From: Siphonodentalium dalli
Taxonomy: Eukaryota > Mollusca > Scaphopoda > Gadilida > Siphonodentaliidae
Reading direction: 5' to 3'
DNA: 64,000 nucleotides
Assembly (NCBI GenBank): GCA_032622095.1
Contig: CP136064.1
Coordinates: 130,621,605-130,685,604 of the forward strand
The notes under the pieces were generated by a model. That model worked only from the letters and a program-made list of their open reading frames with translations, ran no database searches and had not been told where the DNA came from. The position numbers and the translations under genes are program-made. Shown here piece by piece: positions 1 to 64,000 of the stretch (position 1 is the first letter of the stretch; every line of letters begins with the position of its first letter).

Positions 1-203
1 AATTAACTCATTGAAAAAAAAAATCGGGTAAAATTGAAAAACAAAAAATTCAATAAAAAAATTAAAAAGGCACAATTAACTCATTGAAAAACAACAAATT
101 AAATTAAATCATTAAATTAAAAAAATTAATTAAAAAAATTAATTAAATTTAAAAAAAAATTGTCATGTTTCTGACGATTGCCAGTGGCGGGCTAACCTGC
201 TAG
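1..203 (+). mobile_element. Non-autonomous Helitron X1, 3' end only
   Basis: The window opens inside an AT-rich repeat body (runs of aattaactcattgaaaaac). It ends with the family X terminus: a short GC-rich hairpin around 183-191 (gccagtggcggg), a short spacer, then CTAG at 200-203. A hairpin followed by CTRR is the diagnostic Helitron 3' end. The next element starts TC directly after CTAG with no target duplication, as expected for head-to-tail Helitrons. The 5' end lies outside the window. Confidence 0.6.
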
Positions 204-229
204 TCTATACTATATATTTTGAGACTTCG

Positions 230-262
<33 letters not shown>

Positions 263-1630
263 ACTTCATCGAATCCAAAACGCGTGTACAGATTGAGATC
301 AAATTTCGTATGTAAGTGTAAAATCCCACCGATACCGCCGTAGTCGTGTTTTGGAGAAGCTCTGAGCACCCTTTATCCACTCCCAAACAACCGCAAAGGC
401 ACGGCGGGGGTTAATCGCGTTGATAGTTAAAGAGCGTTCCTATCGCATTGTAGTTGATAAAGAGCGTATATGCCTAATGTCATTCTTACGTCTGGGTCTC
501 GGCGTGTGCGTGTAAGACTGTATGCAGACATGAGCGTGTTGTGTGACGACATTCCCAACATCTAGCAGGGACAAATATCTATTAGCCAACATCAAGGCGA
601 GTTTTGCGACGTATTAATTCAAATGCTTTCGATCAAACAATATTATCTGTCGCACTCAGATTTCGTCATCTGTACGAATCCACTGCAATCGACCTATTTT
701 TAGAACGCAGCACATGTCGCGTTGCCGTTGGTGATGGGGTACACGGCGGGATTAATTTAAATATGTCATGTTGGTAACAATATCTAGCCGAGAATTCCTC
801 AGACATACAGACGAATGCGACCAGCAAATTTCAAAATTGGTCACTTGACCTCCCCATGAATATCTTCTGGGAAATGCCAGGGAACGTGTGCCCATTATCG
901 GGCCATTGTGTGTGTCGCGGTTGCGAGGTAAATACACGTGGTTGTGAATTACGTCACGCCACGTGGGTCCAGGCGGAAGTTAACATGACCCTTCCAATGC
1001 CGCGTACGTTAGTGATAACGAAGTTATAGCGAGCCCGTGTCAATTAGAATAAAAATTAAATAAAAAACATAAATTAAATTTTAAAAACATTTGTTTCTGA
1101 CCAATCCTGCGAGCACGGATGGCGCGCTTTGTTTTTACAGTATATACCTTTGGTATATACCGAAATCATCCCAGATAATCACGAATATAACATCAGATTT
1201 CTCCCCAGATGGGAAATTCCAGGGAATGCCGATTGAGCTCAAACTTGCTACCTACGGGAAGTGTCATATTCCAGGGAATGCCGATTGAGCTCAAACTTGC
1301 TACCTACGGGAAGTGTCATATATATGTGAGTGTCCTTTATAGACTCGAACCGATTGAGCTCAAACTTGCTAAATACGGGAAGTGTCATGGACGGGTTCAT
1401 TGAAAAACCAAAACAAAATCGGGTAAAATTGAAAAACAAAATTAAAAAGGCACAATTAACTCATTGAAAAACCAAAAAAAATCGATTTAAAAAGGCACAA
1501 TTAACTCATTGAAAAACATAAAAATTAACTCATTGGAAAACAAAAAATTAAATTAATTAAAAAAATTATTTAAAACTTAAAAATTGTCATGTTTCTGACT
1601 ATTGCCGCCAGTGGCGGGCTAACCTGCTAG
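204..1630 (+). mobile_element. Non-autonomous Helitron X2
   Basis: It begins TCTATACTATATATTTTG, matching the Helitron 5' pattern (TC start), followed by a short (TA)n/(TG)n tract. It ends with hairpin ccgccagtggcgg and CTAG at 1627-1630. The body contains direct repeats of a segment with ttgagctcaaacttgc (about 1224-1400) and A-rich stretches with repeated attaactcattgaaaaac. The largest reading frames are short and not protein-like. I see no Rep or helicase coding, so it is non-autonomous. Confidence 0.6.
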
Positions 1631-2415
1631 TCTACTATATATTTTGAGACTTCCGTATATATGTGTGTATATATGTGTGTATATATGTGGGTACTTCATA
1701 GAATCGAAAACGCGTGGAAAGATTGAGCTCAAATTTCGTATATAAGTGTAAAAACCCACGGGGATCGTCGACGTCGCATTTTGGACAAGTTCTGAGCACT
1801 GATTCTCCACTCCCAATCATCAAAATCACCGCAAACGCCACTTCGGGGGTTAAGGCATCAACGATCTTTATATTGACCATATACGGAGTTGTTAACGACG
1901 AACGCTCTTTATTACAATCGACGTGGCTAAACGACTAGCCCCATGCGTCCGAAATACGGATGCGGGACGAAATGAAATTATCTCGATTAAAAAGGCAGAA
2001 TTGATCTAAGAAGTGTTTGTTTACAATTCAACGCAACCTTATCGCTCGAAATATTATGCAGAGAGATTTCACGACGGGATTAATTCACTGTCCGCTCTTT
2101 TCGGGGACTACGGGGAAGTTTAGGACGGTACCATGAATTAACTCATTGAAAAACAAAGAATGCGTTGTCTCGTTCCTAGGAAGGGGGATTTCATCGGGTC
2201 AATTAGAATAAAAATTAAATAAATAGGTCAATTAGAATAAAAATTAAATAAATATTAAAAAATTCAAAAAAACATAAATTAAATTTTAAAAAGATTAAAT
2301 TAATATTAAAAAATTCAAAAATTCAAAAATTAATTTTTTTTTTAAATAAAAACAAAATAATAAAACAAATGTCATGTTTGTGACCAACCACGCCAGTGGC
2401 GGGCTAACCTGCTAG
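1631..2415 (+). mobile_element. Non-autonomous Helitron X3
   Basis: It starts TCTACTATATATTTTGAG directly after the CTAG of the previous copy, with a (GTATATAT) tract at about 1656-1690, and ends with the gccagtggcgggctaacctg hairpin segment and CTAG at 2412-2415. It is shorter than X2, with a diverged A-rich interior at 2190-2350. No coding capacity. Confidence 0.6.
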
Positions 2416-3455
2416 TCTACTATATATTTTGAGAACTCCTTATATATATATGTGTGTACTCTATAGAATCGAAAACGGCTGCACCGATTGGGCTCAAACT
2501 TCCCATCTAAGGTTAAAAATCCACGGGAATGGTTTTGGAGAAGCTCAGAGTACCCGTTCTCCACACTCATTCACAAAAAACGGCACTTCGGGGTTAATAG
2601 CGTTGATAGTTAAAGAGCGTTCCTATCCGCAGTGTCGTTGATAAACATCTTCCATATTTGGGTTCGTTAACCGGGTAACGCTCTTTATTCCCTTCGGATT
2701 TCGCATACTGAACGGGGGACGGGGTTTGTTTACGTTATCTGGAACATCGGATTAGACCACCACGGCACCCCCACGGCAATTTTAATTCACATTCCCAACA
2801 CATAGCAGGGACAAATATCTATTAGCCAGCATCAAGGCGAGTCTTGTGACGTATTAATTAAAATGCTTTCGATCAAACAATATTCTCTGTCGCACTCATA
2901 TTTCGTCATCTACGAATCCACTGCAATCGACATATTTTTTAGAACGCAACACATGGTACCAAAATTATGTCGCGTTGGTGATGGGGGTGCACAACCTACA
3001 GACGAATGCGACCAGCAAATTTCAAAATTGGTCTTCTGGGAAATTCCAGGCAATGCCGATTGAGCTAAAAAAGTGTCATATATATGTGTGTGTCCTTTAT
3101 AGACTCGAACCGATTGAGCTCAAACTTGCTAAATACGGGAAGTGTCATGGACGGGTTCATTGAAAACAAAAATCGGGTAAAATTGAAAAAAAAAAATTCA
3201 ATTAAAAAATTAAAAAGGCACAATTATCTCATTGAAAAACCCAAAGAAAATCGGGTAAAATAAAAAAAATAAAAATTCAATTAAAAAATTAAAAAGGCAC
3301 AATTAACTCATTGAAAAACTAAAAAATTAACTCATTGTATAACAAAATTTTAAATTAAATAATTAATTAAAACAATTAATTAAAAAAATTAATTAAAAAT
3401 ATTAAAAATTGTCATGTTTCTGACGATTGCCGCCAGTGGCGGGCTAACCTGCTAG
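2416..3455 (+). mobile_element. Non-autonomous Helitron X4, last of the array
   Basis: It starts TCTACTATATATTTTGAG and ends with hairpin ccgccagtggcgg and CTAG at 3452-3455. The following base is T, as expected if the element sits between host A and T. The body shares with X2 the segments around atcaaacaatattctctgtcg and ttgagctcaaacttgct. The array at 1-3455 lies outside the foldback element that starts at 4421. Confidence 0.6.
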
Positions 3456-4412
3456 TCGTATATAAAAACGAATGCGTATAGTATTCCGCTGCGCATGTGA
3501 TACATACTACTTGTTGTTTGCTAACGTATTCATCGAGAAATCTAAATTCTAGACATTGATGTCGAACGCAGTTTTCGATGGGCGAATAATGAAACTCCTG
3601 GTTTCAGGTAGTTACGGGGTTAATATATTTGGTTGGGGCGAATATCGGCCTTTCGTTAGGCACAAAAACGAGCCCTCTATGAGCTATAGTTCTCGGGATA
3701 TCGGCCGTCCAACGTAATTTCAAATTCTGTTCCGCAGATTGTCATTCTGTTCAGCATTCCATCCCATTCCGCAGAATGTCATGTACCGAATGATTTACAC
3801 ACACTATTGATACTCATCAGCCATTGTTCACACCTAAATATCGAAAGCAATTAACGTGTTCATAAAAGTTAGATACTGCAACAATGAGACATCTGCAAAG
3901 ATAGCTCCGCGCGCGAATACAAACATCCTGCAAAATGTCTATATATACGGTATGCATTTTGCGAGTATACGTCCCTTGTTATTAAAGTCATATAATAATA
4001 CCGATTTGTTTGGGGGTTGTATACCAAAGTACCATCATTACACTACATCATGATACTGAATAATGCCATGAGATAGCATGCAGAATAATAATCAGACCAC
4101 AATTATCGAACTTCGTTACATGGTTCGAGTACGACGATACCCAAATACATTTCTAGTCACATTTACCCATAGCTTCTATATGTCCTATGAAATAACACCT
4201 TCACGGAATACACCCAGAAATACTCAGTAGTTTTCTATAATAGTTTTACCAAAGTTGCCAGTCTATACATCTGACATGCATAATGCTTCGACTGACAACT
4301 TTGGTCAGAATGTTGGAGCAAACAACTACGAATTTGGACACAAATGAGGTATCAGCTTGTTTGAAAAAGAAAAAAAAAGAATAACACATGATCGTAGCCA
4401 AATATAATACTA
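3456..4412. other. Unassigned sequence left of the foldback element
   Basis: I recognise no gene. A short degenerate duplication (ttccgcagattgtcattctg and ttccgcagaatgtcatg) lies at about 3732-3785. The sequence is AT-rich with no open frame over 81 codons. It is the left host flank of the 18.6-kb element. Confidence 0.5.
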
Positions 4413-4420
4413 TGTAATAT
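4413..4420. repeat. 8-bp target site duplication, left copy (TGTAATAT)
   Basis: TGTAATAT directly precedes GGGTCC at 4421 and is repeated exactly at 23060-23067, directly after GGACCC. An exact 8-bp direct repeat outside a terminal inverted repeat is the footprint of a cut-and-paste-type insertion. Confidence 0.8.
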
Positions 4421-7400
4421 GGGTCCGCGAAGTTAGCACAACATTCAACATTCAACATTCGTTCAACATTCGCGTGAAGTTGGCACAACATTCAACATTC
4501 GTTCAACATTCGAATTTTCTTGTACATTTGTTTTTGAACGTGAATGGATTGAGTGGGTCGTATATATAACACCCCTATCAAAATTAGAGTATTCGATACT
4601 TCGATGGATTGAGTGGGTCGTATATATAGCACCCCTATCAAAATTAGAGTATTCGATACTTCGATGCTCATTTTTGAGCAATTTTAACATTCGATTTTTC
4701 TTGTACATAAATTGTTTTAATGTGAATGGATTTAGTGGGTCGTATACATAGCACTCTTATCAAAATGATTATTGGATACCTCCACGCTCATTTTTGAGCA
4801 ATTTCAAATCACGCTCATTTTTGAGCAATTTCAATTCCGGGGGAGAGAGGGGGCACATCATATACGCATGATCGGATCGGGCCCATATATGCAGGCATTA
4901 TACCCCGATGGTAATTCATTATCCATAGGGCCCACGCCTAGCATGTGTGGTTTTCGCTGGCGAATGTTAAACAGAAAGAACATGCAACATTCGTTCAACA
5001 TTCGCGTGAAGTTGGCACAACATTCAACATTCGTTCAACATTCGAATTTTCTTGTACATTTGTTTTTGAACGTGAATGGATTGAGTGGTACGTATATATA
5101 GAACCCCTATCAAAATTAGAGTATTCGATACTTCGATGCTCATTTTTGAGCAATTTTAACATTCGATTTTTCTTGTACATAAATTGTTTTAATGTGAATG
5201 GATTTAGTGGGTCGTATACATAGCACTCCTATCAAAATGAGTATTGGATACCTCGACGCTCATTTTTGAGCAATTTCAAATCACGCTCATTTTTGAGCAA
5301 TTTCAATTCCGGGGGAGAGAGGGAGCACATCATATACGCATGATCGGATCGGGCCCATATATGCAGGCATTATACCCTTATGGTACTTTAATTCTCCATA
5401 GGGCCCACGCCTGCATGTGTGGTTTTCGCTGGCGAATGTTGAACAGAAAGAACATGCAACATTCGTTCAACATTCGCGTGAAGTTGGCACAACATTCAAC
5501 ATTCAACATTCGTTCAACATTCGCGTGAAGTTGGCACAACATTCAACATTCGTTCAACATTCGAATTTTCTTGTACATTTGTTTTTGAACGTGAATGGAT
5601 TGAGTGGGTCGTATATATAACACCCCTATCAAAATTAGAGTATTCGATACTTCGATGGATTGAGTGGGTCGTATATATCACACCCCTATCAAAATTAGAG
5701 TATTCGATACTTCGATGCTCATTTTTGAGCAATTTTAACATTCGATTTTTCTTGTACATAAATTGTTTTAATGTGCATGGATTTAGTGGGTCGTATACAT
5801 AGCACTCTTATCAAAATGATTATTGGATACCTCGACGCTCATTTTTGAGCAATTTCAAATCACGCTCATTTTTGAGCAATTTCAATTCCGGGGGAGAGAG
5901 GGGGCACATCATATACGCATGATCGGATCGGGCCCATATATGCAGGCATTATACCCCGATGGTAATTAATTATCCATAGGGCCCACGCCTAGCATGTGTG
6001 GTTTTCGCTGGCGAATGTTAAACAGAAAGAACATGCAACATTCGTTCAACATTCGCGTGAAGTTGGCACAACATTCAACATTCGTTCAACATTCGAATTT
6101 TCTTGTACATTTGTTTTTGAACGTGAATGGATTGAGTGGGTCGTATATATAGAACCCCTATCAAAATTAGAGTATTCGATACTTCGATGCTCATTTTTGA
6201 GCAATTTTAACATTCGATTTTTCTTGTACATAAATTGTTTTAATGTCAATGGATTTAGTGGGTCGTATACATAGCACTCCTATCAAAATGAGTATTGGAT
6301 ACCTCGACGCTCATTTTTGAGCAATTTAAAATCACGCTCATTTTTGAGCAATTTCAATTCCGGGGGGAGAGAGGGGGCACATCATATACTCATGATCGGA
6401 TCGGGCCCATATATGCAGGCATTATACCCTGATGGTACTTTAATTATCCATAGGGCCCACGCCTAGCATGTGTGGTTTTCGCTGGCGAATGTTGAACAGA
6501 AAGAACATGCAACATTCGTTCAACATTCGCGTGAAGTTGGCACAACATTCAACATTCAACATTCGTTCAACATTCGAATTTTCTTGTACATTTGTTTTTG
6601 AACGTGAATGGATTGAGTGGGTCGTATATATAGCACCCCTATCAAAATTAGAGTATTCGATACTTCGATGCTCATTTTTGAGCAATTTTAACATTCGATT
6701 TTTCTTGTACATAAATTGTTTTAATGTGAATGGATTTAGTGGGTCGTATACATAGCACTCTTATCAAAATGAGTATTGGATACCTCGACGCTCATTTTTG
6801 AGCAATTTCAAATCACGCTCATTTTTGAGCAATTTCAATTCCGGGGGAGAGAGGGGGCACATCATATACGCATGATCGGATCGGGCCCATATATGCAGGC
6901 ATTATACCCTGATGGTACTTTAATTCTCCATAGGGCCCACGCCTAGCATGTGTGGTTTTCGCTGGCGAATGTTGAACAGAAAGAACATGCAACATTCGTT
7001 CAACATTCGCGTGAAGTTGGCACAACATTCAACATTCGTTCAACATTCGAATTTTCTTGTACATTTGTTTTTGAACGTGAATGGATTGAGTGGGTCGTAT
7101 ATATAGCACCCCTATCAAAATTAGAGTATTCGATACTTCGATGCTCATTTTTGAGCAATTTTAACATTCGATTTTTCTTGTACATAAATTGTTTTAATGT
7201 GAATGGATTTAGTGGGTCGTATACATAGCACTCCTATCAAAATGAGTATTGGATACCTCGACGCTCATTTTTGAGCAATTTCAAATCACGCTCATTTTTG
7301 AGCAATTTCAATTCCGGGGGAGAGAGGGGGCACATCATATACGCATGATCGGATCGGGCCCATATATGCAGGCATTATACCATGATGGTACTTTAATTCT

Positions 7401-7544
7401 CCATAGGGCCCACGCCTAGCATGTGTGGTTTTCGCTGGCGAATGTTGAACAGAAAGAACATGCAAAATTCGTTCAACATTCGCGTGAAATTGGCACAACA
7501 TTCAACATTCAACATTCGTTCAACATTCGAATTTTCTTGTACAG
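4421..7544 (+). repeat. Left arm: satellite array, about 473-bp unit
   Basis: Anchor gcatgtgtggttttcgctgg recurs at 4941, 5413, 5992, 6466, 6946 and 7419, giving periods of 472, 579, 474, 480 and 473 bp. The 579-bp unit has internal duplications (a repeated ggattgagtgggtcgtatat segment and a repeated ttcaacattcg block). Each unit contains copies of the hairpin GCTCATTTTTGAGC, a conserved segment gatcggatcgggcccatata, and a run of ttcaacattcg motifs. Reading frames across the units (for example the minus frame beginning MYKKNRMLKLL) are by-products of the repeat, being present, shifted or broken from unit to unit. Confidence 0.85.
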
Positions 7545-7846
7545 CTTGGTGGCTTCTTTCAACAATCTATTGTCAGTAATCCTCATTGACGAGTAGTCTA
7601 TCCACAAGAACATCAACTTCCCGGTCGTCTCCCTCGTTTTCATCTCCTATTTTCAACGCATCTTCCCCTCAGAAACCTGCTTCAGATCACCACCGGAATT
7701 ATAAATGAAATTACAAAATTGTCGATTTATAATCACATAGACATAATACTGGAACGTTCAGCCAATGACCTCCTGAAAATCCGACTGATATATCCACATG
7801 AAGTACAGTTAGACATTGTGGAAATAAAAATAAATTATGCCAGTCA
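7545..7846. other. Unassigned spacer at the inner edge of the left arm
   Basis: The satellite stops after ttttcttgtaca. The next 300 bp have no repeat or gene that I recognise. Confidence 0.4.
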
Positions 7847-8870
7847 TTATTATACGCCCGTTTGAAAAACGGCCGTATTATAGTATTGGTCTGTCCATCC
7901 GGGCGTCCGGGCGTCCGTTAACCTGGTTTCCGGATGATAACTTTAGTTAGAGTGAACCAAATTTAATAAAATTTGGAATGTGTGTTTATTAGCCGAAAAG
8001 TAAGTTGAAGTTCGAATTTGGGTTCCGCCCGCCAATTTTCACCGGAGTTATGCCCCTTATTTGACGTTTTTTGACTTAGAAAATCCTTGAAATTTGTGTC
8101 CGGATTATAACTTTAGTATAGTTTATCGGAATGAATCCAAATTTGGTATATTACTTTCTCCCACCAAAACACAGGTCAAGTTCGAACTTGGGTTCTGTCC
8201 GACCATTTTTGGCAGAGTTATGCCCCTTTTTCGACTCAGAAAATTCAGTTTTTCTTATGTTTTTTGGTTTCCGGATGATAACCTGATTTTGGAATGTTTA
8301 TACGCAAAACCCGTTTTTTTGTGGATTACATATATCGAAATACAGCTCAAGTCCGAATTTCGTTTTAATCCGATAATTTTTGCGAGAGTTATGGCCCCTT
8401 TTTTGACGTAATTTGACTTAGAAAATCCCTGAAATTTGTTGTCCGGATGATAACTTTAGTTAGAGTGAACCGATTTCAATCAAATTTGGTATGTGGGTGT
8501 ATTAGGCTAACAGACAGCTCAAGTTCGAAGTTTGGTTCCGTCCGCCAATTTTCACCGGAGTTATGCCCCTTATTTGATGTAATTTGACTTAGAAAATCCC
8601 TGAAATTTGTTGTCCGGATGATAACTTTACTAGAGCTTATCGGATTCAATGATAATTTGGTATATTACTTTCTCCCACCAAAACACAGGTCAAGTTCAAA
8701 TTTGAGTTCCGTCCACCAATTTTTACCAGAGTTATGCCCCTTTTTTTCCCAGAGAGGGCGTATTTTTCACGCCCAGCGTAGCTCGTGTTTATTGGGGGTT
8801 AGGCCGATACCATGCAGGGAGGATTTGGAAGGGGCGACACCCCTTCCGCCTACAACCCATTTGTGAAATT
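7847..8870 (+). repeat. Tandem repeat element, 5 units of about 171 bp
   Basis: It opens with an imperfect hairpin (tatacgcccgttt / aaaacggccgtatta). Five units follow, each beginning near tccggatgataactttag (about 7926, 8098, 8267, 8439, 8611) and each ending near gagttatgcccctt. The last unit runs into gagagggcgtatttttcacgccc, a partial inverse of the opening, so the array seems to be bounded by a short inverted motif. No credible protein: frames change between units. It is probably a non-autonomous element with tandem core units; superfamily unknown. Confidence 0.6.
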
Positions 8871-9032
8871 TTGAATGTGGTCATGCATGTTACAGTACAA
8901 GACACGATGAAAATGATGATGGATATGATCTAGACATTGATTATTTTTTCTCTCTCCGTCTGTCTGCGAGAAGTTCACGTTCTTGTTGTTCTCGTTGCTG
9001 TATAATACTTTTTGGAGCTCTGCACGTTCATC

Positions 9033-9520
9033 TTAAACGTACTCAATCCGAACAGAGGGTCCCCATCTCAACAGATTCCAACAACAACAATCCGATCAGA
9101 GGATCCTATATTACTATTTCTTTGGCTTTGGGGGTAAAAAATATTTGATTCGAGTCGAGGAACCCATCAAACAAAGCTCAGAGTTATTAGATATTGATTT
9201 TTGAAATTTGTTATGTTCTCGAGATGAGTAATAATAATTGCCGTCAATTTCGTATCCTGCTCGAGATGTGTACACCAAAACACCATTCAAACAGACAAGG
9301 ATGGATAACTCTAAAATCAAGTGGTAATAATAACGCAATTTTGACTGAGTTCTGGGCCAGAAAGTATTCCCGATAATGAAAAATAATAGATTTCGAAAAT
9401 CGATATCTAACAAATCTGAGCTTTGATGGGTGACTTCCTCGACTCGAATCAAATATTTTTGACCCCCGAAGCCATTGAAATAGTAATTGAGAGGAGTTTT
9501 ATCGGATTGAGTACCTTTAA
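9033..9520. mobile_element. TTAA-flanked MITE, copy 1 (piggyBac-like footprint)
   Basis: TTAA at 9033-9036 and 9517-9520 flank an element of 480 bp (9037-9516). The ends are ACGTACTCAATCCGA and the inverse of AGGTACTCAATCCGA. The subterminal arms (about 9110-9215 and 9385-9490) are inverted copies of each other, both holding the tatttga-ttcgagtcgagga segment. TTAA duplications are characteristic of piggyBac. No transposase, so non-autonomous. The same family recurs at 30904 and 56795. Confidence 0.7.
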
Positions 9521-9924
9521 TTGAAATGTATTTATTAACCCATTTCACCACTTATGCTGTGGTATTGCACTTCTGCTATCAGATTCTGACTGTTTCTTAT
9601 GAGCTCCGCAACAAATCAGTCAACAACAAATCAGTTGAATATTTACCAGTTGTATATTTACACAAACATGTTTTCACAACAACTCAAACTCAGTGGATTC
9701 ATGCTGATACCAATCACTGACCATTCATCACCGCGTGTCTGTTTATACAACGATATATATGAAGGGATCACACGCGCGTGCTTATACAAACATTTGATTA
9801 CCGATAAGGCATGCACACGATAACTGTCTTATAAAGCCAGAACATCACCGAAATGCTTAGAGTTATTACCTTGTGATAAGAAATCATAATTATATGTCCA
9901 ATTTGAAGTCATAAATATAATTTA
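9521..9924. other. Unassigned interval inside the foldback element
   Basis: About 400 bp without a recognisable gene. A small duplication caacaaatcagt occurs twice near 9610-9635. The interval ends at the first CTAG of the minus-strand Helitron array. Confidence 0.4.
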
Positions 9925-10724
9925 CTAGAAGGTGACCGACTTCGTCCGGGCTTTGACCTTGAATTGACCATTTTGAAGGTCAAGGTCAGGTGGGGTCAAA
10001 CACCAACACCCCAAAAATGGTGGAAATCGGCCCAGCGGATACCGGGAAATCGGCCCAGCGGATACCGAGATACCCATATGCATCAAATTTCGTCCGTAAA
10101 AATCCGCCAGTTTAACCCGATTTGATTTCCGCTCAAGTATATAAACGCGCCTCATATACACACGCTCATTTGGATCGAGTTTCAACGTAAAGATAAATTA
10201 CCATCGGTGTCCGAGATATCGCCAAGACGTCTGAAACAGTCAAATGCATCGGCCGGTTAAGCGTTAACGTGATTTAACGTTATGACCTCTAACGACGTCA
10301 TAGAAGTTACGCATTGTTTTTATCCTGATGGAAGATAGTACCACTTCTTCTTGATAATTGAGGCAGATAACTAAAACGGATACATACGCATTATATATCG
10401 TTGGAAAGAGGAAACACGAAAGATTCTCACAGTGTCATTATTATGACTGGCTTTTTGTTATTCGCGCTGTTTCGAATCGATTTGTAAGCACCGAACTCAA
10501 ATGAAAGTCCCGTAACACAGCGTAAAAACAGATTTGACCTCGGCACGTGAAAAGATGACATCGGATCTGAAAATTAATATGCCTATGCCACTTCCCGACC
10601 GATAGTATCCTCACATACGAAGTTTAATCGAAATCGGGTAGGCCGTTTTCGAGTTCATCGCGAACACACACACAGACAGACAACCACACACACACAGACA
10701 GATCTTCCAAAAATATATAATAGA
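9925..10724 (-). mobile_element. Non-autonomous Helitron Y1
   Basis: Read on the minus strand, the element starts TCTATTATATATTTTTGG with a (TG)n-rich tract (10666-10700). It ends with hairpin cccggacgaagtcgg, about 7 nt, and CTAG (plus 9925-9928); the next minus-strand base is T. The interior holds aaggtcaaggtca at 9976 and a long shared segment with Y3. No coding capacity. It is the 3'-most copy of the contiguous array 9925-16338. Confidence 0.6.
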
Positions 10725-11294
10725 CTAGAAGGTGACCCGACTTCGTCCGGGCTTTGACCTTGAATTGTCCATTTTGAAGGTCAAGGTCAAGTGGGGTAAC
10801 GATTTGACCAGTCCAAAACACTGCCCGGACAAAAGAACCCGACAAACGTGCCCGTCGAAATCCATCCGGTTTTACCCGATTTGACCTTGAATTGATCATT
10901 TTGAAGGTCAAGGTCTGGTCGGGGTCACGATTGGACCCGTCCAAAACAATCGGTGAACAAAAGTAACCCAACGTATCAAATTTCGTCGAAATCCCATCAA
11001 AATTGGCGATTTGACCTTGAAGTTACCCGATTTCAAGGTCAAGGTCACGTCGCACGGGCAAATGAATATGCTTATGAGACTCGCCATAAGAAAGTACCCC
11101 CACATACCAAGTTTCATCGAAATCCCGTGATATTCGGGCGTTTGACCTTGAAATGACCCGATTTCAAGGTCAAGGTGACGTCGCACGGACAAATTAATAT
11201 GCCTATGTTCGTCCCCGGCCGAAAATACCCCCACATACCAAGTTTCATCGAAATCGGTTGGGAAGTTTTCGAGTTCATCGCGAACACACACACA

Positions 11295-11328
<34 letters not shown>

Positions 11329-11349
11329 TCTTCCAAAATATATAATAGA
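10725..11349 (-). mobile_element. Non-autonomous Helitron Y2
   Basis: Same termini as Y1. The interior differs: four blocks of inverted tgacctt(g)/caaggtca motifs, including a perfect 13-bp stem at 11142-11154/11161-11173. A (CA)n tract lies at about 11285-11325 near the minus-strand 5' end. Over its length it is nearly identical to Y4 at 17249, implying recent amplification. Confidence 0.6.
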
Positions 11350-12274
11350 CTAGAAGGTGACCCGACTTCGTCCGGGCTTTGACCTTGAATTGTCTATTTT
11401 GAAGGCCAAGGTCAAGTGGGGTCACGATTTGACCCGTCCAAAACACTGCCCGAACAAAAGTACCCGACAAAAGTACCCGTCGAAATCCATCCGGTTTTAC
11501 CCGATTTGACCTTGAATTGACCATTTTGAAGGTCAAGTTCAGGTGGGGTCAAACACCAACACCCCAAAAATGGTGGAAATCGGCCCAGCGGATACCGGGA
11601 AATCGGCCCAGCGGATACCGAGATACCCTATGCATCAAATTTCGTCCGTAAAAATCCGCCAGTTTAACCCGATTTGATTTCCACTGAAGTATATAAACGC
11701 GCCTCATATACACACGCTCATTAATTATCAAGTTTCAACGTAAAGATAAATTACCATCGGTGCCCGAGATATCGCCAAGACGTCTGAAACAGTCAAATGC
11801 ATCGGCCTGTTAAGAGTTAACGTGATCTAACTTTATGACCTCTAACGACGTCATAGAAGTTACGCATTGTTTTTACCCTGATAGAAGATCGTACCACTTC
11901 TTCTTAATAATTGAGGCAGATAACTAAAACGGATACATACATATTATATATCGTTGGAAAGAGGAAACACGAAAGATTCTCATAGTGTCATTATTATGAC
12001 TGGCATGTTATTATTCGCGCTGTTTCGAATCGATTTGTAAGCACCGAACTCAAATGAAAGTCCCGTAACACAGCGTAAAAACAGATTTGACCTCGGCACG
12101 TGAAAAGTTGACCTCGGATCTGAAAATCAATAGGCCTATGTTCGTCCCCGGCCGAAAATACACCCACATACCAAGATTCATCGAAATCGGTTGGGACGTT
12201 TTCGAGTTCATCGCGAACACACAGACACACACACACACAGACAGACACACAGATCTTCCAAAATATATAATAGA
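11350..12274 (-). mobile_element. Non-autonomous Helitron Y3
   Basis: Same termini. The interior combines the start of Y2 with most of Y1: the segment accaacaccccaaaaatggt and everything after it match Y1 closely. It therefore looks like a recombinant or common-ancestor form. A CA/CAGA tract lies at about 12220-12252. It directly abuts the first Z element, sharing the CTAG/TC junction. Confidence 0.6.
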
Positions 12275-12780
12275 CTAGCCGATGAGCCCGACGTTGTCCG
12301 GGCTATTCAAAAACCAAATTTCAAGTCGATAGCTCTACCCGTTTCCGAGATCTGGTCTGCGCATGCGCGAAGCTGGCGTCGCATGGGCTCGGCGACCCGA
12401 TAAAATTCGTATCCGGGGCAAGATACATTCACATACCAAATTTCAAGTCGATAGCTCCACCCGTTTCCGAGATCTCGTCTGCGCATGCGCGAAGCTGGCG
12501 TCGCACGGGCTCGGCGACCCGATAAAATTCGTATCCGGGGCAAGATACATTCACATACCAAATTTCAAGTCGATAGCTCCACCCGTTTCCGAGATCTCGT
12601 CTGCGCATGCGCGAAGCGGGCGCCGCACGGGCTCGCTAATACGACAACGTTCACCGCCTGGTAAAACTACTCACACGTACCAAGTTTCGTCCCGATCGGT
12701 CGAGAATCGTAGATTTGTATAAATGACAGACAGACAGACAAACAAACAAACAAACAGAGGTCTTCAAAATATATATGAGA
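12275..12780 (-). mobile_element. Non-autonomous Helitron Z1
   Basis: The plus strand begins ctagccgatgagcccgacgt and ends ttcaaaatatatatgaga. On the minus strand this reads TCTCATATATATTTTGAAG at the 5' end, and a gcccg/cgggc hairpin plus 7 nt plus CTAG at the 3' end. The core has three tandem 122-bp units (anchor tgcgcatgcgcg at about 12357, 12479, 12601) and a CAGA/CAAA microsatellite at 12724-12757. Confidence 0.65.
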
Positions 12781-13368
12781 CTAGCCGATGAGCCCGACGT
12801 TGTGCGGGCTATTCAAAAACAAAATTTCAAGTAGCTCCGACGTTGTCCAGGCTATTCAAAAACCGACGAAATTTGTATCCGGGGCAAGATACATTCACAT
12901 AGCAAATTTCAAGTCGATAGCTCCACCCGTTTCCGAGATCAGGTCTGCGCATGCGCGAAGCTGGCGTCGCACGGGCTCGGCGACCCGATAAAATTCTTAT
13001 CCGGGGCAAGATACATTCACATACCAAATTTCAAGTCGATAGCTCCACCCGTTTCCGAGATCTCGTCTGCGCATGCGCGAAGCTGACGTCGCACGGGCTC
13101 GGTGACCCGATAAAATTCGTATCCGGGGCAAGATACATTCACATACCAAATTTCAAGTCGATAGCTCCACCCGTTTCCGAGATCTCGTCTGCGCATGCGC
13201 GAAGCGGGCGCCGCACGGGCTCGCCAATCCGACAACGTTCACCGCTTGGTCAAACTACACTCACGTACCAAGTTTCGTCCCGATCGGTCGAGAATCGTAG
13301 ATTTGTATTAATGACAGACAGACAGACAGACAGACAAACAAACAGAGGTCTTCAAAATATATATTAGA
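12781..13368 (-). mobile_element. Non-autonomous Helitron Z2
   Basis: Same termini as Z1, three 122-bp units (12945-13200), and a CAGA microsatellite at 13314-13345. The start carries a small internal duplication of the gacgttgtcc-ggctattcaaaa segment. Confidence 0.65.
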
Positions 13369-14034
13369 CTAGCCGATGAGCCCGACGTTGTCCGGGCGAC
13401 GTTGTCCGGGCTATTCAAAAATCAAATTTCAAGTCGATAGCTCTACCCGTTTCCGAGATCTGGTCTGCGATGAGCCCGACGTTGTCCGGGCTATTCAAAA
13501 ACCAAATTTCAAGTCGATAGCTCCACCCGTGTCCGAGATATGGTCTGCGCATGCGCGAAGCTGACGTCGCACGGGCTCGGCGACCCGATAAAATTCGTAT
13601 CTGGGGCAAGATACATTCACATACCAAATTACAAGTCGATAGCTCCACCCGTTTCAAAGATCTCGTCTGCGCATGCGCAAAGCTGGCGTCGCATGGGCTC
13701 GGCGACCCGATAAAATTCGTATCCGGGGCAAGATATATTCACATAGCAAATTTCAAGTCGATAGCTCCACCTGTTTCCGAGATCTCGTCTGCGCATGCGC
13801 GAAGCTGGCGTCGCACGGACTCGGCGACCCGATAAAATTAGTACTCGGGGTAAGATACATTCACATACCAAATTTCAAGTCGATAGCTCCACCCGTTTCC
13901 GAGATCTCGTCTGCGCATGCGCTGCACGGGCGTCGCGCGGGCTCGCCAATACGACAACGACCACCGCCTGGTCAAACTACACACACGTACCAAGTTTCGT
14001 CCCGATTGGTCGAGAATCGTAGATTTGTATTAAG

Positions 14035-14068
<34 letters not shown>

Positions 14069-14090
14069 GGTCTTCAAAATATATATGAGA
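13369..14090 (-). mobile_element. Non-autonomous Helitron Z3
   Basis: Same termini and four 122-bp units. The first about 110 bp contain a repeated gagcccgacgttgtccgggc head segment (13378-13400 and 13471-13493), suggesting slippage or recombination between element ends. CAGA microsatellite at 14036-14068. Confidence 0.6.
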
Positions 14091-15032
14091 CTAGCCGATG
14101 AGCCCGACGTTGTCCGGGCTATTCACAAAATCAAATTTCAAGTCGATAGCTATTCAAAAACCAAATTTGAAGTCGATAGCTACACCCGTTTCCGAGATCT
14201 GGTCTGCGCATGCGCGAAGCTGGCGTCGCACGGGCTCGCCGACCCGATAAAATTCGTATCCGGGGCATGATACATTCACATAGCAAATTTCAAGTCGATA
14301 GCTCCACCCGTTTCCGAGATCTCGTCTGCGCATGCGCGAAGCGGGCGCCGCACGGGCTCGGCGACCCGATAAAATTCGCATCCGGGGCAAGATACATTCA
14401 CATAGCAAATTTCAAGTCGATAGCGCCACCCGTTTCCGAGATCTCGTCTGCGCATGCGCGAAGCGGGCGCCGCACGGGCTCGCCAATACGACAACGACGA
14501 CCGCCTGGCCAAACTACACTCACGTACCAAGTTTCGTCCCGATCGGTCGAGAATCGTAGATTTGTATCAATGTCAGACAAACATACAGACAGACAGACAA
14601 ACAAACAGACAGAGGTCTTAGCTGGCGTCGCACGGACTCGGCGCCCGATAAAATTCGTATCCGGGGCAAGATACATTCACATAGCAAATTTCAAGTCGAT
14701 AGCTCCACCCGTTTCCGAGATCTCGTCTGCGCATGCGCGAAGCTGGTATCGCACGGGCTCGGCGACCCGATACAATTCGTATCCGGGGCAAGATACATTC
14801 ACATAGCAAATTTCAAGTCGATAGCTCCACCCGTTTCCGAGATCTCGTCTGCGCATGCGCGAAGCGGGCGCCGCACGGGCTCGCCAATACGACAACGTTC
14901 ACCGCCTGGTCAAACTACACACACGTACCAAGTTTCGTCCCGATCGGTCGAGAATCGTAGATTTGTATTAATGACAGACAGACAGACAGACAAACAAACA
15001 TACAGACAGAGGTCTTCAAAATATATATGAGA
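14091..15032 (-). mobile_element. Non-autonomous Helitron Z4, fused from two copies
   Basis: The CTAG head is at 14091 and the tail at 15032. In the middle, at about 14615-14622, the sequence passes from the microsatellite and gaggtctt straight into the inside of a 122-bp unit (agctggcgtcgc), without the usual AT-rich tail or CTAG head. This is a deletion or unequal-exchange junction between two neighbouring elements. Confidence 0.6.
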
Positions 15033-15604
15033 CTAGCCGATGAGCCCGACGTTGTCCGGGTTATTCAAAAACCAAATTTCAAGTCGATAGCTACACCCGT
15101 TTCCGAGATCTGGTCTGCGCATGCGCGAAGCTGGCGTCGCACGCGCTCGGCGACCAGATAAAATTCGTACCCGGGGCAAGATACATTCACATACCAAATT
15201 TCAAGTCGATAGCTCAACCCGTTTCCGAGATCTCGTCTGCGCATGCGCGAAGCTGGCGTCGCACGGGCTCGGCGACCCGATAAAATTCGTATCCGGGGCA
15301 AGGTACATTCACATAGCAAATTTAAAGTCGATAGCTCCACCCGTTTCCGAGATCTGGTCTGCGCATGCGCGAAGCTGGTGTCGCACGGGCTCGGCGACCC
15401 GATACAATTCGTATCCGGGGCAAGGTACATTCACATACCAAATTTCAAGTCGATAGCTCCACCCGTTTCCGAGATCTCGTCTGCGCATGCGCGAAGCGGG
15501 CGCCGCACGGGCTCGCCAATACGACAACGTTCACCGCCTGGTCAAACTACACTCACGTACCAAGTTTCGTCCCGATCGGTCGAGAATCGTAGATTTGTAT
15601 TAAT

Positions 15605-15636
<32 letters not shown>

Positions 15637-15664
15637 AACAGAGGTCTTCAAAATATATATGAGA
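15033..15664 (-). mobile_element. Non-autonomous Helitron Z5
   Basis: Complete copy with four 122-bp units and a CAGA microsatellite at 15606-15640, bounded by CTAG at 15033 and the next CTAG at 15665. Confidence 0.65.
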
Positions 15665-16270
15665 CTAGCCGATGAGCCCGACGTTGTCCAGGCTATTCAA
15701 AAACCGACGAAATTCGTATCCGGGGCAAGATACATTCACATAGCAAATTTCAAGTCGATAGCTCCACCCGTTTCCGAGATCTGGTCTGCGCATGCGCGAA
15801 GCTGGCGTCGCACGGGCTCGGCGACCCGATAAAATTCTTATCCGGGGCAAGATACATTCACAAATTTCAAGTCGATAGCTCCACCCGTTTCCGAGATCTC
15901 GTCTGCGCATGCGCGCAGCTGACGTCGCACGGGCTCGGTGACCCGATAAAATTCTTGTCCGGGACAAGATACATTCACATACCAAATTTCAAGTCGATAG
16001 CTCCACCCGTTTCCGAGATCTCGTCTGCGCATGCACGAAGCTGACGTCGCACGGGCTCGGTGACCCGATAAAATTCGTATCCGGGGCAAGATACATTCAC
16101 ATACCAAATTTCAAGTAGATAGCTCCACCCGTTTCCGAGATCTCGTCTGCGCATGCGCGAAGCGGGCGCCGCACGGGCTCGCCAATACGACAACGTTCAC
16201 CGCCTGGTCAAACTACACTCACGTACCAAGTTTCGTCCCGATCGGTCGAGAATCGTAGATTTGTATTAAT

Positions 16271-16302
<32 letters not shown>

Positions 16303-16338
16303 AACAAACAAACAGAGGTCTTCAAAATATATATGAGA
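15665..16338 (-). mobile_element. Non-autonomous Helitron Z6, outer end of the array
   Basis: Four 122-bp units. One (about 16027) has a damaged anchor (gcgcatgcacg), and one lacks cataccaa near 15860. The outer end reads, on the minus strand, ...ccagttA then TCTCATATATATTTTG, so the array is preceded by A here and followed by T at 9924. This is the A|T insertion pattern of Helitrons without duplication. Confidence 0.65.
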
Positions 16339-16780
16339 TAACTGGAAAGTAAAAATTCAAGCATGATTTTACGGGGTCCGTTAGGCCCGTTCCAAACGAC
16401 GGATTTTTGTCGACTCGAATATAATTGTATTAAATCCGTCGGTGATGCGACTGCGGTCAATTTTGTTTCAGACGGACGCATCTTCATCGCGTCGAATCTA
16501 ATGCATCGGTCGATTTATTTAAAGGTGCACCACCGGTTACCGTCACAAAATGGTCATCCGTAGATATGGAGGCCTATATATACCGGTATATTATACATAT
16601 ATACCAATATACAGTACAAATTATGTATATGCGCGATGGTAGCGCGAATATATGTACACGTGTATATATATAGTACATATATAGTTATATAATATACTAT
16701 ATAATAGGCGCTACAAATAAATGTTATATCGTGCAACCAATTGCCATATATGTGAATACCATGCATGTAAATACAGGTAT
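16339..16780. other. Unassigned interval with TA-rich tract
   Basis: 16339-16560 is unique-looking, with a pair of ggatttt/aaatccg inverted bits around 16400-16440. 16560-16780 is rich in tatata and taccggtata palindromic motifs. No gene recognised. Confidence 0.4.
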
Positions 16781-17248
16781 ACAGAAGTTATTATAAATCA
16801 GAGACTACTACCCCTACCCCTTATAATAAGGAATACCGGAATATATTAATTATTATAAATCATAGGCTATACCACCTATATCCTTTATAATATGGAGTGC
16901 GGTATCTTTGAATTAATATCATAGGTTACCATCCCTATACCCCCCATAATAAGTAATACAGGTTTATATGAATTATTATAAATCTGAGCCTATATACCAC
17001 CTCTATACCCCTTATAATATGGAATACCGGTATATATAAATTATTATAAATCATAGGCTACCACGGTAGAGTGCATTCTGCATGTTCCTTATAATAAGTA
17101 ATACCGGAATATATGAATTATTATAAATAAGAGGTTACCACCCCTATACCCCTCATAATAAGTAATGCCGGTTTAAATAAATTATTATAACTCAGTGGTA
17201 CCACCACTACCCCTAGCTTATAATAAGTAATACCGGTATATATATTAA
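16781..17248 (+). repeat. Minisatellite, about 76-bp unit (first part)
   Basis: Six to seven degenerate units of the type aattattataaatcatagg + ctaccacccctataccc + cttataataagtaataccgg. The array stops at the Helitron boundary at 17249 and resumes after the Helitron pair at 19013. Confidence 0.7.
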
Positions 17249-17865
17249 CTAGAAGGTGACCCGACTTCGTCCGGGCTTTGACCTTGAATTGTCCATTTTG
17301 AAGGTCAAGGTCAAGTGGGGTAACGATTTGACCAGTCCAAAACACTGCCCGGACAAAAGTACCCGACAAACGTGCCCGTCGAAATCCATCCGGTTTTACC
17401 CGATTTGACCTTGAATTGATCATTTTGAAGGTCAAGGTCTGGTCGGGGTCACGATTGGACCCGTCCAAAACAATCGGTGAACAAAAGTAACCCAACGTAT
17501 CAAATTTCGTCGAAATCCCATCAAAATTGGCGATTTGACCTTGAAGTTACCCGATTTCAAGGTCAAGGTCACGTCGCACGGGCAAATGAATATGCTTATG
17601 AGACTCGCCATAAGAAAGTACCCCCACATACCAAGTTTCATCGAAATCCCGTGATATTCGGGCGTTTGACCTTGAAATGACCCGATTTCAAGGTCAAGGT
17701 GACGTCGCACGGACAAATTAATATGCCTATGTTCGTCCCCGGCCGAAAATACCCCCACATACCAAGTTTCATCGAAATCGGTTGGGACGTTTTCGAGTTC
17801 ATCGCGAACACACAGACACACACACACACAGACAGACACACAGATCTTCCAAAATATATAATAGA
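17249..17865 (-). mobile_element. Non-autonomous Helitron Y4
   Basis: Near-identical to Y2 (10725-11349), differing mainly in microsatellite length. Hairpin plus CTAG at 17249-17252 (minus 3' end), with a minus 5' end TCTATTATATATTTTGG at 17865. It contains the same inverted tgaccttga/tcaaggtca motifs. Confidence 0.65.
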
Positions 17866-19012
17866 CTAGCAGGTTAGCCCGCCACCGGCGGCTTGTCCGT
17901 AACATGACATTTATATATATATATTTTAAATTTTTAGCTCCACGCGTTTCAATAAGAAAAAATTGTACCCGGTAGCTCCACCAGTTTCCGAGATCTGGTC
18001 TGCGCATGAAAATTTGTAGCCGACGCAAGATACATTCACATGCCAAATTTCAAGTCGATAGCTCCACCCGTTTCCGAGATCTCGTCTGCGCATGCGCTGC
18101 ACGGGCGTCGCACGGGCTCGGCGACCCGATAAAATTTGTACCCGGCGCAAGATACATTCACATAGCAAATTTCAAGTCGATAGCTCCACCCGTTTCCGAT
18201 ATCTCGTCTGCGCATGCGCTGCACGGGCGTCGCACGGGCTCCTCATCGTCGCAAAGAGCGGACAGTCAATTAACCCCGTTGTGAACCTCAATCACCAACG
18301 CGACGTAAACATGTGTTGCGTTCTAAAAATAGGAAAGCACTTTCTCTCTGCATAATTCTGCAGATGCTAATAACGTTGCTCCCCGTAGGTAGCAATATCG
18401 TTGTTGTTGATATTTACGGCTTGGGGGCTATTTTCTTATTTAGCAAGTTTGAGCTCAATCGGTTAGAGTCTATAAAGGACACACTCATATATATGACACT
18501 TCCCGTAGGTAGCAAGTTTGAGCTCAATCGGCATTCCCTGGAATTTCCCGTAGATTGTCAGATTCAAGTAGCTTTATAACGGTATATCTGGGGAGAAATC
18601 TGATGCTATATTCGTGATTATCTGGGATGATTTCGGTATATACCAAAGGTATATACTGTAAAATCAAAGCGGGCCATCCGTGCTCGCAGGGAATAAATTT
18701 CGAGCGATAACGTTTGCGTTCCCGTATAACTCTGCAGATGCGAATAACGTTGAATGTGAAACAGACGCTCTTTATAGAGATGCGTCAAAAACAAACGCTC
18801 ATTAAATAATCACTTGATTAACCCCCGCCGTGCCTTTGCGGTGATTTGAGATTGGAGAACGGGTGCTCTGAGCTTCTCTAAACCGCTACCACGGTCGTGT
18901 CGGTGGGATTTGACACTTACATAGGACGTTTGAGCTCAATCAGTACACGCGTTTTGGATTCTATGAAGTACACACACACATATATACGAAGTCTCAAAAT
19001 ATATAGTATAGA
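17866..19012 (-). mobile_element. Non-autonomous Helitron X5, mosaic with a Z-type core
   Basis: Plus-strand ctagcaggttagcccgccac is the inverse of the X 3' end. The minus 5' end is TCTATACTATATATTTTGAG at 19012, identical to X2. The first 400 bp hold two 122-bp Z-type units (anchors at about 18087 and 18209) and a fragment. The rest (about 18300-19000) is inverted family X sequence (gagctcaatcgg, tatataccaaaggtatatac). This copy therefore joins Z core units and X flanks inside X termini. Confidence 0.6.
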
Positions 19013-19185
19013 TAGATTAAAGATTAATTATAGATTATTATACACCAGAGACTACCACCCCTATCCCTTACAATAAGGAATATCGGTCAATATGACTTAT
19101 TATAAATCAGTTTCTACAACCCCTACCCCTTATACCGGTATATATGAATTATTATAAATCATTGATACTATATCCATTATAAGAT
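19013..19185 (+). repeat. Minisatellite, about 76-bp unit (second part)
   Basis: It continues the unit interrupted at 17248 (gagactaccacccctatccc, ttataaatcagt, taccggtatatatgaattat). Together with the first part it brackets the Y4-X5 insertion. Confidence 0.65.
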
Positions 19186-19744
19186 GTGAGTCAGTGACAT
19201 GCCATGTTCATTGAGAAATCAAACTACCAAAATAATTAACTGCATGGTCCGTATCAGACAGGGTCCGTAAGAGCCAGGGTCCGCGTATCAGCCGCATACC
19301 ATTCAAACTTCCTGCTGAATTGAGGGTAAAAACATATATATCCAGGGGTCCTATATATACCTCAATGAAAGTGATCTAGTCTATATAGGCAATTATGGAC
19401 ATATATATAGGTATTGCATCGAGAGGAAAATTATAAGACCTATATACATTGTTCGTTAACATAAACACTTGACTTTCGGGATCCGTATTGGGCCTATTGG
19501 CCTATGTTGGATTTGTGAGATAGGTGGACTTTTTTTTATCACCACTTGGTTTGATTGAGGTATCTGATGATAAAATCGGTCATTTTTGCAATAAAGGTGA
19601 CATATTTGACAGAGATATTTCACACGTTTCGAGAAGAGATGTCAGAGATATTCGTTCAATTTCGATACTTGAGAATGGGGCGATACCAGAGTAAAATGTA
19701 ATACATGTAACCATTGAATCTCGGAATGGCAGTCATGACGTCAT
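19186..19744. other. Unassigned interval before the right arm
   Basis: No gene or recognised repeat, apart from short repeats of the cagggtccg type near 19258-19285. It ends where gggcccgatcctatcatgcg marks the start of the right satellite arm. Confidence 0.4.
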
Positions 19745-22700
19745 GTATATGGGCCCGATCCTATCATGCGTATATATGTGATACCCCCCCCCCCCCCCCC
19801 GGAATTAAAATTCCTCAAAAATGAGCATCGAAGTATATATCGAATACTATACTTTTCATACTATAGGAGTGCTATATATACGACCCACTAAATCCATTCA
19901 CGTTAAAACAATTTATGTACAAAAAAAATCGAATGTTAAAATTGCTCAAAAATGAGCATCGAAGTATCCAATACTCATTTTGCTATATATACGACCCACT
20001 AAATCCATTCACTTGAAAAATGAGCATCGAAGTATCGAATACTCTAATTTTGATAGGGGTGCTATATATACGACACACTTAATCCATTCACGTTGAAAAA
20101 ACTTATGTACAATACAAGAAATGTTGAACGAATGTTGAATGTTGAATGTTGTGCCAACTTCACACGAATGTTGAACGAATGTTGAATGTTCTTTCTGTTC
20201 AACATTCGCCAGCGAAAACCACACATGCTAGGCGTGGGCCCTATGGAGAATTAAAGTACCATCAGGGTAAATCCCTGCATATATGGGCCCGATCCGATCA
20301 TGCGTATATGATGTGCCCACTCTCTCCCCCGGAATTGAAATTGCTCAAAAATGAGCGTCGAAGTATCCAATACTCATTTTGATAGGAGTGCTATATATAC
20401 GACCCACTCAATCGATTCACGTTAAAAAACAAATGTACAAGAAAATTCGAATGTTGAACGAATGTTGAATGTTGAATGTTGTGCCAACTTCACGCGAATG
20501 TTGAACGAATGTTGCATGTTCTTTCTGTTCAACATTCGCCAGCGAAAACCACACATGCTATGCGTTGGCCCTATGGAGAATTAAAGTACAATCGGGGTAT
20601 AATGCCTGCATATATGGGCCCGATCCGATCATGCGTATATGATGTGCCCCCTCTCTCCCCCGGAATTGAAATTGCTCAAAAATGAGCGTGATTTGAAATT
20701 GCTCAAAAATGAGCGTCGAGGTATCCAATAATCATTTTTATAAGAGTGCTATGTATACGACCCACTAAATCCATTCACATTAAAACAATTTATGTACAAG
20801 AAAAATCGAATGTTAAAATTGCTCAAAAATGAGCATCGAATACTCTAATTTTGATAGGGGTGCTATATATACCACCCACTAAATCCATTCACGTTCAAAA
20901 ACAAATGTACAAGATAATTTGAATGTTGAACGAATGTTGAATGTTGAATGTTGTGCCAACTTCACGCGAATGTTGAACGAATGTTGCATGTTCTTTCTGT
21001 TCAACATTCGCCAGCGAAAACCACACATGCTAGGCGTGGGCCCTATGGAGAATTAAAGTACCATCAGGGTATAATACCTGCATATATGGGCCCGATCAGA
21101 TCATGCGTATATGATGTGCCCCCTCTCTCTCCCGGAATTGAAATTGCTCAAAAATGAGGGTGATTTGAAATTGCTCAAAAATGAGCGTCGAGGTATCCAA
21201 TAATCATTTTGATAAGAGTGCTATGTATACGACCCACTAAATCCATTGACATTAAAACAATTTATGTACAAGAAAAATCGAATGTTAAAATTGCTCAAAA
21301 AGGAGGATCGAAGTATCGAATACTCTAATTTTGATAGGGGTTCTATATATACGACCCACTCAATCCATTCACGTTCAAAAACAAATGTACAAGAAAATTC
21401 GAATGTTGAACGAATGTTGAATGTTGAATGTTGTGCCAACTTCACGCGAATGTTGAACGAATGTTGCATGTTCTTTCTGTTCAACATTCGCCAGCGAAAA
21501 CCACACATGCTAGGCGTGGGCCCTATGGAGAATTAAAGTACCATCGGGGTATAATGCCTGCATATATGGGCCCGATCCGATCATGCGTATATGATGTGCC
21601 CCCTCTCTCCCCCGGAATTGAAATTGCTCAAAAATGAGCGTGATTTGAAATTGCTCAAAAATGAGCGTCGAGGTATCCATGCAATAATCATTTTGATAAG
21701 AGTGCTATGTATACGACCCACTAAATCCATTCACATTAAAACAATTTATGTACAAGAAAAATCTAATGTTAAAATTGCTCAAAAATGAGCATCGAAGTAT
21801 CGAATACTCTAATTTTGATAGGGGTGCTATATATACGACCCACTCAATCCATTCACGTTCAAAAACAAATGTACAAGAAAATTCGAATGTTGAACGAATG
21901 TCGAATGTTGAATGTTGTGCCAACTTCACGCGAATGTTGAACGAATGTTGCTTGTTCTTTCTGTTCAACATTCGCCAGCGAAAACCACACATGCTAGGCG
22001 TGGGCCCTATGGAGAATTAAAGTACCATCAGGGTATAATACCTGCATATATTGGCCCGATCCGATCATGCGTATATGGTGTGCCCCCTCTCTCCCCCCGG
22101 AATTGAAATTGCTCAAAAATGAGCGTGATTTGAAATTGCTCAAAAATGAGCGTCGAGGTATCCAATACTCATTTTGATCGGAGTGCTATGTATACGACCC
22201 ACTAAATCCATTGACATTAAAACAATTTATGTACAAGAAAAATCGAATGTTAAAATTGCTCAAAAATGAGCATCGAAGTATCGAATGCTCTAATTTTGAT
22301 AGGGGTTCTATATGTACGACCCACTCAATCCATTCACGTTCAAAAACAAATGTACAAGAAAATTCGAATGTTGAACGAATGTTGAATGTTGAATGTTGTG
22401 CCAACTTCACGCGAATGTTGAACCAATTGTTGCATGTTCTTTCTGTTCAACATTCGCCAGCGAAAACCACACATGCTAGGCGTGGGCCCTATGGAGAATT
22501 AAAGTACAATCGGGGTATAATGCCTGCATATATGGGCCCGATCCGATCATGCGTATATGATGTGCCCCCTCTCTCCCCAGGAATTGAAATTGCTCAAAAA
22601 TGAGCGTGATTTGAAATTGCTCAAAAATGAGCGTCGATGTATCCAATAATCATTTTGATAAGAGTGCTATGTATACGACCCACTAAATCCATTCACATTA

Positions 22701-23059
22701 AAACAATTTATGTACAAGAAAAATCGAATGTTAAAATTGCTCAAAAATGAGCATCGAAGTATCGAATACTCTAATTTTGATAGGGGTTCTATATATACGA
22801 CCCACTCAATCCATTCACGTTCAAAAACAAATGTACAAGACAATTCGAATGTTGAACGAATGTTGAATGTTGAATGTTGTGCCAACTTCACGCGAATGTT
22901 GAACGAATGTTGCATGTTCTTTCGGTTCAACATTCGCCAGCGAAAACCACACATGCTAGGCGTGGGCCCTATGGAGAATTAAAGTACCATCAGGGTATAA
23001 TGCCACGCGAATGTTGAACGAATGTTGAATATTGAATGTTGTGCTAACTTCACGGACCC
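19745..23059 (-). repeat. Right arm: satellite array, inverted relative to the left arm
   Basis: Anchor ccacacatgctaggcgtgg (inverse of the left-arm anchor) recurs at 20219, 20549, 21021, 21501, 21985, 22467 and 22947: periods 330 (a short unit), 472, 480, 484, 482 and 480. The innermost unit is the most diverged and carries a long C-run at 19785-19800. The outermost unit is cut: after ggtataatgcc at 23003 it jumps to the terminal cacgcgaatgttg block. Confidence 0.85.
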
Positions 23060-23067
23060 TGTAATAT
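23060..23067. repeat. 8-bp target site duplication, right copy (TGTAATAT)
   Basis: Exact copy of 4413-4420, directly after GGACCC at 23054-23059. Confidence 0.8.
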
Positions 23068-24547
23068 GTCGTATCCTAGTTTATTACCTTTTCCTCGTTT
23101 CTGGTTGCGTTTGCGATTGCCTTGCCCATTTTGAATGCGTGATACTCATCAACCCGAAACAATGTGATTCCCCACCTTGTTTGAGATACGGAGGTAATAG
23201 CGAAGATTGTTTATTTTAAATTCGATGAATCGTAAATAAATCGTTCAGTTACTATCGCATTTCGCTGGCACGGTGATGTCATAAACCTAACGACCTAAAC
23301 ATTTTCACTTCATTAGCGAATTTACGATTCGTACAATGAGGAGAAAGCCCGTACAACTGACGCAAATTGTGGCGAGCACATGTCTCACTGGGGTGTACCC
23401 GTGGGACATATATAAGGAGCGTGATTGTTTTCGCCAGGTTCAGAAACCAAAGCGAAATACTTACAAATTGTGTGAGTATCACTTAAAATCGTTTGATACG
23501 CCCTTCGTGAAGTGTTTATACGTATACTTTGTTATAACTTCTTCGCGCTGTGCATTTAGTCATACTTACCAAGAGTGCCGTGTGAAGTGAATACGGAACC
23601 ATATTGTGGGAATATGTGGTCATCTATTTGTTTCATGGATATTTTATTCGTAATGATGTTTCACGGGCTTTTTGAAACAGGTATGCGTATACTTTATAAT
23701 TATATAATTGAATAACCAATACTCACCGTCGATTGACTCACTATAATGAGTTTCCGAATTAACGTTCAATTTAAAGTGGACACTGCTGAGCCAGTATTAT
23801 GGAAACCCTTCCCGTCTGCGGAACTTTGAAGACCCGATTTTTATGATAGAGCATAACATTCCGCATATTTTGAAGCTTATTTGCGACATGAGAAGTGTCG
23901 CATTCGAATTTTATGGCACTTTTTACGTTTTTGGCCTATGTAGGTGTCTAAATTGTACATTTTAGTTGGGTAGGGGTAAGTAATTCTCCTAATACTGGGC
24001 ACAATTTGACATATACTGAGCTGAAGTTGGTTTCAACTTGAAAGGGTGTTATCATATACTAGCAATATACATGGTTACATTATTGCATTTTTCACGAATT
24101 TAAATTTAAATTCTTCACGCTCCTTTTTCTGACACATCAGACAGGTATATATACAACAATGATGCATATATGCATTATATAGAGTCATTGAAATAAAATA
24201 GCATTCAGACAAATGTATTCGTATTATACAATCAATGTCATGTTAAGTTTCTTGGCTGTTGTTCTTTATAACTTATCGCCAGCATTATTGATTAGACTTG
24301 TTGGGATTGTGTGGTAAGCATGCTACAGGATTATGAACTATGATGTCAGTGAACGAGTTCGCGTCACAAGCGATATCAAATAATTCTCTGGGACATGCCG
24401 TGAGGAAAACATTTAATTTGATATCTGGACTGACGCTATCCGGTTTTATCGAATTTATTCATTAGTTCATACCATTAATTATATCGTTGTAATGTAGTAT
24501 TCCGCAATCCCTGGGTAGTTCATAATAACATGTAAAGGGAGATACTC
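23068..24547. other. Unassigned sequence between the foldback and TTAA elements
   Basis: The longest open frame is 84 codons (23336-23590, +) and has no recognisable domain. The sequence looks single-copy within the window. No RNA gene seen. Confidence 0.4.
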
Positions 24548-24846
24548 TTAATCACAGTGGATAAACCGTACAAACATATAATCGGAAGTCGCTTTCGCCA
24601 AGACGAAATATTATATGTTTAGATCATAAATACTACAGAAGGTTCAACACAACACCATAAAAACCAGTTTTCAGACCGGATAGACGGTTTCCCCACAGCT
24701 GTAAACTATAAACGTACAAATATATTGTACATACACATTTGCTGATCGCAAGCTGGCTCCATTTGAGCGAAGGACTCTTTTTATAGATAAAAACGGCCTT
24801 TGATCAGTTCATAAAATAATGTTCCCCCAAAAAATCTCTCTTCAAA

Positions 24847-26465
24847 CAGGGGGGGGGGGGGTAGTACAAATTTGCAGGAAGGTATGCCGTTTTTTTTGCA
24901 TCTGGCATTTTCGGGGACCCACCACCCCCAAACCTGCAAAAAAAAAAATTCTACACCCACCCCCCAAATTTTACTAAAATTGGTCTAAAATCTCATAAAA
25001 CTCTACTGATATCACTCATATGACTGGGAATGATCTCAATTAGTTCAAATAACAGTTTAACCTGTTTCAGAAGCTGTTTTAATTGAAAAAAAATGTTTTA
25101 TAAATTGCTGATCATCTTTAAACCTAGGTCATTGGGCAGAATACACAACATTTCATAATTTCTAACTATTTCCTGTCAACCAGCCCATTATCTAACATAT
25201 TCCATACCACTTATGTTAGTCTACTCGAGCAACTTACTTCTATTATACTAAACTAGCTGAAACAGGCTTAGACAGAGCCGTCATTTAGAAGCAGCCACTT
25301 CGTGCGCTTCAAGCACATTTGGTCATTGAAACATTTTGATTTATATATATTGTTTTAATATATTTTTTTTTAATGATTGAATTCCTTGCTCAATTTAACA
25401 AAACCAATTTTATTTTATTTTTTTTCATTAACAATTTTGAAAAACTAATACCATTATAACATCCGCCAGGGTACCCCGAATCACCACACCAAATTTGGTT
25501 GAACTCGGTCCAGGTGTCTGAGAGAAAAATCCAGACAGATGTTACTCGTTTATATATACAGATGACAAGCAGTCACAGCACTATACCAGACTTGGATACT
25601 TTAGGTCTTGTGAGAGATCATCTGAGTTGAAAGACATGCAAATAATTCACTGATTGGCTTGATGCACTAATGACAGATATTTTCTACCCATTGATAGTCA
25701 CATTAATGTTTGAAACTGTTGCTCGCTCTTTTTCCATGCACACAATGATCTACGTAATAGTTACATCAGGACAAGTTTACTTATTCATGTATATGCAAAC
25801 TTAGGTCATTGTACAGGATACACACAATTCCATAATTTCTAACCATTTCCCGATTAGTCTGTCAACCAGCACATTATCTAGCATTATGCCTTAACACCTT
25901 TGTTAGTCTACTGGGGCAACCTCTTTTATAATAAATGACAAACAGTCACTATGCCAGACTTGGATATTTTAGATGTTGTGAGACGGTAACCGGTCATATG
26001 AGTTGACAGACATGCAAATATTTCACTGATTGGCTTGATATATTCTAACCATTGATAGTCACATTAATGTTTGAGACAGTTGCTCGCTCTTTTTCCATGC
26101 ACACAATGATCTAGGCTTTAGTTACATCAAGACAAGTTTATTTATTTCAGTTTTACTTTTCTCGAAGCTTCTTTCCAAAGGGTGTCGGGAAGGATTTTTG
26201 TTCACCCCACCGCCCCATATGCAACATGCCATAGCTAATGTCATCTCCACTAAGGCCCACATGAGGTCCCAGTAAACATTAATATGGTGTTTTTGCAGTT
26301 ATAGATTCTTACAATATGTTTTAAACTATTAGAAATGTAAAATAAGGGCACAAAAGGTCTTTGGTAAAAAAAATTGCATGAGGTTGTAAAAAACGCGTTT
26401 TTTGCCCCTCGGGCCACCCACCACCCCGGCATACCTTCCTGCAAATTTTTTACTACCCCCCCCCG
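24847..26465. mobile_element. Nested hAT-like element with G-run ends
   Basis: The left end is cagggggg... followed by gtagtac and ttgcaggaaggtatgccg. The right end is the inverse (cggcataccttcctgcaa, tactacccccc). It is flanked by CTTCAAA on both sides (24840-24846, 26466-26472), which the intact right arm of the host element carries only once. A CAGG start and 7-8 bp duplication fit hAT. The interior has a 367-bp tandem duplication and no transposase. Confidence 0.6.
25430..26160 (+). repeat. Tandem duplication, about 367 bp
   Basis: Two consecutive copies: for example cagacttggata at about 25588 and 25955, and tgctcgctctttttccatgc near 25720 and 26082. A part of the unit (gtcaaccagcccattatcta) also appears earlier at about 25177. 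Copies are about 85-90% alike by eye. Confidence 0.6.
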
Positions 26466-26640
26466 CTTCAAATGTCATTTTAACACATATACAGCAACTG
26501 TCGGAAATCTTACAATATTGCAACGGTAAGGCCGTTATGTTATGCAACCTATATTTACATTACCTTGGCTTGGGTATATTCACAATCAGAAAGTAGAGAC
26601 TATCTATTTGGACACCCCACTCGTCAGTCTCTGTATATAC

Positions 26641-28002
26641 GCCTAGGTGTGTACGACGAGAATCACCACTCGCGACGTTGTACAGGTATCGTACAGTAAT
26701 TATATGTTCCTTTCGATCCATTTAAACATAACTATATGTCTTCGGAATGTCACGCCATTGAACTTATATACTCTGTCTGAATCAAACTAGGCATTCTTAT
26801 TAATATTTATAGCGACTTTATTCGACTCCGCAAGTAAAAAACTGTATTTGGGGGTGGCGGCTGTATGATATATTCTGTGATGAAATTGTGTTTACGTGGG
26901 AATTTACTAACACAAACTACAGGTTGTATATGTGCACCATCGCCTTATATTTGCGGTCGTGACTGCGAGTGCCTTCTTGTGTATCACTACATGAATATAG
27001 ACTGGCCAGTCCCGAAAAGTCAAACAAGTGCTATCTTCGAGTTGCACCTCTTGGGTTGGAATTTTCCGGCAGAGACACCCAGACAAACGATTAAGTTAAG
27101 CGCAGCTGAAATATATATTACGTTATTGGTGGCCCCAATTTTGGCACAGTGTTTCCAATAAAATCACATATTTCCACATAAGTAGACTTGGCTAAGATAT
27201 GTGTGGATAAGACATATTGTGTCACAATTGGAATAATATTGCAATTGTCTATGTTCGTTAACTGAAGAAACAAATAGATAGACTGTATTTCATGGCTCAC
27301 TGTGCCTAAATATGTCTTCTGATCATAATATCGATCTGAACAAGTGTGTGTTATGTACGGAAGAACCCATTTAAGAGAGATGTCATGGGATGTCGATTTT
27401 GGTTGTACTTGCATATATCAGTTTCCTGTCGATTAAATCAACAAATCGCTTCACTGACAACGAACATTCAAGCCTTGAGGTTTTATGTTTTTCAGCAAGT
27501 TTAATTCTACATTATTATATTATGTTTACTTAAATTTATTTGCAATTCTTTTGGTACTTATATTGAAAAGATAGAGTTTCATCTCTTGTGTCACCGGAAA
27601 ACTTGAGAAGTAATATGCATGATATGTATACATGTAGAGCAGAAGTCTTCAACTGCGTGCAATGCTTTTCGATGAACTACATCATGTAATTCAATAGAAA
27701 TGTCATAATACCTTTTAAAATATAGCTCAAATATACTTTAAGTTTCAGCACGGTATCTATTGATAAACATAGTTTCGTTCGGTGCTTGAATAAGAACAAA
27801 GTTTGTCGAGAAATCGGAAAACGGACGTGGAACGGAACAGTGACTTCGTCGTGTGATTGAAGGTTAATAATGACAATCGGGAGGAGGAACATGTCTAACA
27901 TGGAAACCTAATTCATGGTTTCGTCTTTGCAAACACATCCCATCACCACAACCTGACGTACATATTTTTGACAACTTGTGATCAGCAACTTAAACAACTA
28001 GG
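26641..28002. other. Centre of the TTAA long-TIR element, no gene recognised
   Basis: Two 98-codon frames overlap on opposite strands (26865-27161 + and 27118-27414 -), with no domain I recognise. One simple reading is residual, non-coding interior. Confidence 0.4.
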
Positions 28003-28449
28003 CGTACAGAGACTGACGAGTGGGGTGTCCAAATAGATAGTCTCTACTTTCAGACCAAACCAAGGTAATATCAATATAAATGCACACATAACGGCCTTCC
28101 GTTGCAATATAGTGGGAATTCCGACAGATGCTGTATATGTGTTAAAATGACATTTGAAGAGGGAATTTTGCGAGAAAATTATGTTCTGAAATGCATGATC
28201 AAATGCCGTTTGTATCAAGCAAAAAGAGTTCGTCTCTCAAATGGAGCCCGCTTGCGATCGGCAAATGTGCATGTACAATACAAGCTTACGTTTATAGCTG
28301 TGGGGAGACCGTCTATCCGGTCTGAAAACTGTTGTGTATGGTGTTGTTGTGATCCTTCTGTAGTATTTTATGTTCTAAAAATAAAAAAAATTCGTCTTGG
28401 CGACAGCGACTTCCGATTATATGTTTGTACGGTTTATCCACTGTGTTAA

Positions 28450-30288
28450 TCCCCACCACACTTGTTACAAGTTAGTGATACGGATCAAGTACAAGCTATG
28501 ATTCCAGACACAGTGAGGTATGCTATTTTGTGTCTTGAGAATTTTCGACAGTTAACGTTGGCTGTACGTTATGAAAGCGACTGAGTGTTTCGTCGCTCGC
28601 TGAGCTTTCCCATTCGGATTCTGAAAAATTCGGAAATAAATTATTGCCTTGCGCACTATACATTTCCAAATCTGCTTTGTTGGAAATCACTATGAGATAC
28701 ATAATAACTTTTGGTGAGGTATGGCATCAACTGGTGGCTCTCTAGAATATCTACAACTGGTGGCTCTCTAGGATATCTACAATGTCGGAAAAGCATGAAT
28801 ACTTAGATACAAATTTGGCTTCACTCTCTGTACTGAGAGCGCACAAGCACATGATTACATGACTATGTTCTACAGTGAAAAATAGTTTGATCTGAGTACT
28901 TTTTTTATTTCGTCTATGGCGTTAACTTTGTGATTGCACTTTTGTAACTAAGTGAACCAAACTATATCGACCTCAGACACTTGTTTTCTCCAAGTGTCCA
29001 TGCCATTTTACAGCTAGCCTTAGTGTGCTCATTTTTGCTTTCATTGAAGACAATAACTACTGACTTTTGTTCATTATATTTATATCTCCATTTGCGACTG
29101 TAATTTGCGCAGGCCATTTTCTGAAACAGAGATCGTTGTCATATCATCGGCTTGTGTCGGCATGAACAATTTATAGAGAACATATTTAGTCCTGCTCCCG
29201 AATATGCAAGCGATATTAAGAGCTGATCAATGAAGATCATGCAGGACAGAGGTGAAATAACGCCTCCTTATTTGTTCCCTGCTCTATCTGAAATTTCCTG
29301 GACTGACAATGCCCATATTGTACATGACAATAAGTTCTTCGCTCAAATGGAGCTATAAACGTAAGCATGTATTGTACATGCACATTTGCCGATCGCAAGC
29401 GGGCTCAGTTTGAGCGAAGAACTTATTGTCATGTAAAATATGACGAAACAGAAGCCAGGTTTTTCTCTCATCAAACCAAGGAGATGCAGTTTATAGAGAA
29501 GACTATGTATCCATACGGTATCAAATGTGAACAACTTACTGTCGTTTTATGATGGAAATTATTTTGATTCCATGAGACCTTTGATACCCTTCTGGAAACC
29601 GTGTTGCAATGAATGTACTTTGATCATATTAGGAACACGAGAACCTACAGTCTTAATAAGATTATTTTTTCGAGCATTATTATATGCATGGTTATACAAA
29701 GACAAATTGTATCATGAGTGCACATGTGAATTACGAATAGAGGCAAAGGGATATGAAACCTGAGGGAATTGTGAAAGTGTATAAAAATGCTATTGAAATT
29801 TATGATAACATTTTGTTGGTCTCATAATATCACAGATGTCACATAATATCACAGATGTCACATAATATCACAGATTTATAACGTGTCAGCTTGGAACTAT
29901 ATTTCCCCACGGTGTTATAGCGTAACGCGGCAATTTTATTTTGACCATTCGAGACAACGTCAACTCAGTTTGTGGAAGATGAACTCATATCGATGTTCAA
30001 TATCTTGACTTGATATTCGATTGTTGCTGAAGATGGTATTCAGAAATGCAGAAGCATAATTCAATCCGGCGGAATTTATGTTCATGTTATTCGTCGTAAT
30101 TTCGCGATTCTGGACATAGCATGTGAATTCAAACCGAAAGTATAGTCCATATTGTAGTTATATCACTTTGCCGTTAAAATCGTATGGGAATCGTTTATAC
30201 ATACACCGTGCCTTTATACATACAGTGGCGATTAACAACATTTGTTTCACAATGACCGTTACTACTGTATAGTAGAGTACGTGATAAT
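28450..30288. other. Flank with small repeats, no gene recognised
   Basis: Contents: a direct repeat of ctggtggctctctagrata at about 28732 and 28758; a hairpin at 29323-29432; and a tandem acataatatcacagatgtc motif (about three copies) at 29827-29880. Open frames are under 80 codons. Confidence 0.45.
29320..29440. repeat. Long hairpin with micro-inverted interior
   Basis: Arms tgacaataagttcttcgctc and its inverse are near-perfect over about 30 bp. The loop (agctataaacgta...cgcaagcgggct) is part of the TIR arm of the 24.5-28.4 kb element, here inverted relative to its flanks. Confidence 0.6.
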
Positions 30289-30297
30289 GGTATTAAT
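30289..30297. repeat. 9-bp target site duplication, left copy (GGTATTAAT)
   Basis: GGTATTAAT directly precedes the terminal repeat starting TAGATCATGCCAT and recurs at 44081-44089, directly after the inverse terminus ATGGCATAATCTA. Confidence 0.65.
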
Positions 30298-30903
30298 TAG
30301 ATCATGCCATGAAACTCTACTCTGTCTAACGCCCGTAGAAATCATATTCCACCAGTACAAAACCCAGAAACGTTTAAAGTTTTGACAGAGAACCTTATAA
30401 AGTCGAAAAAATAACGCGGGGAATGTATTTCTTTGTTAATACCAGTTGCTTAATGATTTATTCATCGGAACGTGAAGTTCCCAGCTCGAGATTACATTAT
30501 TTACGTGACTTTTGACACCAGATTCCGCGATAAATATTTATTTTTTTCTCTATCATCAAACTCTACACATTATATGGTAAGCGACAAACGCGGAAGCAAT
30601 TCTGATTGGTCGTTCGCCAAAAGTATAACTTCCCGCAACCGGTTCGCAAAACTGACCAAGCTCCCCCTTCATAACAATCACGCAGCAGTAATACACAATC
30701 CAATGCGACGGTTGTCGCTGTTATTGGGCCGCAGGATACATATTTCTTCACAAAGATTATCATAATTTTGTGATTTTAACTTTCTTTTTCGTCGTGTGTT
30801 CAATTTGATTTTGTTTAATTCATTGTTAAATCACTCCGCGGTCTTATCTCATAAATCCTAATTTCCTTGCATAACATCGGGCGATTTGGCGATCACAAAG
30901 ATA

Positions 30904-31350
30904 ATTACTCAATCCGATCAGACGGTCCGCATATCATCAAGTTACAACAACAACAACAACAACAACATTTCTTCAAAATACGCTTTTGTTATCAGAATCG
31001 ATTAATTACAATAAGATAATGCTAACTGATGTCAACTATGGTATAAAATATTTCCGAAAACGTGTTATTTATCAACATGTTGTTCAACGAAATAAGGCCG
31101 TATTATCACTTGCGTTGCAGGAAATTTTGCCGTATTACTACTTGATTTTGGAGTTATCCATCTTCATCCGCAATTTTGTCCGATACCATCAGTTTGACGG
31201 CTCCTATCCGGGCCACAAAGAACTTCACATTTCGAGAAATAACAAATTTCTAAAATCGATATCTGATCACTCTGAGCTGTGGGTTCCTCGACTTGAATAA
31301 AATATTTTTCACCACCGAAGCCAAAGAAATAGTCATTTGGGAGCGTTAAT
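30904..31350. mobile_element. TTAA MITE, copy 2 (degraded ends)
   Basis: It starts attactcaatccgatcagacg and carries the (caa)n block and the aaaatcgatatctgat / gggttcctcgactt / ccaccgaagcca right arm of the family. The last 20 bp of the right terminus, including TTAA, are missing (gagcgttaat runs into unrelated sequence), and the left TTAA has changed. Confidence 0.6.
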
Positions 31351-32040
31351 TTTTATTATGCAACTTTCATATATGGTGAAGTTACGGGGCTGCTTTTAAT
31401 AACTCAAACGTTCAATAGGAAAATCACCAGTTGCTGGAACTGCAGCATGCTAAGCACATATTACATTACATGTTGGTACTTTATACTCCATAAGTGCTGA
31501 AACAGCTCGGGTCCTGATATTAAAAAAAAAACATAATCTGCGACTATATCTAAACGACAGACGGAATATATCCCCATATATTTTCAGATGTCATAATAAT
31601 TATGTCCGATAGCCAGACAATTAAATGTGGAACTAAATTTACTAGACATTTGGGGATATTTGGGCTTCTAGAGTTTGGGCGCTCAATATTTCCCTGATGT
31701 ACCATATTATGTATAGCTCGTAGCCGATGACCATGCTCGGCAACTATTGGTAGTCACGATTAAAATCATCTTATTGCAGGGCGCTAGATCGTGAACAGTG
31801 CATTCGGAATGAATAAAACATTATTATAGGTTATTTTATAACTTATGAAAACTAATACAATTTTATTAGGTTAGTAGAATTAAACTGTTGATTATAAATT
31901 CTAATACAAACATATATATGCTGAATTCAGTATTTAGAGACAGTTAAGATACACTTTACTAACTTAAATTTGTATTAAAGTGTTTAGATCTCCAGAGGCA
32001 GTTTAGTAAAATACGCAGGGAGAGAATGACCCGTTTTCGT
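31351..32040. other. Interior of the Mutator-like element, no gene recognised
   Basis: AT-rich; open frames are short. It is bounded on the right by the inverted segment (about 32050-32110) that belongs to the right TIR arm. Confidence 0.4.
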
Positions 32041-32262
32041 GGACCGAAACCACAGCTTGGCGATCGATTAATCAGAATTGCTTCCGCGTTGGTCGCGAAT
32101 GATACTTTGATCTACACATGCGCGGTCTATTCTCAAATTGTATTATCTCCAGAGGATTTTCTCTTTAAAATATTTAATTCGGACGTCGATTGAAATCCCA
32201 CCTGGCAGAATTGGACTGTGAAAACAAGAGAACTCAGCTGGACTAATACTGCCATCATAAAC

Positions 32263-32601
32263 ATGTTACAGAACATCACAGTTCAACTCAGTTCGATTGA
32301 TGAACTCAAGAGCGAAATGGCCACTATGAATAGGACACTTTCTGACATACAGTAGTCTGTTATGAATCTAAAAGGCAGGGTGACCAACTTGGAAATAAAG
32401 GACCAGTGCAAATCCAGTGATATCATCAACCTTCAAATATTCCAGGAAAGCAGCAAAATGCAGATGGTCGAACTTTTACAAAGGTCCGCTAGATTAGACC
32501 TCATTGATGAACGATCTAAATTTGTGCTAGAAAAGGTCACAGACGTGGAATCGAGGTTCATGAGAAATGAACTTATATTCACAGGTATATGCGAGGCCTA
32601 A
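32263..32601 (+). pseudogene. LINE B ORF1, N-terminal part (coiled coil)
   Basis: A start codon at 32263 opens a helical, heptad-like segment (LSSIDELKSEMATMN...LSDI). An in-frame TAG near 32353 breaks it; the frame continues (NLKGRVTNLEIKDQ...) to a TAA at 32599-32601 after GICEA. Its role would be RNA binding and multimerisation of the retrotransposon particle. The TAA is also present in the second copy at about 39170, so the element was already mutated when the segment was duplicated. Confidence 0.55.
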
Positions 32602-33785
32602 ACTCCCAAACATTCAACCGAAGTAGTCCTCAAACGTTTCATGGAAGACCAACTCAATATCGACCACGATATTAGTCTGGAATTCGCTAAACGGCTTGGC
32701 AAAGGTAAAAGCCTGAGACCAATACTGGCACGATTTTCCAGACCGTGATGCAATCAAACGAAAAGCGGCATTCTCAGAGGCACAAACTTCTTTATAAATG
32801 AGAACTTCCCGGATGTTGTGAACGACTATAGGCAAAATACATTAAAGAAAAAAGCCAAGAAATTTCGAGGGAAGGGGCAGAAAGAGCCCGGACAAGTACA
32901 TAGGGAATTCCACCCCAGGAAGAGGACACTCACAGACAGGGGGCCGTAGAATGGCACGTGGCCACCGAGGGCGAGGTGGAAGAGGCGCACACGTGAACTC
33001 TCAAGATTATATGAACAATAGCTATTTTGACAAAACTCCGAACACCAATTATATGTATGCACGCGAACCACTGCCCCCACCACCACCACACCCACCATCA
33101 CCACCACCACCACCACCACCGGCAAGCAGGACATATGTTGGCCCGCCCTCAATATGGACCCTCGCCATTCACCAATAGCCACCCACCACTACCACCCCTC
33201 CTCAGCTCCCTCAACCCCCCACAAAGCCGATCGCCAACCCCACCCCCATACAGCAAGCAATCATTGACCCTCCATCTCCAATGCAAACTCAATCTGTAAC
33301 ACAGCCGCAGACTTCCACGCTCAACGACGGCCCCATTTGTGATCCTCCAGGTGAACCAACGGCTGACACTGAGTAGGAAGGCCCGGGAGTGTTCCAGATA
33401 CGACTTCTATCACTGAATGTATGTGGGCTCCAAACACGATTAGAAGACCCGGAATTTTTGGAATATATAGACAATTTTGACATTCTTTTGTTTCAAGAAA
33501 CCAAGACCGACAATTTAGATGTTATATAAATAGAAAATTTTAATGTCCTAGAGTTAATGAATAGAAAAACCATATCAAAGAATCGTTCAGGGGGACTATG
33601 CATTGCCATCAGAGAATCCCTCAAACCTTTCTTCAATATTATCACAGATGACTGCCCAGAAATCCTCTGATGTGAGTTCCGCGGACCCTAGGGTCCAACA
33701 TATGCGATCGGTAACGTTTATATACCATGCGAAAACTCTAAATACTTCAACGAGAATACATTTTACAGAATCCACGTTTCTATAT
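32438..33785 (+). repeat. 1.35-kb direct repeat, copy 1 (left of LINE A)
   Basis: From tattccaggaaagc to gtttctatat this matches 39008-40390 with few substitutions and some deletions: it lacks ctgaagga near 32743, and lacks a 24-bp stretch around gctcgcaatgtcaaag near 33345. Both copies share the same in-frame stops, so they derive from one mutated LINE B. Confidence 0.85.
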
Positions 33786-34090
33786 ATATATATATCTTTA
33801 ATTGTCCTCCATATGTGAAGAGTTATTGAATACAGAACATATACACACAGAAACATGGACACAAATATGTCAACATATATACAAGTACAAGTTTATACAA
33901 AACAAAGTTACATCACAAGGAATGGAATAACATACAGTCGCTACTCATTCGTGTATTATGCATTTAGGCACACGTACACAAGTCCACCCATACCAACATA
34001 TGCACCCTCTCTCTCAGTTTCTCCCTTCTCATTCGATATATATCTCTCTCTCTATCTCTATCTCTGTGAAATATCTCCCTCTTTCTGTTG

Positions 34091-34134
<44 letters not shown>

Positions 34135-34244
34135 CTCACTCTCGAGTTTCTGTCGCACACGCATCTACACTCTTTAACATATAAACATATTTAAAAGTAT
34201 TTCAATATGCCTTGTCGATCACAGTCACTTGGAAGCTATATTTA
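33786..34244 (-). repeat. LINE A 3' UTR with microsatellites
   Basis: A (TA)n run at the LINE A/LINE B junction (33780-33794) is the 3' tail. A (CT)n run of about 40 nt lies at 34091-34131, with shorter ctat/ctct runs before it. Frames here (for example SLSLSLS) are microsatellite artefacts. Confidence 0.55.
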
Positions 34245-34856
34245 TTATATATCGCTCATGTTTAATAAGATGTAATTGTCAATCAATTTCTTAACAAGGC
34301 CAAGCAATACCATAGCTTGAGACTTGATTTGGCGAAAAAGTGTACTGTAAAAAGAAGGTGGTATATTCCCCAGAAATATGGATAACTGCTTTGCCCCTGT
34401 CAACTCGTCCATATACATAAAAGCATCTATTCCGAAAGTGTTTATGATATCGTACCAAATATTATTCCTTGTATTCGATATGGAAGTGCAGTTTATTATG
34501 GTATGTTCTATAATGCATTGATATTGAGTATTACATAGTAGACAAAGCCCGTTATATTTATATGCGGTGTGAGCGATAAGTCTAGCAATCATAAGAAATG
34601 TAAATTTTTCATCTGGATAAAGCCTGCATGTTTGCCACAGTAACGAGGAATTGAGTTTGGTTTGTGTAAGTCCATATTGTGCCAGATCACTATTTGATTC
34701 AATACTCTTTCTCCACTCAAGTGCATTTATAGTGTTAATCTCAGTTTTTACGATATTCTTCCAGTATGATTTGGTGGGAAACGTGCTTTCGAGCGTATAG
34801 CGTTCTAGGTACTCATATAAGTTATACCTCTTTAGAACTGTAGAAATATCTGCCAT
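34245..34856 (-). pseudogene. LINE A ORF2, C-terminal segment with zinc knuckle
   Basis: 203 codons. The final third contains CLLCNTQYQCIIEHTIINC, a C-x2-C-...-H-x4-C knuckle typical of the C-terminus of CR1/L2/Jockey-type ORF2. It overlaps the reverse transcriptase frame by 25 bp: in that frame the protein goes wrong after LTHNP, and here the sense continues from the MADIS region. A small indel at about 34840-34850 therefore separates two parts of one protein. Confidence 0.7.
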
Positions 34857-36835
34857 AAAGGATTGTGGGTGAGAAATTCCAAGAATATGACTATGGTCTT
34901 ATTTGTATTTAGTCTACATAATGTTGCTAGTAAGCTTAATTTCCTTTTATCAATATATGATTCAAGCCCACCGCACCCCAGAAGCCCCTGTACGATGTAA
35001 GTTCTGGTTTGTTGTGGGAATCCTTGAATATGTTTTAGGCAAAATCTATGTGCTCTCTCCGTGAATGCATGAGAAACATTAGATATATTCCAGAGCAGTT
35101 CACTACCGTACAGAGCCTTAGGGAGGACGATGGACTTGTAGATACTGAAACAACTGTATGGGGTGATACCGCCTGCGTATAATCCTGCATTGGTCAGCGA
35201 TAGATATGTGCCTTTGAGTTTTGTGCAAATTTTGTTTGCAAGTTTTGAGTTAAAGCTGAATTTCTCAATAGGGATTCCCAAGTGTGTTCCAGATTCGACT
35301 TCGTGTATTACACTGTTGCCAAATTTCCACGACCTCTGTGATTTAATGAATTCACGTTGCGTTTCGTTAAAAACAATGATGAATGTCTTGGATGAGTTAT
35401 AAAGGTATCTCCATTTCAAGCTATATTCTAGACAAATATTATACAAAGTACGTAGGCCTGACTCTGAAAGTGATAGAAGTACCATGTCATCCGCCTGTAC
35501 TGGCGAAGTGCACTTTATATCATGCATGTGGAGGCCACATAAAGAATTTTCCAACTCGTATATGAGGTCGTCTACATACAACATATAAAATAGAGGTGAG
35601 AGGATAGAGCCTTGTCTAGCTCCTTGAAAGATGCCAAACCAGTCTGAGAAAGTATTTCTATACCGTACGCAACATTCGATACCCGTCAGGAGTGCTTTGA
35701 AAGTGTGCCATATAATACCATTGAATCCTCTTTTATGCAATGTGTACAAAAGACCATTTAACCAGACGGAATCAAACGCTTTTGTGACGTCTAGAAAACA
35801 GGCGAATAATTTACTGTGCGTCTCTTTAGTGTAGGAAATGCACTCCTGTAATAAGTACGAAGTTGCCATACAGCTTACTCCGCTCTGAAAACCATGTTGG
35901 AGAGGGTTGATGGCTATATTATTTGGCGTGTATGATTGCAAGCGCATGAGTATCACTTTTTCATATAGTTTATATAAAGCAGGCATGATTGTAATTGGTC
36001 TGTAGCTGTCAAATGCTTGTTTTGACTTTTTACCGCCTTTATATAGAGATATCATCACTCCTTTCTTGGCATTGTTAGGAACATATGAAAATTCTAACAT
36101 CTTACTGAAAAGGTGGCACAATTTACAAACTATGTATGGTGCGCTATGAACAATGTGTTCATTTGTTATCGAGTCATGTCCCGCTCCTTTATTCCTGTTG
36201 AGTTTAGGTATAATAGGTATAATATCGGTCAACTCTGATTCACTGACTGGACAGCAGAGAATTTTATCAAAGTCGGTATATTTGTCTTTTTTAATAGACG
36301 ATACATATGAATTAACCGATTTAAGATGATTAGCGTCAAACTGCTCATTTTGTAGTGGTATGAATAGGTTTCCATAGTATGATGCCCATGCATTAGATAT
36401 AGACTGGTTAGTACGGAGAGTTTCACCGTTGTGCACGAAATGTGACGGCGATAGCGTGTTACGTTCTCTGCGTTTGTAATTGACCAATCGATAGAATGTA
36501 TTCTGATCTATTTCTGCGCACTTGTCGATTTCGGAATCACGGTCCCGCATAAATTGTTCTGAAATTTTGCGATGTGTACGTCGAAAAGAGCGTTTTGCTT
36601 CTTTATAATGGCGATATGAATTGGAACCTTCGTAATGAGGTTTGCCTTCTGCCAACCAGCATCTGCGACACTCGCGCATATTAAAGTGGGCGGATTTTAA
36701 CGAGTTGTTCCAATATGGTTTAATATGACTACGGAATTTTGATTTAGGAACAACTTCTGAGGCTGCATTACTGAGAGCAGAAACTAAGGAATTATAATAG
36801 TTATCAATCGAAGATACATGCATACAGTAGGGCAA
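34832..36835 (-). pseudogene. LINE A ORF2, reverse transcriptase segment
   Basis: 667 codons. RT blocks appear in order: NKGAGHDSITNEHI, SYRPITIMPALYKLYEKVI, QHGFQSG, FLDVTKAFDSVW (first catalytic Asp), GARQGSILSPLFYMLYVDDL, then QADDMVLLS (catalytic ADD). The residue before ADD is Gln rather than the common aromatic. The protein would copy LINE RNA at a nicked target. It is separated from the endonuclease by a frameshift in the 52-bp overlap 36784-36835. Otherwise this segment is uninterrupted, so the copy is relatively young. Confidence 0.85.
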
Positions 36836-37701
36836 TTTTTACCCACGTTTGTCGCAAACGTACGAGCGAGTGTCGGATTTGAATTCAGAGCTGACCATTT
36901 TAATTTTGTCGAGCACTGTACATGAGAGGCCTGAGGCTGAAGTACTTCGTCATTCATACATAATGCAATGGAGATTATGGGACGATGCGTTGATACGTCG
37001 ATGCTATCATCTTGTAAAATATCAACTGTTTGTATGTTGTGGCTCATTGCTTTATGAATAAGGAAATGGTATATAATTGAACCGGAATCAGGATATGTCG
37101 GTGGTACGAATGTTTTTACCGTGGTAGTTTTGAACGATTTTTCAATTGGAGAGCAAACACCTTTGTCCATAAACATATTTGTCAATAGCATGCCTCTGTA
37201 ATTTGGGCGAAAGGAATTTACGTTAAAGTCCCCCATAACGATTACAGTTCCCAACGAACTATAATAGTCAAATAAATTTGACACTTTCTCAATATACTTT
37301 GAGAAAAAATCGTCAGAGTAATTGCTGGAAGGAAGATATACTTGGAATATGTAGTAAAATGTCCATTGATTAATGTATAGTTGAATTCCAATAATTCTAT
37401 CATCTTCAGTGTCGATAATTGATACATTATCATTCCACTGCTTATGCCAAAAAATAGCTACTCCGGCTTTTGGTCGACCCTTTTTACCAGGAGGGCCGGG
37501 TGTTGCGTCACATACAGTGTAGGAGTTATAGTATTGTGATATATGGTCCTTCAGCCAATGTTCTGAGATGCCACAAACGTCCACTCCCTGCCTATCGATA
37601 AATCTAGATAAGTAGGAGGAGGATGAAAAGATGCCAGTGGCATTCCATGACATAAAGGATAACATGCTGAAAATAAAATATGTATAAAGAAGTGACATCA
37701 T
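36784..37701 (-). pseudogene. LINE A ORF2, apurinic-like endonuclease segment
   Basis: 305 codons. Motifs: FMSWNATG (Asn of the EN active site), VCGISEHWL (catalytic Glu), VIVMGDFNVNS (Asp/Asn pair), and STHRPI near the end, where SDH is usual. Position about 215 reads SIIYHFLI where related enzymes have an Asp-Tyr pair. The enzyme would nick target DNA to prime reverse transcription. The frame stops at 36784, just past the RT frame start. Confidence 0.8.
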
Positions 37702-37738
37702 CAGAGAAGAACTATTGTTCTGATCTCAATGATGCAGT

Positions 37739-38956
37739 TTAGTGCCAGCTAGGGACGCGGCTGCTGTTCAGTTGTTCACGAGAGCAATCCAATCTGGTAG
37801 TATCCATCCGAGTGCATGTCATACCCACCGGCCAGAAGTCTCTGTCCAGAATAAATTCAGAGTGGTCATTTAATACATTTATCCTGGCAGTAGAAGTTCC
37901 ATTCACACTTGGATAGAGGCGAACTATAGAAAATTCCACTCTGTTGTCATACATGTATTTCTCAATGTCGTCTGAAGAGTAGTTATTGTCTATGTCTCTC
38001 AGAAGTACTCGGTCGGTCTTAATTGGGATTCTAGAACTGTAATTCGATTTTGGAGTGCGCCTAGCACGTCTGTTATTTATGTTTTGTTGTCCGTTGTTCC
38101 ATCGCTGGCCTATCGGAGCTTTTGTATAGTGATAGTTGCCATTATAGTTTGGCCGAGCACGATCATGGTATTCAGGGTAAAGCTTCCTGTGAGTCGAATA
38201 TGAATTTCTAGGCGAATATGATCTACTGTGAAATGAACGGCGTCGTCTAGATGAGTGAGAACGGCGTCGCCTTGGTGAACGTGAGAATGAATGACGTCGT
38301 GATTGGGAGCGACGACTTCTTGATGAGCGAGAACCCTGAGGTGAACGCGGGCGATAACGTCGAGATGAACGAGAACGATGGCGCGATGAGCGTGAATGAA
38401 GTTGAGAATGAGAACATGTTGGAGAATTAGATATCGACAGTCGCGGTGATGATGCACGTTGCAGATGAGTAGTTAGGTTCATTTCTCCGACGGTGGACTC
38501 GACATCGGCTGATCTAATTGATTCAGTATCAATGACATCTACTTTGGACGAAGTTGATTGAGTACCATAATCTGATTTGTACGTAGATTGCATCCTTTGT
38601 GTTAGCTCACTGAAGAAGGTTCCCATCGTGCTTTTAATAAAGTCAACACAATCTGCGGTGCACGATGCCTTGTTTACATTAGAAGAATCACAATTTTGTC
38701 CGCATTCAATCTGTTCTTGTACTTGACCGGTTAGTGCATCTAGTTTTGCAGAGTTTGAATTTATTTTTGCATATTCTATACTCATGCGGTCTAAAACGTC
38801 TGAGAAGTCCTGACGCAGAACAGTAAAATCATTTTTTATATGGTTTGAACCGTTCAGGTTATCATCTTGTAGTTGGTCAATTTTTAGTTTGTTTTCATGC
38901 ACTATTCTTTTAATTTCGGCAACGTCCTCTTCAACATATTTCACTCGGATGTCCAA
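37739..38956 (-). CDS. LINE A ORF1 protein with SR-like domain (5'-truncated)
   Basis: 405 codons, but the first codon used (TTG at 38956) is not a real start: the frame is open upstream to the element edge at 39007. The N-terminal third is helical and heptad-rich (probable coiled coil). Residues about 170-255 are dense in Arg-Ser dipeptides (SRSSRHRSRSSRRYRPRSP and similar), resembling the RS domain of SR splicing factors. The C-terminal third (RVLLRDIDNNYSSDDIEKYM...FILDRDFWPVG) looks like the RRM/C-terminal fold with the DFWP motif seen in several CR1/L2-like ORF1 proteins. Expected role: RNA binding in the retrotransposition particle. No internal stop. Confidence 0.7.
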   Translation of the reverse strand: MDIRVKYVEEDVAEIKRIVHENKLKIDQLQDDNLNGSNHIKNDFTVLRQDFSDVLDRMSIEYAKINSNSAKLDALTGQVQEQIECGQNCDSSNVNKASCTADCVDFIKSTMGTFFSELTQRMQSTYKSDYGTQSTSSKVDVIDTESIRSADVESTVGEMNLTTHLQRASSPRLSISNSPTCSHSQLHSRSSRHRSRSSRRYRPRSPQGSRSSRSRRSQSRRHSFSRSPRRRRSHSSRRRRSFHSRSYSPRNSYSTHRKLYPEYHDRARPNYNGNYHYTKAPIGQRWNNGQQNINNRRARRTPKSNYSSRIPIKTDRVLLRDIDNNYSSDDIEKYMYDNRVEFSIVRLYPSVNGTSTARINVLNDHSEFILDRDFWPVGMTCTRMDTTRLDCSREQLNSSRVPSWH

Positions 38957-39007
38957 TCCAGAGATGTTTCCCTGTATCGTGGGGATATCTATATTAATAG
39001 CCTTATT

Positions 39008-40390
39008 TATTCCAGGAAAGCAGCAAAATGCAGATGGTCGAACTTTTACAAAGGTCCGCTAGATTAGACCTCATTGATGAACGATCTAAATTTGTGCTAG
39101 AAAAGGTCACAGACGTGGAATCGAGGTTCATGAGAAATGAACTTATATTCACAGGTATATGCGAGGCCTAAACTCCCAAACATTCAACCGAAGTAGTCCT
39201 CAAACGTTTCATGGAAGACCAACTCAATATCGACCACGATATTAGTCTGGAATTCGCTAAACGGCTTGGCAAAGGTAAAAGCCCGAGACCAATACCGGCA
39301 CGATTTTCCAGACTGAAGGACCGTGATGCAATCAAACGAAAAAGCGGCATTCTCAGAGGCACAAACTTCTTTATAAATGAGAACTTCCCGGATGTTGTGA
39401 ACGACTATAGGCAAAATACATTAAAGAAAAAAGCCAAGAAATTTCGAGGGAAGGGGCAGAAAGAGCCCGGACAAGTACATAGGGAATTCCACCCAGGAAG
39501 AGGACACTCACAGACAGGGGGCCGTAGAATGGCACGTGGCCACCGAGGGCGAGGTGGAAGAGGCGCACACGTGAACTCTCAAGATTATATGAACAATAGC
39601 TATTTTGACAAAACTCCGAACACCAATTATATGTATGCACGCGAACCACTGCCCCCACCACCACCACACCCACCATCACCACCACCACCACCACCACCAC
39701 CGGCAAGCAGGACATATGTTGGCCCGCCTCAATATGGACCCTCGCCATTCACCAATAGCCACCCACCACTACCACCCCCTCCTCAGCTCCCTCAACCCCC
39801 CACAAAGCCGATCGCCAACCCCACTCCCATACAGCAAGCAATCATTGACACTCCATCTCCAATGCAAACTCAATCTGTAACACAACCGCAGACTTCCACG
39901 CTCAACGACGGCCCCATTTGTGATGCTCGCAATGTCAAAGAAGACGAGCCTCCAGGTGAACCAAAGGCTGACACTGAGTAGGAAGGCCCGGGAGTGTTCC
40001 AGATACGACTTCTATCACTGAATGTATGTGGGCTCCAAACACGATTAGAAGACCCGGAATTTTTGGAATATATAGACAATTTTGACATTCTTTTGTTTCA
40101 AGAAACCAAGACCGACAATTTAGATGTTATATAAATAGAAAATTTTAATGTCCTAGAGTTAATGAATAGAAAAACCATATCAAAGAATCGTTCAGGGGGA
40201 CTATGCATTGCCATCAGAGAATCCCTCAAACCTTTCTTCAATATTATCACAGATGACTGCCCAGAAATCCTCTGATGTGAGTTCCGCGGACCCAAGGGTC
40301 CAACATATGCGATCGGTAACGTTTATATACCATGCGAAAACTCTAAATACTTCAACGAGAATACATTTTACAGAATCCACGTTTCTATAT
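39008..40390 (+). repeat. 1.35-kb direct repeat, copy 2 (right of LINE A)
   Basis: 1383 bp matching 32438-33785. This copy is the less deleted one and continues into the rest of LINE B. It begins abruptly in mid-ORF1 at the LINE A 5' edge. Confidence 0.85.
39211..39981 (+). pseudogene. LINE B ORF1, C-terminal part (RGG and proline-rich)
   Basis: 256 codons open from MEDQLNIDH. Features in order: a basic segment (KKKAKKFRGKG), an RGG-type patch (MARGHRGRGGRGAH), and a proline run (PPPPPHPPSPPPPPPPP). These are nucleic-acid-binding and low-complexity parts of a LINE ORF1. It is separated from the N-terminal part by the TAA at about 39170. In copy 1 the same region (32640-33375) is broken by small deletions. 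Confidence 0.65.
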
Positions 40391-40760
40391 TAGAGAAATT
40401 TGTCTGCTATGATCACATATTTATCAGTGGAGATTTCAATTTAAGAACAGGAACGCTCGATGATATCACACATGTAGGCAAATTAATAGAAGAGTTTTCA
40501 CTCAATCTCCCCTCCAAACACCGACATAACCCATGCAGACACCTCATCTAACAACTCCGGAACGAAATTACTCAGACTTTGCGAAAGTACCAGCTTGATA
40601 ATACTGAATGGCAGAATAGGTTGTGATTACCCAAAACCTAACTTCACAACATGGGGGTACAGCGTTATTGACTACATGATTACCACCCCGAAACTCACCT
40701 AAGATGTTATTTTCAAGTCGCAGAATATAACCCGCTTGCATCTGACATACACTGTTCAAT
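39984..40760 (+). pseudogene. LINE B ORF2, endonuclease segment (broken)
   Basis: Reading from about 39990: VFQIRLLSLNVCGLQTRL, then DILLFQETKTDNLDVI and a TAA (tataaat at about 40130). The sense then resumes with SGGLCIAIRESLKPF, stops again, and later gives HIFISGDFNLRTG at about 40425. The LNVCGL, QETK and SGDFN motifs identify an APE-type endonuclease. At least two stops and a frame change. Confidence 0.65.
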
Positions 40761-41317
40761 TATCGCGTGTATACGGATGCGTGTTTGTAAAGAGAGCAAA
40801 CGACTAGTGGTTAAGAACAGCACAAAGCCGAAACTCCCAAGTGGAAATAATCACAGGAATAACTTAACTGCCAAATACCGCCGCCAACCATCGCGAATAC
40901 GTGACACCCCAAAAATTGAATATACCGACCCACACAAGCCGAGAACAGTGAATGATCTCACCGCTATATTCGTGCGTACGCATAATCAGCCCTGTCCGGA
41001 CAGACAGACAGACAAACATAAACAGGATATCCGACGCGTTCAGCAATATCCTTTTAGGCACTGAAAAAGAACAATATTCTACCGCACGAACCATGACTAG
41101 GAGACCAAATCCGCGAATAAAAATAAAAAACAAAGCACCGTGGTTCAAAAATGACTGCGCCCAAAATCCGCCCAACCACACAACACAAAGCACGCTGATA
41201 GAATCAAGATATCATTATAAAATAACTTTGAGAAAAAGTAAGAAATTATATTACACACATCTCAGGAACAAAATTCATGATCTTAAAGGTAACTAAAGCT
41301 CTGAATTTTGGAAATTT

Positions 41318-42270
41318 ATGAAACAATTAGATAGAAAATCGGATGGCAATCCAGTAATCCCGTCAGCGCATATTTTTAAGGAACATTTCGCATTCGAAGA
41401 GCAGAAACTTTTCTCGCGAGTTGCACAGGAACGCCGAACGCCGAACCTCCCTTACTCCGATACGTCTAGCATAGACAATTCCCTTTTGAACAGAGAAATC
41501 ACAGTTGGGGAAGTGGCGCAAGCCGTTAAAAATCTTAAGAACGGGAAGGCACCGGGGCATGATGGGATAACCAATGAAATGATTAATATATATATATATA
41601 GTAGTCAACAGCTAGGGCCCTTCTATGCCAGGTTTTTCAACCTAATCCTCTCTACCGGTTATATACCAACGGAATGGTCGCTCGGCACCATACGACCCAT
41701 CTTTAAGAATAAAGGCGACTTTTTGAACTCCGACAATTATAGAAGAATTACACTGCTGTGCGTTATTTCCAAAATGTTTACTAGCATTCAATGTAAACGC
41801 ATAAATGTTTTCCTGTTAGAGAATGACCTTCAGATTGAATCTCAGGCTGGATTCCGTAAAGGATACTCTACCGTAGACCACATATTGGCCATGTATATGT
41901 TGACTCAATTACTCAAATCAGGGAAACAAAACTTGCACTGCGCATTCGTCGATTTTTCCAAAGCATTCGATTCAGTGTGGAGAGATGGGCGAAACTGAGG
42001 TATCATAAAATCACCGGAAATGTACTCAGAACAATACAGAAGATATATGATAATCTTAAGATGAAAGTAATCGCTAACCTATGCTAACCTAATCGCTAAT
42101 CAATGTACCTAAATGACCTTGAACTTTTCCTCGAATCGCGAAACTGCAATGGTATCCTGGTATCCACTATGTGGCATCTGCGGACGACTATATTGATATT
42201 TTCAAGAAGCTGTTCCTAATCATTTACGCAGATGATACAGTTATCCTGGCTAACTCCCCGCATCAATCTT
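41318..42270 (+). pseudogene. LINE B ORF2, reverse transcriptase segment (broken)
   Basis: The first frame (41318-41998) gives LKNGKAPGHDGITNEMI, then RRITLLCVISKMF, SQAGFRKGYSTVDH and CAFVDFSKAFDSVW (first catalytic Asp). Just after this a frameshift occurs (RDGRN stop; the other frame continues WAKLRYHKITGNVLR). At about 42070-42110 the segment before YLNDLELFLESRN is lost and replaced by short direct repeats of cgctaacctaa. The catalytic YADDTVILA block is read at about 42222-42248. Confidence 0.75.
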
Positions 42271-43373
42271 CAGACCGCGCTCACCCATTTCGCACAGTAC
42301 TGTGACACGTGGAAATTGAACATAAATTATTCTAAAACAAAAGCTATGATTTTTAGCGGGCGGAAAAAGATTAAACAACCCCTTAAACTGCACATAAACG
42401 GCGAACTCATAGAAAGTGTAAGTCACTTTAAGTACCTGGGTACTTGGTTCAGCAAAACGTGCAACTTCAAAAGGGAGAGATACCTCAGATGCAATGACGC
42501 TAACAAGGCAATGTATACTCTTATAAGTAAAGTTAGAAAGCACAAATTAACATTTGATTGTACCCTTGACATATAAGAAAAAACCATTGTCCCGATAATT
42601 ACATACGGGTGTGAAGTATGGGGTCATGAAAACATAACAGCGTTTGGAAAGCTGGAGATATGGTTCCTTAAATTCATGTTCGGCTTAAAAAAACCGACTG
42701 CCACTTCCTTTCTTAACGGTGAAACCGGAATATTCCCAATTGGGGAAAACTTATGAACATGCCCACCAATAGGTTACCACTAAAACTATATTACTCCACC
42801 CTTTCATCATCAAACAACAATGCATGGTTGCAATACGTTCGTAAAACTTTGAATGAATTGGGACGGTCGGCATTTTGGATCAATCAATGGTCCCCCGAAA
42901 CAAAGCAATTCAATAGAGCAATCAAAGAAAGACTACACGACATATTTATCCAAGAATGGAGGGGTTCTGTATCATCGTCCAGCAAATGCTCATTCTACAG
43001 AATAGTAAAAACTGACTTTGGCAAAGAATCATACATCTCATCTAGGAATCAATGCACCGTCTCACGATTAATGAAATTTAGAACGAGAAATCACCATTTA
43101 CCAATTGAAACGGGGTCCTGGACAAACACAGAGTATACCGATCGTAAATGCAAGCTATGTAACCTGGAAATAGGAGACGAATTCCACATTATCCTTAAAT
43201 TTCCAAAATTGAATGATCTTAGGAAGAGACATATCGAACCATACTACTATACTAGGCCAAACACGATTAAATTAAACGCACTTTTCAACACTAAGAATAG
43301 TAGAATATTGGCCCATTTGACTCTTTTTATCCGAAAAGCCCTCATATTTTGCCAGGAACACCCTGTGGCTTAA
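42232..43373 (+). pseudogene. LINE B ORF2, thumb and C-terminal zinc knuckle
   Basis: Frame 42232-42576 gives the segment after the catalytic block (WKLNINYSKTKAMIFSGRKK...FKYLGTW), followed by a TAA. The sense resumes (EKTIVPIITYGCEVWGHENI) and shifts again. Frame 42753-43373 encodes the C-terminus with CKLCNLEIGDEFHIILKFP, a C-x2-C...H knuckle in which the last Cys is replaced by Phe-Pro context. A standard non-LTR layout, inactivated. Confidence 0.7.
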
Positions 43374-43800
43374 CTATGGGCCAAGCTGAACCACTACACA
43401 TCCTACAATATGGATATACTATATATTCCCAACCCATCCCTGTGGATACACTATTTCTCATGTGGTAATACTTTTGTCCCTGATGTCAAACAAATAAACT
43501 TCATTAGAACCACGATAGAATCCACCCACCCCCATAATACCCCCCCACCCCCCCAAATATTTCTCATACGGCTTTACTCTAGATTTCGCCCATCTTGTTA
43601 ATAAAAGAAACCTCATTAGAACCACCATAACACCACGCCACAATTTCCATCGAAATTGCACAGCGACACCAATCCCCTCGCCCAACCAGCGCATGCGTCA
43701 CGTATTTTATGTATTATTATGTTCTATACTGTATAGCTTCAATATCATTACATTCATGACAACATAAGCTAATAAATAAATCGTATCGTATCGTATCGTA
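43374..43800 (+). repeat. LINE B 3' UTR and (TCGTA)n tail
   Basis: After the C-terminal stop comes non-coding sequence with a C-rich stretch (43528-43556), then aataaataaa and four TCGTA units at 43781-43800. Short tandem 3' tails are typical of this LINE group. The right TIR arm of the host element begins directly after it. Confidence 0.6.
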
Positions 43801-44080
43801 CGATGTAATGTGTAGAGTTTGATGACAGGGAATAAAATAAATATTTATCGCGGAATATGGTGTCAAAAGTCACGTAAATAATATAATCTCGAGCTGGGAA
43901 CTTCACGTACCGATCAATAAATCATTAAGCAACAGGTATTAACAAAGAAATACATTCCCCGCGTTATTTTTCGACTTTATAAGGTTTCCTGTCAAAACTT
44001 TAATAAGTTCCCGGGTTTTGTACTGGTGGAATATGATCTCTACGGGCGTTAGACAGAGTAGAGATTGATGGCATAATCTA

Positions 44081-44089
44081 GGTATTAAT
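44081..44089. repeat. 9-bp target site duplication, right copy (GGTATTAAT)
   Basis: Exact match to 30289-30297. Confidence 0.65.
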
Positions 44090-44394
44090 ATAACTACCTG
44101 ATAGATATATAAGTATATAGAATTAATGTTACCGATGGCGAGTTGATACGCACGAGTGTATGGCGGCCTTATTCAACACTGCTCTCGTTGTGAACTAACT
44201 AATGTACGTTGCACGGACCTCTTTTGAAAATAAAAAATAGTTGTCCGACTATACTGGATAAAATTTCCCGCACCAGCACACAAAATTACGGTTGATGTGC
44301 GAAGTTAAAAGAGTTTCAACCTAAAAAAAAAATTCTTTGGAGGAAACGTTTTTGAGGGAATTGGAAATTTAGCATGCAGAACAGCCAACCCACA

Positions 44395-44680
44395 ACCACT
44401 CAAACGTGTCCAGAGCATAGTCTGGTCGTTGAAGCATTGGACCTAGAACAAATTGTTTACAAGCTGTTTTTGGTGTCATATTGTCGGGCAGAATGTAGGG
44501 AACAACATATCCAAAATCCGCTAAAATCCGCTTTGGGGAAAATTCTCTATTGAAGATGGCGTCCATAATGTCTGTTGTTATCGGAAAATACTGACTTCTG
44601 CTGCAGGTGCTCCAATTAATGCCAAATTCGTAATAAATTGAAATATACACAAATATTGCTTAGTCGTAAACCATATATGT
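44395..44680 (-). repeat. Dispersed repeat, copy 1 (coding-like)
   Basis: Minus-strand sequence gives KRILADFGYVVP...MTPKTACKQFVLG. The same block, inverted, lies at 46300-46450, and a third partial copy in the same orientation as this one is at about 52300-52385. Flanking text (taatgccaaattcgtaataaa, gaaatatacacaa) is also shared with the third copy. It looks like part of a mobile element rather than a host exon. Confidence 0.5.
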
Positions 44681-44689
44681 AGAATATTT

Positions 44690-46290
44690 TTCCCAAAATG
44701 GCCACCAAAATTGACAAAATCGAATGAAATTTACGTTTAGTGCAAATTGAATAGCTAGTCCTATACGAGTGAACAAACGCACGAATATTGCGAGGAAGAA
44801 TGACTACAAGTATAAGAGAAACTTTTGATTAGAGATGTACGAATTCTCTCTGATGTATCTCACGAGAGAGCAAGCGAAATCAGGGTCTTGTGGAACGGTT
44901 AAATCTGGACTTTTGGGTGTCCAGAAACGGAAAAATGACGCAGTTTTATCTGTACCGCTAATCTTGAATCGTGTGATATATGTGTAATTAAACAGCTAAA
45001 CTGGGTTTAGTAGGGATGTATTGACTATGCGGCCTTTCTCTAGAAGCAGAAATATATGTATTCAGAGCAGTCTCACGAATGAGACCGATCACCATTTATT
45101 TTGATATCTACGGTATAAAACCTTAAAAAATTAATTGCTATAAAACGGTATGAATTATGTTCATATTGTACTGGGGAGAATGCGTAGATCCTATTGTACG
45201 TTTATCAAAATAGTATAGTTGCCTCAGATCAAGTGATAAAACACGAATATTTCGCTTTTATCACAAGAATGCGTGATGGTGTACCATGAACTAAATTTGT
45301 TAAATCACAAATGAGTACCATAGACTGTCTTCAATAAATTCAAAACTTGACCAAAATTGCCTACATAATCTGTGACAGAGACTGTGTTTATACCTGGAAA
45401 TTATATTTGGTTGAATTCACCAAGGCCGCATCTACGTGAAACTTACTACGTTGTCTTCAACCGCATCACCGCGTTTACCCATTTTCCATAATGTTACACA
45501 TGTCTGTTGCATACAGAACCACAACTAACAATATTGGGTGAATATTCAACGTTGGAATAACATCTTAAACGATGATCACCTGATATTTAGCACGATTACG
45601 TGGGTGGTATTGTAATATATTTTCAAACAAAAATATACTGAAAACTAATAGTGTGCATTGCGCTGTAGCTTATTCTAGTTGTAAATTGGCCACTGAAGTA
45701 ATTTTAACAAAATTGTCTACCAAGAAACCGGGTTGGTAGCAGAATGGAAATTAGTCTTACATACAATGTACTGTGTACAGTCTCTTTGACCTGGTGAGAT
45801 TCGGTGCTAATCCATTGAAGATATGAGTGTTTCTTTACAGTATAATAACCATTGCGACATAAGTGTATCGTTTATTATCACCGGGAGTGTTGACAATTCC
45901 GGAAATATATACTAGTATTTATACCTCTAGAGTATGCACTTAAATTTCGGCGTTGCATTCAATATTTAATAACCATGCCGAATGAAACTACCATGCACTG
46001 TAATGCGAAACGAGCTATTTTTGTTTTGCCCAACAGTTGGATGTTGGATAAGCAGAACACCCAAACGTTAAAGACGTAAATCATTGGGGGTTGACTTGCT
46101 GTGCAGTGACCGATGATTCTTCAGATTGATCTGTTTTAATGATGTGTGTACCTTTAAAGATATTTAACAACCGACTTGTATATTGCCAATACGTATTTCA
46201 CTCTTATGTAGTTACCCAATATGTTGCCACTACCCAGTATGATGCCACTATATATCGTATAATGACTTATATCGAGAACTGATGTACATG
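44690..46290. other. Unassigned interval
   Basis: About 1.6 kb of AT-rich sequence between two inverted copies of a dispersed repeat. No frame of note and no recognised RNA gene. It may be the middle of an element whose arms are those repeats. Confidence 0.4.
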
Positions 46291-46299
46291 TAGTATAGA

Positions 46300-46470
46300 C
46301 AACCATGTTGGACGCCATCGTGGATAACAAAGTTTCCCTAACGCGGATTTTTGCGGATTTTGGATATGTTGTTCCTGATGCTTTTCCGCGTCCAATGACA
46401 CCGAAAACAGCTTGTAAACAATTTGTTCTAGGTTCACCTCAAAATCGAGTCTCAACGACCAGCAGTGTTC
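46300..46470 (+). repeat. Dispersed repeat, copy 2 (inverted to copy 1)
   Basis: The plus strand gives LTRIFADFGYVVPDAFP...MTPKTACKQFVLG, closely matching the minus-strand product of 44395-44590 at both DNA and protein level. Confidence 0.5.
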
Positions 46471-46633
46471 TTATCTCAAACAAGACAAACTACCACAGGG
46501 CATATCGATATATTGAAGTAACCGATGGCAAAAACGAAGTAAACTTACAAGTTAGATGTATGTGCGACCTATGGGAGCGTAATATATATTATAACCTTAA
46601 AAACTTTACATGTTCTAGCACGTTGTATTTACT

Positions 46634-46792
46634 ATGGCGACGACAGTAGACCGGGCTCAGAGGCAGAAAGTCATACATGTGGGAGCGTCCGTGCAGTACC
46701 ACAAGAGCTACGATATTCAACCAACATGAAGCCATCTGGGCTCAATAATTTTTACCAGAAATACACTGAGGCGTATGGAATTCCAGTTGTAT
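46634..46792 (+). CDS. Zincin-like gene, exon 1 (frame broken)
   Basis: ATGG at 46634 opens a frame (MATTVDRAQRQKVIHVGASV, then QYHKSYDIQPT) that stops at the TGA at 46727. The sense continues one base out of frame as SGLNNFYQKYTEAYGIPVV, up to a donor gtgagt at 46793. Splicing there gives phase 1 and joins exactly in frame to exon 2. A single missing base in 46715-46728 would explain the break: either an inactivating deletion or a sequence error. No signal peptide is visible, so a cytosolic product or a missing upstream exon is possible. Confidence 0.55.
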
Positions 46793-47301
46793 GTGAGTAT
46801 CATCATTATCATCTCCATCGACATAGTCATAATACGTCGTCGTCGTCGTCATTGTCACCTCCATCGTCATCGACGTCAACATCGACAATATTCATCATTC
46901 ATCACCGTCATCATCATCATCATCATCATCATCAGTATCATCATCAACGCTTTCGTTGACTGCCATACCACTCATTCAGATCAATGTGCTTGTAACAGGA
47001 GATGAAATACATGTAGTTCATGCAGAATTGCCACACACAAAATATGTAAGAAAGAAAGATATAGAATCGCAATAATTTTGCGCACATGTCTCTCTATTTT
47101 TCTTGGCTGGGTGGTTGCCTGGAACTTCATACAATCTGAATGGAATGAGATTGGGCTGTTTGGTCAAAATATACAATAGCAGCTACGACAGAACACGAAG
47201 TTCCAACATGCAAATGACACGACTACACTTAGTTATCAGATTGCTATAGCCATGTTTGATTGACGACATTTTGTAAACGTCTCTACCTCTCTATTCGACA
47301 G
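46793..47301 (+). other. Intron 1 with (CAT)n-type simple repeats
   Basis: GT at 46793 (gtgagt) and AG at 47300-47301 (ctattcgacag). It carries trinucleotide repeats (cat/cgt types) at about 46800-46950; His- or Ser-rich frames there are artefacts. Confidence 0.55.
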
Positions 47302-47738
47302 CGTCCGCCTATGTGTCGGATACAGCACTAAAACGAGCATGTTACGTTCTCAGAGCTATGTTGGCTGGCAATTCTAAAGTACGACAATGGTTTTACAAAC
47401 TGTCTGGTCGGATCGGTGTCATTGGAATAAACGAAGAAACGACGAACATTCCGGAGCACAGCCATTTGCCGAGTTGGTGGGATCAGCGAGCTCGTGGTCT
47501 TGGGGCTACGAAAGAGAGACCCATATCAACTGGCGGAGAGGAGAACGTTCTGTGTCACAGCTCGGACCGCTATCGTGAAGACATTCTTCTCCACGAGATG
47601 GCACACGGTGTTCACCTTCTGGGTGCCACCTACGCTATCAACAATTGGGATACCAGGCTAAAAAATGCATATAATCACGCAAAGCGTTGGGGTTTGTGGG
47701 CAAATACATACGCAATGGTGGATTTTAAGGAATATTTC
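47302..47738 (+). CDS. Zincin-like gene, exon 2 with HExxH motif
   Basis: 437 nt, phase 1 in and phase 0 out (donor gtaagt at 47739). It encodes VSDTALKRACYVLRAMLAG, then IPEHSHLPSWWDQRARGLG, STGGEENVLC, and DILLHEMAHGVHLLGA. HEMAH is the HExxH zinc motif: the two His bind zinc and the Glu is the catalytic base. The exon ends at KEYF, so the next exon's AEG completes EYFAEG, whose Glu is the likely third zinc ligand (gluzincin-like). I recognise this as an uncharacterised predicted metalloprotease family seen in marine invertebrates and fungi. That assignment is from memory; the substrate is unknown. Confidence 0.75.
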
Positions 47739-48844
47739 GTAAGTGACACGTTATTTAAATGAATACTGTATCGAGTTGACAAAGTCATAATACGCAGTTC
47801 GATGATGTAATAATAATAATAATAATAATGCGGTCATCTATATATTATGCTCAATATATTGTATCCCCAAGTCGAATTGTTCCATGAATATTAACATAAG
47901 AAATATCTAGCACCATTTTTTACATTGTTCGCCATCATGAATGCTTCCAAATTACGTTGTTTGTATTTCTCGTTCTAGATAGAGTTATCCTTCTTTGTTT
48001 ATTTCGCCCTCCGGGTGTATAATAATCTACAGTTTCTTGGTAACCTGTGTGCGCTGGGGTTTTTATTTATAGAAATTGGGATTTTTGGGACGCATTATAA
48101 GTTGTAGTGCGACCCCGAGGCCGAGTCCGGTAAAAGGTGTAGTTGGGAATTTTAATTTCGTTTATTGTCGTTTTCACTATTATTTCATGCAGCAGGCTTC
48201 ACTCGAGAAATGCTTGATTGATCCATGGCTTGTTATTTGCATGCAAAGAGGTGCGAGGCGATTAATTCTAACGGGAATTCGCGCATTAACCATTAACGCG
48301 CTGCGCGTTATATGTTTGTATTGTTCTTTAACCTTCTTTGTTGCATTGTTATTTGAACATCTTTCGTTTATTTTCACGTGACATAAATCGGAATGCTATC
48401 TTCTACTATACTGCACGGAGATTTGACGATTGCATAAGAAATTTATTTCGAACATGAATCGTACTAGGTGTTTGTTTATATAGGTGTTTGACATGTTATT
48501 TAATATAGTTTAGTGAACTTTTTCATTTAGTTATACACGACAAGTATCGGCATGTTATATTCCAAATGAATTGGGATGGTAATTATTAACCAATTCCCAC
48601 GTTATCCCTTCGTTCTGTTTGTAAATATATTGACTTTTCATTTCTTTCTATGTGGAATATATCGGAGATATGAATAGAGATGTTGTTAAGAAAAATTCCA
48701 ACACTAACCCTTCACATTGATTGTTTGACATACAATGTGGCCTAATTATAAACATCATTTTTATTTATGTGCACCGAGGATATATCAGAATGCTATATGA
48801 ATTGATGAATGTTCAGAAATTACCCCCCCTTTCTGTGACCATGT

Positions 48845-49375
48845 TTTAATTGATCCTTATGTGCAGGGGGCATATTATAATTAGTCCTCATTGGACCATA
48901 TTTTAATTGACCCTCATGGGACTATATTGTATTTCACCCCAGTGAGACCGTAGTTTAATCAACGCTGATGACACCATATTTTAATTTTAAGTAACCCTCA
49001 TAATGTTATTCTTTAATTAAGTCACGTTACCATATTTCAGTTGACCTTAATGGGACCATATTTCAATCACCCCCCCCCCCCCAATGGGTCCATATTTGTA
49101 TTAACCCTTATGGGACGATATTTTAATTAACAATCAAGGTACAATTTTAATTAACCATCATGGGACCATATGTTTTATTAACCCTCATTGGACGATATAT
49201 TAATTAACCCTCAGGTGACCATATTTTATTTAACCGTGATGTGACCATATTTTAATTTACCCTCGTCGGACCATATTTCAATTAACCCTCTCTGAGTGTG
49301 ACCATATTTTAATTTACCCTCATGGAACCATACATTTATTTTAATTAATCCTTATGAGAGGTCATATCAGGAGTG
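48845..49375 (+). repeat. Minisatellite, about 26-30-bp unit
   Basis: Degenerate units of the form gggaccatattttaattaac + cctcat repeat about 17-18 times, with a C-run at about 49069-49082. It lies within intron 2 of the metalloprotease-like gene. Confidence 0.7.
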
Positions 49376-51213
49376 TATTGCCTGAGGCCATTCTTAGATC
49401 ATCATTACGCCCTCATAGGGTGTATATTGGTAAGTATATCTGACCCTGTCGCAGGAGGTAGTGGATTAAATGTGATTAAAAAATACTCGGTATTTGCGTA
49501 ATTGGATACTAAATGTGAATAGAAACGTGCTCGTACTTGAACAATGTTACGAAGATAGAACATTTTTTGCCCGATTATTATTCTGCATGCTATTTCATGC
49601 GCTATTCCGACCACTATTTAAAATGAAATTAGAAAAAAATATCACATATAATCAACTACATAGGCGTTACCTATATACATATTTTTCACAATCACCACGT
49701 TAAAGTTGTCATATTGTATATATGGCTAATAATATGATATTGAGGGCGTTACCATTTCTAACTATGGTTTTCTTGTTTTTAAATTGGTTTCCGTTTTGCC
49801 CCGTTTCAACTGGGCATATATATATATGACAGCACATGAGGTGCTAATGAACAACAATTATATAACTAGAATGCACTCAGAGAGATGCCAACGTGCGCAA
49901 AAATGTAATAACAAATAATTTCAGTGTATTTTACTTAATTTATTTAATTTTATTTAATTTAATGTTAGCAAAAAAAGACAATTACAATCTTCAATAATTT
50001 TATGAGTATATAATAAATTATAATCACATTGATATATGTAAGGGAAGTATAACTGGATTATTATCATGGCAGTAAAAAATGCATATTCCATGGTAACACT
50101 ATGGGAACAAACAAAACAGAGAAGGGGAAGGAATAAGGAATACCTCTATTTATATTATGTAAGGAATAAGGAATACCCCTATTTATCCACCTCCTACCCC
50201 TGTCTACTATACAGATAAAGCCCATCAGATAAACCACGCCTCTATCCGTCTACTAGACAGATAAAGCATCCTCTACTAGACAGATAAACTTAAAATATGC
50301 AAGGAAGAAAGGTTACAAGAACTTGGAGCAGTTAACCTCCAGCAGTTCGTGGGTGACGTCACTTGGTCGTAACAACGTTATGGAGCATCATTAGAACGGA
50401 CCATGCTGGTTTCCGTTGTTAGTGACAGCGTCCTTAGAAACGTCAACATACACAATGTATTTTTGTGCAACAACTTTCTAAAAGATCAAAGGATGCGCTC
50501 CAAAACGCACTCAAATAGAATTTTTAAATGTTCAGTTGGTGAAATCTATAACTTGATTAAGCAATTGGCAGTTTGTTACTATATAAAGTATAAGATATTC
50601 TTCCGTGAGCTGGTAGTAGTTCATAAGTGAATCGGTAGGTTAACACCAACGTACGTACCTACGAATCTGACTGATCGCCATACTGTTGTGCGAGCGCACG
50701 TAACTAGACATAATTATAGCCATGATGGTGACACGTCACACATGTACCAACAGAAACGTAGACACAAGAGGTATTCAATGTTCGGCTAATTGGATATTAG
50801 CTGCGGCATACTTTCACCGAGTGCCGCAAAATCGTATTTCGCCACTATTACAAGAGATCGTCTTATAGAAGCAAATTGCACTAATAAATAAAATAAAAAT
50901 ATAAAATAATTTTCAAACTTTTCTGGTTGAAACTAATTCCCAGTTATAACTTATACCTTCTAACATTCTGCTAATATCGATGCAAATGTGCTTGTTGCAA
51001 ATAACAGGGTGTGGAATTTCAGCAAAAGTTAATTACGACCATATGTAATTGCGTCAGGACACATGCATGCACGTCTTTTATTTACGTATATAATTATTTC
51101 CACGGGCCGTGCCTATCTTTGCTCTCAGTAATTTGTCTGGCGCAGGACATCAAATTACTTCACTATAGTGACATATCACTAAGCCCCAGAGGAGGCAAAT
51201 CGAATGTCATGTT

Positions 51214-51295
51214 GGGCCCAGTGGCTAAGTCTGTAAGATGCATACCGCATTAGGCTCATAAACCGTCCAGCGATTATGAAGCTGGTTCGATTCGC
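51214..51295 (+). tRNA. tRNA-like segment (Met-type pseudogene or SINE head)
   Basis: A box tggctaagtctg (11 of 12 to consensus) at about 51222, B box ggttcgattcg at 51283, spacing about 60. A CTCATAA anticodon-loop-like stretch (CAT) lies between, but the anticodon and T stems pair poorly. Either a decayed tRNA-Met copy or the head of a tRNA-derived SINE. A functional tRNA is unlikely. Confidence 0.35.
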
Positions 51296-51536
51296 TATAA
51301 TAAACGAGGATTTGTGATTCATCGCGAATGGAATTGTGTAATTTACCCCTTGCTTACCGGGTCGTTCCTATATGTGCACTGAATATTTTCACAGCTAAAT
51401 TACCCACCCCCTCTGTGGCCTCCCCTCCGACAATAAAACAAACGTCATGCCAGCATGAATTTGAATTGTCGTTATAGTTCCAACAAAAAAAAACCTCCAG
51501 CATATATATAGATTGTTTAAAACCGGTATCTTTCAG

Positions 51537-51714
51537 GCGGAAGGTACACAGAGCTTCTTCAATGTAAATGCATATGCCAGTCAGCCAGACGGGGTCAACA
51601 ACCAAATCAACACGAGAGAAAAGCTGAAGTCATATGACCCTGTTCTATATGGACTGTTAAAAGAAGTATTCCCTTGCAATAATACCTACATCAAGAGATG
51701 TGAAGGAGATCGAG
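51537..51714 (+). CDS. Zincin-like gene, exon 3
   Basis: Acceptor tttcag at 51531-51536; frame phase 0. It encodes AEGTQSFFNVNAYASQPDG, then VNNQINTREKLKSYDPVLY, then VFPCNNTYIKRCEGDR, ending in phase 1 at donor gttagt (51715). AEG supplies the probable third zinc-ligand Glu of the HExxH enzyme. The paired Cys near the end suggests a disulphide, hence possibly an extracellular product despite no visible signal peptide. Further exons are expected; none was recognised up to 64000. Confidence 0.7.
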
Positions 51715-54700
51715 GTTAGTTTATTTATATATGCGCTAGTGTTTACAAGAGTGACATCGATTCGTGAAACATGCACGCTAAATATACAATATAATATGTC
51801 TTTTGCATATTTCATATTTCGTCCATATCGAGGGTTTTGGAGACTTCAGCCACCAACTTTGGTAAAAATATTTAATAGTCGGAAATTTCATGCCTGACAC
51901 AACATATTACTATGATATTAGTTGGGAATTACAGGCCAAAATAGGTTGTTCTGATAGTTTGATATTCAAACCAGTGTGTACAGTGCGAAAATTGTTTAGT
52001 CCAATTCATAATTTCGATAGATTATCCTATTCATTGTAAGATTTCATCGGCAAATCTCATTGATAAAGTTGTCATTTAAGCAACGTTTTATGTTCAAATT
52101 CTCGAGGCGGCTTCTTGCGCGTGCGCTTACGCTAACTACGGACAGTCAATTGTTTCACTGACAACTGTGTTCACCCCAGTAATGACAGGTTATGGTAAAT
52201 GAGAGTGAGAAGATGGTGCTAGCAGGCCGATCGGCAGAGGGTTCTACCCCGAACAAATTGTAATGAAGGTTTCTTGGTCTCAATTTGTGAAGGAGGTGTT
52301 CGGTATCACATATCCAAAATCCGCTAAAATGCGCTTTGAGCTAAATTTTCTTTTCAAATAATGCCAAATTACTAATAAAATGAAATATACACACACAACG
52401 AGCACCAATCAATCAATCAATGTGTGTTGATCCAATTTTTGGTTAATCCATGCATTCTGATTAGACGTGACCAGGCCACATTTTAAGCCAGATAATATAG
52501 CTTCAGACGGTTCATTATTTCAACGAATAGAACGACCTCGGCATGCAGCCTTGATTGATACATTCGCTGAGATAATATAAAGTTTTCAGCCATTATCATA
52601 TACCTAGACATGTATTACACTTTTTGATACAACCGTTTAGTTACTTTATAGTATATATGCGGGTGGTGACTGATTTCTCACTTTAATTGATATTTATCCT
52701 TTGAACGGACATGGCGTTTTTGAACCTCAATAATTATGAATATCGTAGTGGGGGTAATATATTAAATTGACGAAGACACGAAGACACGAAGTATCGAAAT
52801 ATAGAACCAGTGACGTGATGTCTCTTGTTCCCACCAACATTGATCAAAATGTTCAACAGATGGAAATGTCATACTTGACATAACAGTAAAATTGGAAATT
52901 TCACACCAACAATAGGTTCTATAGTAATTTGATTTTCCAACGCGTAATCAGTGGGGTATTTGTTGTAATTTCTTTTTAGCCAACAGTAATATGGTTTCCT
53001 GCTTTTGGTAAAAATTTGGGACCAGTCTTAATTGATGCTATGATTTTGCAGTTTTCAGGTTCAGATTTCAAAATTAATAATATTAATAATAGAAGCCTGA
53101 ATTTTCTTGGAGATAGACCTCTAGATGCTAGGATTTTTCAGGTTCAGATTTAAAAATGTTCTCCCACTGGGGGCGAGGGGTCCTCAGTGGTCCCTTCCCG
53201 ATGGCCAGTCACAAACTGCTAATCTATTTTTTAAAAACCGAGACTTGAATTTGCCTGGAATTAGACTTCCTATTGCAAGGATTTTGCAGTTTTCATGTTC
53301 AGATCGCAACCATCGTCGGCCCGATGGGTTCTGTTCCCTATAATCAGGACTGTGAGGTGTCAATTGGTCAATTTCAAGCCAAAACGGGTGTGCAAATGGT
53401 ATTACACGAACTTGGGATTTTGGCCGTGTTCAATGAGGTTTGGGGGGGGGGGGGGTGCGTCGGAAATTCCAAGGTGGACACCCCAATGGAAACCCTCTAG
53501 CCAAGTCTATGTATATAACTTATACTCTGGGCAAAACCTTACCATAGTCTGAGCGAGTTTCATCTGTTTTCTGGGTTTCAAACATAAATGAAGCAAACGC
53601 TCATTATTCAAACCCTATAATGAATAGACTATCATTGAGCGCACTTAACGTTTCCAAGTTGATATTTTCAACCATCCTCTGGGTTTAGATCCAGACAATA
53701 ATCTCAAATATTGGGATAAATTTCCCCAAAGTGTGCCTCGACCCTTCGATCTGTTGACAAATTCCAACCAAACAGTTAATAGGATTAACTAATTCCCAAC
53801 TAATATAAGGGACAAATTCGGTCTTATATTTGACTGAAATTGCATCTAGAACTTTATTGGTCTAACACAATACACTTTAAATACACCGAATATTGGTTGG
53901 AAATTTTGTCTAGCGTAATTGTATATTATAGAGCTAGCTTAACCTAATTTCTCAGTTTGAAAATTCCAACTAGTTTAGTCATCAGTTGATAGGTCTATGA
54001 AATAATTTGTGAAATCCATTAAAAAATGTTACCAGAATGAGTGAAAGAAACCCCTTTCCCGCTGTCGCTACGTCCCTTCGTGATGAATGCAACTGATTAT
54101 CCAGAGGCCCATCGTCTCCATACGGTAAAGTATATAACGTCGGCCAATAAAGGGAATGCGAATAACAATTTATCTATTTCATTTTTGTTGCATTTGGCTC
54201 ACCACACATTATCAGTCGATGTGCTGGATGCTACCCGTATAAATCAGGTTCCAATTACAAAACATGTACCGGTACGGGTAGCTACCCGTACACACACTAA
54301 ATCTCGAGTAGCTAAATTTGGGTGGTTAGAATATTCCAACGACTTTTATAGCATTATAAGCTACTTAAATATGCTATTTTTGCTACTTGACAAGTAGTTA
54401 CAAGACGGATCGGGGATAGTTAAGCGATGTCTATTCGTGATTGGTTCTATAACTGCACGTGACAACCTATTCAATGGCGGCTTCCCAGTCGAGTCGAGAA
54501 AAGGCACAATTACTGTTTCTGTCAATCCAGCTAGACTAAAATTTGAAAGGCGTAAAATGTATAACTTCTGTGTGACAAGTCATGGTTATTTATAATCTTA
54601 GGTACATGCAGGACATCCGGTAACAAATTTACCAATTATTGATACGACATTTAGACGTCACCAAATTTCCAATTCATTCATTCGCAATTTATTTTTGAAA

Positions 54701-54847
54701 TTTGAATCTGTGACAAGGAGAGGTAATATTTGCGCTCATGTCGCTTTTGTTTCTATATTGACGTATATCTATATGTTCTGTGTTCACATTGTAGCCTACT
54801 GGTAACTGTAATCATATAAACATAATTCCACTAGTTCATTAAGTAGT
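51715..54847. other. Unassigned interval after exon 3
   Basis: Contains the third partial copy of the 44.4-kb repeat (about 52300-52385) and, at 53030-53310, near-tandem copies of a gctaggatttttcaggttcagatt-type segment with a G-run at 53443-53455. A frame of 118 codons (54041-54397) has no recognised domain. Downstream exons of the protease-like gene may be here, but I cannot pick them. Confidence 0.4.
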
Positions 54848-56008
54848 CAGGTCTGGCAAATGTGAGAATACAGCTACAATAGCTGTATTCAGCTAACCTA
54901 GCTGTATTCAGCTATATATTTACTCTCAAAGCGGCTGTTTTTCGATAATAAACTAGAAGCGCTAATTTGCGCATCAAAATTAGGCTACCCTATTCTCCGG
55001 TCACCCTCAACCAAATCAAAATCGTCGCTTGTGTTCTGACAAAGTGTTGCCTTTTGTCGGCACGACGATGGTGATTATGTGTGAAAACTTATTATGGCGT
55101 CGATGTCGGTCATAACGGTTAATAACTCTCTTAAAAGTATGCAATGCGGAATACCTTGAAAAATACAATATTTATCACCGAAGATGGAACATCTTAATCA
55201 TTCCCGGAAGTATCAATATGTCGATGCTGGTAAAACTCAGTTTGGTTGGTGCGTTAAAACAGGTAAAAAGGGGAACATCTCTAGCCAGAGTTTAACCGAG
55301 CGAGTTCCACTCACTGCTTGAGCTGATTCTCTCCAAAAATACGGAAACGCATACATGTATGTCGAATCGCGAAAATACAAATACCAATGTTATGTTTAGT
55401 AAGTTTTCACACATTATATATTTTCCCGCCAAAACAGATTGAATAGTTCTGACTCGCTAACGACCAGGACTTCATGTTTGAAATACTTCAGAAATTATAT
55501 AAGTCGCATTTTCATTTCAGTTGTCCCTATGTTGTGCCATACATTTGCAATATGTCGCACAATATCTGTATATATACCGTTATGAATAGTTACCAGTATC
55601 GCTCACAAACCGCTAGTGGTATGTAATTCTAAATGCTCGATATAGGTACACCATTCTAACGCCCCCTACCGGTTTAGCATCGGGAAGAAGTAAACGAGTG
55701 TTTGGGATGAATTTGATCTTTATTTTATAAGTTAGTTAATGAATGCATTTGCAGAAAATAGTCCCCAGAATATTTACTGACATCGACCACCGTAGTAAGT
55801 TTTCACACAAAATCAGAATTGCCGTGTCGACAAAAGGCAACACTTTGTCAGAACACAAGCGACGATTTTGATTTGGTTGAGGGTGACCGGAGAATATGGT
55901 AGCCTAATTTTGATGCACAGCCGCTTTGAGAGTATAATTTATAGCTGAATACATCTAGGTTAGCTGAATACAGCTATTGTAGCTGTATTCTCACATTTGC
56001 CAGACCTG
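54848..56008. mobile_element. 1.16-kb long-TIR element (CAGGTCTGG ends)
   Basis: The ends are CAGGTCTGGCAAATGTGAGA and its inverse. Inverted arms of about 210-250 bp include gaatacagctacaatagctg, aatcaaaatcgtcgcttgtg and gttttcacac. A direct GTAGT flanks both ends (54843-54847, 56009-56013). CAGG termini suggest hAT-like, but a 5-bp duplication is short for that. No transposase; the interior has no long frame. Confidence 0.6.
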
Positions 56009-56179
56009 GTAGTTGTATAAAAAATCCGCGACAATAGGTGAAATCAGCTATAGGGCCTACTGATTCCAGTCTGTATAATATTTATGTCCCAATGTTTCCC
56101 AAAATCATGCCAAATGGCCTCACCAGGCCAGATAGCATCCCTATGTTGATCCAATGTAAAGACTAAAGTAAACGGTTGT

Positions 56180-56794
56180 CTCAAATTTTGTTTCAACGTT
56201 GAATTTGAAATAACGTTGGCGATTGGTCCAGTTTGCTCGTTGAAGTGAACATAGAAATATTAGAATATACATTTGAGACAACATTGAAAAACTAACTTTG
56301 AACATTGGAATAATATTGGGAAGCTAACGTTGAATTTTTTGACATTCGCTCAACGTTAAAATAATATTGGAATAAAAAAAGTATTTTTTTTGTTATGTTC
56401 GCTCGATATGATCAACAACATTGAATTGAAAATGGGATAATTTTGGAAAACTAATGTTGAATATTGGGACGATCACTCGATTTTGAAATAGCATTGGAAT
56501 CCTAATGTTGATTTTGTTTTATGTTCGCTCAGCGTTGAAATAAACATTAGGCTTCCAGCGGCTGGAAGCCTAATGTTTAATTTCTGGACATTAATTTAGC
56601 GTTGAATCGACATTGGGATTACGTTTGAAAGCTAATGTTCACTTTTGTCAAGTTTTGTGATGTTCGATCAACATTGAAATAATGTTAGAAATCTAACAGT
56701 TTAAATTTGGACAATCGTTCAACAATGAATCAATGTTGAAATAAAGTTGGAAACCTAATGTTGAATATCGAGATGTTATCTAATGTTGAATTAA
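56180..56794 (+). repeat. Degenerate minisatellite (ttgaataatgttgga type), first part
   Basis: Units of about 50-60 bp with caacgttgaaataatrttgg and aaactaatgttgaat motifs. The array is interrupted by the TTAA MITE at 56795 and continues at 57354-57420. Confidence 0.55.
56541..56579. repeat. Perfect 39-nt palindrome
   Basis: Left arm taaacattaggcttccagc (56541-56559), a single central g, and the exact inverse (56561-56579). It lies inside the minisatellite and probably arose by inverted duplication of one unit edge. Confidence 0.8.
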
Positions 56795-57353
56795 AGGTAC
56801 TCAATCCGATTCGACGGTCCCCATATCATCAGATTCCAACAACAACACCATTTTTTTAAATGCCATTTCAGTTATCAGAAAAGATTAATTGCCCAAAACA
56901 ATGCTTTAGAACCACAGTCAACTATAAAATTGCCCAAAACCTGTTATTTATCAAAGTTTTTTTCAACAAAATTTTATTGGTTGTCAAATATCTGACACAA
57001 AAAGCCACTCGATTCAGCCCTCTAAATTCAGATTGTTTGGCTTCGGCAATCCGCTACGGCAACAGTATGCCGTGCCCCAGTTTGCTTCGGCAATGCTGAT
57101 TGCCGTAGCCAATTATGAAGGCTGCTCGATTTGAGAGTTATCGATCTTCATCTGCTATCTTGTCAGATAAGTTCTTCTCGCTGACAGTTTACTGGGCCAC
57201 TTATAATTAAAATACTAGATTTAAAATATCGATATCTGATTACTCCTACTGTACCTTGATGGGTGGGTTCCTCGACTCAAGTTAAATATTTTGTACCCCC
57301 GAAGCCAATGATATTGTAATTCGTGAGCGTTAATTCGGATTGAGTACCTTTAA
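56791..57353. mobile_element. TTAA MITE, copy 3 (intact ends) with nested MITE
   Basis: TTAA at 56791-56794 and 57350-57353 flank AGGTACTCAATCCGA and its exact inverse. It shares the (caa)n block, cagattccaacaacaac and right-arm gggttcctcgactca with copies 1 and 2. It carries a nested 110-bp MITE at 57015-57124. Confidence 0.75.
57015..57124. mobile_element. Short palindromic MITE (CAGCC ends), nested
   Basis: CAGCCCTC ... GAAGGCTG ends, flanked by CTCGATT on both sides (57008-57014, 57125-57131). The interior is foldback-like (ggcttcggcaat / attgccgtagcc). A second copy is at 59924-60046. Confidence 0.7.
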
Positions 57354-58180
57354 TGTGGGAAACCTAACACTGAATGTTGATACATGCTGTACGTTGAATC
57401 TAAGTTGAAATATCAATTATCATGCCCTGACCGTGACGTTGCATGCAATTTTTTTATATGCACGATTTACTTTGCATTATACACAAAACTATAGTCCATT
57501 GTAATTGTTATAAACCACTATCTGGTAGTTTGATGAAACTTTTAATTTCCGATTCGATTCCTTTATTTAGGAACCACCGGCGGTCCATCATACATTCCTA
57601 CTTTTATATTGTTTGTATATATTTGGCTATTCATAACACTGAAATTAATCGCTATGTTCATTCTAATGAACTCACAAATATTATAACCATAACATTTCTG
57701 AGAACTGTGATGCTAATGGTATTCAATACATTGTGCTCATTATACCCCCTGCAACAATGTTGGGGTGGTATAGTGAAATCAGCTCGTCCATCGTTCGTGT
57801 GTGGACACAAATTTGTCCGGAGTTTTTTTCAGACAGTCGTTTTTTTTATCAATTTCCGTGAAACTTGGCAGAGACATCAACCACCATGGGAACCTGAGCA
57901 CCTGCGATTATGGCGTCTGTCAGACTTTTTTGGTGGAGTTATCTCCCTTTTTCGACTTTAAACATATGGGGTACCGTTTGTGAGTCGTGTGGTCAAAAAT
58001 TGCACAACATTCTCAATCTGTCAATTAAGCCATGTTCCGAATTCTGTTGCATGAGATTATCTAAATTGTACCCTCAGACTATCACCCCATGCCATCACTA
58101 TTATAAGGCACCATCACTATAATTTTTTTTGAGGAAAATACCACCTATCTATGATTTCAGTTGTTTTTTATTTCTCTGTT
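57354..58180. other. Minisatellite remainder and a degenerate repeat
   Basis: 57354-57420 resumes the minisatellite. About 57770-57965 holds a repeat of the tccgtgaaacttggcagaga ... ggagttatctccctttttcg type, a distant relative of the 171-bp unit at 7.9 kb. No gene recognised. Confidence 0.4.
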
Positions 58181-58183
58181 GGC

Positions 58184-58500
58184 CAGAGGCGGACTGGCCG
58201 ATCGGGAGGCCGGAAAAATTCTGATTCCACGTGATTTTCTATCAAGCGAGAATCCGAGGGTTTTTTTTACGGTTTGGGGGGGGGGGGGGTATATCATATG
58301 TGGTTGGGCCGACCAACCACAACTTGGGCCGCAAATGAAACCGACGTGGGCCGCCACATGTGTTGTTTAACCAGCCGTGTATCCAATAAGATGGTACTCT
58401 TCTCACATAAATTCATGAGGGCAGAGGCGGACTGCATGGCTGATCGGGAGACCGGGAAAATTCCGGACGTGGGCCGCCACATGTGTTGTTTAACCAGCCG
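58184..58500 (+). repeat. Direct repeat with hAT-like terminal motif
   Basis: cagaggcggactg + gatcgggag occurs at 58184 and 58422. gacgtgggccgccacatgtg + ttgtttaaccagccg occurs at about 58342 and 58468. The first motif resembles an hAT end; the other end was not found. Confidence 0.45.
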
Positions 58501-59694
58501 AATTGGCTAATCGTAATTTTGACATTAAATGAACTTGTCGGCATCATATAACACCACGTAAAGACCCCATTAATCTCGAGATTTTAACAGTAACTCCCAG
58601 CTGTAAATCCCAAAAAAATTCTTACGCACCCCTTCCCCAATTGAAATTTACAAGAAAATAGGAATGCTTCAGTTGATGCCAGTCTAGTTTATCGGATTCG
58701 AGATTTTCTTGTATAGTTTTCAAAATGTTCTCACCCCGGGCCGAACAACCATGAACAGCCCGGTGTGTCCTGGTCTCTTGTCTGTAGCCGTGTGCATTTG
58801 TCTGGAGTTAGACCGCTAGATGTTAGATTTTATGCAATTTTTCAGGTAAAAATATCTGAATGGTCTCATACCGGGAATATATAGAACCATGGTTTATGAA
58901 TATATATGATATTAGACCAGAGGTGCAAATGGAATTATGCAAAAACATGTATTTGGTCTGCATCTGATTCAAGGGCGGGATTTAACTCTCAACCACCCAC
59001 CCTACCTGTATGTTTGCTGTTTGATACTGGTATAATAATATATAGATTCCTATTGATTTCTAAGCTGCCTGGGTGGAGGCAATGAGGCTGTAGATTTGAT
59101 TTTTCAACCAGTAACAGTCCACATTTTCCTACTTCGGGTTAAACTGTTCGACCGAAATCGCCACAAATGTTAACAGGTCTATTTTGCTGATATTTAGTAT
59201 GAAGGGTTCTTTGGTGTCTGGTATTGAAATTTATTCAGATGTGGTCACCAGGTTAAATAGGGTGGGACCAGGGACATAACTGTATGTCTCTATAGTCATT
59301 CTTAAATTGTCTTCTCAAGAGAGGTTGGACTATTTAGCTTACATATAGTATGGATGATCCTTTAGTGACTGATATTCAGATTTGTTAACAAATGACGGGG
59401 GCTATGGGGAGTTAACAATTTTATGTTTAAAAAATCATTGAAATACCAAATTCATTAAAACATCTTCCTTGGAACTACCTAACTGATTAATCTGACATAC
59501 ATGTATGGTGTTTTGGGTCCATGGATAAATGGGCTTCAAACATGTCTAAATGGTTTTATAAAAAGGTGCTTGTGAGATTGGAAATTTCCAAAAATTGAGA
59601 AAGTTTGAGATGTCGGTTGTGAAATTCCAACCCAAGACTTGGGAGTCTGGTGCCCGGTCGGGAGGGGACTTGTTGAGCTGGAGGAGGGGGTGAT
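58501..59694. other. Unassigned interval
   Basis: Contains at 58790-58870 a segment related to the gctaggattttt-caggttcagatt repeat at 53.1 kb. No gene, RNA or TIR element recognised. Confidence 0.4.
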
Positions 59695-59760
59695 CAGTAG
59701 TGAACAGTGGGCAATTTCATGGTGGATATTCACCTTGAAATTACCCACTGTACACTACTG
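59695..59760. repeat. Hairpin with 25-bp arms
   Basis: cagtagtgaacagtgggcaa... and the inverse at 59736-59760 pair at 23 of 25 positions around a 16-nt loop. Confidence 0.6.
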
Positions 59761-59923
59761 AAGCCTCTCTATGCTTATGAAAAGTTCTGACTATTGTGGT
59801 CTCCAGAGTCCCAGTCTTTGCAGTCTGGTGAGCGACCCCACAGTCTTTGACTGTCTTGTTGGTTAACCCATTGCTTGTTCACACCGGATAAAATTGTTAA
59901 CCAAATTTTTTATATGCCAGTTG

Positions 59924-60046
59924 CAGCCCTCTTAATTCAGATTGTTTGGCTTCGGCAATCTGCTACAGCAACAGTATGCCGTGGCCCAGTTTGCTTCAGC
60001 AAAATGCTTCGGCAATGCTGATTGCCGTAGCCAATTATGAAGGCTG
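59924..60046. mobile_element. Short palindromic MITE (CAGCC ends), second copy
   Basis: Near-identical to 57015-57124, with a small internal insertion (cagcaaaatgct). Flanked by CAGTTG on both sides (59918-59923, 60047-60052). Confidence 0.7.
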
Positions 60047-60052
60047 CAGTTG

Positions 60053-61204
60053 TATTATGTTATTTGTCAGTCCATTTGTTCATCCATGCTAACATTTGGC
60101 AACTATGGGGTAATTATGGTATTTTGTCCAGCCCGTCATGGTTTTTTTATTTTTAAACTTAGCTCTACTAGGGCCCTGCGAATCTGAGTTTACAGTCAAA
60201 TCAAATTTTGAATTCAATTGGGGATGAGGTTCGCGAATCAAATCTCAATTCGAATATATACAGCTACATGTATGCGCAAAATAATTGACCCCTTTAACGT
60301 GGATGTAGGCCGGTAGTTACCGTTCGTACCACCAGTAAACCACAATCAAGTGGTATTACAACGAATAATAGCGACTGACATGTGGTGTTCATCGGTAGTC
60401 TTACCACGGTAATGATTTTTAACTGCGATAACCCAGTAAATAAATGCCAAATACATTTTTTGTGACTGCAATAACGGTAAATTCAATCTATAAATTTTTA
60501 AACTCATCCACATTTGACCTACTAGTATGCCATGTTCAATCGCAAAGTATTTAGTTCACAAATACCATATCAGGGTATCTTTATTTTCATGTTAACTAAA
60601 CACATAGTAATTCAGTACATGTACATTGTTTATTCAGCATAAATGTATATGTATGAGGTTGGTCACTGCAACATTGCAATTGCATCAACAGTGCAGCTAC
60701 GATTGTCCGTGTCTTTGAATATGTCAGTGGCTTGAAAGACATCTGACATTCAATTTGGCAGGTGTAGAAAAGTCATACCCACTCGCTTTTTGAAGCCTAT
60801 TTTTCTGAGTTGTATTGCTATCTGTTGTTAGGAGTATACCACCATGTGTGGCCAGGCTATAATCACAGAATAAAGGGTGCAGGTCTTATATTTCGGCGAG
60901 AATCCAATTCTAGATTCTCGTAAATATTCTCGCAAATTACCCTGGATTCTCATGAAAAAGTATGTATAGATTCTCACAAAATCAGATGAAATATATGCCC
61001 TGGGGTGATTGTGTTAAATTTGACACATACTAATACCAGTACCTGTCCATTCTGTTTTTATTGATTTAAATGCCCGCAGCCTTATGAAACAAAAAGTTCT
61101 GGCCATAGAGGTGGCCTTGTATGCCAGAGACTGGTCTTGTCAGCCAGAGAGGCAGCACATCGAATGGTAGGTGTACTACCATGTGGAATTAGCTCAGTTA
61201 AATT
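60053..61204. other. Unassigned interval
   Basis: No gene recognised. A run of attctcg-type motifs lies at about 60895-60985 (gattctcgtaaatattctcg). Confidence 0.4.
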
Positions 61205-61450
61205 AACCCATAAATACCAAATGTTGGTTCATCCGTCCATATGTTCGCTTTTGGTTGATAACATTAGATAGTCTCAACTGAAGGGAATGAAATTTGGTAT
61301 GTGGGTTGTGTCCACAAATTTTAACGCAGGTAAGTCCCTTTTTGTTCAAATTCGCAATAAATTTTCATCTCTCTAGCCCAAAAATACAAGTCAAGTTTAA
61401 ATATTTGGGTTTTGACCACCAATTTTCACCAGGGATATGCCATCTGTTGG
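61205..61450 (+). repeat. Degenerate relative of the 171-bp repeat
   Basis: tgataacattagatagtctc, aaatttggtatgtggg, acaagtcaagttt and ccaattttcaccag follow the same order and spacing as in the 7.85-8.87 kb units. One to one-and-a-half units. Confidence 0.45.
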
Positions 61451-62405
61451 AATTGCCACGACCAAGTCTAAATCGCCTGAGATAACTTGAGCAACACTTT
61501 TGAAAAAATGTTCAACTATCACATAACATTGCACAGTGAGTTTATGTGGTCAGCCATTCAAAATGTATCCACATGGCACATATTACTAATTAGCCCCTTC
61601 TAGATTTCAGTCAATGCTCAAAGGGGCTCGAGAAACAAATGATGAATAAATTTGCCAATAATATAAAAGTCCATATAACCATTAGTACATCTCATATAAA
61701 AGAAATAATACCCTGTATCTCCTACGATATGTGCCCGATTGGGTTAACATTTTGAACATACATGTATGTGGTAAATCCAGTACATGGAGTGAGTAAATTA
61801 TCCAATTTGATTTTCTAACTTTCTTCTAAATGTCGCTTCATTTGAATTTTTGCCATTATCAAAAACAAGTCTGGAAAATGTTTGTCATTGCTCCCTATGG
61901 GAGACTCGCATATATAAGATAATGCATTGGCACAGGGTTTTTTTGTAAAATTTCAAGAAGCTCCATTCATGGAAGGGTTGTACAGTAAAGTAATTGAGAC
62001 AATTTCGTTTTTTGATGATCGGTTGTCCGTATCATTTCTACAACAAAATTATCACCTTATATTTACTTGGCTACACAATTTTAATGTGTGATCGCCACAG
62101 AACATTTTTTTTAAGAGTACATATATATATGTCCATATTTTGCTGTGGGTGTAGAGTATTCTCGGATAGAATAAATATACCCAAAGCAAAAACTAAGCGA
62201 GGGGCACCTAATGGTTGAGTCTGGGATATTTGGCACTTAGAACGTGGCTAGATGGTTTGGTGGGGAGGGTCGACATCTTGGTACTTCCAACTGAAGCCCC
62301 CCCCCCCCCCCCCAACCCCTTGAACGACACAAACTAAGTTTGCGTAATTCAATTTGCAAAACCCCATGGGGCTTGATTTTTCTGAACTTTTCCATCACAG
62401 ACCAC
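61451..62405. other. Unassigned interval
   Basis: No gene or clear repeat. A C-run of 15 or so at about 62299-62313. Confidence 0.4.
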
Positions 62406-62599
62406 TACAGTAATGCCCTAATTAATGGACTCCATAACCACAGCAGGATTTAGTCGGAAATATGGCTTGTTGTCATTCATTGGAAAGCTCTCGGAGAGCT
62501 TTCTGGTGAATGGCAACAAGCCATATTTCCGACTAAATCCTGAAAGTTACCAATAATTCTGCTGTGGTTACGGAGTCGATTAATTAGGGCATTACTGTA
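62406..62599. mobile_element. Palindromic MITE with TA duplication (Tc1/mariner-like)
   Basis: TA at 62406-62407 and 62598-62599 flank CAGTAATGCCCTAATTAAT and its inverse. The arms run almost to the centre (gatttagtcggaaatatggc / inverse; gaaagctctc / ggagagcttt), about 190 bp in all, with a short unpaired stretch in the right arm (aagttaccaataatt). A TA duplication and CAGT start fit Tc1/mariner-derived MITEs. Confidence 0.75.
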
Positions 62600-62966
62600 A
62601 ATGGTAGCATATTCTAAATGGATCAGTAGTCTTGTGGCCACTATCCATGCAGGGGATGAAAAGGATGGTTCGGCCCAGTATGCGAATTTATTTAGATCTG
62701 AACCTGAAAATTACAACACCTAATTGTCTGTGATATTGATGAATGCCAGGAAAATTCGCACCCCAATTTATTGTGTTTTAAAAAATTAATTAACAGCTTT
62801 AACTGGCCACTGAGAACATCACAAGACAAATAGGTCGGACGGCCCGGTGGTTCTGAATATGAAAATTGTTCATTCTTAGCATCTAGACTGGCCTCAAGAT
62901 GTTCAAATTGGGGGAAATTTCCAACCTGATACCCATCCAAATGTTGGAAAATTGCCAACTAATCAA

Positions 62967-63111
62967 GGGGGGGGGGGGGGGGTCGGAAAAAAATTTCAGG
63001 CACGTATGGCATTTTTTCCCTTTCGATCATTTTTTGTACCCACCCACCCCCACCGCCAATTTTTTTTCTGTTTTCGGCAGTTTTTTCCGACCATTTTTTT
63101 ACACCCCCCCC
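62967..63111. mobile_element. Short G-run-ended inverted-repeat element
   Basis: It starts with a G-run then gtcggaaaaaa, and ends ttttttccgacc...tttttacaccccccc. The ends are inverted and imperfect. Related C/G-run-ended fragments occur at about 24940-24970 and 63410-63490. Confidence 0.45.
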
Positions 63112-64000
63112 TTTTAACACTAAAACAGAGATTTGCGGGGGGAATTCACTGTAAACAGCTGTATATGAATTTCTGTGCATACTATTTATCATGGATGTTA
63201 ACATGGACATGTAAATAGGAATGAGTCATTTTGAGGTCATTCGGCCAAAAAAACATGGCTGCCAGCGGCCATCTTGGATTTCAAAATTTGCAACAAAATA
63301 CAACACGATAACTGCCTGCAGTCAGTTTACAGTTAGAATTACATTATTTCTCTCAACTCATTGCCAAAACACTAAAAAAACAAGCAGGAAATTTTATTTT
63401 TAGTTGCGGAAAAAATTGCTTGTTGGTGGCTTTGACCACCCACCCACACCGGCATATGTGCCGGATTTTTTTTTTTCCACCCCCCCCCTGAACTAATGGC
63501 CATTTGAGTCCAAAGTTTTTCAAATGAAAGGAATATATGCAAATGTTCTAAAATAAACAAATATGTCACTAATAAATTGAACATTGGAAAATCAAACCTA
63601 ATTTTGGTATAATTTCCAACTAAATGTTGTGTGAGGTTTGGCTATAGGGGGGGGGGGGGGTAAGACCCCTGCATAACCAGCCCATGTCATCACGCCCCTG
63701 TCTGGCACCCCATGACAAAGGAGTGGTCTTGCATTCACTGATGATGAGAAATCATCAATATTAGATTTTGTTGGAAAACAGGATGGGACCACAACCCCTA
63801 GCTTGTCCATGAGGGTTGGCCCCATCGGGGAGATCTGCAGTAGTCTGCCCGGTAGATATAATTGGGAGATATCCTGGTGCCACCCATATTGGAAAAGATA
63901 TATTTTTAAAGTAGAAAAGATACAGAAATCAAGGGGACAATAAGAATGTGCTCTCATAACCACAAAACTACACGAAAGTCATCACAATCAACTCAAATAC
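63112..64000. other. Unassigned right edge
   Basis: No gene recognised. A related homopolymer-ended fragment lies at 63410-63490, and a G-run at 63647-63660. Confidence 0.4.

What the first reader, a model, noticed from the sequence alone, without database searches (positions are those of the whole stretch)
4413..23067. 18.6-kb foldback transposon built from inverted satellite arms, with exact 8-bp target duplication
Seen: the terminal 56 bp at 4421 and 23059 are inverted copies with 2 mismatches; TGTAATAT sits directly outside both ends; both arms are arrays of the same 473-484 bp unit in opposite orientation. Known: foldback elements (FB, TU, Galileo) have tandem-repeat-built inverted arms. 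Inferred: the whole 18.6 kb, Helitron array included, behaves or behaved as one transposon, which would be unusually large. I recognise no named family for it.
Basis: partly seen in the sequence, partly recalled or inferred. Interest (0 to 1): 0.85.

Follow-up and report, generated by a model that had tools for sequence, protein, structure and literature searches.

The report
Large foldback transposon with satellite arms
The 18.6-kb stretch is one copy of a genome-wide family of foldback DNA transposons whose inverted arms are built of repeated satellite units, and sister copies of 15-26 kb show that very large elements of this kind, with no transposase gene found in them, have moved as whole units.

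Summary
In detail: 56-bp inverted ends with 2 mismatches, TGTAATAT outside both, arms that are opposed arrays of one 472-484 bp unit. The host genome (unnamed, 2.23 Gb) holds 204 exact 26-bp termini; the reversed control has none. Among 187 placed termini, neighbours within 30 kb give 50 inward pairs, 0 outward, 7 same-facing; 33 pairs are 0.3-9 kb and 17 are 15.6-25.6 kb. Of 34 pairs whose flanks I read, 26 have an exact, different 9-bp duplication; the 17 long ones all have a recognisable one. Twelve places share a 1-kb centre at 97-100%, eleven between inward termini. The window copy sits in a dispersed repeat; eight fetched copies of it are uninterrupted with a single TGTAATAT(G/A)-like site. 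So: a real foldback family, probably moved in trans by a Mutator-like transposase (inferred from 9 bp; 150 scored MULE domains all lie 51 kb or more from placed termini). Corrections: the family duplication is 9 bp; the Helitron-like array here is nested cargo absent at that point from four sister copies, so this exact 18.6-kb form is not shown to have moved whole. Known kind; size and arms are unusual.

The parts
4413..4421 (.). left target-site duplication TGTAATAT(G)
   Evidence: single in 8 related uninterrupted sites
4421..4476 (+). left terminus, 56-bp inverted repeat, GGGTCCGCGAAGTTAGCACAACATTC...
4421..7543 (+). left arm: array of mostly 472-484 bp satellite units with terminus-like modules that lack GGGTCC
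7544..8838 (.). stretch between arm and shared centre, not present at this point in sister copy C4:76.8; holds an approximately 171-bp tandem array at 7929-8746
8839..9036 (+). shared centre, piece 1 (97% to four long sister copies)
9037..9563 (.). stretch absent from sister copies at this point (insert here or loss there)
9564..9924 (+). shared centre, piece 2 (94%)
9925..16339 (.). nested Helitron-like tandem array (approximately 122-bp core repeats, GACA microsatellites; start motif CTAGAAGGTGAC at 9925, 10725, 11350)
   Evidence: uninterrupted at this point in sister copies
16340..16696 (+). shared centre, piece 3 (87-88%; BLAST places its start at 16321)
17249..18241 (.). second Helitron-like copy (start motif at 17249)
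18260..19013 (.). young dispersed repeat (3919 candidate places; the 39 other scored places at 97-99%), nested
19746..23059 (-). right arm: same satellite unit inverted, inner part degenerate
23004..23059 (-). right terminus, 56-bp inverted repeat
23060..23068 (.). right target-site duplication TGTAATAT(G)

Best explanation
The stretch is a copy of a foldback DNA transposon family in which no copy examined encodes a transposase. SHOWN: the ends are a conserved 26-bp terminus (GGGTCCGNGAAGTTNGCACAACATTC); copies lie at many sites with their own 9-bp duplications; short copies are largely the two arms; the four long copies read end to end have arms of about 3-7 kb around a centre of about 10 kb shared at 95% or more; the target of the window copy is a dispersed repeat whose other copies are uninterrupted. 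INFERRED: a transposase made elsewhere, most likely of the Mutator (MULE, perhaps Phantom) superfamily, cuts at GGGTCC and inserts with a 9-bp stagger. The terminus-like modules in the arm units are probably extra binding sites, not cut sites; unequal exchange, slippage or gene conversion between units lengthens and shortens the arms. Other mobile elements insert into the centre and are carried along. This copy is a more diverged sister of the long class that has gained nested repeats.
For:: 104+100 exact termini, control 0+0; 187 placed termini, neighbours within 30 kb: 50 inward, 0 outward, 5 and 2 same-facing; 34 pairs read, 26 exact 9-bp duplications, all different; 552 + 90 cross-pairings of flanks of different copies never fell below 3 mismatches. 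Of the 17 pairs over 15 kb: 14 exact, 1 with one mismatch, 1 with two, plus the window copy; shared centres, two multi-copy long classes; 44 terminal modules read GTTAGC in 43, GTTGGC in 1; 147 internal ones 5 and 142; uninterrupted target repeats; no credible domain in 15 of the 23 centre frames of 80 aa or more of C4:76.8. MULE genes exist in this genome.
Against: No autonomous copy found: the 150 scored MULE domains (of 813 candidates) lie at least 51 kb from placed termini. The Mutator link rests on the 9-bp duplication and on published foldback families. Two of 34 pairs (858 and 306 bp) have no duplication, and 46 of the first 100 listed termini have no exact partner within 30 kb. When the nested inserts entered the window copy relative to its own insertion is unknown, and it shares no stretch of 300 bp at 95% with the centre of the long class. 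Module binding and arm growth are inference.
Confidence: 0.88

Rival explanations
1. Foldback family mobilised by another transposase with 8-9 bp duplications, such as Merlin (IS1595-like), with the same anatomy.
For: Merlin duplications are 8-9 bp (recalled); PF12762 domains exist in this genome: 62 matches, all 77 candidates scored.
Against: The nearest lies 94 kb from the 158 terminus places compared. Tm1, a foldback family with 9-bp duplications and a known transposase, is Mutator/Phantom (PMC3169594, passages read).
Confidence: 0.12
2. A satellite array inverted by chromosomal rearrangement or mis-assembly that only looks like a transposon.
For: The arms are arrays of one satellite unit, and inverted repeats are prone to assembly faults; raw reads could not be seen.
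Against: 50 inward and no outward neighbouring pairs, 26 different exact 9-bp duplications, uninterrupted target repeats, near-identical centres at a dozen places.
Confidence: 0.01
3. The long forms are short foldback copies that each grew after insertion by nested insertions and array expansion, so nothing over about 10 kb has moved.
For: The window copy has several nested inserts; C2:221.2 holds a Ty3-type and C4:102.7 a LINE-type reverse transcriptase.
Against: The 10.7-kb centre of C4:76.8 is covered at 95% or more over 10435, 9810 and 10749 bases by three copies at other sites, 12 places share a 1-kb piece at 97-100%, and in a second class one copy shares 2.7 kb with one sister and 1.7 kb with another at 99%; the long pairs read have their own duplications.
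Confidence: 0.06

Closest known systems
Tm1 (root-knot nematodes), Mutator/Foldback family, PMC3169594 (passages read)
   Same: Composite inverted repeats with varying numbers of an internal motif, 9-bp target duplications, MITE-like and other transposase-less forms.
   Different: Tm1 elements in the passages are about 1-2.3 kb with an approximately 14-bp motif, and one class encodes a Phantom-like transposase; here arm units are 472-484 bp, pairs reach 25 kb and no transposase copy was found.
Tetris (Drosophila virilis), PMC4079207 (passages read)
   Same: Foldback, apparently non-autonomous, 8-10 bp duplications, assigned to Mutator on that ground, arm repeats that became satellite DNA.
   Different: Three structurally complete copies reported there; here a large family with two multi-copy classes of 15-26 kb.
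Galileo (Drosophila), PMC3573991 (passages read)
   Same: Long internally repetitive inverted arms, arm growth by tandem expansion, two-arm non-autonomous copies.
   Different: P superfamily, flanked by 7-bp sequences, arms at most about 1.26 kb.
FB/NOF of Drosophila, TU of sea urchin, FARE of Arabidopsis (recalled, and some named in the papers read)
   Same: Inverted arms made of tandem repeats around variable centres.
   Different: Sequence relation and size not compared here.

Membership tests
Foldback transposons (structural class) | Inverted arms built of tandem repeats | tested here: met
Foldback transposons (structural class) | Dispersed copies with target-site duplications and variable centres | tested here: met
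Foldback transposons (structural class) | Uninterrupted target site elsewhere | tested here: met
   (dispersed repeat copies, not alleles; one element only)
Mutator (MULE) superfamily | 9-bp target-site duplication | tested here: met
   26 of 34 exact at 9; none longer among the 24 scanned for length
Mutator (MULE) superfamily | MULE transposase in an element with these termini | tested here: inconclusive
   150 of 813 candidates scored, nearest 51 kb from a placed terminus; 187 of at least 204 termini placed
Phantom subclass | FLYWCH plus MULE protein | not tested
   FLYWCH not searched in the genome
P superfamily / Galileo | 7-8 bp duplication | tested here: not met
   9 bp in 26 of 34; 8 bp only as one reading of the window copy
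hAT superfamily | 8-bp duplication (recalled) | tested here: not met
Merlin | IS1595-type transposase in an element with these termini | tested here: inconclusive
   62 matches, nearest 94 kb from 158 terminus places
Polinton/Maverick or other large coding transposons | Coding capacity (polymerase, integrase, capsid) | tested here: not met
   in C4:76.8, longest centre frame 163 aa, no credible domain in 15 of 23 frames; their duplication is 5-6 bp (recalled)
Helitron/Helentron (nested array 9925-16339 only) | Insertion without target duplication, core repeats and microsatellite | tested here: inconclusive

The most novel reading that the evidence does not exclude
A cut-and-paste DNA transposon without a gene of its own, whose full form is 20-25 kb, has multiplied to a dozen or more near-identical copies, far above the size at which DNA transposition is said to fade. 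The arrays of terminus-like modules in its arms may be what lets a transposase pair such distant ends, and the element would then be a vehicle that sows ready-made satellite arrays and nested Helitron-like cargo across the genome.
Probability: 0.4. Interest if true: 0.68.

Novelty: new variant of a known kind. Interest (0 to 1): 0.52.

Why it matters
[quoted passage not shown] it also names exceptions, such as 16-20 kb coding CACTA elements, composite units between foldback elements in Drosophila, and 100-200 kb cargoes that were mobilised. A family with 17 terminus pairs 15.6-25.6 kb apart, each with a recognisable duplication, tests that limit in nature and ties the spread of satellite DNA to a defined mobile element, as Tetris did. 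Short and long copies in one genome make arm growth and cargo capture measurable.

Tried and rejected
Rejected: mis-assembly (many independent copies with duplications; reads not seen). Rejected: 8-bp superfamilies (P, hAT), since 26 of 34 duplications are exactly 9. Rejected as the family's own gene: frames of 371 and 189 aa in the centre of the 19.9-kb copy C1:161.9 (L040). No Pfam match up to E 10 and no credible solved relative (one match at E 0.48). The 371-aa frame has 115 matches genome-wide, many near-identical; the nearest of the 19 best others lies 15 kb from a terminus, so it is taken as another nested element; the 189-aa frame was not searched in the genome. Rejected as own genes: a Ty3-type reverse transcriptase/integrase frame and a reverse transcriptase frame judged LINE-type in two copies. 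Led nowhere: the terminus in viral contigs (0); Rfam at gathering cut-offs on the window and on four stretches of two long copies (0); the species (not given, not pursued). Not done: FLYWCH search; flanks of the unread pairs; centres of most long copies. One search holds a faulty motif count (regex error); one search replaces it.

Full report
OBSERVATION. Both arms are arrays of the same unit, mostly spaced 472-484 bp, in opposite directions. The arms repeat a 20-bp terminus-like module (GYGAAGTTRGCACAACATTC) that lacks the GGGTCC start.

COPIES. The window lies in an unnamed 2.23-Gb genome of 9 contigs. The exact 26-bp terminus pattern occurs 104 + 100 times, the reversed control never (100 places listed). 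Two plain 35-base extensions gave 96 and 66 places, all listed. Merged, 187 distinct places. Neighbours within 30 kb: 50 inward-facing, 0 outward-facing, 7 same-facing. The 50 lengths fall in two groups: 33 from 286 to 9016 bp and 17 from 15.6 to 25.6 kb.

TARGET DUPLICATIONS. I read the flanks of 34 pairs: the 17 long ones and 17 shorter ones for which DNA was held. Exact 9-bp duplications: 26 of 34, all different, 73% A+T. In the 24 scanned for length, 17 are exactly 9, one (the window) is 8, none is longer. The other 8 of the 34: two copies of one duplicated locus with an exact 9-bp repeat after one extra base; two with one mismatch; one (C1:161.9, 19.9 kb) with two; the window copy; and two (858 and 306 bp) with none. 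Pairing flanks of different copies (552 + 90) never gave fewer than 3 mismatches. In the window copy, 8 bp with a full end and 9 bp with one G lost are the same letters.

EMPTY SITES. The window's two flanks joined with a single target copy match a dispersed repeat across the joint in all 40 scored places (of 2969 candidates; 82-85%). Eight were fetched and aligned: all are continuous, with TGTAATATG in one, TGTAATATA in four, and variants with one or two changes in three. These are related repeat copies, not alleles.

SHORT AND LONG FORMS. Of 14 copies examined (306 to 4360 bp), most consist largely of inverted arm matches. Four long copies (C2:71.6, C2:168.7, C4:41.3, C4:76.8; C4:41.3 reversed) share their centre: of the 10749 bases of C4:76.8's centre, 10435, 9810 and 10749 are covered by matches of at least 300 bp at 95% or more. 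A 1001-bp piece of it occurs full-length at 97-100% in 12 places: 11 between inward-facing termini (one pair 40.8 kb apart, one with a further terminus inside) and one about 4 kb from a single terminus; two split or partial copies also lie in long pairs. The other listed matches of 100 bp or more are at most 96% and elsewhere or in side repeats, two of 62 bp are 97-98%, so part of the centre is related to another dispersed repeat (40 of 809 candidates scored, list cut). In a second class C4:197.2 shares 2732 bp with C8:104.6 and 1707 bp with C6:49.2 at 99% (only 5 kb from the middle of each was read). Thus elements of roughly 20-25 kb have moved whole. Helitron-like repeats lie between the same left and right flanks in C4:76.8, C4:41.3 and C2:71.6 (C4:41.3 and C2:168.7 carry an 0.84-kb piece of that region twice), so cargo is carried along.

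THE WINDOW COPY. Three pieces (8839-9036, 9564-9924, 16340-16696) match the left centre of the four long copies in order at 97, 94 and 87-88%. Between pieces 2 and 3 the sisters are continuous, so the 6.4-kb Helitron-like array was added here. 18260-19013 is a very young high-copy repeat. No part of the window element matches the centre of C4:76.8 at 95% over 300 bp. The copy is a diverged member enlarged by nested insertions; how long it was when it moved is unknown.

CODING AND TRANSPOSASE. No credible domain in 15 of 23 frames of 80 aa or more from the centre of C4:76.8, nor in 5 of the 11 frames of 120 aa or more in the window element (all weak Pfam matches are far below cut-offs). MULE domains are common in the genome (813 candidates, 150 scored), none inside a pair, the nearest 51 kb from a placed terminus. 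IS1595/Merlin domains: 62, nearest 94 kb. The Mutator assignment is an inference from the 9-bp duplication, as the authors did for Tetris (PMC4079207, passages read), and is supported for Tm1 by a Phantom-like protein (PMC3169594, passages read).

MECHANISM. Shown: movement of arm-bounded units with 9-bp duplications. Inferred: trans-mobilisation by a MULE transposase. The A/G difference between terminal (43 A: 1 G) and internal (5 A: 142 G) modules in 31 sequences (both copies of one duplicated locus included) shows that ends and arm modules are kept distinct, which fits cut sites versus extra binding sites; binding itself is untested.

NOVELTY. Foldback elements with satellite-forming arms are known. 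In the listings of five searches of the open-licence library and the passages read I saw no foldback class of 15-26 kb without a gene and with this many copies; sizes of FARE, TU and FB/NOF elements were not checked. I rate it a new variant of a known kind.

Noticed in passing
window 4293-4412 and 23069-23188: The element sits inside a very high-copy dispersed repeat (2969 candidate places).
   Followed up: yes
window 32438-33785 and 39008-40390: 1.38-kb direct repeats, 96.7% identical, flank minus-strand frames of 203, 667, 305 and 405 aa (34245-38956) that look by eye like a non-LTR reverse transcriptase with endonuclease; the long direct repeats around it are odd.
   Followed up: no
window 47313-47762: 149-aa frame with a zinc-protease-like HEMAH motif (by eye); only a weak SprT-like match (E 0.083).
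   Followed up: no
L040:2891-4756: Two frames (189 and 371 aa) without known domain; the 371-aa one has many near-identical dispersed copies: an unidentified young mobile element nested in a 19.9-kb foldback copy.
   Followed up: partly
L057, L058 (C1:57.09 and C1:56.52): The same foldback insertion in two places with the same flanks, each with an additional terminus inside.
   Followed up: partly
G000:C4:191010005-191010159, C2:146271410-146271652, C8:104614215 and 104617765: Same-facing termini close together, perhaps nested or tandem foldback copies.
   Followed up: no
L053:4796-5600 and 7089-7608: A second tandem array (about 173 bp) in opposite directions in the right part of the centre, shared by both long classes.
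   Followed up: no
window 1106-1375 and 18437-18690: Inverted copies at 86%, the second within the young nested repeat.
   Followed up: no
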